The translations under genes were made by a program, and so were the position numbers. A model generated the notes under the pieces. That model saw only the letters and a program-made list of their open reading frames with translations, did no database searches and was not told where the DNA came from. Source: Panicum virgatum (taxonomy: Eukaryota; Streptophyta; Magnoliopsida; Poales; Poaceae). From it: a stretch of DNA of 64,000 bases. Shown here piece after piece: positions 1 to 64,000 of the stretch. Location of the stretch: the NCBI RefSeq assembly GCF_016808335.1, contig NC_053142.1, positions 3,852,918-3,916,917 on the forward strand, in the 5' to 3' direction. Position 1 is the first letter of the stretch, and each line of letters begins with the position of its first letter.

Positions 1-563
1 TCCATGACAATTGAAACAATCCTCACCAAAGCTAGCCCCCATATCCACCTCACATACCTCTACTTTTGGGCCCATCCGAAAGCACCAAATGTTTGACAGG
101 GAAGGTTGGCAGACTGAAATCATCGCGCATCCCCGTGGAGCCGCGATACCGCGCCCCCTGCGCCGGGTTTTTTTCACCAATGGGTTTTCTACCCTCCCCT
201 CGTACCCGCCCGCTCATCACGCCCCAATCACCACCGAGATCGCGCTGGGGACGCGGCGCAACGTCGGGTCGTGGCGCCCTCGTGATGCTGCTGCCTCGCG
301 GCGCCCTCGTGACGCCGTGAATCATGCTCTCTCCCCGTTTCCTTCCTTCTCTGCCGCACCCAACCTCGCCCCTTCCACGCGCCTCTGTCGCCCTCTCTTT
401 CCCCATCGCTGTCACCGTCGCCCTCCCCCGCGCTCGACTCCTCTGCCCCCGCCGCCGCCGCCACCGCCACCGCACCCCTGCACCATGACCCGAGCCCGAC
501 CCTGGCACCGAGCCCGCCCTCGCTGCGGTGCCCCGCCGCCGCCGCTCTCGCCTCCCCCTCTAG

Positions 564-986
564 CCTCACCAGAAGCGGGCGGCCGCGGCGTTGGTCGCGC
601 TCTCCGTGGCTGCCGCGGGCCACGCTCCGGCCGGGCACGGGGCCTCCGGCGCGCGCCGCCTGTGGTCGCCGCCGCCGTGCGCGCTCCAGCGCTGCAGCCC
701 CAGCCGCGGCTATGCGTCGCTCCCGGGTGCGGAGGCGGTGAGGTGGGACGGGGAGGAGGAGGTGACACCGGCGGAAGTGCGGCGGCTGATGCGGCTAGCC
801 AATGTCGACGCACTCAAGCGGCAACTCGGGGACGGGGAGGTGATCCCGTACGCAGACCTGCTGCGCGTGCGCCAGGAGGCCGCCGCGGCCAGGACGCGCG
901 CCGAGGCCGCCGCGCTCGCGGGCGTGCTCGACGAGGCCGGCGTCGTGCTGCTCTTCTGCGACAGGGTCTACCTCCAGCCCGATAAG
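564..986 (+). pseudogene. MCU (mitochondrial calcium uniporter) exon 1 fragment
   Basis: The frame read from 564 to 986 gives the N-terminal part of a plant MCU-family protein, the pore subunit that takes Ca2+ into the mitochondrial matrix. It has a basic, Ala-rich leader, then segments such as VIPYADLLRV, AAARTRAEAAALA and VVLLFCDRVYLQPDK that match the conserved region before the pore domain. The exon stops at a GT donor (986|GTCAGC), where plant MCU genes have their intron. The exon that should encode the coiled coil, both membrane helices and the DxxE selectivity motif is not found downstream. In this frame there is no ATG between the stop at 561-563 and the homology; the first usable codon would be TTG at 591. 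I read it as a captured, non-functional fragment. Assignment by motif recall, not by search. Confidence 0.72.
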
Positions 987-3457
987 GTCAGCTCGCATCG
1001 CATTGCCGCCCTATCCTACCCCTCCCCTCCCTCCTCGCCGCCTCGGTTCACTGGGTCCCCTCCTTCGCGGCTCGGCTTACCCGTGCTCCTCGCCGCTGGT
1101 TATCCTTGTTTGTTTGTTCGCTGTTTGAATAGTTGTATGACCCACCAGCCAATCCCATGCGGCGCCGGCCTCCCAGTCAGGCCGAGACGCTGCGGGTCTT
1201 CGCTCACGGATCTCCGAGCTCTCTCTGCCCCGGCCGGCTGCTCGCGGAACCGTCGCCCTCCAATCACGCAGAGCCGACGGCGGCAGGAAGAAACCGCACC
1301 ATGCCCAGTTAGTGCTGACCCCCTCCCATGTCGTTGCCGCATAGCTGTCATCCATCCTTGTGCCCCCCACTACAGAAATACATGTGCTTGCCTGCTGGCG
1401 AGGACAACTCTGCATGTGTGAATTGCATTGCTTGTTTTCTTTGGTGCATTTTTTAAGAATCTGATTGGTGTACATGTGCATTCTTCACGACATGAGTTCT
1501 TAACTTGTTGTGCAGGTGCTAAGCGAAGTTATTATTTTGTGTTTTTTGCAGGGAAGGATCGTGATTTACCCAAGATATTTTGGAGGTGAAAGATGAACCA
1601 ATTTTCTTATTCTACATGGAAGCGTAGCACATAAGTGGAATAAGCAATATTTTCTTTCTTGTTGTTTAGGGCAATCACTGTGTCCTGGGTAGCAACCATT
1701 TTGTTTAAACATTGGTCTGGTTCAGTGCTAAAAGGTAATCGTGCCACGGAGCTATTCAGTTCAAATTGAAGCATAATCACTTTGTCTGCTATCTTCGCAT
1801 GCTTTATATGATTTATGATTTAACAATGGCTCAATTATCTAACCATTTTGATTGCCTACAGACTCATATATTGTGCCGTCCAAGGATGCCTTTACTCATT
1901 TGTTGCATTGATTAATTTGGATTTAGACACATAATAGTTAGCTTCATTTGTTCTATGCTTCCTGTTTGATGAATTGTTAGTGTCATCGGTGTATTCAGTG
2001 ATACTTGCTAAAGGTCGGCCTAATATGGTGGTGGTCAGATTGATTCATTGACTTGCAGTTAACTCCATGCTTGCTGATAGTCAAGGAGTTGCTCAGGCAT
2101 AGTGTAGTATGGGTGTAAATTTCAATGGTATGTAATTTTTAAAGTGAGCCTCACTCTCTTTAACTCTGAAGTATTCTTGCAGGACCATGCAGACTGCAGT
2201 GGGTGTTTTTGGTGGTAAAAATTATACTAATGGAACATTTCATTACATGCACCTTCACTAACTGTGGGCTCAGGTGAGTAGAAGCATGAGTGAGTAGCCT
2301 TTACTATAGAAAAAGGCCTGGCTGAAGTCAGTTAAAAAAGAACAGTACAAGAGAAAAGAAAAGATACACAAAATTATTTGCATTCTATATTGGTTCAGCT
2401 ATAATCGAGTAGCACTTATGAAAAAGAACTAGCTGAAAGGTTCAGCTATAAAATAACAGTACAATAGAAAAGAATCGGACAAATCTATTTGCATTCTATA
2501 TTGGTGAGTTTCTAATTGTTTTTCATGTAGATGCATTATCATTTTCTTAATAATATTTTGAGTAATATTGAGAGCTGTTCATGGCATCCTAATTTCTAAT
2601 CATTTATTTTGGGCTTGCTTTAAGTTCTATTCTATCTAGGATTAGTATTGGATCATATTTTGCACCAATAAATCCCCACTCTTATTTACTTACATCCTTT
2701 CTTGTTCCTTGCAGGGTGTACAATCTGAACCATCAATTTGCTATTTTTCCTCCAGAAACTGAATTTCAAAATATTTTATTATGGATATATTTAATTGGGA
2801 TAATACAAGCATGTCTGAAATCTAAGCAACTGAATCTCTAGCTCTTCTGAAAGCTGCTGCTATTCAGTAAGTATAAGCTATAACCCTTACATTGTACTGG
2901 CTAATTTACTACATTTGGAGGGTTAACATCTAGACTTATCATTCTTTTTAATGAATGGTTGCCTATTCGTGCTCATAACCTTTATTCAGTGTATGGCATT
3001 TGCAGCTCTTTGGGATGGTTTGACAAGGCACATCACAAGCAAATATTGGAGGAGCTACTACTGTAATTCATTCCCTGGTTCTTTTGGATAAATTTTTTAT
3101 GTCCTGACTTCAACACCTTCACTTGCATGCCAGCATCAGTCTGTATGGATCCAGTTTAAACAAATTAATTTAACTGTGCACTCTCATGGTTATTTGCAGC
3201 CAAATGTATGAAACCAACATGCTCAGTTAGAATAAATTGAGCATGTACAGGCAAATGTATGACAAGTGCCTGATTGTCCTGCTGTACAGGCATACAGCTT
3301 GATGGTCTGGTCTTTGAAAGCCCTAGGTATTCTTCTTGTGTGCTAAACTCTTAGAATAAGCTTTGTGTCCCATTTTGCTTTTAGAGAATGCTGGAGACAG
3401 GCAAAGCTCTGCAATCTTATCCCTATTACTTTGGGTTTTAGGTAGTTTCCTTCATGA
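987..3457. other. No recognised gene; intron-like AT-rich filler
   Basis: About 2.5 kb of AT-rich DNA between the MCU and RHD3 fragments. I see no open frame with recognisable homology. Around 2385-2505 a block containing TTTGCATTCTATATTGGT and GGTTCAGCTATAA occurs twice, a local imperfect duplication. A short exon-like run after the AG at about 1550 could be another captured scrap but is too short to name. Confidence 0.4.
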
Positions 3458-3585
3458 TTATGAATGTGATGGCTTATTACGTATTTTCCATGCATTCATG
3501 TCTTGCAGATCAGAAATGGGAATTATGAATGCGATGGCTTATTACGAATTTTTCATGCATTCATGTCTTGCAGATCAGAAATGGG
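3458..3585 (+). repeat. Two-copy tandem duplication (about 65-bp unit) over the RHD3 splice acceptor
   Basis: Copy 1 (3458-3520) and copy 2 (3523-3585) are near-identical: both run from TTATGAATG through GCATTCATGTCTTGCAG to ATCAGAAATGGG, with three or four mismatches. Each copy carries the same candidate splice acceptor, but only the second is followed by the RHD3 reading frame. Confidence 0.85.
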
Positions 3586-3883
3586 GGATGTGTGTTTCTC
3601 TACACACCTCATTGACGGTGATGGGGTTTTCAATGTCTCCGAATTGGAGAACTTCATGAAGGAAGCTAGATTGGGTGAGTGCAGGCTCTCGTATGCTGTT
3701 GTATCAATAATGGGCCCGCAAAGTAGTGGTATGTGGTCCTTTTTTTCCATTGTGTCGATCTGTTTACTTGGTATTTCCGTTTATTTAATTTCACCATCTT
3801 CCTCTTTTTCTTGCAGGGAAAAGTACACTTTTGAATCATCTTTTTGGCACCAATTTTAGAAAGACGGATGCTTTCAAAGGAAG
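3574..3883 (+). pseudogene. RHD3/atlastin-like GTPase, N-terminal exons only
   Basis: Two adjacent exons (3574-3728 and 3818-3883) encode the start of a ROOT HAIR DEFECTIVE 3 family protein, a dynamin-like GTPase that fuses ER tubules. The first has ATG at 3581 and reads through [18 protein letters not shown] to IMGPQSSG. The second continues with [22 protein letters not shown], which completes the G1/P-loop GxxxxGKS/T. The intron between them (GTATGT...CTTGCAG) keeps phase. The exon after the GT at 3884 (switch and G4 regions), and the C-terminal helical and membrane parts, are absent; unrelated sequence follows. The fragment lies in the same orientation as the MCU and COG3 pieces. It cannot make a working GTPase. 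Confidence 0.82.
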
Positions 3884-3924
3884 GTGTGCTACTATTTCTT
3901 TATATTTGTCACTAAACTTATGCG

Positions 3925-4414
3925 GGGCCCGATGTGGGGGCTGATGGCCGGCCTCGCCACCATCGACGCGCAGCCCCACGGAGGCTCCCCTCACACTCCT
4001 TACGCGGTCACGGGAATTGCCATTGGAGTCTTGCCTTTGGGAGTGGGGCTCCTGTTCTAGGTGCACAGCAGGTGTATGAGGTAATGCCCCATTCGACACT
4101 CTTCTTTCTTTTTTTCTTCAATTCGTGTGCCACTTTATTCAGTGTCACTGCATTTTTGGGTCAGATATTTACAATCATTTGCTTACCATGTGACTTGATG
4201 CATACAGCAATTTGGTAAACCTGAGCTCCTGAAGGTTATGAGATGTAGGTTTAAGAAAAAAAAATATAAAGATTAGGCACATGCAGTCGGAAATTGGAGC
4301 ACGGCTCCATACTTTTGATGTATATGTTATTCTTTAAACCAATCTATTATGTTTGCGGTTTTGCAGTAAGCCTCGAGGATTCAGAAGACACAGTTATCAC
4401 TTTAATAGAACCCG
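3925..4414 (+). other. Unassigned exon-like segments with splice signals
   Basis: A GC-richer block (about 3925-4080), unlike the AT-rich DNA around it, ends exactly at a donor (GAG|GTAATG). A 48-bp block (4367-4414) sits between TTGCAG and GTACGT. They look like exons of at least one further captured gene, but I could not assign a protein in any frame. They are listed so they can be searched. Confidence 0.35.
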
Positions 4415-4534
4415 GTACGTACCCCTCTATTTGCACCACTTGAAGGTGCATACCACAACATGTGACCTACTGTATTCTGAAGACTGGTAGAATTGTAATC
4501 GTAATGCTATCATGCGCAATTTAGTTTGGATTAG

Positions 4535-5531
4535 ACGCCGTTCCCAGCGAACCTGGTGAGGCCCCAGCCATTTGAGAATTGTCTTCATTTTTTGTATGCA
4601 ATATTTAGTTTAATCAGTGGATGTTGGGATGTCGTGGGGATGTTATTTGGGCTATTTTGTGCTGTAAATTTTGTGCCTGGCTGCAGTGGAACCCGGTGAA
4701 ATTGGGTTTGAGTTGGCAATGCAAGCAGGGTTTAAGCGATTTATTTTTGTTGAGTTGGGAACTTGGGATTCTAAGCACATGTTCAGTCTTCTCGGGTAAT
4801 TTCATTGAATGGCTCCTACTGTACAATATATTTGCCCTATTTTAGTGTTCCTTTTTCTGGTTTGGGTTAATATAGTTCATATATAGTTTCTTAAATGTGT
4901 TTTCTGGGTGTTTATATCAGAAAAAGAGTTCACGGAAGGATGGAGGTGTGACAGTTCCAGAGAGAGAGTCTGCTTTGGAGGAGGCTGGTGCAATGGATGC
5001 GGTCTTGGTGAATACACATAAGGTTTTCATTCTTTTGTTCCTTAACCTTTTGCTTCATGGCTGTAGTGCTACTTGTAACTATCACTGAAAATGCAATGTT
5101 CAAATTACAATTTTCTTTCATGTAGTTCTACAGGTGGTTTGTAAAACTGGAGTCGGCTGTGAAATCTGAGTTTTGTTTAATGTCACTATTTCTCTTGGCG
5201 ACAGAAAAATTATGATAACATTGTTTGCTCACTCTGGAGACATTGTTTATTGATAGACAGAGGAGAAGTATCGCCTTTATGAGAATACATTAGAGGAGCG
5301 TGTCAACACATGTGACAGCATCCTGAAGCAATTAAGGCTGCAATTTTTTTTGTTTCTTTATGTTGAAAAAAATCTGTACAGACGTATACACCTTTGCCCT
5401 TTCAGTTTTAACCCTTTTAAAGTGCATCTCTACAGGTTGATGATACATTGAACTTGTTTGAAGAACTACAGTCCTTGCACTCGAGTGTTGCCACGAAGAC
5501 TAAAACTTTGCATGATGCTTGCGGCCAACTG
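4535..5531 (+). pseudogene. COG3 (conserved oligomeric Golgi complex subunit 3) fragment, five partial exons
   Basis: Five blocks match the N-terminal part of plant COG3, a subunit of the tethering complex for retrograde intra-Golgi vesicles. They are 4535-4555 (PFPANL), 4921-5022 (KDGGVTVPERESALEEAG), 5126-5170 (FYRWFVKLESAVKSE), 5257-5331 (EEKYRLYENTLEERVNTC) and 5436-5531 ([17 protein letters not shown]). All keep frame and order. The real gene continues for several hundred more residues, which are missing. Decay is visible: after 5170 and after 5331 the expected GT donors are gone, the latter reading CAATTAAGG where CAGGTAAGG is expected. A stop also precedes the first block in frame. This is a captured, drifting copy rather than the working gene. 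Confidence 0.82.
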
Positions 5532-7622
5532 GTATGTCCATTTTGCACCACTTGTGTTAATACCATCCTTATAGTTGTGTTTGTGCGCTTTGACTCTTAA
5601 TAGTGAAATATCCATCTACCAGAGAGAACCATCAGTTCTACACAACTTGTGCACATAAGACATCTTGAAGCATTAAAAAAAGAGAGCAGCGCTATGCATC
5701 TAACTTTGCTCACGATTTTCCACTTCCAACCAATAACGGCGCTCTGTTTCTCATCAAAGTCAGCCCAAGAAAGTACATAAACTGAAAAAAAAAACTCACA
5801 TCTCTTTTAGTTTGTAGCAAATGCATTCTGATCCATGATTCTGTTTAAGTTGTTTTTTATCAACTACCAACTGGTGAAATGAGCAAGTCAAATTCCATTG
5901 AGATTTGAGAGTGTTTTTCTCATGTGCAACTTGTGGAATCTATTATTAAATTATGTTGCTTTGATACAAATGGGGAGTGCCCACCTTCGATACAAATGGC
6001 TACTAACTTTCGTGGTTAATAAAAGGTTTTCACTATTTCCATTAGGTTTCTTGGAATCTGTTTGCTGCAAAATTAATCGAGAAAATATGTGTGCTGCCAA
6101 GTTAATTTGTTTTGTTTAGTAATTTCTTCTGATATGAACTATTTATATTGCAGGGAGCATGTTTATGTAGCCATTCTGATCATTTCATTATGTTTGTGGA
6201 GAAATAGGGGGCTACTTTTGTGCAAAGCTGAGCAAATTCATAGGAGAATCTGATGGAGCTGATGATCTTGGTCCCGCTGCAAATATTATGGGATCCTCAA
6301 TGAAGCGAACTAATATCAAAATTTAATTTGGAGGCATTTATGGAATCAGAGTTTTAGTTTGGTATTATCTGATTTAATCTCGGCGCATTCGATGATGCTA
6401 CCAATATTGTTTGCATATCACTATGATAGTATCGAGTTTGCACCATATCCTGATTTGGCATCATAAGGATGCTGTTAGAAGTGAGGTATATGTTAATATT
6501 TTCTGGATGTGCTACATTATTAGCAATGGTCTGCAAGTTAATCATGTGTGAGTTTAAACATCCGCTCTGAAGGAATCTTTTTTTTCGAAAAACACATGCT
6601 TGCAGCGCTCTTTAGATGGCCGTTTCATGACAAGATGCTGGTGTCATTTTGCTTTATATTAAACAATTATGTTAATTCCTCATAGATATTGAATGGAATA
6701 TTTGGTGGCAAAAATAATTGAGGTGTGGCGACCTGCTCGCCCTTCCGGCCCAGTTCCGCGCTGCGGTACCGAATGGACAGCGCCATTTGGTGAAGATGAC
6801 CCTTGGTATGGAACCTCTCAGATTTAACGGTCATGTATGTTAACTCACATGCGGTGCTAATTTTTATTTACTGGCGAAGTGGCTAATTTGTAAAATTATG
6901 ATTGTGATTTCACTATTTCACAACTGTTCATGTTGGACTCATGGTATCTTGAAAAAGTAGCATAGCTGCTGGCAAAATCAAGTTTTAATTGTGATTTTGG
7001 TTGTCTCATTAACTGAATGGAATATTTCATTTTCATATTTTGGTATGTTACATTTTAATAGTACTAGATTTCTATCTCAAACTTTAAAAAGATGCCGAAA
7101 ATTGCCTTTACATCAGTGTTACAAACAAAAAGAGGTATTATCAGCCTCAAGGGTATAATGGTCATTTTATACACAGGACAAATAATCTATCAGTAATAAA
7201 CAGCCAAACACCTTGCTTATTTTGGATAGCAGATTCTCCAGACCGCGGCTTATCAGATAAGCCTCAGCTTATAAGCAAGTTTCATAAAAGCTCTCTCAAA
7301 CATAGCTTAAACATATAGATGGATTGGCATTGGCGAAACATATAGATGGAGGGAAACATATATATGGATTGGCATTGGCGAAACATAGATGGATTGGCAT
7401 TGGACTCCCTAGAGATTCGAACAACATATTTTTAAGACTACATGCTCATGCGTGAAATGATGTTGGCCAATCATGGGAATGGTGATAAGTAGATGAACCA
7501 ACTGATTGTTCAATTCGCACCATTAATAAACGATGTAATTTCCATAGTGTTCAGCTTGGTATTTTTGATATTTGGAATAATATATTTTGTTTATTTATTT
7601 TTTGCAGCATTGGTCTTCAAAA
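5532..7622. other. No recognised gene up to the Helitron-like terminus
   Basis: AT-rich DNA. A short block around 6190-6300 and a GC-rich one at about 6720-6815 have brief open frames that may be further captured exons, but I recognise neither. At 7313-7400 the words ACATATAGATGG and GGATTGGCATTGGCGAAACA recur three times as a small direct repeat. Confidence 0.4.
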
Positions 7623-7652
7623 CACGTGTGTGCCGCACGTGCACCCTACTAG
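7623..7652 (+). repeat. Helitron-type 3' terminus (hairpin plus CTAG)
   Basis: A 6-bp stem CACGTG (7623-7628 and 7636-7641) around a 7-nt loop is followed by CACCCTA and CTAG (7649-7652), then T. Grass Helitrons typically end in a GC-rich hairpin about ten bases before CTAG and insert between A and T. The stem here is shorter than in many families. Confidence 0.6.
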
Positions 7653-10094
7653 TTGACATAATAGGTAAGGATAGGAATTGTGTATAATTAGAGAAAAAAT
7701 AGTGAGATAGCAATGGTTTTTCCTACAGTTCAAGGTGATTTGATATCTGAATTTGGTCCTTAAATGTTGGATTCAAATTACTTTTTAATAATGAAGTGTG
7801 TTTCGGCATTCAGCATGAGAAGAAGAATTTGGGCAAAACATTATTTTGAGTCCAAAACAGTTGTAGCTAGCTAGTTCTCTTCTCGTTTTTTTTAAAAACA
7901 AGTTATTTCCCTTCTCAAAGTAATTAAGCACCATCGTCAAAGTAAAATCAGGTGGTGACAGCCTAGTAGGGTGCCAGTGTGTTGCAACGGTTGTAAAATT
8001 ATTATGCATAAGTCTTGTTGCATACCAATATTGCTAACAAAGTATTAAAAATTGTGAGATGCACAAATCTAAATGCATAATGGTTTAGTGGAAGATAAGT
8101 TTTTCCCCCTCAATTTACATTGAATTTAAATTACATAGACATGTCATAATAAGTACAGTTCAATTAGATATGTCATAATAAATACATGTTTTTGTGACGA
8201 TTTGGAGGTTTAGCCCCGATTTAACTGAAAGAGGTGACGAAAATATCAAATATGGAATGAGAGTTAGAAGTCAATGTCATATAAGGGAGAAAAATTCACG
8301 AGGTCAAGGAAAGGAATTAGTTATCTTCCAATATTAAATAAGGAATTTCTATAAAAAAATTAGCTCTTCTCATACACATGAATCTTTTTTTGAGGGAAAA
8401 TACACATGAATCTTTTGCCCATAGCCTATGTGGAACACTATGGCTATTTCTCTTGGATTTTTTTAGACGTTTCTAATTCTGCTTTTTATTGAATGCTGGG
8501 AATCAGTAGGGTAGGATAAGGAAGAAACTCATGCATTATATTAGTAGAGAAGAGATGTGTGAATCGATCCAACCTTAGTGTTCTCCATGCTTGTGGTTTT
8601 AATATTGTGAGCATAGACAGCAATAACAAGCCTTTTAGCGTGATTGTCAAGAAGACATCTAGCTCTTCTCTAGAGTATCCCATAACATTAATCAAATCCA
8701 GAAGGATTACTAATTAAGCATAATAATATGGTTCATCTAACCTAAGTGAACAATCTCAACATGAAGTGTGATTGCATATAAAAAGAACATGTTCGATGAA
8801 CAGGGAGCACTAAAGTAGATAAACTAGAGCATATGAGCAACATCAATGGATGGTAGATACTAATCCGTAGGTATAGCAAGAGTAACTAGTTAAATTAAGG
8901 TTGAATGCACTAAATTGTCCTATATGTGATTGCATCTCAAGCATCTCTAAACTATTTTCCTCTATATACCTTCCAACTAATATCCAATCTCCGCTATGAT
9001 CTTCGATGACTCAATTGCATTAGCACACTTACTTTCAAATACTAAGAAGAGTCCTTAGCAGAAGACTGCTGTACAAAAATACCATATGCTCTCAACATAC
9101 TACACCTAACTACTATGATTATATCTAGTAGCTATGTCATCTAGATCGATTACTGAAAAATGGATTAAGGGACTATTCGGTGCATATATTGTAAGGTTGG
9201 CACCATTTGCCATGAAAGTTTGCCATGAAAGAATACCGACGATCTATTTTTAAGTGGTCATGTAGTTGCGATTTCCAGTTAGAAACCTTATTTCCATCCC
9301 TATGCATGCATCATATTGGTCAGTTTTCGATGATTTCTATTGAAACACATGCTATATTTAAGTTATCTTCCTTTTTTGAAAGGAAATAAGCTAGCTTCTT
9401 TTGTTTCATGGAGGACCGTTATTTATTGAAAACATCATGCACAAACACTTTGGTACATCTAGGTCGCTTAACGGTTATTACCATTTGACAGGAAGCACCC
9501 TGCGAACATTACTGTTGTCAATCTCAATACGTCTGATTCGGATGCCGCCAGCAAGTTGCGCAAACTGGATCTACACTTACATAGATGGTAGTCGCCTAGT
9601 TCATGACTCCCTGTGGGGGGTTCTGGAAATCGGTCAGGCGGTCAGGTTCGAAGCTAGGATTATGGACTGGTAAGGATATTAGATGGAGGAATAGGACAAT
9701 CCAATGGGACATGGAATGGCTGCTGAGTACAGAATCATGTGAAGCATGCGTTACAGGGTAATAATATTATCAGTTGATCCTGTTACAAAATTCAAGTTTT
9801 GATGATAATTCAAGCAAATAATGTATTCCCCCCTCAACAAAATTAAACACATTCTATTATAGCTGAACCAGCTCAATTACAGAACAACAGCCATGCTGCT
9901 TTCGACTCAATTTTGTACAAATATTTTCAGGCTTCAGTTTCTTACGAAGAAAATTAAACAATCCGAAAGCTTTGATCATATCAATCAACTATCAACCTAA
10001 AATAAAAAAAATAAAAAAGCTCAAATGATCCAACCACCTGCTTTCAGTTTTTTTCCCGCCATTGAATAGTCTCATAGTCATACAGGAATAAATC
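7653..10094. other. Intergenic, no supported gene
   Basis: AT-rich spacer between the Helitron-like terminus and the stop codon of the ATP sulfurylase gene. The last few hundred bases before 10095 should hold its 3' untranslated region and polyadenylation signal, since that gene reads leftward. Short open frames, including one at 9401-9673, show no family motif. Confidence 0.5.
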
Positions 10095-13000
10095 TCATAC
10101 AGGAACTGGAGTCACTTCTTCCGCTTGTAAGCTATTGTAGTAGTCGACAAGGACTTTCCACCCTCCAGGGCACATGAAACCATCAGGAGGGTTCTCACCA
10201 TTTTTGGCAAAAGTGCGCATCTGGTTCAAATGTAAGATTATTTGTGAGTAGGTGTAATCATCACTACGACAAAATCTTATATAACAAATATGGTGAGAAC
10301 TAATGAGCCCACCTTTGTTCCTGAGATGAACAGAAAATCTTGACGGCGTGAAGGATCAAAGAAGGCCATCTTCTTTGCCACTGTATCATAAGCTGCTACC
10401 TGAAATGGATAACAAAACAAGTGTGTTCAAGTTTTTCTTTAACAAAAGATAATAAGTCAAAGAAATTTTAAAATGAATCAAACTGAATCCCTAGTATGTA
10501 CATCAGTTTTGTGTCTTGTTCTTTTTTTTCAAAGCACATGTGCTATATGAATAGTGAAACTTCACCAATTTCTGAAAAATATAACTTCATGGTATTTAAA
10601 AGAAATACAATAATTGCTTGGAGCTGAGTGTGCAGATCAACGCTAAACAAAAGTAAATTCCTATCATGATAGATAAACAGTGTAATATCTCATTTTTGTA
10701 TGATGTAGTTGTCACTGATTCCCAGCTCAGTAGCATAGGTGGAACTGATAGCTCCTATTCCTTTGCTGAAGATAACAAAGAGTAAAACTTGTACTCGCAT
10801 AACAGGGAAATGATTTCTTATTAAGATTATATTATGCAAATACCATCAGATTCATCAACTATTCATATTTTAGTAAATGCGCATAAAATGCAAATAAAAA
10901 GGGATTAAATGCTGAAATACAACTCTGAAGATTAATGCAACAGGACAATGTAAAGGGACATTGTATTGAGGTTTATGGACCTCCAACGGTTTAATGAATA
11001 ATGTTAAATGCTAAGGAGACTTGTATCAATCACCTTGAAGGGCAGTATGTTGAGTTTCTCTAAACCTGGAGCCATGCTCAAGACCTTCTTTCCATGGTCT
11101 GGGTTGTATAAATCCCTCTTTTCTGTGGGATGGCCCATCCCAGCAGGATCACGGCCTACTATGTAGAAATTGGCACCAGCATTAATTCGTGCTTTTGCAT
11201 GCCACTGAACTTCTGTTGGGCCAGCATAATGCATTGGAGAGGGAAATATAGACACTATAGTAGTCTCAGGATCAAGGACTCCATCTTCTAAGACCTGTAC
11301 AAATCAACTTCAGCAATTTCCATGATACATCTGGTAAACATTTAAGATGACAAATGTATACCTTGCTGTGTTGTTCCATTCTAACCGGCAGTGGGACATC
11401 ATCAGCTTTCGTATATCCACCTAATGGATGTAGTAGTAGGATGGGATTCTTGTAACCCATTTCCAAGAGACGCCTTCTAGTGTCATTCATCAACAGTGCA
11501 TGACCATTATGTACTGGATTTCTCAATTGGAAGGCAAACACAGCATCAGCCCCCCTCTTGTCGAACTCATTCCTGAGTTGCCGAGGTGAAAGTCTGTAGT
11601 GATCAAGACCATCATTGTATTTGATGGGTTCCAACACCTCCAGATCACCACCAATCAGCCAGTTCCCAGCTGATGCAATAGCCTCATCAACATAGGGTAA
11701 ACCAGGTGCAGTTGTACCCCATGTTCTCGCGATTCTTTCTTCTTTATTATGGGGGTACATTTCGATTCTGAGGAACAGAGATGAATGTATCATAATCAAA
11801 CATTTTGACAGGAACTCGGCATAGAAAGGTAGGAGTTATATGATAAAGAACACATTACACTAGCTAAGAAAGTGTTCTTGCAATTTCACCTAAGTTGCAT
11901 ACAGGGCATATAATGTAACACAACGCTACAATAGTATTTTTTCGGCAGAGTTAATGTAAAAAAAGTGGAACATTGACACTGCTATGTAAAAGCCAATGGT
12001 GACACTTTGACTAACTTCATGGCCTACGCAAGCTGCCCAAAGAAAAAGGTACTACTAATATTGTCACGTCCCTGATCAGGGACCGTGCAAAACTAGGTAA
12101 ATTGGGGGAATTGTGAGGGACAAATGGACGCTGAACCGGACACTTGAGATCGGGCACGCCGGCGGCTGCTGCGCCCAATCTCAAGGCCCGGAGTTAGATG
12201 AGGATCTCTCCTGATAATTCTTGCTTTTTCTCCCTCCCTCAAAAGAAATACAATCTCATCCTTATATAGAGATGGGCTGACTTGACCCTTAAGAAACATT
12301 GACTTGACCCTTAAGAAACCAATCTCTAAATTTAAGGAAATAACAAACCAATCTAATCTAATCTCTCCTAATATCTGGACCCTATTACTGTTCACATCTT
12401 GAACAGTACTTTCTGCACATGACATCTCCCTCCTTCGAAGACAGCTCGCCCTCGAGCTGTGATGATCAGGTGGAGGCCACGGTTCCAAGCGCATGCGTGC
12501 CCTCGGTGGCCGGCGCCGAGGCGTGGCAGCATGTCCCGGAGACCCTAATTTCTTGGTCTTGCCATGCAGATGCATGCCGAGGAGTTGAAGTTGATCTGCC
12601 CCTGCGGGAAAAGAGAGACAAACCACGGAGACGCCATGTGGGGTACGAACCGGCAACTGCGGCAACGCGTGTCTCAACCGGCTACGGATTCGAGCAGGGG
12701 CTGGATCAGCAACAACTAGGGCCTCATGACAAGCAAGCTGATCCACGGAGACGCCGTCTTGAAGCTGCTGTTGTGCCGCCGCGGCAGAAAGTGGCAATGC
12801 CAGCGCTGCCCGTGCTTGTCGCCTGGCCAAGAATCCACATGCTGCTGCTTGAAGCCGTGTTGCCGCCTTGTCTCGCCGCAAGCTCTCCTTCAACTTCAGG
12901 AGCAAGGCTTTGATCTTTGTGCAGTCTTCTAGCATGTTGGCGCACAAATCTTCCACCGATGTTGATGGATCACCGGCAGCAGAAGCCATGATCGAAACCG

Positions 13001-16000
13001 AAGCAAGCTGATACCAATTGTCACGGATCTGATCAGGGACCGTGCAAAACTAGGTAAATTGGGGGAATTGTGAGGGACAAATGGACGCTGAACCGGACAC
13101 TTGAGATCGGGCACGCCGGCGGCGGCTGTGCCCAATCTCAAGGCCCGGAGTTAGATGAGGATCTCTCCTGATAATTCTTGCCTTTTCTTTCTCCCCCTCA
13201 AAAGAAATACAATTCCATCCTTATATAGAGATGGACTGACTTGACCCTTAAGAAACATTGACTTGACCCTTAAGAAACCAATCTCTAAATTTAAGGAAAT
13301 AACAAACCAATCTAATCTAATCTTTCCTAATATCTAGACCCTATTACTGTTCACGTCGTGAACTGTACTTTCTGCACATGACATCTCCTCCCTCCTTCGA
13401 AGACAGCTCGCCCTCGAGCTGTGATGATCAGGTGGAGGCCACGGTTCCAAGCGCATGCATGCCCTCGGTGGCCGGCGCCGAGGCATGGCAGCATGTCCCG
13501 AAGACCCTGATTTCTTGGTCTTGCCATGCAGATGCATGCCGAGGAGTTGAAGTTGATCTGCCCCTGCGGGAAAAGCGAGACAAACCACGGAGACGCCATA
13601 TGGGGTACGAACCGGCAACTGCGGCAGCGCGGGTCTCAACCGGCTACGAATTCGAGCAGGGGCTGGATCAGCAACAACTAGGGCCTCATGACAAGCAAGC
13701 TGATCCACGGAGACGCCGTCTTGAAGCTGCTGCTGTGCCGCCGCGGCGGAAAGTGGCAATTCCAGCGCTGCCCGTGCTTGTCGCCTGGCCAAGAATCCAC
13801 GTGCTGCTGCTTGAAGCCGTGTTGCCGCCTTGTCTCGCCGCAAGCTCTCCTTCAACTTCAGGAGCAAGACTTTGATATTTGCGCAGTCTTCTAGCATGTT
13901 GGCGCACAAATCTTCCACCGATGTTGATGGATCACCGGCAGCAGAAGCCATGATCGAAACCGAAGCAAACTGATACCAATTGTCACGGATCTGATCAGGG
14001 ACCATGCAAAACTAGGTAAATTGGGGGAATTGTGAGGGACAAATGGACGCTGAACCGGACACTTGAGATCGGGCACGCCGGCGGCGGCTGCGCCCAATCT
14101 CAAGGCCCGGAGTTAGATGAGGATCTCTCCTGATAATTCTTGCTTTTTCTTTCTCCCCCTCAAAAGAAATACAATCCCATCCTTATATAGAGATGGGCTG
14201 ACTTGACCCTAAAGAAACATTGACTTGACCCTTAAGAAATCAATCTCTAAATTTAAGGAAATAACAAACCAATCTAATCTAATCTTTCCTAATATCTGGA
14301 CCCTATTACTGTTCACGTCGTGAACAGTACTTTCTGCACATGACAAATATGCACGAAAGGAATGATTTCTGTATCTTATACGTCAATCATCCTTAACTGA
14401 ACAAGAGAAATCCAGAATATTGCATTAATAATTTGTATCAGGGTAACTTCTTCTAGTGCCCTGGTACCTCTGCCATATTGAGCTGACCAAGTTGAACTTT
14501 GTGTGGTGAACTATCAGCATACAAATGCCTTTTTTCGTAATATCAGTTCTCATATATAGCTTCATGCTTTAATAAATTAAATAATATGCTGTGTCTGATT
14601 TCAACATTTAACCAAGGAATGCATCTTTGAGTTATCAATAGGGAATAATCCTTGTCAGTATGCTGTATCCAGTAATATCAGTCTAACTAGGGATCATGAT
14701 GTCAGAATGGTCAAAGTAGGGAGGGGGAGGTTAACTTTTCCGATTTTTCCTCAAAATTCATCCTGAAGGAAAAGCAATGATGAGTTTACACAACTAGATC
14801 TTTAGAGAAAGGACTAATTAGGACCTTAATATGCCTGGATCATTTGAATGGATGCAGTTGAGAGACTAATGGAAGGGGGTGACAAGATGATGGTGACATT
14901 GCTCCATGCTCCAGAAAAGAGGGCAAATGTCAAGAAGAGATCCTCAGCATGAGATGTGATCACATCAAGATGACAATTTGCAAGGGCCACGCAAAAAAGC
15001 ATTATTGCTCTTATAATCAACTAATAATCACCGAGCACAAAGATATTTAATTTCAAATCAAATTGATATTTGTTATTAAATATGTAGTTCAGATGGGCCC
15101 ATTTAAGTAACATCCGTAACAATGAAGATAACGTACCATTTGACCAATGGTCATATAACCTGATGACCATTCACAGCGATATCAAAGCCAAGTTGCTCAC
15201 TAATCATATGGCCAAATACACATCACGAGGAAATCATTGTGCAATAAGAATGAAAGCGATGTGATGGAAAAGGACAGCGCCTTCAAGGAGGACAATAGCT
15301 TTTTGCCAAAAAATTCTCATCCATTGAGCTTGCCAGTACTGGTATGGTCCCCAAAGGTACCCAAAAATGTGGACTAGAAAGAACAGGCCGCAAACTTGAG
15401 ATGCTTCGTGGGAATTTTCCGCAACTGAAATCTCATAAAGTTGGTTAAGTGGAGATGGAATTCTTTATCAGGCAATGCTTGCTACTCCTAGTTGCTACAT
15501 TCCTCTAATACGCCCATATGCAAATCAGCAACCAATACCTACCAAGCATGATGCCTTCCTTGATGGCAAGAATCTCAATTGGATTGCGAATATATCGTCC
15601 ACACAAAAAAAAACCACGAAGTTGTAACGAACATCGCGGTTACTAACATATTGTAAGCACGTAATAATAAGTTGTGATTGATCGAACCAAGTACCCAAAA
15701 TGGCAGCACGGAAAACGCGTAAGAACACATCATCATGTTTTGGCAAAGAAGAATATAAGAAACGGAGGAGCAGGACGGACCTGCGCAGGATGGCGACGAC
15801 GCCGCCGTCGGCCCCTTCTAAGGCGACGTCAGGCTTATCCCCGATCCGCTCCTTGTCGGCGTCCCCGACTGCGAGCACGATGGGGAGCGACATGTTGACG
15901 AGGCCCCCGTCGGGGAGGCGGATGCAGTTGAAGTGGAGGCTCTGCAGGTACTCGGCCTCCCGCATGAACCCGCGCAGCGGGCTGGCCCACCCCTCGGCGA

Positions 16001-16337
16001 GCACGTGCGCCCACTGGAGGTCGACGGGCGCGAGGCGCACCCGCGGGAGCGCGCCCGCCTCCGCGCGCAGCACCGGGAGGCGGTCGGGCGGGGCGACGAG
16101 CTCGACGAGCGCGCCGCCGTCCGGGTCGATGAGGGAGCTGCGGACGACGGACATGGCGCGGCCGCGGCGGCGGTGGTGGCGCGGGGACGGGGCGTGGGAG
16201 TGGAGGGCGGCGAGGCGGGGGCGGGAGGGGAGGAGCGCGTGCGCGTGCGCGAGCGAGGCGGTGGCGCGGAGGCGAGCCGCGGGGGAGGGGGAGGGGTGGT
16301 GGAGGCCGGGAGGAGTGAGGAGGTGGGTGGTGGCCAT
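10095..16337 (-). CDS. APS: ATP sulfurylase (sulfate adenylyltransferase), plastid form
   Basis: Catalyses ATP + sulfate to adenosine 5'-phosphosulfate + PPi, the first step of sulfate assimilation, mainly in plastids. Inferred coding exons, in order of transcription: 16337-15781, 11767-11362, 11294-11034, 10399-10313, 10220-10095. They sum to 1437 bp and keep one frame for 478 aa, normal for plant APS. Residues 1 to about 60 are a Ser/Ala/Arg-rich, acid-poor transit peptide. The PUA-like N-domain follows ([27 protein letters not shown]). The catalytic domain has [10 protein letters not shown] (about 266-275, the HxGH nucleotide-binding signature), [11 protein letters not shown] and FISGTKMR. 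All introns are GT-AG. The ATG at 16337 is the first in-frame Met; the frame extends upstream without another. Intron 1 (4.0 kb) carries a retroelement. A cytosolic product from Met62 is possible. No nonsense or frameshift was seen. Confidence 0.95.
12062..12424 (-). repeat. LTR copy at the 3' end of the tandem element
   Basis: Begins TGTCACGTCCCTG and ends CACATGACA on the plus strand. It differs from the other two LTRs near its left end (CGTCCCTG where they have CGGATCTG). It abuts the left AATAT target duplication. Confidence 0.88.
13019..13383 (-). repeat. Middle LTR of the tandem element
   Basis: Shared between the two internal regions. A normal insertion has two LTRs; a third in the middle implies recombination between copies or insertion of a multimer. 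Confidence 0.88.
13384..13980 (-). pseudogene. gag-like remnant of the tandem LTR element (second copy at 12425-13018)
   Basis: On the minus strand an open frame begins at [16 protein letters not shown] about 30 bases after the LTR. It encodes a helical, Lys/Arg-rich segment with an IQ-like motif, then a Pro/Arg-rich tail of no known function. The copy at 12425-13018 differs by scattered substitutions. Either could be transcribed from the LTRs or spliced out with the host intron. No catalytic motif is present; I infer a gypsy gag N-terminus from the element context. Confidence 0.55.
13981..14345 (-). repeat. LTR copy at the 5' end of the tandem element
   Basis: Ends TGACA at 14345, directly followed by the AATAT duplication. 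The primer-binding sequence (ATTGGTATCAG on the minus strand) lies just inside it. Confidence 0.88.
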
Positions 16338-17289
16338 GGATGCGCGCGAGGTGTTCGACCGCTTCGCTTCCGTGCGGTGCGCCGGCTGATGAGGCGCCAC
16401 CTGATTTGTCTATTCTACAATCTACATGAAAGTGAGCAAAGTATTTTTTATAGGGGCCGTGGCACAAGTATGGGTTTACTCTTTTTGACCCCAAATCTTT
16501 GAAAATATCATTGAAAATGACTTTGCGATTTAAAAAGTCCAATTCGTTTTTTTGCATTGTCCACCCCTCTTTCACGTAGAACTTTTTATATAGTTTTACT
16601 GTACTCCTTCAAATAATTTTTTGTAGTTCTTCATTCAAAATAAATGTAAGGAGAATTCTGTGGTTCTTCATTGAAACAAATGTTAAGGAGAATTTTGTGC
16701 GTCGTCATTCGAAATTGATAAATGTACGGAGGATTTGTGGCTCTTCATTCAAAATAAATACAAGGACAATTTTTTTGTGTTTCTTCATTCTAAATAAATG
16801 TAAGGAAACTTTGGTGGCTCCTTCCCTATTTTCAAAATAAATAAACGTAGTTTTGCAACATTTACTCATCCCCTCGTGTTTGATGAATTTTCTTTCCTCC
16901 TCCATGGGGCCGTTGGCGGCGCATCACGAGGCCTTACCGGCGAGCAAACGATTCCTCCTGGGTCGATGTCGGCACAAAAGAAAAAGGTGATTCCCATCGC
17001 ACGGCCGTCCGCGCCGCAACGCTCACGTCCACATACCAAACCCTCTCTCGCGCATAGATCCTCTGCTCCACTACTTGACATGGAGCCGCAACGGAACGGG
17101 AGCCTCACATCCTCTCTCTCTCTCTCAGATGATGATGATTGGACCACGCTGGCCGAATACCAAGGAATTGTCAATAGAAAAGGAAAGAACCATACACGAT
17201 ATGCTTGCTAGCTTTATTTGCTTGGCCTTTTTCTGCTTTGACCAAGTTCCCAAGAGATTTCAGTCGGCACCCAACAAGGAGCAACTGAG
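16338..17289. other. 5' flank of the ATP sulfurylase gene, with a minisatellite and an unassigned ORF
   Basis: The promoter and 5' untranslated region of the ATP sulfurylase gene should lie here, reading leftward; I could not fix a TATA box. A roughly 40-bp tandem repeat occupies 16625-16820. A plus-strand frame at 16876-17211 (111 aa) has Ser-rich and Asp-rich runs encoded by a TCTCTC/GATGAT simple repeat and no recognisable domain; I do not call it a gene. Confidence 0.45.
16625..16820 (+). repeat. Imperfect tandem repeat, about five copies of a 38-41 bp unit
   Basis: Copies share the core TTCTTCATTC-AAA-TAAATGTAAGGA followed by a T-rich tail and GTGG. They start near 16627, 16664, 16703, 16742 and 16781, about 300 bp upstream of the ATP sulfurylase start codon. 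Confidence 0.7.
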
Positions 17290-17448
17290 TTAGGCCCTGT
17301 TTGTTTTAGCTTCCTACAGCTTTTCTACTCCAACCAGCTGAAAAAGCGAGAAGCTCCGCCAAACGAACCAGCTTCTTCAAGCGATGAGAAGCTGCAAAAG
17401 CCTCCCGTTACACTACAAGCGAACAAGCTCGCTGGGAGGAGCTTCCCG

Positions 17449-17973
17449 TGTTAGATTTAATTATCCATGAACAGGATCTTAGCTTAGTCTAATCATGATC
17501 ACTAATTACTTAATGTGGAATTAATTAGATTAATACTGACCAGAATCTTTGAATCCATGAACGCCTCTGTAGTTGTAGTAGTAGGGCTGATGTAGATGAA
17601 GTAGAGTTTAATCTTCACCAATTAGAGAGATTTGGATCTCTTGTTGATGAAGATCTTGATGTCGATGATGACCAGCAACTCCTGTCGGTGCCTGCCACGA
17701 AGTAGATGAGGAAGTCGCGCTTCCAGTCCCTCCAGTGCCCTAATTGATTGGTGTTTTGCTAATCGCGAGATTAGTTGATTAGGGTTACAGAGGGTACCCC
17801 TCCGTCTCATATTTATAGACAGCACTGTGGGACCGGGGCCGACTTATAGATGGAAACATTAGGTGTACCTGCCAATCACAGTACATGACTTATTTGGTAT
17901 GTTATCTCTAATTTGTGGAAATTATTTGACATGCAGATCTAGGTTGTTATCCTGAGATCACAAATTTCCAACA
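17449..17973 (-). repeat. 3' LTR of the gag-only copia element
   Basis: TGTTAGATTTAATTATCC at one end and AATTTCCAACA at the other; a direct repeat of 23463-23987 with only a handful of differences. Confidence 0.92.
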
Positions 17974-19549
17974 TTCTCCCACTTGATCGAACGGTTAACA
18001 ACTTAGGTTCGCTTTAAACTTATGTTCACACTCAGTACAACAGTAAGACCGGACCAATGCGTCGTCAGTAGTATTTAATTCACTACCGGGACTCCATTAC
18101 CCACAGTTCACTGCAATACCTCGATAGAACGCTTATTACTTATTTGGGAATGATCATGTATCCAGAATCAAGTCCAAGACCGTTCACAAATCCCATACTT
18201 AATTTCGCGAAAAATTAAATGGGATGAGTGACAAGTTTTGAATAATATTTGCTAGCATAAACTCAAACTTATTTCTTTAACTTTAATAACTTGATCCTGG
18301 GACCTTTCTTTCACAACATAATACTTAATCATCAGTAGTCTAGACATCATCAAAAATTATGTTGTTACTCGAATGAATACCGCAATCATAGCAGTATCAA
18401 TTTGCTGTCCATAAACTTAACACCGGAATATAATTCTGAAGCTTGATAAGTTAAAACATGCTTATGCAATCTCAGCTTTTGTTATGCCAAGTTTGCTTAG
18501 AGCTCTCAATAAAATTGCTCTTTTCTGCGAAAGTGAAGGACATAATCTAATGTGCACTTTTACATCCTCGCACTCTTACAGAATTCTTAGCTAAATAATT
18601 TATAATAAACAAGCATGCTATGGTGTCTTGTACATTATCCAATGGACCTCTTTTGGATAATATTAAACACATAAGGATTTCCGGCTTACAAATGCAAAGT
18701 CAATCACTTAGAGACTCATGCATAAGCTTCAAAAGATTGAAGCATAAGGAACGTCTTCCTTAACTTTATCTCAACTTTATTCTTAGAGTATTAGACATAA
18801 TTTGCTAATAGAATAGCATATCTTAATATTTATTCTTATTGTATCACTTTAGACAACTTACATCTCAAGTGATGATCCTAACACTTTCTTGGTCCAATCT
18901 TAGTGTACATTGATGCCCAAAAAACATAAGAGGCTTTCACCAAGATTACTTTAAATTTAATTTAATGATGATATGAAATCTCACAATATTAGTAGCATAT
19001 TCTAATCGCCACTTTACTTAGTAGAGCATCATCCACTTAAGTATTAGGATAATAACTTTTCCACCTTAATCTCAGTACATACCTTTATCCATGAACACTT
19101 AAGCAATAAACTTATTTGCGAAATTTATAAACAATAAATCACATATTCATGTTGGGATTAATCAACTTATGAGAATCCTCAACAAAATATATGGTAGCTT
19201 AAGATGGAGGTTTACTTAACTAATGGCATGAGTTAAATATTATGAGATTCTGCTACTTGAATCATCGATGCGGGGTAACTAAGCCCACATCTCTCCAAAT
19301 CATCTCTTCCTCCTTTGTGAGCTCCCACTGACTCCCACTAATATCTGCATTTTTTTTAAGAACACAACAGTTGAAACAACTGATCTTTGCATTCCTTTAG
19401 AAACACAATAGTTGAGACAATTATAGTGGTAGAAATGATACCCTCAGACTTATTAGGATATCCATAAATGGTAGCTCATCATGATCATGACATAAGATCT
19501 TTATCTTTAGTATACCATTGATCAATTTCCTTTACTAATCAAGCTCACA

Positions 19550-21240
19550 CCAGCGATGGCTAGAAATGAACAAGAGCAGCTAAGTTTATGGTCAAATATT
19601 TACCAAACAGCGATGGCCAGAAATGATAAATATAAGCCATACTTCAAAAAGTCTCGAGCTTCATTGAACTAGTCAAATAGCGATGGCTAAAATGAACTAG
19701 AGCAACAAAACTTTGTGAACATGTATCCATTAATCAGCGATGGCCAGAATAATGAATAAAGTCACACTTAACTTTATTTGAGACAATTTGCTTTATGGAG
19801 TAATTCTCCTGTCACAATGGTTTTTTTTATATAGTGTTCTCCATCATATTCACCCTTTATATGAGCCGAGTTTCTAATTCAGCCTTTTGAATATCAATCT
19901 TTATGGGCAAATAAAATATGGTGATAACTCTTTATAGTCTTACATCTAATGACTGGAGTATCTCTCATTCTTATGAGACATTACAACTGGAGTATCTCTT
20001 ATACTTGATGAGACATTCCAATTCTCCCCTTCGAAATGTGATTTAACTAATAATATCACAATTTCGACAAGGTCTCATAAACAACTTATTGAAGCATTAC
20101 ATAATATGCAAGAAATAAATAAAATAATTCCTTGACAAGATAGCAAAATCAACAATGATGATATACTTATTATCTCAAAACTTAAAAATTGTTCAGAATC
20201 ACTTATTACTGAAAACAAATATGCCTAAATATATAAAACTAATGCGAAGCATTTAACATCTTCATCATCATCATCATCATCATTAAAATTTGTTCCCCTT
20301 GAACTCCCCTGATCTTATGGGTCAGACTTAATGACCTACTGGGAATGCATCTCAATCAATCCACCAAAATTTAGGGGAAACTTTAACTTAAAAGAGCTTA
20401 TGAGACAACTTTATTATCCTTCCTTTGCACTTGATGAAGTGACTCACATAACTTATATCTTACTGGAGTATCCACATTTTGAGCACGCTTATTATAATTT
20501 TCTAGTAGAGAAGCCATAAGATATGACACCAGCAGATCATCAGAGATGAACCTGCCAAGTGCTTTCAACTCAGTAGCCATATTGTACATGCTCTTAATGT
20601 GTATACTTAGTCCATTGTGCCCATCATAACGTGAGGTAGACAGCTTATTTATGAGGAAATTGAAATAATTAACTTTAGAACTTTCCTCAATAGAGTTCAT
20701 AAACTCCTTCACACTTAGTTCCCTATCACCCTTCATATAAGGAAATGCTCCCCTTATGGCGTCTGAGATCGAATGTATTATAACTAAATTTGCAAATTCG
20801 TTGGATTTTTGCCATTTCTCCAACTTGGAGTTGTACTCCCTTAATTGCTCATTATGATTCTCAGTACTTATAGAAGGATTAACAGTTTTATCCTCATAAA
20901 GTGCGTAATCAAGGTCCAGAACCTTGAGAACAGCATGCACCTCTTTATTCCGCTTGGGAAAATTGGTGTCATCAAAGGGCTCAATGGTGCTTAGCAAGCC
21001 CAGATAATTCACTGAAAAATCATAAAATTGAAGTCTCAATAATCTTATACAATAAGATGCACATAAAAGCACAAGATTAACCCTACGATGGTCTGATTAA
21101 AATCATGCCATAAGTTTCAATTTGCATCACCGATGGGGAAAACAAACGAAACTTATCATTAACTCATAATTAAAACAACGATGGTCAGAATTAATTACAA
21201 GTGTACTCTAATCAAACTTCTCGATGGTTCCATTTGATTA
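19550..21240 (+). repeat. Interspersed CGATGG-CCAGAA words inside the copia element
   Basis: The word CGATGG, often as AGCGATGGCCAGAAATGA, recurs near 19552, 19608, 19680, 19738, 21086, 21130, 21178 and 21223 with unequal spacing (55 bp to 1.3 kb). The copies sit both inside and outside the gag frame region and are not a plain tandem repeat. Confidence 0.6.
20398..21072 (-). CDS. Copia gag polyprotein fragment (capsid region)
   Basis: A 224-residue open frame resembles copia gag (UBN2/gag-polypeptide type). It has LDLDYALYED, a WQKSNEFANLVIIHSISDAIRG segment corresponding to the conserved W...A...I region, a KEFMNSIEE helix and LKALGRFISDDLLVSYLMASL. These structural proteins form the virus-like particle in the cytoplasm. 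The zinc knuckle expected after the capsid was not found and no pol follows. The assigned ATG may lie in leader sequence rather than be the true start. Mobility would need proteins supplied by an intact relative. Confidence 0.75.
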   Translation of the reverse strand: MLLCASYCIRLLRLQFYDFSVNYLGLLSTIEPFDDTNFPKRNKEVHAVLKVLDLDYALYEDKTVNPSISTENHNEQLREYNSKLEKWQKSNEFANLVIIHSISDAIRGAFPYMKGDRELSVKEFMNSIEESSKVNYFNFLINKLSTSRYDGHNGLSIHIKSMYNMATELKALGRFISDDLLVSYLMASLLENYNKRAQNVDTPVRYKLCESLHQVQRKDNKVVS

Positions 21241-23462
21241 GAGAGCATCTTAATTGTACATGGTGGAAAAAATATAATTTTTCAGCTTAAACAATGCGAA
21301 CTAATGCAATGTTCATCAATAAAGCGGAAACATTAAGACAAATACACTTATTTTGGAATTTTAAACTCAAATATAAACAGTGAAATAACACATAAATCAT
21401 AAAGAGATTAAATTTCACTGTAAATATAAAGCTCATAAACCTTAAACTTTGCTTTATATAATTAGTGCATAAAACATCAATAAATTTAATTGCACTAAAA
21501 TGATAAGGCTCATTGATCTATAGATATAAGGCTCATCAATCTATATATTCTTTTTCATTTAACAAGCACATCTGACATTATAAATTAATTGTGCTCAAAT
21601 AACAAGACTCATTAATAGCCCAAAAATAAACTCATTATCAATGATGATTTTCCATAATTATTTTTAAATTGACCTTATAACATCAGAATTATGGAAAATA
21701 TCACTATTCATAATTGAGAAATATCTATCATAGATAAATTAAGCAATAACTTATTTGCGAAATTATAAAAAATAGATATCTCAAATATGAAATAAATACT
21801 CATGGGCATTAAATAAACATAAAGCTGGTAATAATAAGTGCAACAGTGAATAATTAAAGCCTTTAAATATTAAAAAAATTGGGCTAAAAGAACATTTAAC
21901 GGACCTAAAACGCTGAATTGGCCCAACCATCATGGTGCGCAGCTCAGCCCAATAGCGCGCCACTGGCCCAGCTCAGCCCACTTGCCGCAAACCCTAATCG
22001 CGACGCTTGATCGTGGCCGTCCGTATCGATCCAATGGCCGGGAACGAAAATTGCACACATATAAAATATTAGAGGAAACCCTAAATCTTCGTTCTTTCCT
22101 TTCTCCTTTCTCTACCGACAGCACCCATCTCAGTTCATCCCACGCGCCGCCGCCAGGGCCATGCGTGCCCAGCAGCCAGGGCCGCGCGCGCCCAGCAGCC
22201 GGCCGAGCGACTCGTGCCCCGGACCCCCTGCCTGATGCGGCTCGGCCCTGAGGCCGCCGCCGCCTGATGCGTGCGCCGCGCGCCTGCCTTGGCACGGCGC
22301 GCCGCTGCTCCTTTGATGTGTCGTGTGCGGTGGAGGGGCGCGGGCTGCCGTGTGTGCCGCTGGCGCGCGTGCTGCTGCCGCTGGTTGCCACGCTCGCGGG
22401 TCCTGAGGATCTGCCCTGCTGATGCGCCACGCGGGATGGCCGCCCATGATGGCCAGTCGCCGAGCATCCGCAGGTCTACGTGATGGCCGAGCTTCGACTC
22501 TCCGCGGCCGTGCGTGATGGTCGCGTGTGTTGAGAGATCCTTGCACCAAAGCACTGCGCGCAAGCTGCCGCAGGCCGAGCACCACTGCGGGCCCTCTCGC
22601 CGGCGTCGCATGCGACCAGGTCGCGCGCGGCTCCATCGAGGGGCTCCGCTGGGGCGCAAATCATGGCCTGGGTGGTTCGCTGTGCATCGGTGCTGGTGTG
22701 CAGAGCTCATGGCTCGCCGGCATCTAATGGCGGCCATGCATCAGGTCTCTTCAGCAGCCAGTCACGAAGACAACTCATGCCGCTACGGAGATGTAAATAA
22801 GTTTCCTCAACTCATGATGACTAGGGTCAGATTATTAGCATTTTGGGAAAATTTTCTTCATGAACTTTGCAATTCGAGGTTGTTCCCCTCCTTCTCAATG
22901 CTAACGAGTGCTTAATTTGGCAAATCAAATCTTAATTGCTTGGCGTTAGGCAAGGATTCGTGAAACTTAGGAAATTATTTGGGGAAAAACTTAGCAGCCG
23001 AAAACCCTTTGAATATTAATTGCATAGTTCCATTAAGTTAATCATGAAATAAACCTCATCATGCCTCGGTCTAAACATAAATTAGCATTGAACTTAATCA
23101 TTTGCATCTAATCCGAGACTTTTAGCGTAAACAGATCAAGATTAATCTTAAACTTGACCTAAACCGAATTAGATTAGATCTAATCTCATGATCAGAAACA
23201 TAATTAACCATGATTTAGATCTAATCATGCATTCAGTACCTTAATTAAACATCAAATAAATCTAGTTGCATGCAAAACATTACTGCATGAACTTGATTGC
23301 ATCTAAAACATGATTCAAACCTAACTATGCAATAGCATCTAATCTGCACAGCACATACATCTTAAACTGATGCATCTTAAACTGACAAAACAACAGAGGC
23401 GTAGAAAATAATGGCTCTGGATATTAGGATCATGACAGATCTAAGAAGTCTTTGATACCAAT

Positions 23463-23987
23463 TGTTAGATTTAATTATCCATGAACAGGATCTTAGCTTA
23501 GTCTAATCATGATCACTAATTACTTAATGCGGAATTAATTAGATTAATACTGACCAGAATCTTTGAATCCATGAACGCCTCTGTAGTTGTAGTAGTAGGG
23601 CTGATGTAGATGAAGTAGAGTTTAATCTTCACCAATTAGAGAGATTTGGATCTCTTGTTGATGAAGATCTTGATGTCGATGATGACCAGCAACTCCTGTC
23701 GGTGTCTGCCACGAAGTAGATGAGGAAGTCGCTCTTCCAGTCCCTCCAGTGCCCTAATTGATTGGTGTTTTGCTAATCGCGAGATTAGTTGATTAGGGTT
23801 ACAGAGGGTACCCCTCCGTCTCATATTTATAGACAGCACTGTGGGACCGGGGCCAACTTATAGATGGAAACATTAGGTGTACCTGCCAATCACGGTACAT
23901 GACTTATTTGGTATGTTATCTCTAATTTGTGGAAATTATTTGACATGCAGATCTAGGTTGTTATCATGAGATCACAAATTTCCAACA
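23463..23987 (-). repeat. 5' LTR of the gag-only copia element
   Basis: Direct repeat of 17449-17973, followed by the TCCCG duplication at 23988. The primer-binding site adjoins its inner edge on the minus strand. Confidence 0.92.
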
Positions 23988-24711
23988 TCCCGAGCTTTTC
24001 CACTTAAACCGGTCGCCCCCTCCTCATCCTCGCGCTGGCCGCTGCTGCCCATCCATGCGCCGCCGCCGGTGCCCTCGCTTCCCTGCACGCCGGCAGCCAC
24101 TGCTCCTCCCCTCCCCTCCGCAGTGGCCGCCGCCACTCCTCTCCTCGGCGCGGGCCGCCGCCGTTCCTCCCCTCGGCTCGCGCTCCCGCCGGCCGGAGCT
24201 CTCTCTCCCCGTCCCTCCCCTCCCCTCCGCAGCAGCTGCTGTCGTTCCTCCCCTGAGCGCGGGCTGCCGCCATCCCTTCCCTCGGCTCGCGCTCCTGCCG
24301 ACCGGAGCTCTCTCCCCCCCGCCGGCGGTGCGCGGGATCCGCCGGCGGCCGGCGGGTGCCGAGGGACGAGGCGGTGGAGGCGGGCTACGGCGGCGGCGCC
24401 GCGACACGCGGGATCCACCGGCGGCCGGCGCGGCCGACGGGTGTCGAGGCGGTGGAGGCGGGGCTGCACGCTGGGGCGGACGGGCTCACGCGACGCGGGG
24501 GCAGGACTGCGGGCGGATGGCGTCTGCGCCGAGCCGCCGTCTGCCGGAGCTCCTCCCTCGCGCCGTGCTCCCTCAGTGACGGCCGACACCCACAATCTCC
24601 CCCAAACAGGCCTTGTTAGCTTCTGTGAAAAACAGCTTCCTAGAGAATCAACCTGAGCTTTTCCAAGTAGAGCTTTTGGAGAAGCTCAAGCTCCCCCCAA
24701 ATAGAGCCTTA

Positions 24712-26214
24712 GTCAAAGATGGCCATCGGCTTACTGTTGATCCGGCTGAAATCAGTGTGGCAAGCCATCGGTCGATCTGGCCAGAGCTTAGTCAGCACCA
24801 GATTATGACTAAGGGCATGTTTGGTTTGATACTTTGATTCCAATATTCACATAGACAGGTTAAAAACATTGGCATGAATTTTATTATAGCATTTAATTTG
24901 GTTGGCTACTTTATTTCTAATTGCAACCAAACGAGACCTAAAATTTTAGGATGGCCTTAGTTTTGGCATGGCAAAATTTGGAATCAAACAATTAACCTGA
25001 TCCGGTGTTGGCACTCAAAAACTGGCCACATCTCTTTCTCTTTTTTTTATTGGAAAAATTCAGTTTAGATCCTCAAACTATTACAAAAATTTAAATTTCA
25101 ATCTTTAACTACGAAACTAGATAACACAGGCTATCCAACTATTGAAACCCGACAATTTTGGACCCTTATGTGGTTTTGAAGGTGGTTTTTCATTTTGTGA
25201 GAATAAAAAGTATTTAAATTTAAACTAAAAAATTCATAAGCAATTTATTTTAAATAAAAAATGTACAAAATGGGTATCAAAAGTTTTCTGAAAATATCAC
25301 CTATCTATTGGTGCGATACTTGTAAATTATTCAGCTCCATTTTTTATGTTCATAATATTTGGTTGTTTGTAGTTATGCCTATTATTGTTTGAGTAACTAA
25401 GATTTAAATAGAGCAATAATAGACAAGTTATTTTTTTAGAAAATTTTTGGTACTAGTTTCATTTTTTTATTTAAAATGAATTAATTTTGATTTTTAGATC
25501 TAATTAGATTTTTTAAATTTTTAAAAATACAAAACCACCTTCGAAACCACCATAAGGACCAAATTTGCCTGGTTTTGACAGATGGCTTATGTTATCCGGA
25601 TTTGTAGTTGAAGGTTGAAAATCGGACTTTCGCGAATACGAGGGTGTAAATCGGACTTTCCTTTTTTTATTTATTGTAATTTTTCACTTTTATCTGATGG
25701 TACTGCAAGTATCCTAGTTCTTTGAGCATTAGAGCTAAGAGGTTGTTTGTGAGGGCTTCTTCTAAAATGAAAAAAAATGTTGCTTCCTCCGTCTTCAAAT
25801 TAATTTTTACTTCAGCTTATAAAATGGCTTTACGCTATGGTGCCTCAATTTGCGTAAATAGGTAAAGCCGAAGCCGGTAAAGTTCTTCCAAACGGACTTT
25901 AAAACATGAGATGTGCTTTGCACGAGTTACAGCATGTGAGGATTGTGCTATACCAAAGATCTCAGCCAGCGGGCGACACAGCACCACCTGCCTTTTGCAC
26001 CGTGCCTAGGCGAGCGTTATACGAAAATAGCATTAATCTGTGGGTAGCTGGTTTCTATACCAATTATCCTATGTGCTGCTTTCTATTAAAACTGTATAAT
26101 TAATAAACGGATGAAGTTTGTCTTGTACACAAGAAAATCTCTTCACGTGGTGATGAGCATCCAAGCAGGCAAACGTCCAGCTGCAAATATTCAGTTTACC
26201 TATATTGTTTGTAG
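24712..26214. other. Spacer with MITE-like inverted repeats, no gene
   Basis: Contains a 650-bp foldback (about 25040-25690) and, just before it (24831-25000), a segment with partial inverted similarity (TTTGGTTTGATACTTTGATTCC versus TTTGGAATCAAACA). An ORF at 25906-26103 has no recognisable family. Confidence 0.45.
25040..25690. repeat. Foldback (MITE-like) element with arms of about 140 bp
   Basis: The left arm (about 25045-25200) contains AAACTATTACAAAAATTT, GATAACACAGGCTATC and GGTTTTGAAGGTGG. Its imperfect reverse complement is the right arm (about 25530-25690: CCACCTTCGAAACC, GATGGCTTATGTTATCC). No coding capacity. Exact ends and target duplication were not settled. Confidence 0.6.
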
Positions 26215-26388
26215 TGTAAGATAATATTGGAATGGCTTAAGCCCATAGGCTGCCGATGCATTGCATTATATAGAGCAAGTTACAAGAGGGATTGGTACAT
26301 GACCGATTAGTATAGAAGCAGGACTTTGAGTCCTAGTAGAATATAACAATAGCTATCGGAAACCAATCCTAATACATGTATGTCTACA
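26215..26388 (-). repeat. Probable 3' LTR of the decayed copia element
   Basis: Bounded by TGTAAG at 26215 and GTCTACA at 26388, directly next to the purine tract on the minus strand. The outer boundary is chosen by the TG/CA rule only, because no second LTR remains to compare. Confidence 0.5.
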
Positions 26389-26414
26389 TCCCCCCTCAAT
26401 CACAACTTGCATAA

Positions 26415-28000
26415 GTTGAGATTGGCTCTGAATTCTTGCAAATGGTTCACTGTTTGTGGTTTTGTAAACCCATCAGCAACTTGATCAGCGGATGATATGA
26501 TCCGTATATCCAACAATTTGCTCCAATTCGCTCTCTGACGAAGTGATAGTCGACTTCAATATGTTTAGTACGGGCATGAAACACTGGATTGGCTGATAAA
26601 TAAGTGGCACCAATATTATCACACCAAAGAACAACAGCTTTTGGATGTGAAATTCCCAACTCCGTGAGAAGACTTTGTACCCAAATGACTTCTGCTGTTG
26701 CATTAGCAAGAGCTTTATATTCTGCTTCAGTACTCGATCTTGATACCGTGGCTTGTTTTCTAGCACTCCACGAGATAAGATTGGAACCTAGAAAAATAGC
26801 AAAACCTCCCGTAGATTTCCTATCATCTGAGCACCCGGCCCAGTCAGCATCAGAAAAGGCACTGACCAAATTAGACCGAGATGGAACAATGCGGAGGCCA
26901 AAATCAACCGTACCACTAATATACCTCAAAATTCTTTTAACCGCGGTAAAGTGAACGGATGTGGGAGAGTGAAGATACTGACAAACTTTGTTGACCGCAA
27001 AAGCAATATCAGGACGAGTAAGTGTCAAGTATTGGAGACCACCAACAAGACTGCGGTATTTTGTAGCTGTATTGTTGTCCAAAGGATCACCAATATTTTT
27101 AGTGAGTTTCTCTGAAACAGCCATCGGTGTAGAAACAGCTTTACAATCTGTGAGACCAGCACAAGAGATCAAATCACGAGCATATTTGGACTGAGTGAGT
27201 AACAGGTCATGTTTATTGGCTGACACTTCAATGCCTAAAAAATAGTGTAGAGAGCCAAGATCTTTAAGTGCAAAATCATCACGTAGATCCAGTAGCAGTG
27301 CATCTGTTGCTTGCGGAATAGAACTGACTACAATTATATCATCCACATATACCAAGAAGTATATAATAATGCCACCTTTTTTAAAGAAAAATAGAGAAGT
27401 GTCAGCTTTTGATGCTTGAAAATCAAGATCTTGAAGCTTATTGCTCAACCGAGAATACCATACTCGAGGAGCCTGTTTCAATCCATACAGAGATTTATCA
27501 AGCTTGCAAACATAGCCGGGAAATTGTGAATCTTCATAGCCAGGTGGTTGTTTCATGTAAACATCCTCCTCCAGAACACAATGTAAAAATGCATTCTGAA
27601 CATCTAGCTGCCGTATAGTCCACTGATTTGAAACAGCCAATGACAACACAAGTCTAATGGTAGCCGCTTTGACAACTGGACTAAAAGTATCTTCATAGTC
27701 CAAACCATATCATTGTTTAAATCCTTTAGCAACCAAACGTGCCTTGTAACGATCAATTCTACCATCGGCCTTGCGCTTAACTTTATAAACCCACTTACAG
27801 TCAATAATATTCTGATCGGAAGTTGGAGACACAAGATGCCACGTCTGATTTTTGATAAGAGCCTGAAACTCAGTATCCATTGCCGCTTTCCAATATGGAG
27901 AAACAAGAGCCTCGTCTAAGGACCATGGTTCTTTAACTTCACTCAACAATCCATAGCGAATAGTACCATCAGTATATTGCTTGGGCTGATGAATGTTATC
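26415..28000 (-). pseudogene. Copia reverse transcriptase and RNase H
   Basis: Reads from KWVYKVKRKADGRIDRYKA, through the RT palm with [10 protein letters not shown] (catalytic YVDD), to RNase [34 protein letters not shown], and [20 protein letters not shown] at 27710-27712 replaces the usual Arg between GFKQ and [14 protein letters not shown]. The frame shifts again near 26500, so the final GFTKPQ tail is read in another frame. Domains are otherwise well preserved. Confidence 0.88.
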
Positions 28001-29285
28001 CTGCAACCGTGTTCTCGTACGTTGACGGATAGGAGCATGCAGTGGCCTCGGTGGACCTGGAGGTGGTGGCCGAATACGACGCCTCGAGGAGCCAGAAGTA
28101 GAGGTAGGACCTGGTGGGGCAGAACATCCAGGTGAAGCAGGGGGCGGCGTAGAGGATTCCTGCAAATTAGGAGTAGCCGCCGGCGAGTCGACGGGATCCA
28201 CTGCCGGCTCCGGGACAGACGGTGGCACCGCAGCATGTGCAAGCAAATCAGCAGGAGCCACATGTTTTGCAGGAGTGCTGAGCAGATCAACGCTAGGATC
28301 GGAGTCCGCAGGCGGCAGAGCAGCTCTGGTGTCAGTATTGCTGTCGCCTTGCTCAAACAAGACAGGTCCTCCATTAGAGTTAGGGAACACATGAAAATGC
28401 AGCGAACTTGTACCAGAATCGGAAGCTGTAGCTTGCTGACACTCCGAGGAAGCATCTGGGCTATGATCAGCACACGACAAAGAAGGCTCAAGTGAAGCGT
28501 TAGCCATAGGGTAAATACTATTATTCATATCCCCAAAAGAATTGAGCAGGCTAGGTGGTAATAGAAGAATCTCAGATTTAAGACGAGAGCCCGCATTAGG
28601 ATGAAGATTAGAAAAAGGGAAAATACTCTCATCAAATACCACATCACGAGAGATATAAACATAGCCAGTGGAGATGTCTAAGCACTTGTATCCTTTATGA
28701 AGATTACTGTAGCCAAGAAAAGCACATTGTTTGGAGCGAAACTGAAGTTTGTGTTTATTATAAGGACGAAGATTCGGCCAACAAACGCAGCCAAAAACGC
28801 GAAGAAAAGAATAGTTTGGTTTGTCATGGAAGAGACGATACAAAGGTGTAGAAAAATCAATAACTCGACTAGGAGTTCGATTGATGAGGTATGTGGCTGC
28901 CAAAAAAGCTTCATCCCAAAATTTTAAAGGCATAGAAGCTTGTGCTAAAAGAGATAGCCCAACTTCAACAATATGCCTATGTTTTCTTTCAGCCTAGCTA
29001 TTTTGCTAATGAGCATGAGGACAAGAGACATGATGAATGATGCCAATCTTTTGGAAAAAGGAAATTAGTTTTTGATATTCACCGCCCCAATCAGTTTGCA
29101 TAGTAATAATCTTTCGATTAAACAGACGCTCAACATGTTGTTGGAAATTTAGGAAAACTTGAAAAACTTCAGATCGATTTCGGAGAAGATATATCCATGT
29201 AAACTTACTAAAATCATCAATAAAGCTTACATAGTACTGATACTGACCAACTGATTGAGGACAAGGACCCCACACATCCGAAAAA
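28001..29285 (-). pseudogene. Copia integrase (core to C-terminal region)
   Basis: The core has DDFSKFTWIYLLRNRSEV and TDWGGEY, then the downstream segment INRTPSRVIDFSTPLYRLF and FGCVCWPNLRPYNKHKL. Two TAG stops (29006-29008 and 28994-28996) fall in the conserved segment between HAH and AERKHRHIVE. A Pro/Ser-rich linker (about 28030-28500) separates it from reverse transcriptase. Confidence 0.85.
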
Positions 29286-30058
29286 AATTAAATCTAATGG
29301 GTAAGAAGACACACTAGTGGATTTCGGATAAGGCAACTGATGACTCTTAGCTTGTTGACATGCATCATAAACGGCTGGACTAGATTCACGGCTGAAAGAT
29401 AAATTATTGTCTCTAATGACTCGATCAACAATGATAGAAGAGGGATGCCCCAAACGATGATGCCACAGGGAGATAGAAGGCTTGACTACATGATAAGTTT
29501 GAGCAGTGGAGGATGGTAGAGGATATAGGCCATCTTGACATCTACCTTGAAGAAGAAGGTTCTTCGTGTGCAGATCCTTCACACAAAAAAAGGTCGGATG
29601 AAACTCAAGAAACACATCATTATCAGTGGTGAATTTTTGGACTAAAACAAGGTTCTTTAGAGCTGAGGGCACATGAAGGATATTGTTAAAAGAAAAATCT
29701 CGCTTGGAGGTACAAATAATAGATTTACCAATGTGACTAATGCTCATACCTTTACCATCCGTAGCAAGGATCTGATCACCACCATGATAGCGTTCCCGAG
29801 TAGTAAGTTTGTCCAATTCACTTGTTATATGATCAGTAGATCCTGAGTCCATATACCAGTTAGAATCAATGCCATAGGAAGGCACAGCAGATGACACTGA
29901 TTTTTTAGTACTGGAAACAGGTTGACGTGCACCACCAACACCATTGCTTGGAGGAACATACTTCCTATTAAAACGATACCAGCAATTATGAACTGTATGC
30001 CCTGTACGTTCACAAAGTTGACACAAAGGAGCCTCATCTTGATCATCAAAGATACGAT
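29217..30058 (-). pseudogene. Copia gag zinc knuckle, protease and pre-integrase domain
   Basis: Starts near the zinc knuckle CQLCERTGHTVHNC (Cx2Cx4Hx4C). Next come the aspartic protease active site in WYMDSGSTDHIT and the gag-pre-integrase motif LWHHRLGHPSS. A run of seven A at 29281-29287 causes a one-base frameshift into the integrase frame. At the upstream end the frame is broken by the solo LTR; rejoining across 30058/33151 gives an in-frame SSSNRIFDDQ. Confidence 0.85.
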
Positions 30059-33000
30059 TGTGAGAACCGCCCAATTTGATACTATTTTAAACAAACCGCC
30101 GGTTATTATCATCCAGATGAGAGTTAACACGTGCTTACCGGAGAGCGTGCCACGTGTTATCCCACATCTAGAGACCCGAATAACCGACACGTCATTCATC
30201 CAAAATAATATCAAATCCGGTAGTCCCGGTATGTGCTCCAACATACGCCCAGAATCAGCATATGCACATACCGTTTACAATCGAATACATCGCCAAGAAT
30301 CCACAAAGAGCAGTTTTATAAGACCAGAGGTCACAACTTAATATTACAAATTCAACATAGGTGGGTTTGAAACTGCCCTTACAAGCCTTGGGCTCACGAA
30401 AGTCATATTAAACAGAAACTTAAAGTTTATTATATTTACATGCTCTCACGAAGCTCGATTACGATAAAGACTTACTAAAGTAATGACGCCTTGCTCAAGG
30501 ACATCATTACAGCCACCACGACCTACTCTTCCCCCGCGTTTGGATCAGCAGGGTAGAAGTGGCCGAACACCACTTCTGGCTCACCTGCAACTAGGTTTAG
30601 AAAGCAACCTGAGTACAAAAGGTACTCGCAAGACTTACGCGATTAAATATACAAGGATCATGCAATGGCTCGAGTAAAAGCTTTAAGGTTAAGTAACTAT
30701 TGCATATGCATTAGCTCCCTACACTATCACCTATCAGAACTAATTAATCTTGCCCAACCCCAAACACTTTTAGTTGATTAAGAGAGAGTAACATAATCTA
30801 TAACTCATCATAGCTGTAACCTGAACCATTCACATCATAAACGAAATTCTATGAGGAATTCATGGGATAAAGAGCTTGCTCATAACCGAGAGCGCGGCAA
30901 TTCGAATTGATTATAACCTTGCAAGGGTATACTACTTTACCCACACGACGCGAGGACCATGCGACTCACCCAACCGGCCAGAGTTGGATAAGGGGATACT
31001 CGCGTCAACCGTTCCCAACAAGGCTCGATCATTGAACCTCACACCTAGCTTACGAGTAGAGACTTAGTTCCACTAGGGACATCTCTAAACTTTCCTACAC
31101 AAAAGTCCACCTGGGGACACACTAAGCCTCTCTGCATAGCCCGTAGCCACGTAGCTAGGACTGCACATCAATGATCAAGTCAAAGATGGTAATTGGCTCA
31201 TCCATACCATTATATTGGATATGTGGTAGCACGAAAAGGTGCTCAAAACTGACATCATCCACTAGGTCCTTAATCGATCCAAGCAGACTATGCCCATGTG
31301 ATTCCATTCTCTAGGCCCTACCATTCCGCTCGAATCTCGATACTACCAAACTCTTAACAACCCAACCGAACCAGTGCGATCATGGATAAATGGTAAATGT
31401 GATCCTCCAAACCATTCATGTCTAGCGAGCAATAGAAGTATTCTAAGCAGGGCTAAGCATCTAGTCAAGTTAAATAATTAACTAACTAACTAGTGCCAAG
31501 AATAAGGATAACAAATCAAGGAAGGTTTATGCATAAAGATAGGTATAACAATGCAATACATACATACTATATATACATAGCCCACAATACCCAAGTGGAA
31601 TAGCTAAACTAAAACAGATTAGATAGGTGCAAGGAATATGCTTAGCTGCTTGCCTCGGTTAGCTTCAGACTCGACCACGAACGGGACTCCAGGCTCAGGC
31701 TCAATGGACTCGGCGGGCTCTACGGGTTCGTTCTCCGACGGTTCGGTCACTAAAATGCATGAATGCGATGCAAGAATTAAGAAATGAACTTAATGACAAG
31801 CATAAATCATGGAAATAAATGAGCATGAAGAGAACAATACAAGGAACTCACGAAAATTGGTTTTTTTGCAACAAAAGCATTTTCTTATAAATAATCATAA
31901 ACATATTAGTTTTCAGCCACTCTAAACAAGGTAAATAGAAAAGGCATGCAAACTTAACTAAACAAATCCAAGAAAATTATCATAGAACCTAGGCATGAAA
32001 ACAAAGCTAACAAAACTAGATTTACTATTTGCTCACTTTCCAGCAAAAAGTTCTATATTAAACCATTTTCAGAACATGCATAAGAAAACAAGCTAAAACT
32101 TTGATTAACGGCAAGGAAGCATGTGAACAAGTTGCACCACTGAAAACTACACCTCACAAGAAGTCTAACAAAATTTGGTTTGGCATTTTTCCAGAAGTAC
32201 ACAAATAACTAAGCATTAAACTCACTTTTGCAAGATAAAACTATAGATAAATCTATAGCTAGGTAACATGCAAAACAATATTTTTTTCTAAGTAGATTTA
32301 AGCTAGAGGAATCCAACAAAATAAGTTTCACAATTTTTGGAGCTATACACGAATTTCTACACATTTTGCAAGATTGTAGGAATATAAAACCTAAGAAAAC
32401 CCTAGCAAAATGCTAGGTGCACCCGGGTCTGGCCAGCCCAGAGGCCGACTGGACGGGCCCACTGGCCAGCGGCCCACCCAGGCCGGGTCAAGGCGAGACC
32501 GGCCTTGACCGCGGCGTGGGCGCGACCACGGCATCGCGCGCGTCGCACGGTGCGCGCGCACGCGCGTGCGCGGCGACGGCGAGCGTTGGCGGCGCGACGA
32601 GGCGGGGCCAGAGCAGGGAAGGGGAGGTGCGCACGGTGATGCGGAGGTGGCGGCGAGCCTCACCGGCGGTGACGCAGGCGAGGAGCAGCGACGGACGGGC
32701 GGCGCGACGGACAGGGGCGGCGGCGCGACGAGGGCGCTCGTCGGCAGCCCTGCAGGGAAGGAGAGGGGGCCGGGTTAGGGGCGAAATCCGAGGATGACAA
32801 CACGAGGAAGCTCCCCATGCGAGGAATCGAGGCGGCGCTCACCAGAGATGGCGAATCGCGGCGGCGGGTGGCGAGCAGAGCTTGCGGCGGCGGCAATGGA
32901 GAAGAGGGAGGGCTAGGGTTTGAGAGGGGGAGCCGTGGAGAATGAGGCCACGGCGTCGTCGTGGGGGGGGATAAGGGCGAGCGGAAGACGCGCGTGACAC

Positions 33001-33150
33001 GGAAGCCGGGGATGGCCGGCGCGTGGCCCGGGGTTGACCGGCGGCGGCGACGCGCGGAGGAAAACAGAGAGAGGAGGAGAGGGAGAGGCTGACGGGTGGG
33101 CCCGGCGTGAGATTTTTATTTTCTTTCTTTTTTTCCCTTGGGCTGTGACA
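30059..33150 (-). mobile_element. Solo LTR of a large-LTR (gypsy-like) retrotransposon, 3.1 kb
   Basis: Ends TGTGAGAACC...GGCTGTGACA are flanked by ACGAT on both sides (30054-30058 and 33151-33155). Removing the insert and one copy of ACGAT restores an in-frame copia gag reading. No internal coding region, primer site or polypurine tract is inside, so it fits a solo LTR produced by recombination between two LTRs. On its own sense strand (minus) it runs TGTCACAGCCC to TTCTCACA. A GC-rich segment (32400-33060) gives many spurious open frames. Confidence 0.75.
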
Positions 33151-33250
33151 ACGATTGCTGCTGCTCTTGTTGGATCCTCGACCAGATCCGATTTGGCCAC
33201 GACCTGGACCACGAGCACAGCCACGAGCAGAATTACAAGTACGAGGAACA

Positions 33251-34055
33251 TAAGACACTCTAGCCGAGTTAAACATAGTAGCTAGGATGAATTTTGCTTC
33301 CCTGAAGAGCACTCCACCCAACGCCCGATCGTGCCCCTCCGTCGTCAAAGCTTTGACCAAAATTTGTGAATCCGTCTCCAAGATAATACTTTGCATCCCC
33401 ATCTCTGCAACTGCGTTCAGGGCAGCAACACATGCATGAGCTTCAGCACAAAGAGCGTCCGTCACCAGCTCCTGCCAGGGACGCGCCGCCCTCAGAATCG
33501 CGCACAACAAAGCCCCAGGCTCCCTTTCTATCTTCCGCAGAAAAAGCACCATCCACATTAATTTTCCAAACTCCCTCAGGTGGTGGTTCCCAGCCAGTAC
33601 GCTGACTTCTCAACACATTTCCCCCTTCGGTTGTCGTAGACAAATCAGTATGAAGCATTACCATGCGAGCTCTGTAGACCACCACATCTGATGATGGTTG
33701 TCTTTGTTCCCCTGCATTACATTTGTTCCGAGCGTCCCACCATGCCCACAGGAGACCAACAGTCAGGGTTTCCTCTCCTCATTCAGTTTCAGAATGTGCC
33801 CGACAACCTGTTTTGCAGAAGACAAACCGCATAGGTCCATCCTGATATCTTCCAAATTCAGAGCTCTCCAGCATTCTTTGACATACTTGCATTTCAGAAA
33901 GCAGTGGCCACCATCCTCATCTAACCTCCAACAGACAGGGCACCTTGTATCAACCTCCATCCCTCTTCTAGTAATGTTTCTCCTCAATGGCAGGCTATTG
34001 TGAGCGAATCTCCAAAAAAAGTGTCTGATCTTTGGGGGACACTTTAATTTCCATA
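33251..34055 (-). pseudogene. LINE (L1-type) ORF2 3' part: zf-RVT and RNase H-like domains
   Basis: On the minus strand PKIRHFFWRFAHNSLPLRRN leads into CPVCWRLDEDGGHCFLKC, the zinc-binding reverse-transcriptase domain common in plant LINEs. It continues to an RNase H-like (RVT_3) stretch: KINVDGAFSAEDRKGAWGFV, ALCAEAHACVAALNAV, IILETDSQILVKALT, VSYVPRTCNS. Frames shift several times. The Mutator-like element inserted into this copy; its other side is at 48226. Confidence 0.8.
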
Positions 34056-34064
34056 CACAATTCC

Positions 34065-34335
34065 GAGTTTTTTTATTTTTATATTATTTTTTATTCGATT
34101 TATCAAAAATATATATCCAATTTTTTTTTGCAAAAATGTCACCCTGCCGCCGGTTCGTTTGGCGGTAATGAGATACCGCCGGATGAACCGGCGGTAAGGG
34201 TTCTGGCCCACCGCCTGACAACGTATCGCCAGTTCATCCGACGGTAAGAGGCCAGGCCAATGGGCCTTCGTGGGCCGGTAACTTACCGCCTGTTGAACCG
34301 GCGGTATCTGGCGCTTACCGCCAGATGAGCCGGCG
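34065..34335 (+). repeat. Left terminal inverted repeat and subterminal palindromes of the MULE
   Basis: About 135 bp match the right end. This is followed by repeated palindromes of the form TACCGCCGG-TGAAC-CGGCGGTA at roughly 34142-34200 and 34215-34335. The GC-rich block after it (34340-34550) is probably the transposase 5' leader. Confidence 0.88.
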
Positions 34336-34553
34336 GTAAGGCCCCCCTCTTAATCCCGCCCGCCTGCCAGCCCGCTCACTCCCCGCGCCGCCGCCCGCTC
34401 TCGCGCGCCGCCGCCCGCCAGCCCCGCGGCCCGTCCGCTCCGCCGCCCCAGTCACGGCTGGTGAGGGCCGGCCCCCGCGCGCCGGGGTTTGCGCGGCCCC
34501 CACTCCCCCGGCCGCGCGCTCGCCCTTGGTTCGCGCGCCCACTAGTGTGTCAG

Positions 34554-34864
34554 GTATATTTTTATTTTTAGTTTTACTAATAATAATTTGTAGATTAGTA
34601 TTAGAAATATTAGTGATTTAGATATAGTTTTAGATGTAGAAATTGTTTTAGTTTTAGTTTTAGATGTAGAAATATTTTTTAATATATTATATTACATAGA
34701 AAACCTATGAATATATGTCAGCAATAGTAATAGAAATTAAGATAGATGTAAATAGTAATAGAAATTGTAGAGAAACAATTAAGATAGATGTAAAAATAGC
34801 AGAATTATTTATTAGCGTTGATTAAATTTTAAGGACAAGTAATTATTGTCGTAAATATTGGCAG
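34554..34864 (+). other. Probable intron in the transposase 5' leader
   Basis: Donor CAG|GTATAT (34554) after the GC-rich leader and acceptor TTGGCAG ending at 34864, two bases before the ATG at 34867. The 311-bp interior is AT-rich with short repeats of TAGTTTTAGATGTAGAAAT and GATAGATGTAAA. Inferred from splice signals and composition. Confidence 0.5.
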
Positions 34865-34866
34865 GC

Positions 34867-37616
34867 ATGTCAGATGATTTGTATTTTCAAGTGTTCTATG
34901 GGTCAGGAGAAGTTAGATATGGTCCTAAAGGGATAGATTTGTCAGAGTTTAGCTCGATCACAAAAAAATACCCCGAGCTAGAGAGATGACTTGGATTTCA
35001 ATATCCAATTGGCTATATAAAGCTTTCAGCCTTAGTCGAGATGAACATGAGATCTCTGTCATGGCAGTGGTCAGTCGAAGGGAACCAGTATTTTGGGAGT
35101 TATTGCCGCTTGAAGGGACGCAAAACTTGAGGAACTATGTCAATATAAGTAGTAGCCGAGACTTACCGCTTGTGTTGTTTGTTCAAGCATTCGAGAAGAT
35201 TAGTTTTAGAACTGAAGCGGGCGGGGATCATGAAGGCCAGGGAGATGTATCGGAAGAAACTGAGACGATGCATGAACCTCATGAAAAAGGTGGTGAACTC
35301 GAGATTTTAGAAGATGATAGACATGCTGCACACGAACCTCATCAAGCAACTGGTCAGGCTGATGAAGGGGAAAACATTCCAGAGATAGTTGAAGAGTTTC
35401 AGAGGGAGGGTGAAGAACCGCACAATACAATGAATGATAACTCCTCGGATGATGATGATGATGATGATGACGAAGATTATCATATCCCACACAACTGGTC
35501 CGGGTATGATTTTTCAAAATTAAGTGTAAATGAAGGTGAAGTGGTACCTTGGGAGTACAGGCAAAATGAGGTATGCATCGGTTCGGTGTTTGCCAACAGT
35601 GACAACATGAAGGAAGCTATAAAACGTTGGTCGACTCTCTCTTTGCAAAGACAGTTCAAAGTTGTCAAGAGCAGTCCGAGAACATATGACGTGCGTTGTG
35701 TGAGAAGCGAATGTCCTTTCAGGGTGTATGCTTCTATGGGCAAGTGGCAGGATTTCTGGGAGGTCAAAAAAATTGTGGAGCACACATGCCTACTTGAGCA
35801 ATTAGAACCACAGCACCGCAACCTCAGTGCTGGTTTCATAGCTAACTACATGTACCCTTTGATCGTGGACAATTCTAGTTATGAACCTAAGTCAATCATT
35901 TGTGCTGTTGAGGAGGAGTTTAAATATAAAATTAGCTACAACAAAGCTTACAGAGCGAAACAGAAAGCGTTGCAGATGAGTGGGGGACGTATGAAGCTTC
36001 ATATCACAATATGCCGGCATTGCTGCACACTATATGTCTTAGAAATCCTGGTAGCTACTACGACTTGAAAACGTATCCATGTGCCCAGAAGCCTGGAAAG
36101 CAGGTACTCCAACGGTCGTTCTTGGCCTTGGGCACTTGCATTGAGGCATTTCCGCACTGCCGGCCAGTCATTTGTATAGATGAGATATTTTTGACAGGAA
36201 GGTATAAAGGCACAATCCTCACAGCTGTTGCAGCAGATGGTAACAGACAATTGTTGTCTTTGGCAATTGCCTTTGTGGAGAAAGAATCAGGGGATACTTG
36301 GTATTGGTTTTTGCAGAGGGTGAAGCAGATGATTGTCAAAAATGTAGAGAACGTGTGTTTGATTCATGATCGGCACAAGGGTATATTACAAGCAATTGAT
36401 GACATACAGAATGGTTCTACTGAGCGTAGTAGGTCTGCACTTTGGCCGGACCTAAAGAGTAGGTGGTGCATGAGGCATATGGTGTGCAAACTTTCATAGC
36501 CAGTTCAAGAACAAAACCCTTATGAAGCTATTCAAGCGGTTATGCAGCCAGAATCAGGAAAGGAAATTCAACTTCCTATGGAAAAAATTGGATGAGCTAA
36601 CAAAAAAGCAAACGGCGGAGCTAGCGAAGAGATCTGTCAATACAGAGGAGGACGACCAGGTCTCACTTGAAGACGTGGGCTTGGACGGTCCGAATGTCAG
36701 GCGCAAAAGGAGAAGGGCAATTAAGACATTCTCGGAGTGGATTGAGCACGAACCAAAAGAGAAATGGGCTTTACTGTTTGATGAAGGAGGTGCTAGGTAC
36801 GGTTTAATGACTATGAACCTAGCCGAGGTATACAATTGGGTGCTGCGTGGTGTAAGATCATTGCCACTTGTTGGGATCGTGGAGTTCTTCTTGTATCGCA
36901 CTTGCGAGTACTTTAGGGACCGTTACGCTGTGGCACAGAAAGATATGGTCGATAATCGCAAAGTTTATGGATACAAGGTTACGGAGCATATGGAGGAAGC
37001 TTTCAAAAAGGCCCGTTTACATCGGGTGACTCCAGTTGGCTCTATGGAACGTCGGTACGAGGTGATGTGTAGGGACAAAGGCCGAATGGGGGGCCGGCGT
37101 GAGAAGCATGTGCAGGAGTGTATTCTCTGTCCTGATGCTTGTATTTGTTCATGTCATAAGCCAAAACTGCTGCACCTGCCGTGCACACATGTCATTGCTG
37201 CCTGTTTTGAAGCTGGTGGACTACAGGCTCGTATGTATGTCTCAAATTACTTCATGAAGGAAACTATTTGGATGACTTGGAGGCACGAGATTTATGGGTT
37301 CCGCATCCTAGGAGACTTCATAACTGATCCTGGACACAATGCAACTTATATTATGGATCCAGATCCAGAAATGTTTCAAGGGGTGGGCCGACGCAAGAAG
37401 AAACACATTAGAAATAACATGGATCGATCGGAGGCTGGTCGAGATGTCCGCCTCTGCTCGAAGTGCCTGGAGACGGGTCATACGTACAAGGATTGTACGG
37501 CATTGAGTTATGGTGGCCGCACATATGGAGCGGGCCCATCAGAAATTGCTCCAAATCCGGCAACGCAGGCAACGGGTCGTCGTGGTCGCCGTCCTAACAA
37601 CGATGGCCTTATGTGA
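34867..37616 (+). pseudogene. MURA-type (MULE) transposase, frameshifted
   Basis: About 900 residues read across three frames. N-terminus MSDDLYFQVFYGSGEV at 34867; an acidic linker with eight Asp in a row (about 35450-35475); a MudR domain (FKVVKSSPRTYDVRC, ECPFRVYAS). The catalytic region follows with CIDEIFLTGRYKG and CLIHDRHKGI (two expected DDE aspartates). Then come a SWIM zinc finger (CICSCHKPKLLHLPCTHV), where the CxC and CxH ligands are intact, and a C-terminal CCHC knuckle (CSKCLETGHTYKDC). Single-base frame breaks fall near 34984, 35983 and 36490. Each restores the family reading when crossed. All domains survive, so inactivation looks recent. It would act in the nucleus on the terminal repeats. 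Confidence 0.9.
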
Positions 37617-37993
37617 TCGATGACAATTGTCATTTGTGTCATTCGCTATTGAATCATTTTTTATGTTAAATTATGTAATATTACGAACTAATATGTCGTA
37701 AACTGATTTCGTCTTGGCGTACGAATATTTGTTGTAATATGTGGCGCAAATGTATGTTCAACTTTGTTGCTGTAATTGGAAATTGAAGTTATATGATATG
37801 TAATTTGGTGTGCATCATTTATTAGATTATTACGTTATGTTTGATTTGGTATTTTATTCAAAATTTGTTGTATTACTTAATATTGTTATTTATGTTCTGA
37901 AATTTTATTTAGTATTTTATTACATTAATGTTATTATGCTTAATATTGTTATTTATGTTCTGAATTTTTTGTAATAAATCTTATTATACAGGC
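37617..37993. other. Spacer between transposase and PMD gene
   Basis: 377 bp of AT-rich sequence with repeated TTAATATTGTTATTTATGTTCTGAA. It should hold the transposase 3' end and the PMD promoter. No ORF. Confidence 0.5.
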
Positions 37994-40900
37994 ATGGCGC
38001 AAGAGGAAGGAGCCACCCCTGAGTTGCTCGATGCTCTCGTCGACAAGCGCAACCGGTCGTACATGTCTGCGGTCTGTGGCATAAGTTTAGGGACATTTCG
38101 GGCTCGTGTGCCCATGTCGACGATATCGATACACCGTCGCTGGGTTCCTAGGTACGGGTTACATTTGTCACATATTTTAATTGTTTCTTTAACCGTTTGT
38201 TCTAACTTGATTTTCATTTTCGCGATGCAGGCTACACGCTTCAGGTCTTCTCCCGATTGCGCGACTTGTGGAGGGAGATATGGCCGACCCTGCACGTCGA
38301 CCTAGGGACAGGGCTCCACGGTTTCAGTTCGACATGTCCCTCCTCGCAGCACTTCTCGACCGTTGGCGTCCGGAGACGCACACGTTTCACCTCCCGGTCG
38401 GTGAGATGACCCCTACTCTTCAGGACGTGGCGATGCTTCTAGGCTTGCCGTGTGCTGGACGAGCCGTGGGTGCAGAGGACGTGGGACTCTCGTGGCGCGA
38501 CGACCTTTTGGCTCGGTTCACCGGGGTTCAGCGCAACTAGCTAGCGTTGCCGTACCGGCCCTTGCCTGCGAACCACGCACACGGACCGACAAAGAGGTGG
38601 CTCCTACAGTTCAATGTGAGTACATAAATGTTGATTCTTTCGGTACTTATATTGATACGTATTTGCATTGACGACTCGTACCATTTTGAAGGCGGACTAC
38701 ATGACGGCAGACGCAGACGACTTTACGGTTGCCAGGCACTTCAAGGCCTACTTACTGTGGCTGTTCGGCTGGGTCATGTTCTGCAGCTCGCAGGGTGACT
38801 CGTGCCCCAAACAGCTCATTCCTTTGGCGAGGTCGATAGCTGATGCTCCACTTCACGAGATGCCACAGTTCAGCTGGGGTTCTGCCGTTTTGGCTGCGAG
38901 TTACAGGGGTCTTTGCACGGGCGTGACGAAGGTCTCAGCAGAGGAGCCCATTTTTGTTGTGTGTCCTCTACTATTACAGCTCTGGTCGTACGAGCGCGTT
39001 CCCGTCGGTACGCCAGAGATGGACTTCGAGCCGTACGTCCAGCTGTCCGCAGACCACGACGACGTCGACAGACCTACGATGGGTTCGTTGTGGTGCCTCA
39101 GGAGGGTACGTTACATCGTTTGTTTTACTTATTGTTACATGCCTGCACAAATGTATGATTTAGCGGTTAACTTATTTTTTTGTTATGCAGCCTTCTTGGG
39201 TCGGCGTGCAGACGAGGAAGTCGTACCACGACTTCATGGGACAGTTTGACGCTCTTGTGGACACGGACGTGAGGTGGACTCCGTACACTGCAGCCGACAT
39301 TTATGCCCGGGCACCGAGCGGTCTTTCGTCCTTATGCCTGCGAGATCACGAGTACTGGATGACGAGGAAGCCGATCCTTTACGACATCCACGTCGAGGAG
39401 TACCACGTTCACCGGGTTATGAGGCAGCTCGGTCTCTACCAGCAGACCCCGATCCCGATTGTGCACTCAGTGGAGGCCCACGTCCACAGGTACCGAATAA
39501 ATAGTTCTATTAATAATTCATCTTTTTTTATAACCTACCATTTAGCATTGAATCGCTCAATCTTTCTATTATAGGTGGACACATCAGGGCCAGCCACCAG
39601 GCTCGCGGTGGGCCGACAAGGTCCGTCCTTACGTCGACTCTTGGGCCGCGGCCCTCGACGATGTCGTTTTCGAGGATCGGCCGCACAGCGACGAGGCGTT
39701 CGCGGACTACCTACGGTGGTACCTGCCAAGGACGCGCCCACGTGTCGTGCACGTTCCACCAGAGGCTCGGATCAAGGCCGCAAGGGTGTCGGAGACGTAC
39801 CCCGTAGTTCGAGACCAGAACTTCGCTATAGCGGTACGTTTCTCTGATTGATTTTGCAGTATACAAAACTGGTTGCATATGATGTCATACGAGCGATTGA
39901 GTCCGAGGCTTCGTCGAGTATGGGCCAGTACCATGACATGACACCCGCCCAGCACCAGAGCACGCTGCAGAAGATCGTCGATATGTGCAAGCGATTCCGA
40001 CGAGCCGTGACCTGTCGTGAGGACGACACCTTCCTCCCACCTCGCAGTTCGGGGCCGGTGCCTGTGGCCGGTCCATCGTCACGACGGTCTGTGTGACACC
40101 CTAAGTGTCTGCACAGTAGTTGTGTAGTGATTGTATGCATCATGTGCTTAATTGTTTGAATAAGGATCTTTTTGTAATTATAAAAGGTTATATGTGTAAT
40201 TATGATTTTATGCAAGGTCCTTTCTGCAGTTATATTTGAATTGGGTGTGCAATTATAGCTTTTGTGGAGGGTGCTTTTGAAAAATTCAGTGCATTTATTG
40301 CTTGGCAGGAAACTTTTCAAATCAACCCAAGTTTGAAGTGAAATTTCATTGAAAAAGACAAGTTTCCTTTGAATTCAAATTCCCTTCTTTGTTTTCATAT
40401 TTAGCTCTCTATCCTTTGATCAAATAAATTTTTGCACAACATCAAAGTTGTAGATCTTGAAAAATTGAACAACTTTCATGTTGGGCACTTTTTCAGTTGA
40501 GCCTTAGTTTAAAAGTTATCCTTGTTTTACAGTTAGGTTCCTGAAATTTTCTGATATTGCAACTCAGTCCACCTTTCTTCTTCCCTCTCTGCTTCTCTGT
40601 TCAAGCGCCGCCGGCGTGTCGCCGCGCCGCCCGCCGCTCTGGGTGGCTCCCCGAGCCCCCTCCTGCTTCGCGCTGGCACCCACGCGTCGCTCCCAACCTC
40701 CTCCACCACTTCTTGGCCGCGCGCTGGCGCTCCCTTTCCTCGCTACGCCGCCCAGAACCGCCCAGCGGCCGCCACCTCGCCGTCGCGGTGGCGGGCTCGC
40801 TGCAGAGCCCCAGGCCTCCAACTCTCGCGCGCAGCAGCACCAGGGAGACTCCTTCACGCTATCTTGCACGCTCTCTCTCTCCAGTTCCCCGACCCCAATC

Positions 40901-43900
40901 CTCAGAACAGCGCCGCCGTCCGCTCAAACCCCGGCAGCTCGACCTCGCCGTCGAACCCACTCCTCCGCCCTTCCCCGCCCCAAATTAACCCCGCCAGTAG
41001 CTCCGACTTGGCCCCGCGTAGCTCACCCACCCTTTCTCCCCGCCAATCCCTCACCGGAGCGTCGCCTCCGCTGACGCCGACCGCCGCCGACCGCCGGGTT
41101 AACGCGGAGTCGCTGCCCCAGACATCCTATGACCCTTGTAACCCCCTAGATAGCTTCACCTGGACGCTTTGAAGCTTTTCCCCCACTTGTTGTCGCCAAT
41201 CCGCCGCCGGAGCGCCGCCACCGCTGAGCCACCCCTCCGCCACCGCCACTGTCATGCCGACGAGCCACCACCGGCCGTCCCAGCTCCAACCAAAGACACC
41301 TACGGGTTCCTCTCGACGCCGTGGTGCTTCTCCACCACTTTGCCCCAAACTCCGATGAGCCCCCTTGCCGGATTTAGGCCGGCCGAGCCGCCCCTGTCCT
41401 TCCCCTGCGGCCGAGGACCTCAGGTGGAAAAGAAAAGAAAGCCCAGGGGGTTATGTGAATAGAATGTGACTCATATGAATAGTGCCACTAAGGACTTCTT
41501 TGTAATTTTTGCAGTGAACTTTGAAATTCCATAGAAATTCGTAGAAAATTTGTAAAATAGCAAATCTTGATGTTTTGGAATCCTTGAGAGTAGCTCTTTG
41601 CAGTAGAACCATAATATTGTAGGTGTTTGTTGCAAGTTTTTGTTGTACAAGTTGTTTTGTTTCACTAGGTAAATAATGACTAGTTATTTAATCTTTTTCT
41701 TATCTGATGATTAAAAGCTTGTCTTGCTCTGAAGTTTTTATGGTAGTTTACTCATGTGACACTAGTTTTTCTATAAAAAATTTGTGATCAGTTCTCATGT
41801 ATAGCTATTTCTTTGATTTAAACCTTGTTTATTAGACTTTAATTATGATAAATAGTTTATGCTGCTGATAACTCATTAAAATATTTCTGAGTGATCTATT
41901 TGAATAGTGTAGCTTTTCCGTAAATTTTGAGCACGGTTCATGAATAGAACAGGAGCTAAAAATGAATCTTGTTAATCTGATGTCTGTTTTGTTTATTTTC
42001 TCAAAATTAATTCTGTGTAGATAAAATCATGAAAAATTCACAGTAGCTAACTAATCTCTGTGTATTCCTGCTGTTAAATTGTGAGCTTCTGTTTTGCTTT
42101 AGATTAACCTGTGCAATTCAATATTGTTCTTGGTGTGGTCTGAATGATTGAATTATTATGAATAAATGGTTAAATGTTTTGGCATGAAATTTACAGGTGT
42201 GGTCTGTTATCAATATAAGGACGACGGACGGGGTCGTGTTCAATATCATGACCTTTGGTGAGACCCCGTCTGTGTTGGTGAACTTGCTAAGGTCGCGGTG
42301 TGTGGTAGTGCTGGTTAAGTTTTTGAACGTACTAGCCAAATGCCGTAAATATGGTACGCGGTAAGCCTAGTAACCGATTGGACCGGGGAGTGGATATACT
42401 GACACTCTCTCTTAGAAATAGGTTTTTAATTATGTTTATGTTGATCAACACCACGGGTGCAGGGAGGAAGTTGGTGCCCTGTAGTCGGGGAGAGAGTTCC
42501 TATCCACAAGCCGGAAAGAAAGGCTAATGGTTGTTTGGAAATGACCCGACGGTGTTCCAAACGTGTGTGTTAGGTCTGCCTGGCCAGGTTAAGAAATTCG
42601 ATTCGAATCGTCTGCTTCCCACAGTTTGGGACTGCTTGATCTCTTTGCCACACAGAGTAATAAGAGCAACAATATTATGATCAATTTTGATATTTGCTTA
42701 GAGTTCTACCATGATTGGATAGTAGTTGCTTACATAGAATGGTTAATCCACTAGAATCTTGAAAGCTAAAACTTGAAGGTAAGGACCTACTTTTTATTGC
42801 TTTTTAGCAAAAGGAAAACCAGAGCCTCACAAAACCTTGCATAGTCTAGCTAAAGTGGGCTACGTATACCCGTTGACGGTTAAGTCTTGCTGAGTATTAG
42901 AATACTCAGCCTTGCTGTTGAAACCCTTTTTCAGGTATGAGTCTGGAGGACCAGGTAGCTAGTTTGCCTTGGCCCTACTCTTTGCCTCCTGGCTGGTCCG
43001 TAGAGTGGGCTACGTCTTCGGCCGGCAATGACCTTGACGAGTGATACCTTGCTTGGGCTAGCTTGGTATACTTTTGCGACGTGTTGTAGCCGTCGTGTTT
43101 TATCTTCCGCTGTTTTAACTCTGAAGTTTTACACTTAAGGCTTGTATAACTGTTTTACTTAAGTTGGTTTTTGTAATAATGGTTTGAACTAGTTTGTAAT
43201 CATTGTTATGCCTGTGTTGTAAAATTGTGGTTGTAATATCTCTGGACTCGCCTTCGTGCGGGGTATGCTTGTTCGATCCGAGATCCGGTGGTTGTATCGG
43301 GACATTACCCGACATACCAAGAATTGTTCCGTTTGAAGTGTGTTTGAGCTGGTGTTGCCCTTATGGTGATGGCCTGCGCACTTGAGCCGGGATAATTCAG
43401 GTGGTTCTGCCACAGTCTGCACCCGCGGCACAGTCAGGTCCCCCGCCACCGCCACCTGACACGATGGCGACACCTTCGGGTTGTGCAGTTCGGCCCATGT
43501 ACGTGCCGCGACCGGCACATTTGTACTCGGCAGGTAAATCGTACTCTAACCTCGTGTCACTTACAATACCGTATCATGTAAAACTTTATTCATTAACTTG
43601 TACTTCTTATTCGTGTAGCGCCCGGCTCGTCGTTGTTTCCGTCGATAGATCCCTACGGCGCCGGATCTTTCTCTCTTCGTCGTCCAATACATGATTTAGG
43701 TACGTCTAAGACCAGTTGTTAATTTGCGATAACAAGTACATTTTTAATTGAATATTGATGGATGGAAGTTTGTGAATCAGAGTACCGGTAGGTGGGAGGG
43801 ACATACGACGATGAGGAGATTCAGGAGGTGGACGACCTCGCGCAGATGGAGTGGGTGAACACATTCTTCTCTTCTGCACCGACGCAGGAGGTCGTCGGCA

Positions 43901-44113
43901 CTTCACAGCTGGGGGTGCCCCACTCGCGACGCAGGACTACAGTCAGGTGGAGCAGACGCCTGTTCCTGAGCAAGGTCGTCGGTCCACTCGCCAGACCATC
44001 CCGCCGGAGCCACTTACGTACTCGCAGCACCACACTAGGGCGGGCCAGGCTGCAGAGCGACGTGGCAGGAGGAGAGGGGGCAAGCGCGAACGCATCGAGT
44101 TTACAGGTTGTAA
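37994..44113 (+). pseudogene. Plant mobile domain (PMD, MAIN-like) protein, interrupted by a solo LTR
   Basis: PMD proteins are plant nuclear factors linked to gene silencing (MAIN, MAIL1) that also travel in transposons. Inferred exons: 37994-38151, 38231-38615, 38692-39105, 39191-39489, 39575-39833, 39860-40091 plus 43420-43533, 43619-43699, and about 43777-44113. Joins keep phase. Landmarks: LHASGLLPIARLVEGDM; FDMSLLAALLDRWRPETHTF; LPVGEMTPTLQDVAMLLGLP (PMD core); FKAYLLWLFGWVMFCS; then the WTHQGQPPGSRWADKV region. Defects: TAG at 38534-38536 after VQRN, a 3.3-kb solo LTR in exon 6, another TAG at about 43786, and a frameshift near 43930. The C-terminus is Arg/Gly-rich. The acidic and basic tail is not part of the PMD core. 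Confidence 0.85.
40092..43414 (+). mobile_element. Solo LTR inserted in PMD exon 6, 3.3 kb
   Basis: Ends TGTGACACCC and TTCTGCCACA with a perfect 5-bp duplication GTCTG (40087-40091 and 43415-43419). Taking out the insert joins CGACGGTCT to GCACCCGCG in the PMD frame. No gag, pol, primer site or purine tract inside. A GC-rich zone (40600-41420) and the wording near 42890-42950 resemble the other large LTRs here (30059-33150, 56147-59836). Class inferred as gypsy-type. Confidence 0.82.
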
Positions 44114-44119
44114 CTTGTT

Positions 44120-44600
44120 AATTACTTTGTTCCGTCATACTATGTTATGTATGCATGTGCAGACTATGATTGGATGTGTCCATTACGTACCATTATGATG
44201 AGTAGGCCGGTGTAGTGTTTCGGGCGATGGTATATGTCCGTGCAGTGAAATTATGACGATTAGGCCAGTGCCGTGCAGTGTTCCAGGCGATGGGATATGT
44301 CGGGGCAGTGCAATAATCATGAGTGAGCGCTGTAGAGCGTGCAAGTGCTGAAGTCAAGAGCAGTGAGATGTCGTGTCGTTGTTTAAAGTGGGAGGAGTGA
44401 GCGGTGTTGAGCGTGCGAGGGTACAAATCAAGAGCAATGAGAGGTCGTGTCCGTGTTTAAAGTAGTAGGAGTGAGCGCTGTGGAGCGTGTGAATACTGTA
44501 GGCTTTTCATGTGCATTTACGGTCCACACTCTGGGTATCAGACCTTTGTGCGCCTATAAATACTCACCAGTTTGTGAACTCCCAGCACCACTCAAACACC
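44120..44600 (+). promoter_or_regulatory. Upstream region of the first GRF-type gene, with internal repeats and TATA box
   Basis: Words GTTTAAAGT, GAGTGAGCGCTGTGGAGCGTG and AGAGGTCGTGT recur two or three times in 44325-44490. A TATA box (TATAAATA, 44555-44562) lies 57 bp before the ATG at 44620. The same words recur upstream of the next gene (45600-45830). Confidence 0.65.
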
Positions 44601-44619
44601 AAAGCTCATTGTATACCCA

Positions 44620-45326
44620 ATGTCTGGAGGTGGGTCTAGCGGGAAGAATTACTACGGTTTTGGGAAAGGAAAAGGGGGAAGAAAGGGAGACCCCATAATA
44701 TGGGAGGGGCCTCTTGGACCTGATTCCTTTTCGGAACCAGTATTTGAGTTTCCGCCACAGCACAAGAGTGAATTTACCAATGAAACTCCTCTTCGACAAT
44801 ACGATAACTGTAGAGAACCGTGGCCAAAATGCAGACATGGTGAGGACTGCTTAGTGCAGATGTGCACCGACGGGATGGATGGCGGTCGGCGTTTCTTCAA
44901 ATGCCCACACACATGGGTAATACTCGGTTGTTTTATTTCTTTATCTTCATTGAGACACCTTACATGAAATTTGTTTTGCAGTCTTCAGATGCTCCAGAAA
45001 ACTGTGGGTTTACCAAGTGGGTCGATCCTGCACCAATTGATTCAGTTCAGGAGTTCATCGAGTACCTCCAGATAAAGATCTTTGATCTGGAGTGCAAGGT
45101 GAACCATTACGAGGAAGTGAGCGAGAGTAACAAAGACAATGAAGATGATGATACCAGCAATGCTGCCGCCTCACAAGATGAACCATGCACTATTCCTTAC
45201 TGCAACTGCCCTTGTCACAAGAACAAGGGCCCTGCCCCTCCGGCACCACCGCCTGCGCCACCTGCAATGGGTGGATACTGCGGAGAAGGCTCAATGCAGT
45301 TTGCTACGTGGGGGTACGGCTATTAG
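44620..45326 (+). CDS. GRF-type zinc-finger protein in the MULE (gene 1)
   Basis: Two exons (44620-44916, 44982-45326) give 213 aa; the intron is GT-AG and phase 0. The GRF-like finger spans about residues 68-113: WPKCRHGEDCLVQMC, then GGRRFFKCP, then CGF and KWVD after the splice, with Cys71, Cys77, Cys82, Cys95 and Cys107. GRF fingers bind single-stranded DNA in proteins such as APE2 and TOP3A. The rest is a Gly/Lys-rich N-terminus, a short predicted coiled coil (about 115-150), an acidic patch, CTIPYCNCPCHKNK, and a Pro-rich, Gly/Tyr-ending tail. The frame is intact, unlike the neighbouring transposase and PMD gene. Function is unknown; I do not claim a role in transposition. Confidence 0.75.
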
Positions 45327-45930
45327 GACTACCTAGTGCTAGTGACATGCTGCATCGTTGTATTTGTTGGGTTTTTTTAAATTACCTAAGGCATGTTAGT
45401 TTAGATCAGAATCTGTTTACCGTAGTTGCAACAGGTTCTGCCATGCCACTGCATTTCTGCTGTGTGTTTCATTAACGTTGTATTATGATGTAATTCCTAT
45501 GGTTTACATTGTGACGATTACGCCGGTACCGTGTAGTGTTCCGGGCAATGGGATGTGTCAGGGCAGTGCAATAATCACGAGTAGGTCGATGCAGTGACAG
45601 TACGACGAGTTTAAAGTGGGCGATGCGATGAGTAGGTCGATGCAATAATCCGTGTTTAAAGTGGTAGCAGTGAGCGCTGTGGAGCGTGCGAGTACTGATG
45701 GTACGAGCAGTGAGAGGTCCTGTTGTTGTTTAAAGTGGGATGAGTGCGCACTGTGGAGCGTGCGAGTGCAGAACCGTGGATGACTGTGGAGCAGTGAGAG
45801 GTAATATCCGTGTTCAAAGTGCTTGGACATGCAGGCAGCCCTGCATGTATAAAAGAGCACCTTGTGGTTCCTGAGAGCACAGACTTGCAATTCAGGTTCC
45901 ACTTTTTTTAATTAGCCCAAACAAACAGCT
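45327..45930 (+). promoter_or_regulatory. Region between GRF-type genes 1 and 2: shared 3' motif, repeats and TATA box
   Basis: ACCTAAGGCATGTTAG at 45384-45399, 58 bp after the gene 1 stop, is repeated after gene 2 and, inverted, after gene 3. The 45600-45830 part repeats GAGCGCTGTGGAGCGTGCGAGT and GTTTAAAGTGG, as upstream of gene 1. TATAAAA (45848-45854) is 77 bp before the ATG of gene 2. Confidence 0.65.
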
Positions 45931-46403
45931 ATGAGCTCCTCATTCTCCCGGGCAGCTTTCCGTCGGGAAATGGAGGCTAATTTAGGACCCTCTCCTAACG
46001 ATCCCAATAGATGTATTACAGATTGCAAGGTATGGCCGAAAGGTGTAGAGCCACCAGATTGCTATTGCCAAATGCGTTGTGTTCCGAACATATCTCGTGA
46101 TTACGAGACTTTTGGCCAAAGGTATTGGTGTTGCAAGAATATCGAGGAAGTCCAAAAAAGAGGTGCAACATCACAGGTATAGATTAATTTGTAAATATGC
46201 TTTTATTATTTTTATTAATTTTGAATCGTTTCTTGTTTACAAAAGTATGCTGGTGTCATTTCCATGAGTGGATTGACACGTGGATCACTCATCATGATCA
46301 GCAATATATGGAGTGGTTGAAGAAGGTGAATGAAGATTTACGCAAAGGCGAGCGTGCAAAACCAGACATCGCGGGACGTGACAAGGGTACTGCTCGTGAA
46401 TGA
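45931..46403 (+). CDS. Small Cys-rich GRF-like protein in the MULE (gene 2)
   Basis: Exons 45931-46162 and 46246-46403 give 129 aa. I chose the donor at 46163 (GAG|GTGCAA) rather than 46176 (CAG|GTATAG) because only it keeps the second exon in the frame that reads CWCHFHEWIDTW to a clean stop. The Cys pattern is CYCQMRC (44-50), YWCC (66-68) and CWCHFHEW (79-86), a compressed version of the C-C-C plus F/W-x-W layout seen in GRF fingers. The end is a charged Lys/Glu helix. Frame intact. No catalytic motif. Related in layout to genes 1 and 3 rather than close in sequence. Confidence 0.62.
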
Positions 46404-46853
46404 TTGATGTTGTACTGCTCCGTCTGAATAAATAATGTAACATTTTTTCGAATTACCTAAGGCATGTTAGGTTTAGTATTGGACCTCGTTACCGTAGCTT
46501 GCAACAGGTCCTGACATGTCATGTCATGTGTTCTGTGCGTTGAATTGTGTGGACCACTATTTAATTTGTGTTCAATGTTTGAACGGTGATTGTTTTGATT
46601 ATTTTTATTGTGTGTACTGGCCGATATATGCCCATGGAGTTGTTATCGCGTCGGTCTGAAAAGTTTATTTGTAGGGCGATGCTTCTGAAAAATCTAGTTG
46701 TAGCTAGTACAAATTACACAATGCAGATTAATTTGACATTGAAATTACAATAACAATTGCACTGGCATGTACATGGAACACGCTAACGTCGTGTTCCATC
46801 TAGACCTAACATGCCTTAGGGAATATGAAATTCGAACATTACATGATAGTCAT
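46404..46853. other. Convergent 3' region between genes 2 and 3
   Basis: Carries the shared 3' motif in both orientations: ACCTAAGGCATGTTAG at 46455-46470 for gene 2 and CTAACATGCCTTAGG at 46806-46820 for gene 3, which runs on the other strand. The rest is AT-rich, with no ORF. Confidence 0.6.
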
Positions 46854-47440
46854 CTACTGAGTGCACCGAGGATATTTCCCCTTCCTAATAGCCTCGGGTC
46901 CCGCCTCCTTCGCACAGTGGGCCCTCTCTCGCTTCCTCTCCCTATCAGCTTCACGCTCCTCCGCCTGCCGACGTTCCACTTCTGCGAACCTCTTCTGAAT
47001 CTTTTCTTTATCTTTCTTGCGCTTCTCCTCCATTTTTTCCTCTTGCAGCATTCGCTGCCACCTTTCCGCAGCCCACCTTGCTTCGCGCTCAACGTGTTCC
47101 TTAGCTTCGGTCGATTGCTCCGTGTCCAGCCACTGTATGAAATCACAAAGAGGTGGTGGACTCTATTTCCAAGCCGAGTTAGAATTAACTTACTGAACTC
47201 CGAAGACGCAAACTACATAGTGCGAGGTGATACCTTCGCTTTGTCCTTGCCGTAGCGCTTTGGCGGATCGTACTCGTAGTTCTCACACATGAAGAACCTC
47301 CTGCCGAAGTCATCGCCCAAAACTTTGGACTCCATCAGCTTGCACAACGAACCGCAGATGCACATTGGAACCTGCACTCCTTGAGGCACAGGTTCTCTAA
47401 TCTTGTTCCACAGAATGTAGGTAGAACCAGAGAAAGACAT
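46854..47440 (-). CDS. GRF-like protein with long charged helix in the MULE (gene 3)
   Basis: Exons 47440-47234 and 47132-46854 give 161 aa, phase 0, GT-AG intron. The N-terminus has VPMCICGSLCKL (Cys27, Cys29, Cys33) and GRRFFMCENY (Cys52), then WLD right after the splice: the GRF signature of CxC, GRxFxxC and W-x-D. From about residue 85 it becomes a long Lys/Arg/Glu helix (EEKMEEKRKKDKEKIQKRF), probably coiled coil or basic. A TATA box (TATAAATA on the minus strand, 47515-47522) lies 75 bp upstream of the ATG. An upstream in-frame Met exists but falls at or before the TATA box, so the ATG at 47440 is preferred. Converges on gene 2. Confidence 0.72.
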
Positions 47441-47514
47441 GGTGGTCGAGCGGGGATGGCTAAAGACTTCGTATGAGATGGCTATTGACTTCATATGAGA
47501 TGGGGGCGATGTTC

Positions 47515-47522
47515 TATTTATA
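47515..47522 (-). promoter_or_regulatory. TATA box of GRF-type gene 3
   Basis: Minus-strand CTATAAATAG, the same sequence class and spacing as the boxes before genes 1 and 2. Confidence 0.6.
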
Positions 47523-47565
47523 GATGGAGCTATTTGGTCTATAGGCATGGTTCACGCATGTCTAT

Positions 47566-47940
47566 CGCCATTTCAAACGGCGGTAGGTACTCCCACATTT
47601 TTAATTATTGTGGGGGTGCAGAAGAATCTGATGCAAGATGACAGGACATCGAAATCGTAATTGAAACTCATGAATATCTCATAAAAATATATTTTCACAT
47701 AATATTAGAGTTAAATCTAATTTTTATAAATTTTTTAAAAAATATTTCCCTAACATCCGCTATCTCTATTATTTTCTGAAATATCTCTAAACGTAAAGAA
47801 AATAATTACAGTTCAGACAGCCTATAAAATAATTATACAATTAATTACAGCAGTGAGAGCATATAAAATAATTAAAACATATAAAATAATTAAAAAAAAT
47901 TGTGGGAATACCTACCGCCGTTTCAAACGGTGGTAGGGCG
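47566..47940. repeat. Inverted repeat nested in the right arm of the MULE
   Basis: CGCCATTTCAAACGGCGGTA plus GGTACTCCCACA (from 47566) faces TGTGGGAATACC plus TACCGCCGTTTCAAACGG (to 47940). About 45-bp arms enclose an AT-rich core of about 280 bp. It could be a small MITE or part of the subterminal array. Confidence 0.6.
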
Positions 47941-48216
47941 CTGGCCGTCTACAGGGCAGCTACAGCCGGCTATAGCCGCGCTGTAGCCCGGCGGTAGCAC
48001 TTACCGCCGTTTCGTTTGACGGTATGGAGCTACCGCCGGATCAAACGGCGGTAAGTTCCATGGGCCGTGGGCCAAGGATCTTACCGCCGGTTCATCCGGC
48101 GGTAACTCCTTACCGCCAAACGAACCGGCGGCAGGGTGACATTTTTGCAAAAAAAAATATAACGACATATATTTTTGATAAATCGAATAAAAAATAATAT
48201 AAAAATAAAAAAATTC
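47920..48216 (-). repeat. Right terminal inverted repeat and subterminal palindromes of the MULE
   Basis: Mirror of the left end: five or more copies of TACCGCCG...CGGCGGTA between 47925 and 48130, then CAGGGTGACATTTTTGC, an A/T-rich stretch, and ATAAAAAAATTC at 48216. Confidence 0.88.
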
Positions 48217-48225
48217 CACAATTCC

Positions 48226-48330
48226 AGTAAAAGCCAGCCAACGCAGGTGCAACTGAACTGGAGCCGGCCCAAGTCCCACCTCACCAGCGCCAGGCAGAGC
48301 TTTGTGTTTTGGTACCAGGACCACATTCAT
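48226..48330 (-). pseudogene. LINE fragment on the right side of the MULE
   Basis: Minus-strand reading across the duplication gives FYWNCVWKLKCPPKIRHFFW when joined to 34055, which fits the linker before the zf-RVT domain of plant LINEs. Where this copy begins upstream is unclear. Confidence 0.5.
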
Positions 48331-49452
48331 TTTGGATTACGGACTGGGCCTGTGGCCTGTGGGGCTCAAAGCCATTGGCCTTATCTGGAAAAACCTGGCC
48401 TGCTGCTTTCTCTCCAACGAACCGGGCCGTGCTACCATTTTTTTTTTTGTGTGTTTCTGGGGCAAGGCTTTGGACCATTCGATGGAGGCATGGGGCCCAT
48501 TAGTAGTATTTTTTTTCCCTTACAAGATGATGAAGATTTTGTAAAGTATCTTGGTTAAAACTTAAAAGGTTTCATGAGCCAGTAATAAAAACATACTGAT
48601 TATGACAGGGGTCACAGGCACTCAGGTGCCACCTGCCCCGTTTTGAATGAAAATTATAAAACACGATGATACCTTAGATGCCAAAATAAGGAGAAAAGAC
48701 AGAGAAATGCTATACATGAATACATGATCCAAAAGGACTATGAAATTTGAGATAAATAGTGTGCTACCTAACATAAAAGAACAGGCCAAACAGAAAGAGG
48801 CATAGAGATGGAAAACAAGATCACAGTAACCTCGAGCATAGTGGAGACAAGATGCACGAAAAATAACTGAGGCGTCCAAATATATCGTGGGCAAAGTTTG
48901 GACCCATAGAAGAAAGGAATAAAATAACTTTTTACAAGTTTCGGAAAGAGAAGTGTAACGTCCAACGCATTCAGAAACGTGAGGGGGAAAACATGTTAAA
49001 CAATTTTATAGCCTCTATGGATCTGCTATTGGTAATTGACAGTGATAGTCAGGATATACAATATTACTGCTCTTCAAATAAACGAAGACCAGATAACCTA
49101 ATATACGCCGATGGCCTTCTTCCGGATTGTGTCCCCTCATAACTTGATATACACACACAATCTGTTCAAAGGAAGGTAAATGCCAATATGATTTGAGCTG
49201 AGACCTACTGCACATGCCGATCCTATCTCAACTGACAATGGAGCAGGGGGTAACAACTACAATCATGCTGCCAATGTACAAGATCTATTGCCTACCATGT
49301 ATCCTTTGCTTTGTGGGTTAATGGGGCCAGAGAATGGACCAAGGGGGGATGCAATGCGCATTCACCCCATTGCAACTGTGTACTTTGGAGTCATTCTATT
49401 ATGTCTATCTAAGGGACCATTTACGAACCCTTAAGTCCGAGGGATCCATCTT
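48331..49452. other. 3' flank of the E2F gene; no other gene seen
   Basis: The E2F 3' untranslated region, reading leftward, should lie in the right part. Between 48330 and 48560 there are T-rich tracts and a GGCC-rich stretch with short unassigned frames. Confidence 0.5.
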
Positions 49453-52400
49453 CTATGTGCCCCATGCATCTGTCATGCTAACATCGACATCAGAAGCGAG
49501 CCAGTAATCAGAGTCAGCCTGCAAAAAGAACTGTAAGCATATCATGCCAACGAGACTGCCTTGATGAATTATCTGGTTTATCGGGATTCCTTACATCGGC
49601 ATCTGCTGGAACAATTCTCAGAATGCCAGACATGAGCTCATGCTTTCTAGAAGGTTCTGAAGTATGCGTGCGAACAGCATTGCTCTGACCCTTTTCTGGT
49701 GTCTGATTTAGATCAGAATCCATCTGCTGCACAGCTTGAGAACTGCCAGTGGCGACCACAGGTTCTAATTTGCCCGCTGCCACCTGCTGATCTGGGTTAA
49801 ATATCTCCTGTTGATCACTGGTGGTGAACATAAATAAAAGTGGCTACCGATTAGCATTTCCAAGAAAGAACATGGGAAGGAATTCTATAGTTAAAATGCT
49901 GATTGGAGCTTACCTTATTAAATAGCAATCAATGGGACCCATTGAACTTCTCAAGACAATTTTGTAATGCTTCTCTTGCAAACCCAGGTCCCCATACAAG
50001 TACAAATCCTGGAGAAGGAATAAACATTAGAAACCACGATGATCCATCACCTACAAGTCTTCAACCAAGTAGGTAATTGTATATCATAATTGTGTACCGC
50101 ATTAGGGTCTGGAACTTCAACACATGTTCCATGAGGAGCATTTATAGCAATAAGAGTGGATCCCTGCAGCAAACGAGAGACTTAATGACATAATTTCATA
50201 ATTTGCAAGAAGAGACAAATATAATGTCTGACAAGTTCTAACCTGAAAGTGAGGAATCTTATTTATATCTTCCTTCAAAAGATATAACGACCTAATCAGA
50301 CAGATAGAAGAGCTTAGCTGACTGAAGCAACACTAAAAATAATAGAAGGTCCATGAGTATTTTACTTTCTTTTGTCCTCATCCAGTGTGAGGGCTTGTAG
50401 TTTCTCTTTTGCTTCCCTGCATACCGGCAACTGCTAATCAAAAGGGAGGGGAAGAAAGAGGGGATGCAGGAGGCATCTAGACTTTTTTTATAACTTATAT
50501 GGAAAGAACTTACCTTATTTCATCATCCAACCTGAACTCTTCGTCATAAAGAGATTCAAGTTCCTCCTGCAGATTATCAAAACCCATCAGTTGTTATAAA
50601 CATATGATTTAGATGGAAGTTCACAGAAAATAGCAGGAAAAAAATGATACTGTTGAAATGTAATGTCAAGCAAGCTGTCGGAAGAAAGGTATATTAACTT
50701 GTGATGCAGTGCCCCACCAATGAAATGACAATACTCTAAACATGATATTGCAATTAAAAAAACAATGTTTGCAGAAATATAATTTGAGGTATGTAAGAAA
50801 ATTGATGTATCCATATCAGCTTGAATCTTCTGGATGTTTATTTCAACATGGGCTGATGGCTTCTTTTATAACAGACATAACCAAGTAGGTCTCATCAACT
50901 AATATCATTGTAACAAACTATCAACTACTGAAACACTTTCCTTATTCACTTACACTGCATGCTAATCAGAAAATTGAGATGAGACGACATTTTTCATTTG
51001 ATGTCCTATATACATGAACATAAGAATACCAGAAGCAGACAGCATGGTAGACTTGATGTATGTCAAAATTGCACAGCAGTGATGCTTGACTTCAATTAAA
51101 AAAAATTGCAGCAATTATTGACCAATCTCTTACGCAACATAGTCAAAAGAGCACAATACAAATATCCCAACTTAGCAATTTGTATCTTGACTAAGAAAGG
51201 GATACTGGAATATTTAATTATATAAAATTATTTTTCTGTTAGCTTAATGTTACTAAGAAAGGACAGCCAGTTCATGATTTGTTTGTGTTTTCTGAATTTT
51301 ACCCAAAATAATAAGAGACAAAAGATGACCAATGCAAATTCCCTCTATGAGTCCAAACAATGTAGTATAAAATTAAAAATAATCAAGATTTCATATGAAG
51401 AAAAGGCAAAGTGGGGATCATATAATCAAGTGCAAGTACCTTCAATGAGGAAATTTGGCATTCTATCTCCTTAGGCTTCGACATGTCAAATCCCCTTTCA
51501 ATGTATTTATTTTTCATGAGAAAAGGCTATAGGTAACTGAAAATTGTTTTAGAAAACAGAAGTAGGTGATACTCACTTCCAGTGAATCATATTCTTAAGT
51601 CCTTTTTCAATTAAATCAACACCTTCTAGAACATTTGTTATATCATATATCCTCCTCTTTTGCACCTGCAGAATAAAAAAATATTCAAGGTATATCACCC
51701 CAAAATCTTGAAATAAGACTAGGAACTTGAGGAGAGTTCGAAAAACTAAACCAGACCTCCAGCGACTCAGCTGCTTTATTCAAATCAAGGGTTCCATTTT
51801 CTGCTCCTTGAAGCAGGTTGATGAACTTCTTTGTGAGCAGACCTGGCAAACAAGGTTACAATAAATAAACAAGAAAAGATAATATCCTAATGTTAGAGGG
51901 GAAATGTAGCAAACTAACTTAGTGAGCTGTCATAGCGGCAGTGGTTTATCAAATGTAATGAAGGCCCAGCATCTCCTGAGCAAAAGAATGTGAGCCCATT
52001 AGCGATAAAGTAAAAACAATAGATGGCAATTAAACGAACTAGTCTAGTTAGAAACAGACAACCATTGAACTTTTAGCATCAAACGAATTCACAAAATGTA
52101 AGCTAAGCGATAAATTTAGCAATAGCATACCTTCAACAACTCCTGAACCATGTGAGGTGCCCACGCTCTGTTTAGAAACCTTTAGCTTCTTTACCCGTTT
52201 GATAACTTTCCCTGGTTCAGAGGTAGTCTCCTTATCTTGAGCAGTCTCTCCCATGTTGATTTCAGCTTGAGAATTTTCTCCTCCATTGTTTTGCTCATTC
52301 GGCTACAATATTGGGAGCGACACAAGAAGACACTGTGAAGAAACATACTACAGCAATAACACGATAACAGAATAAGTATGTATCCAATAACCTAATAATC

Positions 52401-53761
52401 TTAGAACATTAGATTATTGCTGAAGATCAACCAATACATACATCAGCCTGGAGCTGGTACATTATGTTAATGATGATTAAAAAACAGAGGTGAAGGAAGG
52501 CAAATAGGCAATATCGTACAAGCCCCTCATCCCATGGAGTGGCCGCTACATTAGGTTAAGCAGACAAAGTTACCAAATCTTTTAAACTATGCATAAAATG
52601 ATCCAAACTTTTAACACTGTGCTGGCAGTATACTTCTTCATGTGATTTGCTTAGAACCTAAGCAAATGACATGAAGAAGAATTGCATAAGAGTGTGAAGA
52701 GTAATGGCAGGTTAGTTGGAACATGGCAAGCACCTAACAGAGCATAATCGGACATCTTATCCAAACAATACACTCTCATGTACAGAAGAGTACCAATTGA
52801 CAAACACATCATTGACGCTATTCCTGGAATGGTCATCTTCACAATAGGCGAGCTGATGTGGCCAACAAACTCAACTGATTCAGCTGTTGGTTGCCAAAAA
52901 TACTGCGTACATCTATCAGAGGAAAACTAGAGTTCCAGTGAATGACAACCCAACGCATAGTCTCTAGATGCCTATACCATTGACGGCATTTGATACAATA
53001 GTATGAGACAATGCTGCTACTGCAGAAATAATTAATTCATTCCATCCGATTGATCCGCCAAACCATTGGAACACAATACGCAGCTAACGAATTCGATGGA
53101 TCAAGCCATTGCGCTCGAATATGCTACCTAAATTGGGTATTGAGCAAACTGAAAGTAACAAACAGACAATTTCCCAGGCAAGCTAGCTCTCCAATTTCAT
53201 AGGTGGCACCTAGGATCATGAGATGATCCAGGTCGGTGATCCAATACCATAATCGCCAACAAGCATCGCACCATACCAAGGACAACTGAGCTAGTAATCA
53301 GCTCTAGCAAGTACCAATAGCTATCTACAGCCAAAGCAAAGAGGGGGAAAACCCCCCGCGGAGCTCGATTGACTCACCTGTGGGTTGGGCATGGGTGTCC
53401 CCTTCCCCTCCGCTCTAGGAGCCGGAGGCGGGAGCATCAAACCAGCTTGCGGCTGGGCCGGAGGAGGCGGCGACGGCGGCTTGTCGGCGGAGGTGGAGGT
53501 GGGGGCCGCAGGAGGCGGCCGAGGGGGCGCCGGCGCTGCGGCCACTTGGGGAGCGGGAGCTGGAGCAGCAGCAGGAGGAGGAGGAATCGGGGGCCACGCG
53601 GCGGAGCGGGGCCTCGAGGAGAAGATGGGGATGGGCACCGGGGGGCGGAAGAGGTGGACCCTCGGAGGAGCGGTGACAGGCGGGCCGGGCGGCGGCACGG
53701 GGCGGCGGAGGTAGACCTGCGGCGGGTGGGGGAGGGGCAGGCTGGAGGAGCCGCCGTCCAT
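49453..53761 (-). CDS. E2F-family cell-cycle transcription factor
   Basis: Binds TTTSSCGC sites with a DP partner and controls S-phase genes in the nucleus. Thirteen exons, transcribed leftward: 53761-53378, 52302-52131, 51975-51919, 51842-51757, 51665-51577, 51494-51440, 50566-50514, 50416-50366, 50291-50243, 50163-50098, 50008-49914, 49817-49595, 49518-49453. All are GT-AG and together keep frame for 481 aa. Residues 1-128: Pro/Ala-rich. [10 protein letters not shown]: likely nuclear signal. DNA-binding winged helix about 198-264 ([19 protein letters not shown]). Leucine-rich dimerisation region about 270-310. Marked box with [18 protein letters not shown]-terminal retinoblastoma-related binding tail [18 protein letters not shown]. 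The wing reads [16 protein letters not shown] where the family usually has GLIEKKLKN-IRWKG. Typical (DP-dependent) E2F by having one DNA-binding domain and a marked box. Confidence 0.94.
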
Positions 53762-55560
53762 GGCGACAGCGCAGGCGCGCGGGCGCGAGGGAGTCGGGTT
53801 TGATTCGCGAGCTGGTGGGGGAGGCGGAGGGGGGAGGAAGCGAAGCGGGAGCGGGAGCGGGACGCGGCGCGAGGGGGAAGCTTGTGGGCGGGGAAGAAGG
53901 GGGGAGAAGAAGGGAGGGAAAAGGGGAGGGGAGAGAGAGGGAAAACAACTCGCCAACTCTGTTTCTCTTTCTCTGTCTCCGCCGGCGTCGAGTTTCTCTC
54001 TCTTCTCAAGCGTGTTTTTCATGCGTTTTGCTCTTGTGTTTTTCTCGTCGCTTTTTTGTTATTACTGATTTTTTTGTGTTTTTAGGCCATTATGAGTGTG
54101 GTGCTATGCAGGAGTTGATTTGTGAATTGCGAGTTCTGTTAGATCTCTTTGCGCGAGAATTATTAATTGCGTATAGAATACGTCTGATCTTGTATCTGGA
54201 AATTTATTCGCGATTTCGCGTATAAAATACGTTTGATCTTGTGCCTCGGAAATTAATTCGCGTATCAGATATATCTGAGCTGGCACTCGATTGTGAGATT
54301 ACTATTTATTTCGAACTATATTTGTTAATTGATAAAATGCACACCCATTTGTGAACTTACTATCTATTTCAAACTATGCAAGAACCACCTATTGATTGAG
54401 ATAACCATTTGTGAACTTACTATCTATTTCGAACTATGTAGTACCACCTATTGATTGAGCTAACCATTTACCCGGAACTTAGCATCTACTACTACTGGAG
54501 TAGCCATCCTACATTATTAGGAGGTTGTGTTACATGTATTATGTATATTGGTATTTTAGATCGCAACGCTCGAATAAATGACATCTAGGCATTATACACT
54601 GCACTGCTGCACCGTAGTATCTTCGATGAATCGAATCTCGTATATGTTGAGATTAGGACGAAATAGATGCAAGCCTTTGGCAACGGCATAAACATTCAAG
54701 ATGCAAGCAAATTAAACAAACGCTAGCAGTAACTTTTTGTTAGATTATGTCGATTACGGTGAAGAATACCAGCAAACAAAAAAAAGATTACGGTGATGAA
54801 AAGCAAACCAAAAAACTTGAAGGAATGAACAGTAAATTATATGCGAGCTCCTTGCAAATTTGTGTCCGGTGGTCGTAATCATCATGTGACGGGATGCTCC
54901 CTCCACGCCGTGCTCAGAACCATCGGATACTGCTTGCCGCCGCCTGCTTGCCTCGCGCTGGTGGTGCACGATGGACCGCAGGCGGCTGACGAGCGGGCCC
55001 AGATGGCGTGACGGCCCCGGTGCACGTGGACCGCGTCCGGGTGGGTAGGCGCTGGCAGAGACCGCACGAGTCGGGGGCGGGAAGGGTCCGGACGGGGCAG
55101 AGGAAGAGCAGGCCCGGTCGGTTACTTCCCACCGCCACGGAGGCAAAACCAGCGCTGGGTGTCTGCCACTGACAAGCCGGCCACCGAAATAACTGGGCCC
55201 ACATGCCAATGTGCGATGCGGGAGGCGCGGCACCGCACGGGTTCGTTCGTGCGTGGTGTGGGTGTGTCGCGTTCGCGTGGCTCGGTCGGAGCCGGACCCA
55301 CGCGTCAGCGCCGCGCGGCTCTCGAATTGAACGGAGGCGTGGCGATGACGTGGCCGATGCGATGCGCGGCGCTCCGGTTTTATCGTCTCGTTTCCGTCTG
55401 TTTGTCCCGCTCCGGCTAGCAAACCTAAACTCACGTACCTATCCATAGCTAAAACAGTCAATTTGCATGTCTCGCTCCTATCGACTATCATATATACTAC
55501 CTCCATTTCAAATTATAGTTCTTTTGACTTTTATCGACTGTACGACGAAAGTATAGATAG
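53762..55560. other. E2F promoter/5' leader and intergenic DNA with short tandem repeats
   Basis: 53762-54060 should hold the E2F leader and promoter; it is GA-rich on the plus strand. At 54168-54290 GCGTATA-AATACGT-TGATCTTGT recurs, and at 54285-54480 a roughly 62-bp unit (CATTTGTGAACTTACTATCTATTTC) recurs about three times. 54840-55440 is GC-rich with long but unrecognised frames. 55495-55530 (CTACCTCCATTTCAAATTATAG) looks like one end of a Stowaway-type MITE. Confidence 0.45.
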
Positions 55561-58500
55561 AACTGGTCGAGTTGTTAGGTCTTTTTCTCCCCTGCCTTGC
55601 TGCTGAACACAAAAATAAAATTATTTTGGCTTATATAAAACCTCCTTGACTCCGGAAAATTTTTAATCTGCTCAGTCTCTCTGAGTCCTCCCTATTAGCT
55701 TCTCGTAGCTTTGGCCCTGAAGTATCTCACCGACCCTTTTCAGTTTAGGATTCCCTGACCTCAGTATGCTAGAACGTTTGCGACGCGATGTGTTAGTCGA
55801 GTCATGTGATAAACTCGGCTAAGGTGTGAATTTTGAATGCTTGTCTTTATGCAAAATGTTTGCTTTGCATTTTTGGTTGATTGCATAGTTTAGCTGTTAA
55901 ATTTGCTTAACGTAAATCGGCTCCTAAGTTAAACTTGAATTAAGTAATAAAAAATAAGTTAGATCGTTGGGGGTAAAACCATACACTCTGTTCTCTCTAC
56001 CTTATCATGCCGTGGTGCAAGCTTTGAAGATATGAAGAATGCAATGGAGTCACCATACCGAGAAGACTAGCTGAGGAAGATCTATCCTGATCTCTTTGCT
56101 AGCCAGCCCAGAATCTCGGGACTAGATTCCTGTAAGGGGTGGGAGTTGTAACACCCTGTTTTTCAATTTTAGCATTTTATAATAAATTTAATTTGCTTTA
56201 ATAAAGTTTCTAAGGTTTTATTTGCTTAGTCTTGCATTTAACCTTAATTTTCTTTCATAAAGAATTAAAATTTTTCTAGGGTTAAACATGTTTGTGCACT
56301 CATGCTGGTGCATAAGTTTTATTTGGTTGAGTGCCTAGGGTTTGAATTCAAATCTGATTTGAATTCAAATTAGTTTGAGTGTGTTTGGAAAAGAAGAAGG
56401 AAAGGAAAACCAAACCCAGGAATCCAACCCAGCAGCCCAGTCAGCCAGCCCAACCCGCGACCTCTCCCTCCTCTTCCCCGCACATGGCCCACGCTCGCGC
56501 ACGGCCCAACTCCTTCCCCGTGCCCCCGCCTCAGCCCGCTCCCGCGTTCCGCGTTCGCTCGCCGGCCGCTGACAGGGATGGCCCGCATGTCAGCCGCTCT
56601 TCCGTGTCGCCCGTTCCCGCAGCGCGCGCGCTTCCCTCAGCCGCATTCCCCGGTCCCACATGTCGGCGCCGTTCGCCGCAACCGTGTTCGCCCGTTCCTC
56701 CCGCTGCCACCTTAGGCCCACCAGTCAGGCCCTTCTTCCCCGCCGTAACGCCCGCTCGCGTTCTCGCTCGCGCAGCTCCGCTCCACTCTTCCTCCGTAGG
56801 ACCCACCGGTCACCCGCCCCGCACGCCTGAGACATTCTAGAAGCCGCGCCCCGAGCTCGGATCACGCCGAGCAGATCCGCTTTCCCCACACCACACTGGC
56901 CCGGCCGCGATCTCCGCCACAGCTCCGCTGGGCACGCGCGCCAAGATGCCAGGCCTCCTTTAATTGGCACCCGCGGCCTCCTGCGTTCCCTCTCACCACG
57001 CCACCGCCGCCATGGCACCAAAGCCACCACGCCCCGCCCTGCTCTGCCACGCAGAACCCCTGCGCCGCCGTGCTCTCGCCACCCTGTTGCACCTGAGCCC
57101 CGGCTAACCCCCGCCGAAGCTCCGCCGGAGTGCCAGCAATATCCCCGGCCACCTCTTCATCCCTCTACACCGCACCACACCCGAGAATTTTCCCTTGGGG
57201 CCGCCGCAGTAGGTATGCTCAGACCCGAGCAATTCTTCGCCGCTGGCGTGTCCTCGGACCTCCCTGACACCTGTTGCACCTCCGCAGGACATCCACGAGT
57301 CGAGCCGTAGTGTGCAGAAGCCGGAGGAGCGCTCCATCGACCGGACCCCGAGCTCCGCCTGTGCGCCGCCGCTCGCCATCGACGCCGTCGACCCTGCGCG
57401 CTGAATCACCCCAACCCAAGCCCTAGGTGAGCACCACCTTGATCCCTGCTATCTTTTGCACCGGTTGTCTTAGCCCGTAGCACATAACCGAGGCTGGAAC
57501 GCCAGCTTACCGGTGCTCCGTCACTGCCCGCCTGCGGCGAGCTCGCTGCAGCATAGCCTAGCCCCGCACATGCCTTGCCTTGGCTTGCACTGGTTCTGCG
57601 CACGCACACAGAAGCCACAGCACCCGGATCCGAGCCCCAGAGCCACCCAGTGCCTGCGCGCCGGCGAGCGCCGTCGTGCAGAGCCGCCATCACCGTCGAA
57701 CCCGCCGCTCCGAACATCCCCGAGCCCCGCCAAGAGCCCAGGTGGATTATCCATGTCGTGCTGATCATCCCCGACCAAACCCCTGGTTGACTTGAGCCCG
57801 GGAACACCTAAAACGCCGAACTCCGGCGAGCCCCGTGCCGCGCCGCCACGGAACCGAGAGCTCCGGCGACCAGCGCCGCCCTCCCGCGCATGCGCCGCAC
57901 ACGAGCCATCCGATCCGTGATCAACGCGCATGATTAGATCAGCGTACCCCTTCATCCTGAGCCACCGGATCGTGATCCAACGGATTAGATCTGCGCGTAC
58001 CGCTTCAGCCAGGCACTTTTCATAAAGAGCCCTCGGGCTTTTCCAAAATCAACCCGTGGTCCACGTCAGTTCAAAAGTAATTACAGAAATGCCCTATTTT
58101 TAACGCTTAGACCCTAGAGCTTTATAAAAATAGAACCCGCAGTCTAGGTCCCTGCGTTTTTATGCGCTGACCCCTAGAAGTTAGTTTTTCTCGCAGTTTA
58201 GTCCCTGGACCTTGTTTTAAGCCTAGTTTGCACGTTTTAGCTCCGTTTTAAGTGGTTTTCGCGCTCACGCGATCGTTGTAACACGTAGAACAGTTTTAAT
58301 CTAGTTTTGTATGCTGTTTCATTGTAATGATGTATTGTTTCTTAGTTTTTGCCTTTGTTTGCATGTATGTGTATGTGCTGGACTTGTTTTGGCATTGCGA
58401 TCGTGAGTAGACGTTGAGCAGTCGAAGGAGTACCAGGAGCCACCTTCCGCGGGACACTTCGAGCAGCAAGAACAGTTTGAGGAAGGCAAGTATAACATGA

Positions 58501-59836
58501 ACATTCCTATCACCTTTAAATACAATTTCATACTGCATTTTAATACTGTATGCCTATAAGGACTTTCGTAGCCACTTTATATTTTTTATATATATCCTTT
58601 GGGTTGCATTTTGGTTAGTTGTGCTAGGTGCCGCGCTATATCACACTTGGTCCTTTTTAATTAATTTGATTAATGGTATATGCAACTTAATTCTGAGAGT
58701 GGCCCTCTGTGTTCTGTGCTTGAGTGGCTCACGTCTCATTAAAATTGGTTTTTTCTAGAAACATGGTTTAGGGGGCCAGCACAGTGCTTAGTGATTGGTT
58801 GGCCACGCTCCCTAAGGACCGGTTCATAGAGCGATAACCTGTGACAACAGTGCTATCACAAGACTAGAATTGGACGGTCTTGACTTACTAATTAGGTCTT
58901 TTTGGTTTGAAGTAACTTACCTGCGGGGCAAGGGTGATAAGCTTCAATGTTCCCTGCTCCTCCGGCTTGGTCTGTGCTACGTGCTTGTACCCCCGCGAGG
59001 TGGGCCTCATCGTCGCTGATCCAACCCTTCGCGGTTACGCCTTACCAACGAGATTCTTTGTAACGGCCTCGTAGTGTGTTTGCTAGTCATCTCACCTAAG
59101 GAAGTGTGATGAACAACTAGTGTAACTCACGACTTGTGGGTAAAGATGTGCAACCTCTGCAGAGTGTAAAACTGATATACTAGCCGTGCTCACGGTCATG
59201 AGCGGCCCAGATCTTCTTTTTGATTAGTGGGGTTATCTCCTTTTGATTAAGGGGGTTCCCAGGGTGGTTTGGTTTGGTTCGGTTTGGTTCTCAGTAGTAT
59301 CATAATTTAATTTTGATTAATTACTATGTAACTGGGTTATGGTAATTTCATCAACTTGTAGTAATTAGTTCTAATAAAATTTTGCCAAGATTAAAAGCCA
59401 ATGCAGTTGAGTAAGCCAACATTAGAGCCTCATAGTTTGTGTTATACTTGTTGAGTACAAGTTGTGTACTCACTCTTGCCTACTCTACTCTTTTCCTCTT
59501 GTTCTCTTTGGGAATACCCTACTACTGCTCAATTCCCGGTGACGCGGAGGAGTTCACCCAGAGCTACCAGGAGTACGAGGACTTCTAGGCGGTCGTCTCC
59601 CAGTCGACGTCCCTGTGGCGCCCAGATTCAGAGTTTCGTACTGTTTTACGCTTCTGCATATTTGTACCAGACATTATGTCATTTATGTAATAAATAACAT
59701 TCGTACTCGCTTTATTATGTCTTTTTACGTGATATGTGTTGTGATATACTGTTCATTCTGTTGTATATACGTGTGACTTGATCCTGGCACATATATGATT
59801 GCTCGGTTTATGTCCTTTTATAAACCGGGTGTTACA
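55561..59836 (+). mobile_element. 3' end of a gypsy-type retrotransposon: internal remnant plus 3.7-kb LTR
   Basis: The LTR runs from TGTAACACCCTG (56147) to CCGGGTGTTACA (59836). Just before it is a polypurine tract, AAGGGGTGGGAG, preceded by AATCTCGGGACTAGATTCC, the usual tail of grass gypsy polyproteins and 3' leaders. About 600 bp of internal sequence (from roughly 55561) remains; gag, pol and the 5' LTR are absent. The bases before (GGAGT) and after (CTCAT) the LTR do not match, consistent with a truncated element rather than a solo LTR. GC-rich frames at 56380-57950 inside the LTR are not taken as genes. Confidence 0.75.
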
Positions 59837-60260
59837 CTCATCTTATTAAAAAAATTTGTCCAAATTTTGTCAAATTTAAGTCAATTTTAAAGATTTTATA
59901 TTGATAAAGCAACCTACAAGAAAAGAAGTGATATTTTACACAAATTTTTGAATAAGACGAGTGGTCAAACTTGGGTTCAAAAAACTGAAACCACCTAAAA
60001 CTTAAAACCGAAGGTGTAGATATTTTATTCTTTTTATTATCTAGTTACAACTTAGACACTCATAACATATGCACACTCAAAATTTTAGATATTATAAAAT
60101 GTATTGCTTTTTTTGTTGAAACTATTTCTAATGCTGAGAAATAGGCAAACACGCATAGGCAAAATGCCTCCGGTGTTGGAGGTATGCATAGGCAACACAT
60201 GTATGTCTGCAAAAAATGACAACATGAATGCCCTATTCAACGTTTCTAACATTGTTTATA
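59837..60260. other. AT-rich spacer, nothing recognised
   Basis: Low-complexity A/T-rich sequence between the gypsy LTR and the Stowaway MITE. No ORF with a known motif. Confidence 0.5.
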
Positions 60261-60407
60261 TTCCCTCCGTCTCAAATTATTAGTCATTTTGGCATTTATA
60301 GATACGTCAATTTTGTTATGCACTTAGACATGATATATATCTAAATGCATGGTAAAAACTATGCATCTAGAAAAATCGAAACAACTAATAATTTGAAACA
60401 AATAAAG
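60261..60407. mobile_element. Stowaway-type MITE
   Basis: 147 bp with terminal inverted similarity: CCCTCCGTCTCAAATTATTAG at the left and CTAATAATTTGAAACAAATAAAG at the right, flanked by TA on both sides. The centre folds (CTAAATGCATGG and TGCATCTAGA words). Non-coding. Confidence 0.75.
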
Positions 60408-60616
60408 TATTATCTTTTTTTTGAACTTAAAAAACAAATAAAGTATTGTCTATCAAACTTACCTATAGAAATGTAGAGAAAAAACAATTCGCAACTAGCC
60501 ATCTTTCTATTCTATACGTCTCTGATCGATGTCCTCTCTCTCTCCTCTTTTACCTTTAGTTCACGTATAAGGTGTCCTCGAGCCATCTTTGAGCGGGTAG
60601 GGCATATGCATAGTTA

Positions 60617-61863
60617 GAGCATCTCCAGTAATAACTCATCCTTTTGGTCTCTACTTTTTTAAATAGGGACTCCTATTTTCTGGGGCTATAATTTTTAGCG
60701 GCAACTCCAGCAATAGTTCTTATATATTTTAGCCCCTACTCTCTTATGACAAGTGGACCCCACCCGTCAGGGTCTCATCAAAATTCTTTTACTTTTTTTT
60801 TCTCTCTCCCAAAATATCTCCCCCTCCCTCTGGTTGTGACTTGCGCTCTCTCTCTCGTCTCTCTCCCCCCAAGATCTCTCTTGCAGCGGAGGGCATGGAG
60901 GAGCAGGGGGTGTCGCCGCCGTACCAGCCCGAGGCGGAGGCATGGAGGAGCGGGGGGCGGCGCCGCCGTACCGGCCCACGGCGGGGGCGTGGAGGAGCAG
61001 GGGAGGCGCCGCTGGCCCAGCCCGCGGCGGGGGCGTGGAGCAGGGGCGGCGCCGCCGGCCCGATCCGCGACGGCGGTGCGTAGGAGCCATGCTCGGAGCT
61101 CCGCCGCGAGGTTGCAGCTCCGGCCGGCCGAGGGCGGGAGCTCCGCGCGCGTGCAAGCTGGTGGGCCATCAGTGCTTCCCCAGTTCCGCGGCGCGCCAGC
61201 GAGTTGGAGCGGCGGCGCCGCCGGCCCGGTCCACTGCGGCGGCGTGCATGAGCAGGGGCGACGCGGCCAGCCCAGTCTGCGGCGGCGCGCAGGAGCTTGG
61301 TGGCAGTGGCAGCGCTTCGGGGATGGCTGAGGCTGACCGGCGGCCGCGGCTGGCTGCGGCGGTGTCGCTCTCCGACCCCGAGCGCAGGCGGCGCACGCAG
61401 GCCGAGGCCGCGGGCGGTGGCGACAAGGGGGCCGTCCGCGCCTACTTCAACTCGACGGAGTTCGAGTAGTGGCGCAAGATCTACGGGTCGGCGACGGGGT
61501 GGAGCTGGACATCCGGGAGGGCCACGCGCAGACGGTGGCCAAGGCGACGGGGTGAGCCGAGTGAGATGGGGTGGCAGCGGCCGGCGCGCCGGCAGGGCTG
61601 GCCGAGGAGGTGATGGGGCGAGGGCGGCGGGGTGGTGGTCGGCGCGCCGTCGGGGCGGGGCAGGGAGGTGTCCGGGCGGGGCAGGGAGGCAGAGCGAGAT
61701 GGGAGGGAGGATCGGGCCCTCCTTTTCCCATGGGCTTGGTACTGTGGCTTAAGAGCCCACTTAAATAGTAGCATATTTAAAAGGCCTGCTGGAGTTCATT
61801 TTCTCCCTAAACTCTCAAAATTTAGAGTAGGGGCCCAAATGAGGGTCTGGACTGGAGTTGCTC
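60617..61863 (+). mobile_element. PIF/Harbinger-like Pack element carrying a CHLM gene fragment
   Basis: Ends GAGCATCTCCAGTA (60617) and ACTGGAGTTGCTC (61863), imperfect inverted repeats flanked by TTA on both sides (60614-60616, 61864-61866). About 240 bp at each end are AT-rich, while the centre (60840-61700) is very GC-rich and contains coding-like DNA with homology to CHLM. No transposase. The TTA duplication points to PIF/Harbinger (Tourist) rather than Mutator, so this would be a Pack-type element outside the better known Pack-MULEs. Confidence 0.68.
61323..61555 (+). pseudogene. CHLM (Mg-protoporphyrin IX methyltransferase) N-terminal fragment
   Basis: Reads SLSDPERRRRTQAEAAGGGD, then AVRAYFNSTEFE-stop-WRKIYGSATG, then in the next frame VELDIREGHAQTVAKA. 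This order matches the start of mature CHLM, the SAM-dependent enzyme that methylates Mg-protoporphyrin IX in chlorophyll synthesis in the plastid. TAG at 61468-61470 stands where Arg is expected (FERWRKIYGS). A few residues between GSAT and LDIREGH are missing and the frame shifts. The SAM-binding motif that should follow is absent. Transit peptide not identified. Confidence 0.8.
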
Positions 61864-61866
61864 TTA

Positions 61867-63770
61867 TGAGTTCAAATTACAAGCGTATTGCTCTAACAAT
61901 CATAACATCTCTTTCAAAAAAGAAGAAAAAAGCAATCATATATGCCATGGTCACGCGAACTATTTAGATATGCGCCTTAATCTAGTTGCTTAAGGTATAC
62001 TCCTACATTGCTTTGGCACCGGCGTGTACTACTAGTAGATAATCAATTGTACACTGCTAATTAGGTTCTTGCACAGTAAATTAATTATTAATAACGGGGC
62101 GGGGGTGAGGGTGAATCATGTTGCTTGACGGTCCTCCATCCACCCCACGGTTCAGAGTCAGAGGCATTGGATCCCCACCGACCCGGCGCTGTCTCCATCG
62201 ATATCGACGCTGCAGCACTGGCATATGGCTTCCTCCATCGTGCAGCTGGCCCATGAGCCCACGAACGTCACGCCGGTCCAGTGCACGAGATACCAGCGCC
62301 CGCCGCCCAAATTTAGGATATCGGTATTAAAAAAATTTAATAGTATACTTTTTAAACGTGGATTGTAACACATAATTTAGTATTGATAATGTAACTGATC
62401 ATATTCAATTTATGAATAAATGATATAGTAACAAATTAAATCTGAAATGAATAGAGGATAACATTATAAAATAGAAAATAATAGCATTGATAAGGATCCT
62501 TACTGAAGTAATTCAGTCTATATTCACTACTAATTTATCACAAATTTTTCTTACATCAGTTCATCATAAAATTACAAGTATCCACCAATTATAAGAATAA
62601 ATTCATCAAATATGGAAAAATTCCTCGCGTGGTTGTGCTTGCGGCCTGGCGGGCCTACTGGATGCTGCAGTGCTACCACCCGCCGCCTTCTACCGTGCAT
62701 GGGGGGTCCTGGCACCAGGTGCTTGTGCGCCGGCTTCGTTGGCGCCTGCTGAGTTGCAGATCCGCCTTCTAGAAAAGCTGGATTTATTTGGAAATCTGTA
62801 AAGCTCATATTTACGAGTTTTTCGTAGCTTTTTGAGCTCAAAAAGCTAAACACATCATTTAAAAATTAGTATTGAGTTTTTAGAACCAAATAATCTGCAA
62901 CAACTTTTCAAAAAAGCTAAAAAAAAAGCTTGAAAACTTCAATTCAAACAAACCAACCCAGAGGCATGCTGGCTACGGCGCGGTCGTGCATAGCTAGTCG
63001 GTAGTTTGGTTTGCGGTGGGGCGGTTTGGGTTGCAGTGGGGCGCTGGGCGTGGCTGGCACTTGGCCACCACCATTCAAATATTATAAGTACTTCAAATAA
63101 TAATCCATACTGGGATCAAATATTAATTACAAGTAGTAAAATAAGTTGTTCCCTGACAAATACTTTAAGTGTTATTACTACTCTAAATTCTCGTCCCTGT
63201 TTGAATCAATTTGATCCATGCTTACCCTATAATCTGCATAAAATTCTCCGTTGGAATTTATGATCAACTTCATTGAACAATTAGACCTGGCATTGAGATA
63301 TACTCGAAATCAAGCATTTTGTGGTCCGTTACTGTGACGATCGCTTTGTGAATCGTCTGTGTGTTTTAAGCGCTTTAATAATAAGTGTCCCTAGGCATGC
63401 AAATCTACCAGCTCCACCACTGATTAGAGATCTTGGTAGACCTTGTAGAAATGTTGTTGGCAAGATTAGAGGTAATCACCTACTTCAACATTTTACCATC
63501 TCATCATCATAACCCGAGGTCACCTGTCAATGCAAAAATCTAACAACTCCACCAATGAAAGAAAGTTTTTTTTTTAGATTACCCTGTTGTGCCACATTTG
63601 GTGCCGCGACAAGTGCAAGCGCCATGCCCCACGCTGGCGGCTGCGATGCATGCAGTGGCACAACAGAGTTGACTTGCCACGCTGCGCAACATGGCATGAC
63701 TAAAAGGATCATGCCGCAAAAAAAAATCTTGACTTTAAAAAAGGTTAAAAATAAAAAATCCTATAATACC
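61867..63770. other. Spacer with MITE-like debris, no supported gene
   Basis: 62118-62330 and 62572-62853 hold short GC-rich frames without a recognised family. 62760-62960 is rich in AGCTTTTT/AAAAAGCT words with a hairpin-like layout, probably a degraded MITE. Elsewhere AT-rich. Confidence 0.4.
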
Positions 63771-64000
63771 TTAGACATGAAAGCTGAAAACGGCCCGCTG
63801 TCTGATATTGAAAAGGCTAGAAAGAAAGAACTGGCAACTAACCTAAATAATATTTGGGCCTTTGAGGAGAATAATGCCAGACAAATATCTAGAGATAGAG
63901 AGATCCTAGAAGGTGACAGGAACACAACATATTTTCATGCCGTAGCAAACTAGAGAAATAGGAAAAAAAGAAAGAATTGAAGCTTTAGAAGACCCCCTCT
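63771..64000 (+). pseudogene. LINE (L1-type) ORF2 fragment, running off the window
   Basis: Reads [19 protein letters not shown], then [16 protein letters not shown], a segment typical of plant LINE ORF2 between the endonuclease and reverse transcriptase domains. A TAG at 63951-63953 follows AVAN where Gln is usual. Homology resumes after it in KKRKN and, one frame over, IEALEDP. Only the left part of the element is visible. Confidence 0.75.

Follow-up and report, generated by a model that had tools for sequence, protein, structure and literature searches.

A multicopy PMD-carrying Mutator-like element family of switchgrass whose three GRF-type genes look like selected accessory genes

Plant Mutator-like elements (MULEs) carrying a PMD gene have been described in the MULE-Monocots, MDR, MUDRAVI2, and MUDR groups (PMC6446971), and a capture of PMD-C is documented in the grasses (PMC5418596), both according to the portions of those texts drawn on here. 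The known accessory genes of plant MULEs—mudrB, VANC, KIU, and PMD—are few and for the most part unexplained. The first-pass annotation of the locus analyzed here knew of no described MULE that also carried three compact GRF-type genes; among the matches listed for GRF in the open-access literature, none dealt with GRF genes carried by MULEs, and the main text of PMC6446971 contains no instance of the term.

The window, by which we mean the whole stretch of 64,000 nucleotides of the switchgrass (Panicum virgatum) genome under analysis, contains at 34065–48216 a genuine Mutator-type element with the following features:

34056–34064, no strand: left 9-bp target-site duplication, CACAATTCC
34065–34246, plus strand: left terminal inverted repeat (TIR), 86.6% identical to the right TIR over 187 columns
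34145–34338, no strand: five subterminal palindromes TACCGCC-N9-GGCGGTA, with 0–2 mismatches
34986–37616, plus strand: MURA transposase gene, broken in the window copy by frame changes
37994–44121, plus strand: multi-exon PMD gene, interrupted by a solo LTR, the last exons of the gene lying after 43419
40092–43414, no strand: solo LTR of 3323 bp (TG...CA), with the 5-bp duplication GTCTG at 40087–40091 and 43415–43419
44250–44500, plus strand: module preceding GRF1, which recurs ahead of GRF2 (families D1, D2)
44620–45326, plus strand: GRF1, 213 amino acids, intact (exons 44620–44916 and 44982–45326)
45384–45399, plus strand: 16-nt 3' motif ACCTAAGGCATGTTAG, downstream of GRF1
45508–45773, plus strand: module upstream of GRF2, 83–87% identical to that upstream of GRF1
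45931–46404, plus strand: GRF2, broken in the window copy (exons 45931–46178 and 46246–46404)
46455–46470, plus strand: the shared 3' motif, downstream of GRF2
46806–46821, minus strand: the shared 3' motif with one mismatch, downstream of GRF3
46854–47440, minus strand: GRF3, 171 amino acids, intact (exons 47440–47234 and 47162–46854)
47563–48133, no strand: one weak match and six subterminal palindromes with 0–1 mismatch, of which one lies upstream of GRF3
48031–48216, minus strand: right TIR
48217–48225, no strand: right 9-bp target-site duplication, CACAATTCC

The inverted repeats and the perfect 9-bp duplication on both sides are thus as the first-pass annotation had read them; because of the length and identity of repeats lying 14 kb apart, and because the same ends recur in sister copies, the limits of the element are beyond doubt. 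Of the 14.15 kb that it occupies in the window, 3.32 kb belongs to the solo LTR, an insertion younger than the MULE, leaving a native element of about 11 kb. The empty site for that LTR is visible at nine sister loci; at an identity of at least 85% the LTR was found in the window only, among 27 loci, and weaker matches (71% and 78%) were present at two others. The claim that the whole block had moved as one unit accordingly holds for the native element, whose sister copies have the same ends and order along with duplications of their own, but not for the solo LTR.

The MULE DDE transposase domain is present in the MURA gene, though that gene is broken in the window copy, the Pfam matches being to MULE (PF10551; 63.8 bits, cut-off 27.6) and to DBD_Tnp_Mut (PF03108; 32.5 bits, cut-off 25); and the inverted ends with a 9-bp duplication recur in the sister copies, so that the element belongs among the MULEs. 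PF10536 (PMD) matches three reading frames, which frames represent exons of the PMD gene within the element and place it with the PMD-MULEs; the exon limits were read by eye, the first and last exons being deduced, and an in-frame stop lies at 38538 in the window copy. None of 10 near-complete MURA genes was free of stops and frameshifts, so that no copy among these could be classed as autonomous.

The search for other copies by TIR, which the first-pass annotation had proposed, yielded a sample of 27 loci including the window, divergent subfamilies lying outside a sample so selected. All five genes were found at 10 of these loci, in the order MURA-PMD-GRF1-GRF2-GRF3 (antisense), while GRF3 was present at 23, PMD at 18, and at least one GRF gene at 13 of the 14 loci bearing MURA. 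Copies with the same ends and no small genes, which had been named beforehand as an observation against the reading of the locus, do occur at four loci (E1, E12, L028, and L031). Two of these, E1 and E12, have both ends but are shorter, and other genes are absent from them as well—E1 contains MURA and part of PMD and no GRF gene, yet retains its 9-bp duplication—while the absence recorded for L028 and L031 covers those loci short of their far ends. GRF2 was also absent from L024 and L025. At the 12 sister loci with both ends read by eye, the duplications were exact over 9 bp in ten, of 10 bp in one, and of 8/9 in one.

With respect to the GRF genes themselves, the product of GRF1 matches the GRF zinc finger (PF06839) with 30.1 bits, above the Pfam cut-off of 25.9, and that of GRF3 with 21.6 bits (E 2.3e-4), under that cut-off, for which reason we term it GRF-like. 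Our first splice for GRF2, with a donor after 46162, was dropped in view of the donor common to the sister copies, after 46178, and of the 22 bp at the start of exon 2 that nine aligned sister copies possess and the window copy has lost; given the splice sites common to those copies, that loss breaks the GRF2 frame in the window. The GRF2 product scanned against Pfam, without a match, had the wrongly placed splice, and the same product was used in the similarity searches and in the comparison of the three proteins. The GRF2 and GRF3 profiles could be aligned (hhalign probability 85%, E 6.3e-6), whereas GRF1 gave no useful match with GRF2 (0.6%) and a weak one with GRF3 (12.5%). Between GRF1 and NEIL3, an alignment to the GRF fingers of the latter spans the Cys/His pattern and has a whole-sequence E of 2.6e-5, which value is the sum of two weak stretches of E 0.05 and 0.8 individually. 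Since the GRF fingers of NEIL3 are reported to bind single-stranded DNA (PMC9266487, in the part consulted), that alignment suggests that the GRF proteins may bind zinc and single-stranded DNA. No clear relative of GRF3 was detected among solved structures (best E 0.21); a long helix is predicted in a Urochloa relative, and the structure models of one GRF1 relative and one GRF3 relative, with mean pLDDT of 54 and 60, were too weak for a fold search.

The GRF genes have cis-elements in common, namely the modules upstream of GRF1 and GRF2 and the 3' motif downstream of all three, a motif that, in a set of 18 loci, also accompanies 14 of the 15 sister GRF3 genes. The palindrome TACCGCC-N9-GGCGGTA, with up to three mismatches allowed, has 14 matches in the 64 kb against 1.19 expected.

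That the three small genes retained open frames beside a decayed transposase and PMD gene had been regarded as a telling clue. In the window the frames of GRF1 and GRF3 are indeed open and that of GRF2 is not; the contrast with the large genes comes down to length, since the density of stops and frameshifts is broadly similar throughout (0.8–2.3 per kb in the GRF genes, 1.4 in MURA, and 1.1 in PMD) and chance leaves short genes open. We therefore discarded open frames as a signal of selection. Omega-like values were computed from those changes that copies have in common, with the mutation spectrum of noncoding sequence as calibration. Amino-acid change was reduced on the shared variants of MURA (0.54, p 0.0009), of PMD (0.51, p 0.02), and of the pooled GRF genes (0.56, p 0.008), the shared counts for GRF and MURA showing no difference (p 1.0). 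No single GRF gene reached 0.05 in this test (p 0.06, 0.10, and 0.14), the shared value for GRF2 with fewer loci having been 1.30 on 5 changes; and the test was run three times in all as loci were added. Private changes also gave values below 1 in MURA (0.79, p 0.014) and in the pooled GRF genes (0.76, p 0.02), and the contrast between shared and private changes was significant for all genes together (p 0.014) but not set by set (GRF p 0.28, MURA 0.08, PMD 0.16), which results imply that the calibration may be biased or that some private changes predate insertion. Exons differed less than read-through intron translations in 8 of 10 pairs, though with few independent sequences, for which reason we dropped the latter as a neutral yardstick.

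On shared changes the pooled GRF value is about as low as that of MURA or PMD, so that these genes have the look of accessories kept by selection in a PMD-MULE family, and that value together with the conserved gene order upholds the earlier doubt that they were mere passengers. We consider it probable that the window holds a defective copy of a multicopy switchgrass PMD-MULE family whose full form, of some 11 kb, carries five genes, the GRF genes being integral accessories under selection. This full form comprises MURA, PMD, and a trio of related zinc-finger genes of GRF type, which have 5' and 3' elements in common and may have arisen by duplication within the element. The GRF genes would be maintained by selection acting on the source copies, and each copy, once inserted, would decay more or less freely. 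MURA would cut and join at the TIRs, the GRF proteins acting in trans with it, most plausibly by binding exposed single strands or palindromic ends during transposition; alternatively, they might shield it against silencing, either by themselves or together with PMD.

This latter role, in which the accessory set would work mainly against silencing, with GRF proteins and PMD recognizing short repeated motifs in the element and keeping it unmethylated, by analogy with VANC for VANDAL, is possible, though we judge it rather unlikely. MAIN and MAIL1, which are related to PMD, have a part in silencing, and an anti-silencing use of PMD by MULEs has already been proposed (both PMC5418596, in part); VANC recognizes short noncoding motifs (PMC13317346, in part), and the switchgrass element has repeated short motifs of its own; but the GRF fingers that we found described, in sources seen in part, belong to DNA-repair proteins. 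It is less likely still that the GRF genes are host genes captured as Pack-MULE cargo, which were then multiplied and transported while doing nothing for the element. The capture of host fragments by MULEs is well known (PMC13317346, in part), GRF genes are missing from the four loci cited, roughly half of their near-complete copies are disrupted, and the private values below 1 mean that a low omega need not denote function in the element. Against such cargo stand the constant order with complete exons and their introns at 10 of 27 loci, the pooled shared-change value matching that of MURA, and relatives in other grasses: a Panicum miliaceum gene model (P0188) fuses a PMD exon (79% over 53 amino acids) with GRF2, the TIR remnants suspected there giving no tblastn match at E 1e-3, and GRF1 or GRF3 have relatives over 87–94% of their length in Urochloa (54–67% identity) and Stipagrostis (48%). 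In the viral contigs searched there were no GRF1 relatives, and a 25-base TIR pattern had no exact counterpart. Host domestication at this very site, to which the open GRF1 and GRF3 of the window might point, is highly improbable, since among near-complete copies 8 of 15 for GRF1 and 12 of 23 for GRF3 are free of stops and frameshifts, the chance expectations being about 0.46–0.61 and 0.54–0.59, and disabling changes accrue per kb at rates like those in MURA and PMD.

Returning to the GRF genes as selected accessories, these results suggest a helper role in transposons for some grass genes that are little understood, and a family with three GRF-type genes evolving like the transposase constitutes a new case in which helper function can be tested. 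Tentatively, and with less than an even chance in our estimation, the GRF trio and PMD may make up a helper complex that is encoded by the transposon, has persisted throughout grass evolution, and reads repeated motifs or exposed single strands of the element, the panicoid "GRF-type domain-containing" proteins and their uncharacterized relatives then being largely genes of this MULE lineage; which reading would move into the transposon class a group of grass genes whose present annotation is that of ordinary or uncharacterized genes.

As to the described systems, in so far as the cited portions of the sources extend, the switchgrass element resembles the PMD-carrying plant MULEs in its MULE transposase, its PMD gene, its 9-bp duplications, and its TIR length, and differs from them in its three GRF-type genes. 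With maize MuDR and the helper gene mudrB (PMC6446971) it shares a transposase accompanied by a separate accessory gene, although here there are three related genes plus PMD; and with the KIU/Kaonashi MULEs and their Ulp1 gene (PMC13317346) a long-kept extra gene, which in those non-TIR MULEs encodes a protease domain rather than a GRF finger. VANDAL with VANC (PMC13317346) likewise combines a transposase with extra genes, possibly encoding motif-recognizing accessory proteins; VANDAL is non-TIR according to that review, a table of PMC6446971 giving it TIRs of 46–174 bp, whereas the switchgrass element has TIRs. Finally, the finger type is that of NEIL3 and APE2, the former aligning with GRF1 over the Cys/His pattern, but those are host repair enzymes, whereas the switchgrass GRF proteins are small, stand-alone products with helix or Pro-rich tails.

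The ends assigned to the Mutator-like element (MULE) in the first-pass annotation, at positions 34065 and 48216, together with its inverted repeats and 9-bp duplication, were confirmed, the terminal inverted repeats (TIRs) exhibiting 86.6% identity across 187 aligned columns. Palindromes of the form TACCGCC-N9-GGCGGTA numbered 14 in the 64 kb at up to three mismatches versus 1.19 expected, and 11 at up to two mismatches, all of these 11 lying within the element.

Features of the window copy
34145-34338 and 47563-48133: arrays of the 23-bp palindrome TACCGCC-N9-GGCGGTA, at both element ends; one palindrome lies upstream of GRF3
34986-37616: MURA, with the domains DBD_Tnp_Mut and MULE
about 37994-44121: PMD gene, with an in-frame stop at 38538, interrupted by the solo LTR
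40092-43414: solo LTR of 3323 bp, with the duplication GTCTG, inside the PMD gene
45384, 46455, and 46806: 16-nt motif, located 3' of each GRF stop codon

Beyond the MULE, a reverse-transcriptase-like RVT_3 domain lies some 450 bp past the left end (32842-33609, minus strand). Farther away, the minus strand carries domains of the ATP-sulfurylase and PUA-like types separated by some 4 kb (11275-16409), with two similar open frames between them, one having an IQ motif, as well as pieces of a Copia-type retrotransposon (gag, gag-pre-integrase, and reverse transcriptase; 20401-30086).

When the genome was searched with the first 136 bp of the element, 40 of the 676 candidates were scored and yielded 59 matches; the copy number is therefore a lower bound. 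Near-complete TIRs accounted for 40 of the 59, the remainder being short secondary matches, and these 40 corresponded to 32 loci, of which 24 were single ends and seven were pairs, the window being the remaining one. We examined 27 of those, namely the window, every pair, and 19 of the 24 single ends (chosen mostly in rank order and followed over 10 kb only), and counted a gene as present at half its length or more. By that measure, and with the window included, MURA was present at 14 of the 27 loci, PMD (any of three parts) at 18, GRF1 at 16, GRF2 at 19, and GRF3 at 23. The search for sister copies that had been proposed along with a listing of their genes recovered all five genes at 10 of the 27 loci. 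Copies with the same ends and no small genes, which had been named as an observation against the proposal, do occur, since within the reach followed four of the 27 (E1, E12, L028, and L031) contained no GRF gene. Among 12 sister loci whose flanks were read by eye at both ends, the target duplication was an exact 9 bp in ten, 10 bp in one, and mismatched in one.

Two loci, L019 and L021, had PMD and all three GRF genes; up to the 10-kb cut no MURA match was found in L021 past about 6.6 kb and only 119 bp in L019 past about 6 kb, and therefore their MURA is missing, displaced, or beyond reach. Long stretches that do not match the element, perhaps nested insertions, occupy the expected place of MURA from those same points. 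L024 and L025 had no GRF2 match, L025 having the other four genes, and perhaps form a sublineage; in L033, L023, L034, and L036 the sole complete genes found were GRF3, or GRF2 plus GRF3, with L033 and L023 (the latter with part of PMD) being short elements of about 2.5-2.7 kb.

In the window, GRF1 (213 aa) and GRF3 (171 aa) have two exons each and are intact, while the second exon of GRF2 begins with a 22-bp loss relative to nine aligned sister copies; the earlier statement that all three frames are open consequently stands for the first two and fails for GRF2. The P. virgatum protein record P0090 has 96% identity to GRF3. The solo-LTR site was unsplit in nine sister loci, and at 85% identity or more that LTR occurred only in the window among the 27 loci.

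For near-complete genes we counted stops and frameshifts, leaving out start codons and splice sites. None of 10 MURA copies was free of such changes, compared with 2 of 7 for the three PMD exons, 8 of 15 for GRF1, 11 of 17 for GRF2 exon 1, and 12 of 23 for GRF3, some of these stop- and frameshift-free copies being without a start codon or splice site. Per kb, the disabling changes were 1.43 in MURA, 1.07 in the PMD exons, 0.78 in GRF1, 2.26 in GRF2 exon 1, and 1.10 in GRF3. Open GRF frames beside a decayed MURA and PMD, which juxtaposition had been regarded as odd for mere passengers, are no anomaly: gene length predicts the window pattern.

To assess selection, we split the changes into private (one copy) and shared (two or more copies), and took the expected N/S from the spectrum of 466 private noncoding changes in the contexts CG, CHG, and other, with variants treated as independent, which treatment is an approximation. 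The shared changes gave omega-like values of 0.54 for MURA (69 N + 46 S, p 0.0009), 0.51 for PMD (22 N + 21 S, p 0.02), 0.51 for GRF1 (18 N + 12 S, p 0.058), 0.39 for GRF2 exon 1 (6 N + 5 S, p 0.10), 0.66 for GRF3 (25 N + 15 S, p 0.14), and 0.56 for the pooled GRF genes (49 N + 32 S, p 0.008). Earlier runs on 18 and then 23 loci, window included, likewise gave shared values below 1 in every gene except GRF2 at 18 loci (1.30, 5 changes), with the GRF pool at 0.61 (p 0.04) at 23 loci. The private values were 0.79 for MURA (p 0.014), 0.84 for PMD (p 0.15), 0.71 for GRF1, 0.88 for GRF2, 0.74 for GRF3, and 0.76 for the GRF pool (p 0.02); because these also fall below 1, the calibration may be slightly biased. 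The shared-private contrast reached p 0.014 for all genes together and was not significant gene by gene (MURA 0.08, PMD 0.16, GRF 0.28), and the shared counts of GRF and MURA did not differ (p 1.0). The argument for selection lies less in any single value than in how closely the GRF genes resemble MURA and PMD.

The three GRF genes have in common the 16-nt motif, located 33-58 nt past their stop codons in sense orientation; the window contains three matches at up to three mismatches (actually 0, 0, and 1), which number was equaled in 1 of 100 shuffles, and all sister GRF3 genes but that of L023 (14 out of 15) likewise have the motif. GRF1 and GRF2 are also preceded by common modules, 75 and 105 nt long, at 83-87%, and by BLAST the three proteins exhibit 25-30% identity over 76-108 aa (GRF2 with a first, later corrected splice). 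The trio therefore looks like duplicates that arose inside the element.

In other species, GRF1 has a relative in Urochloa humidicola (54% identity across 87% of its length), and GRF3, over 90-94% of its length, has relatives in Urochloa (67%), Panicum miliaceum (68%), and Stipagrostis (48%). In P. miliaceum one gene model fuses the first PMD exon to GRF2, which single model supports a probable PMD-GRF2 linkage in a second species.

Among the papers listed by open-access searches on GRF, none deals with GRF genes carried by MULEs, and the main texts of PMC6446971 and PMC13317346 do not contain the term GRF (0 occurrences). GRF1 matches the GRF fingers of NEIL3 in an alignment spanning the GRF1 intron (E 2.6e-5 for the whole sequence, 0.05 and 0.8 for single stretches). 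We commit to an accessory role in which the GRF proteins would act in trans with MURA, perhaps at the ends or perhaps against silencing. GRF fingers of the NEIL3 type bind single-stranded DNA (PMC9266487). Silencing involves MAIN and MAIL1, which are relatives of PMD, and the capture of PMD by grass MULEs has already been published (PMC5418596 for both).
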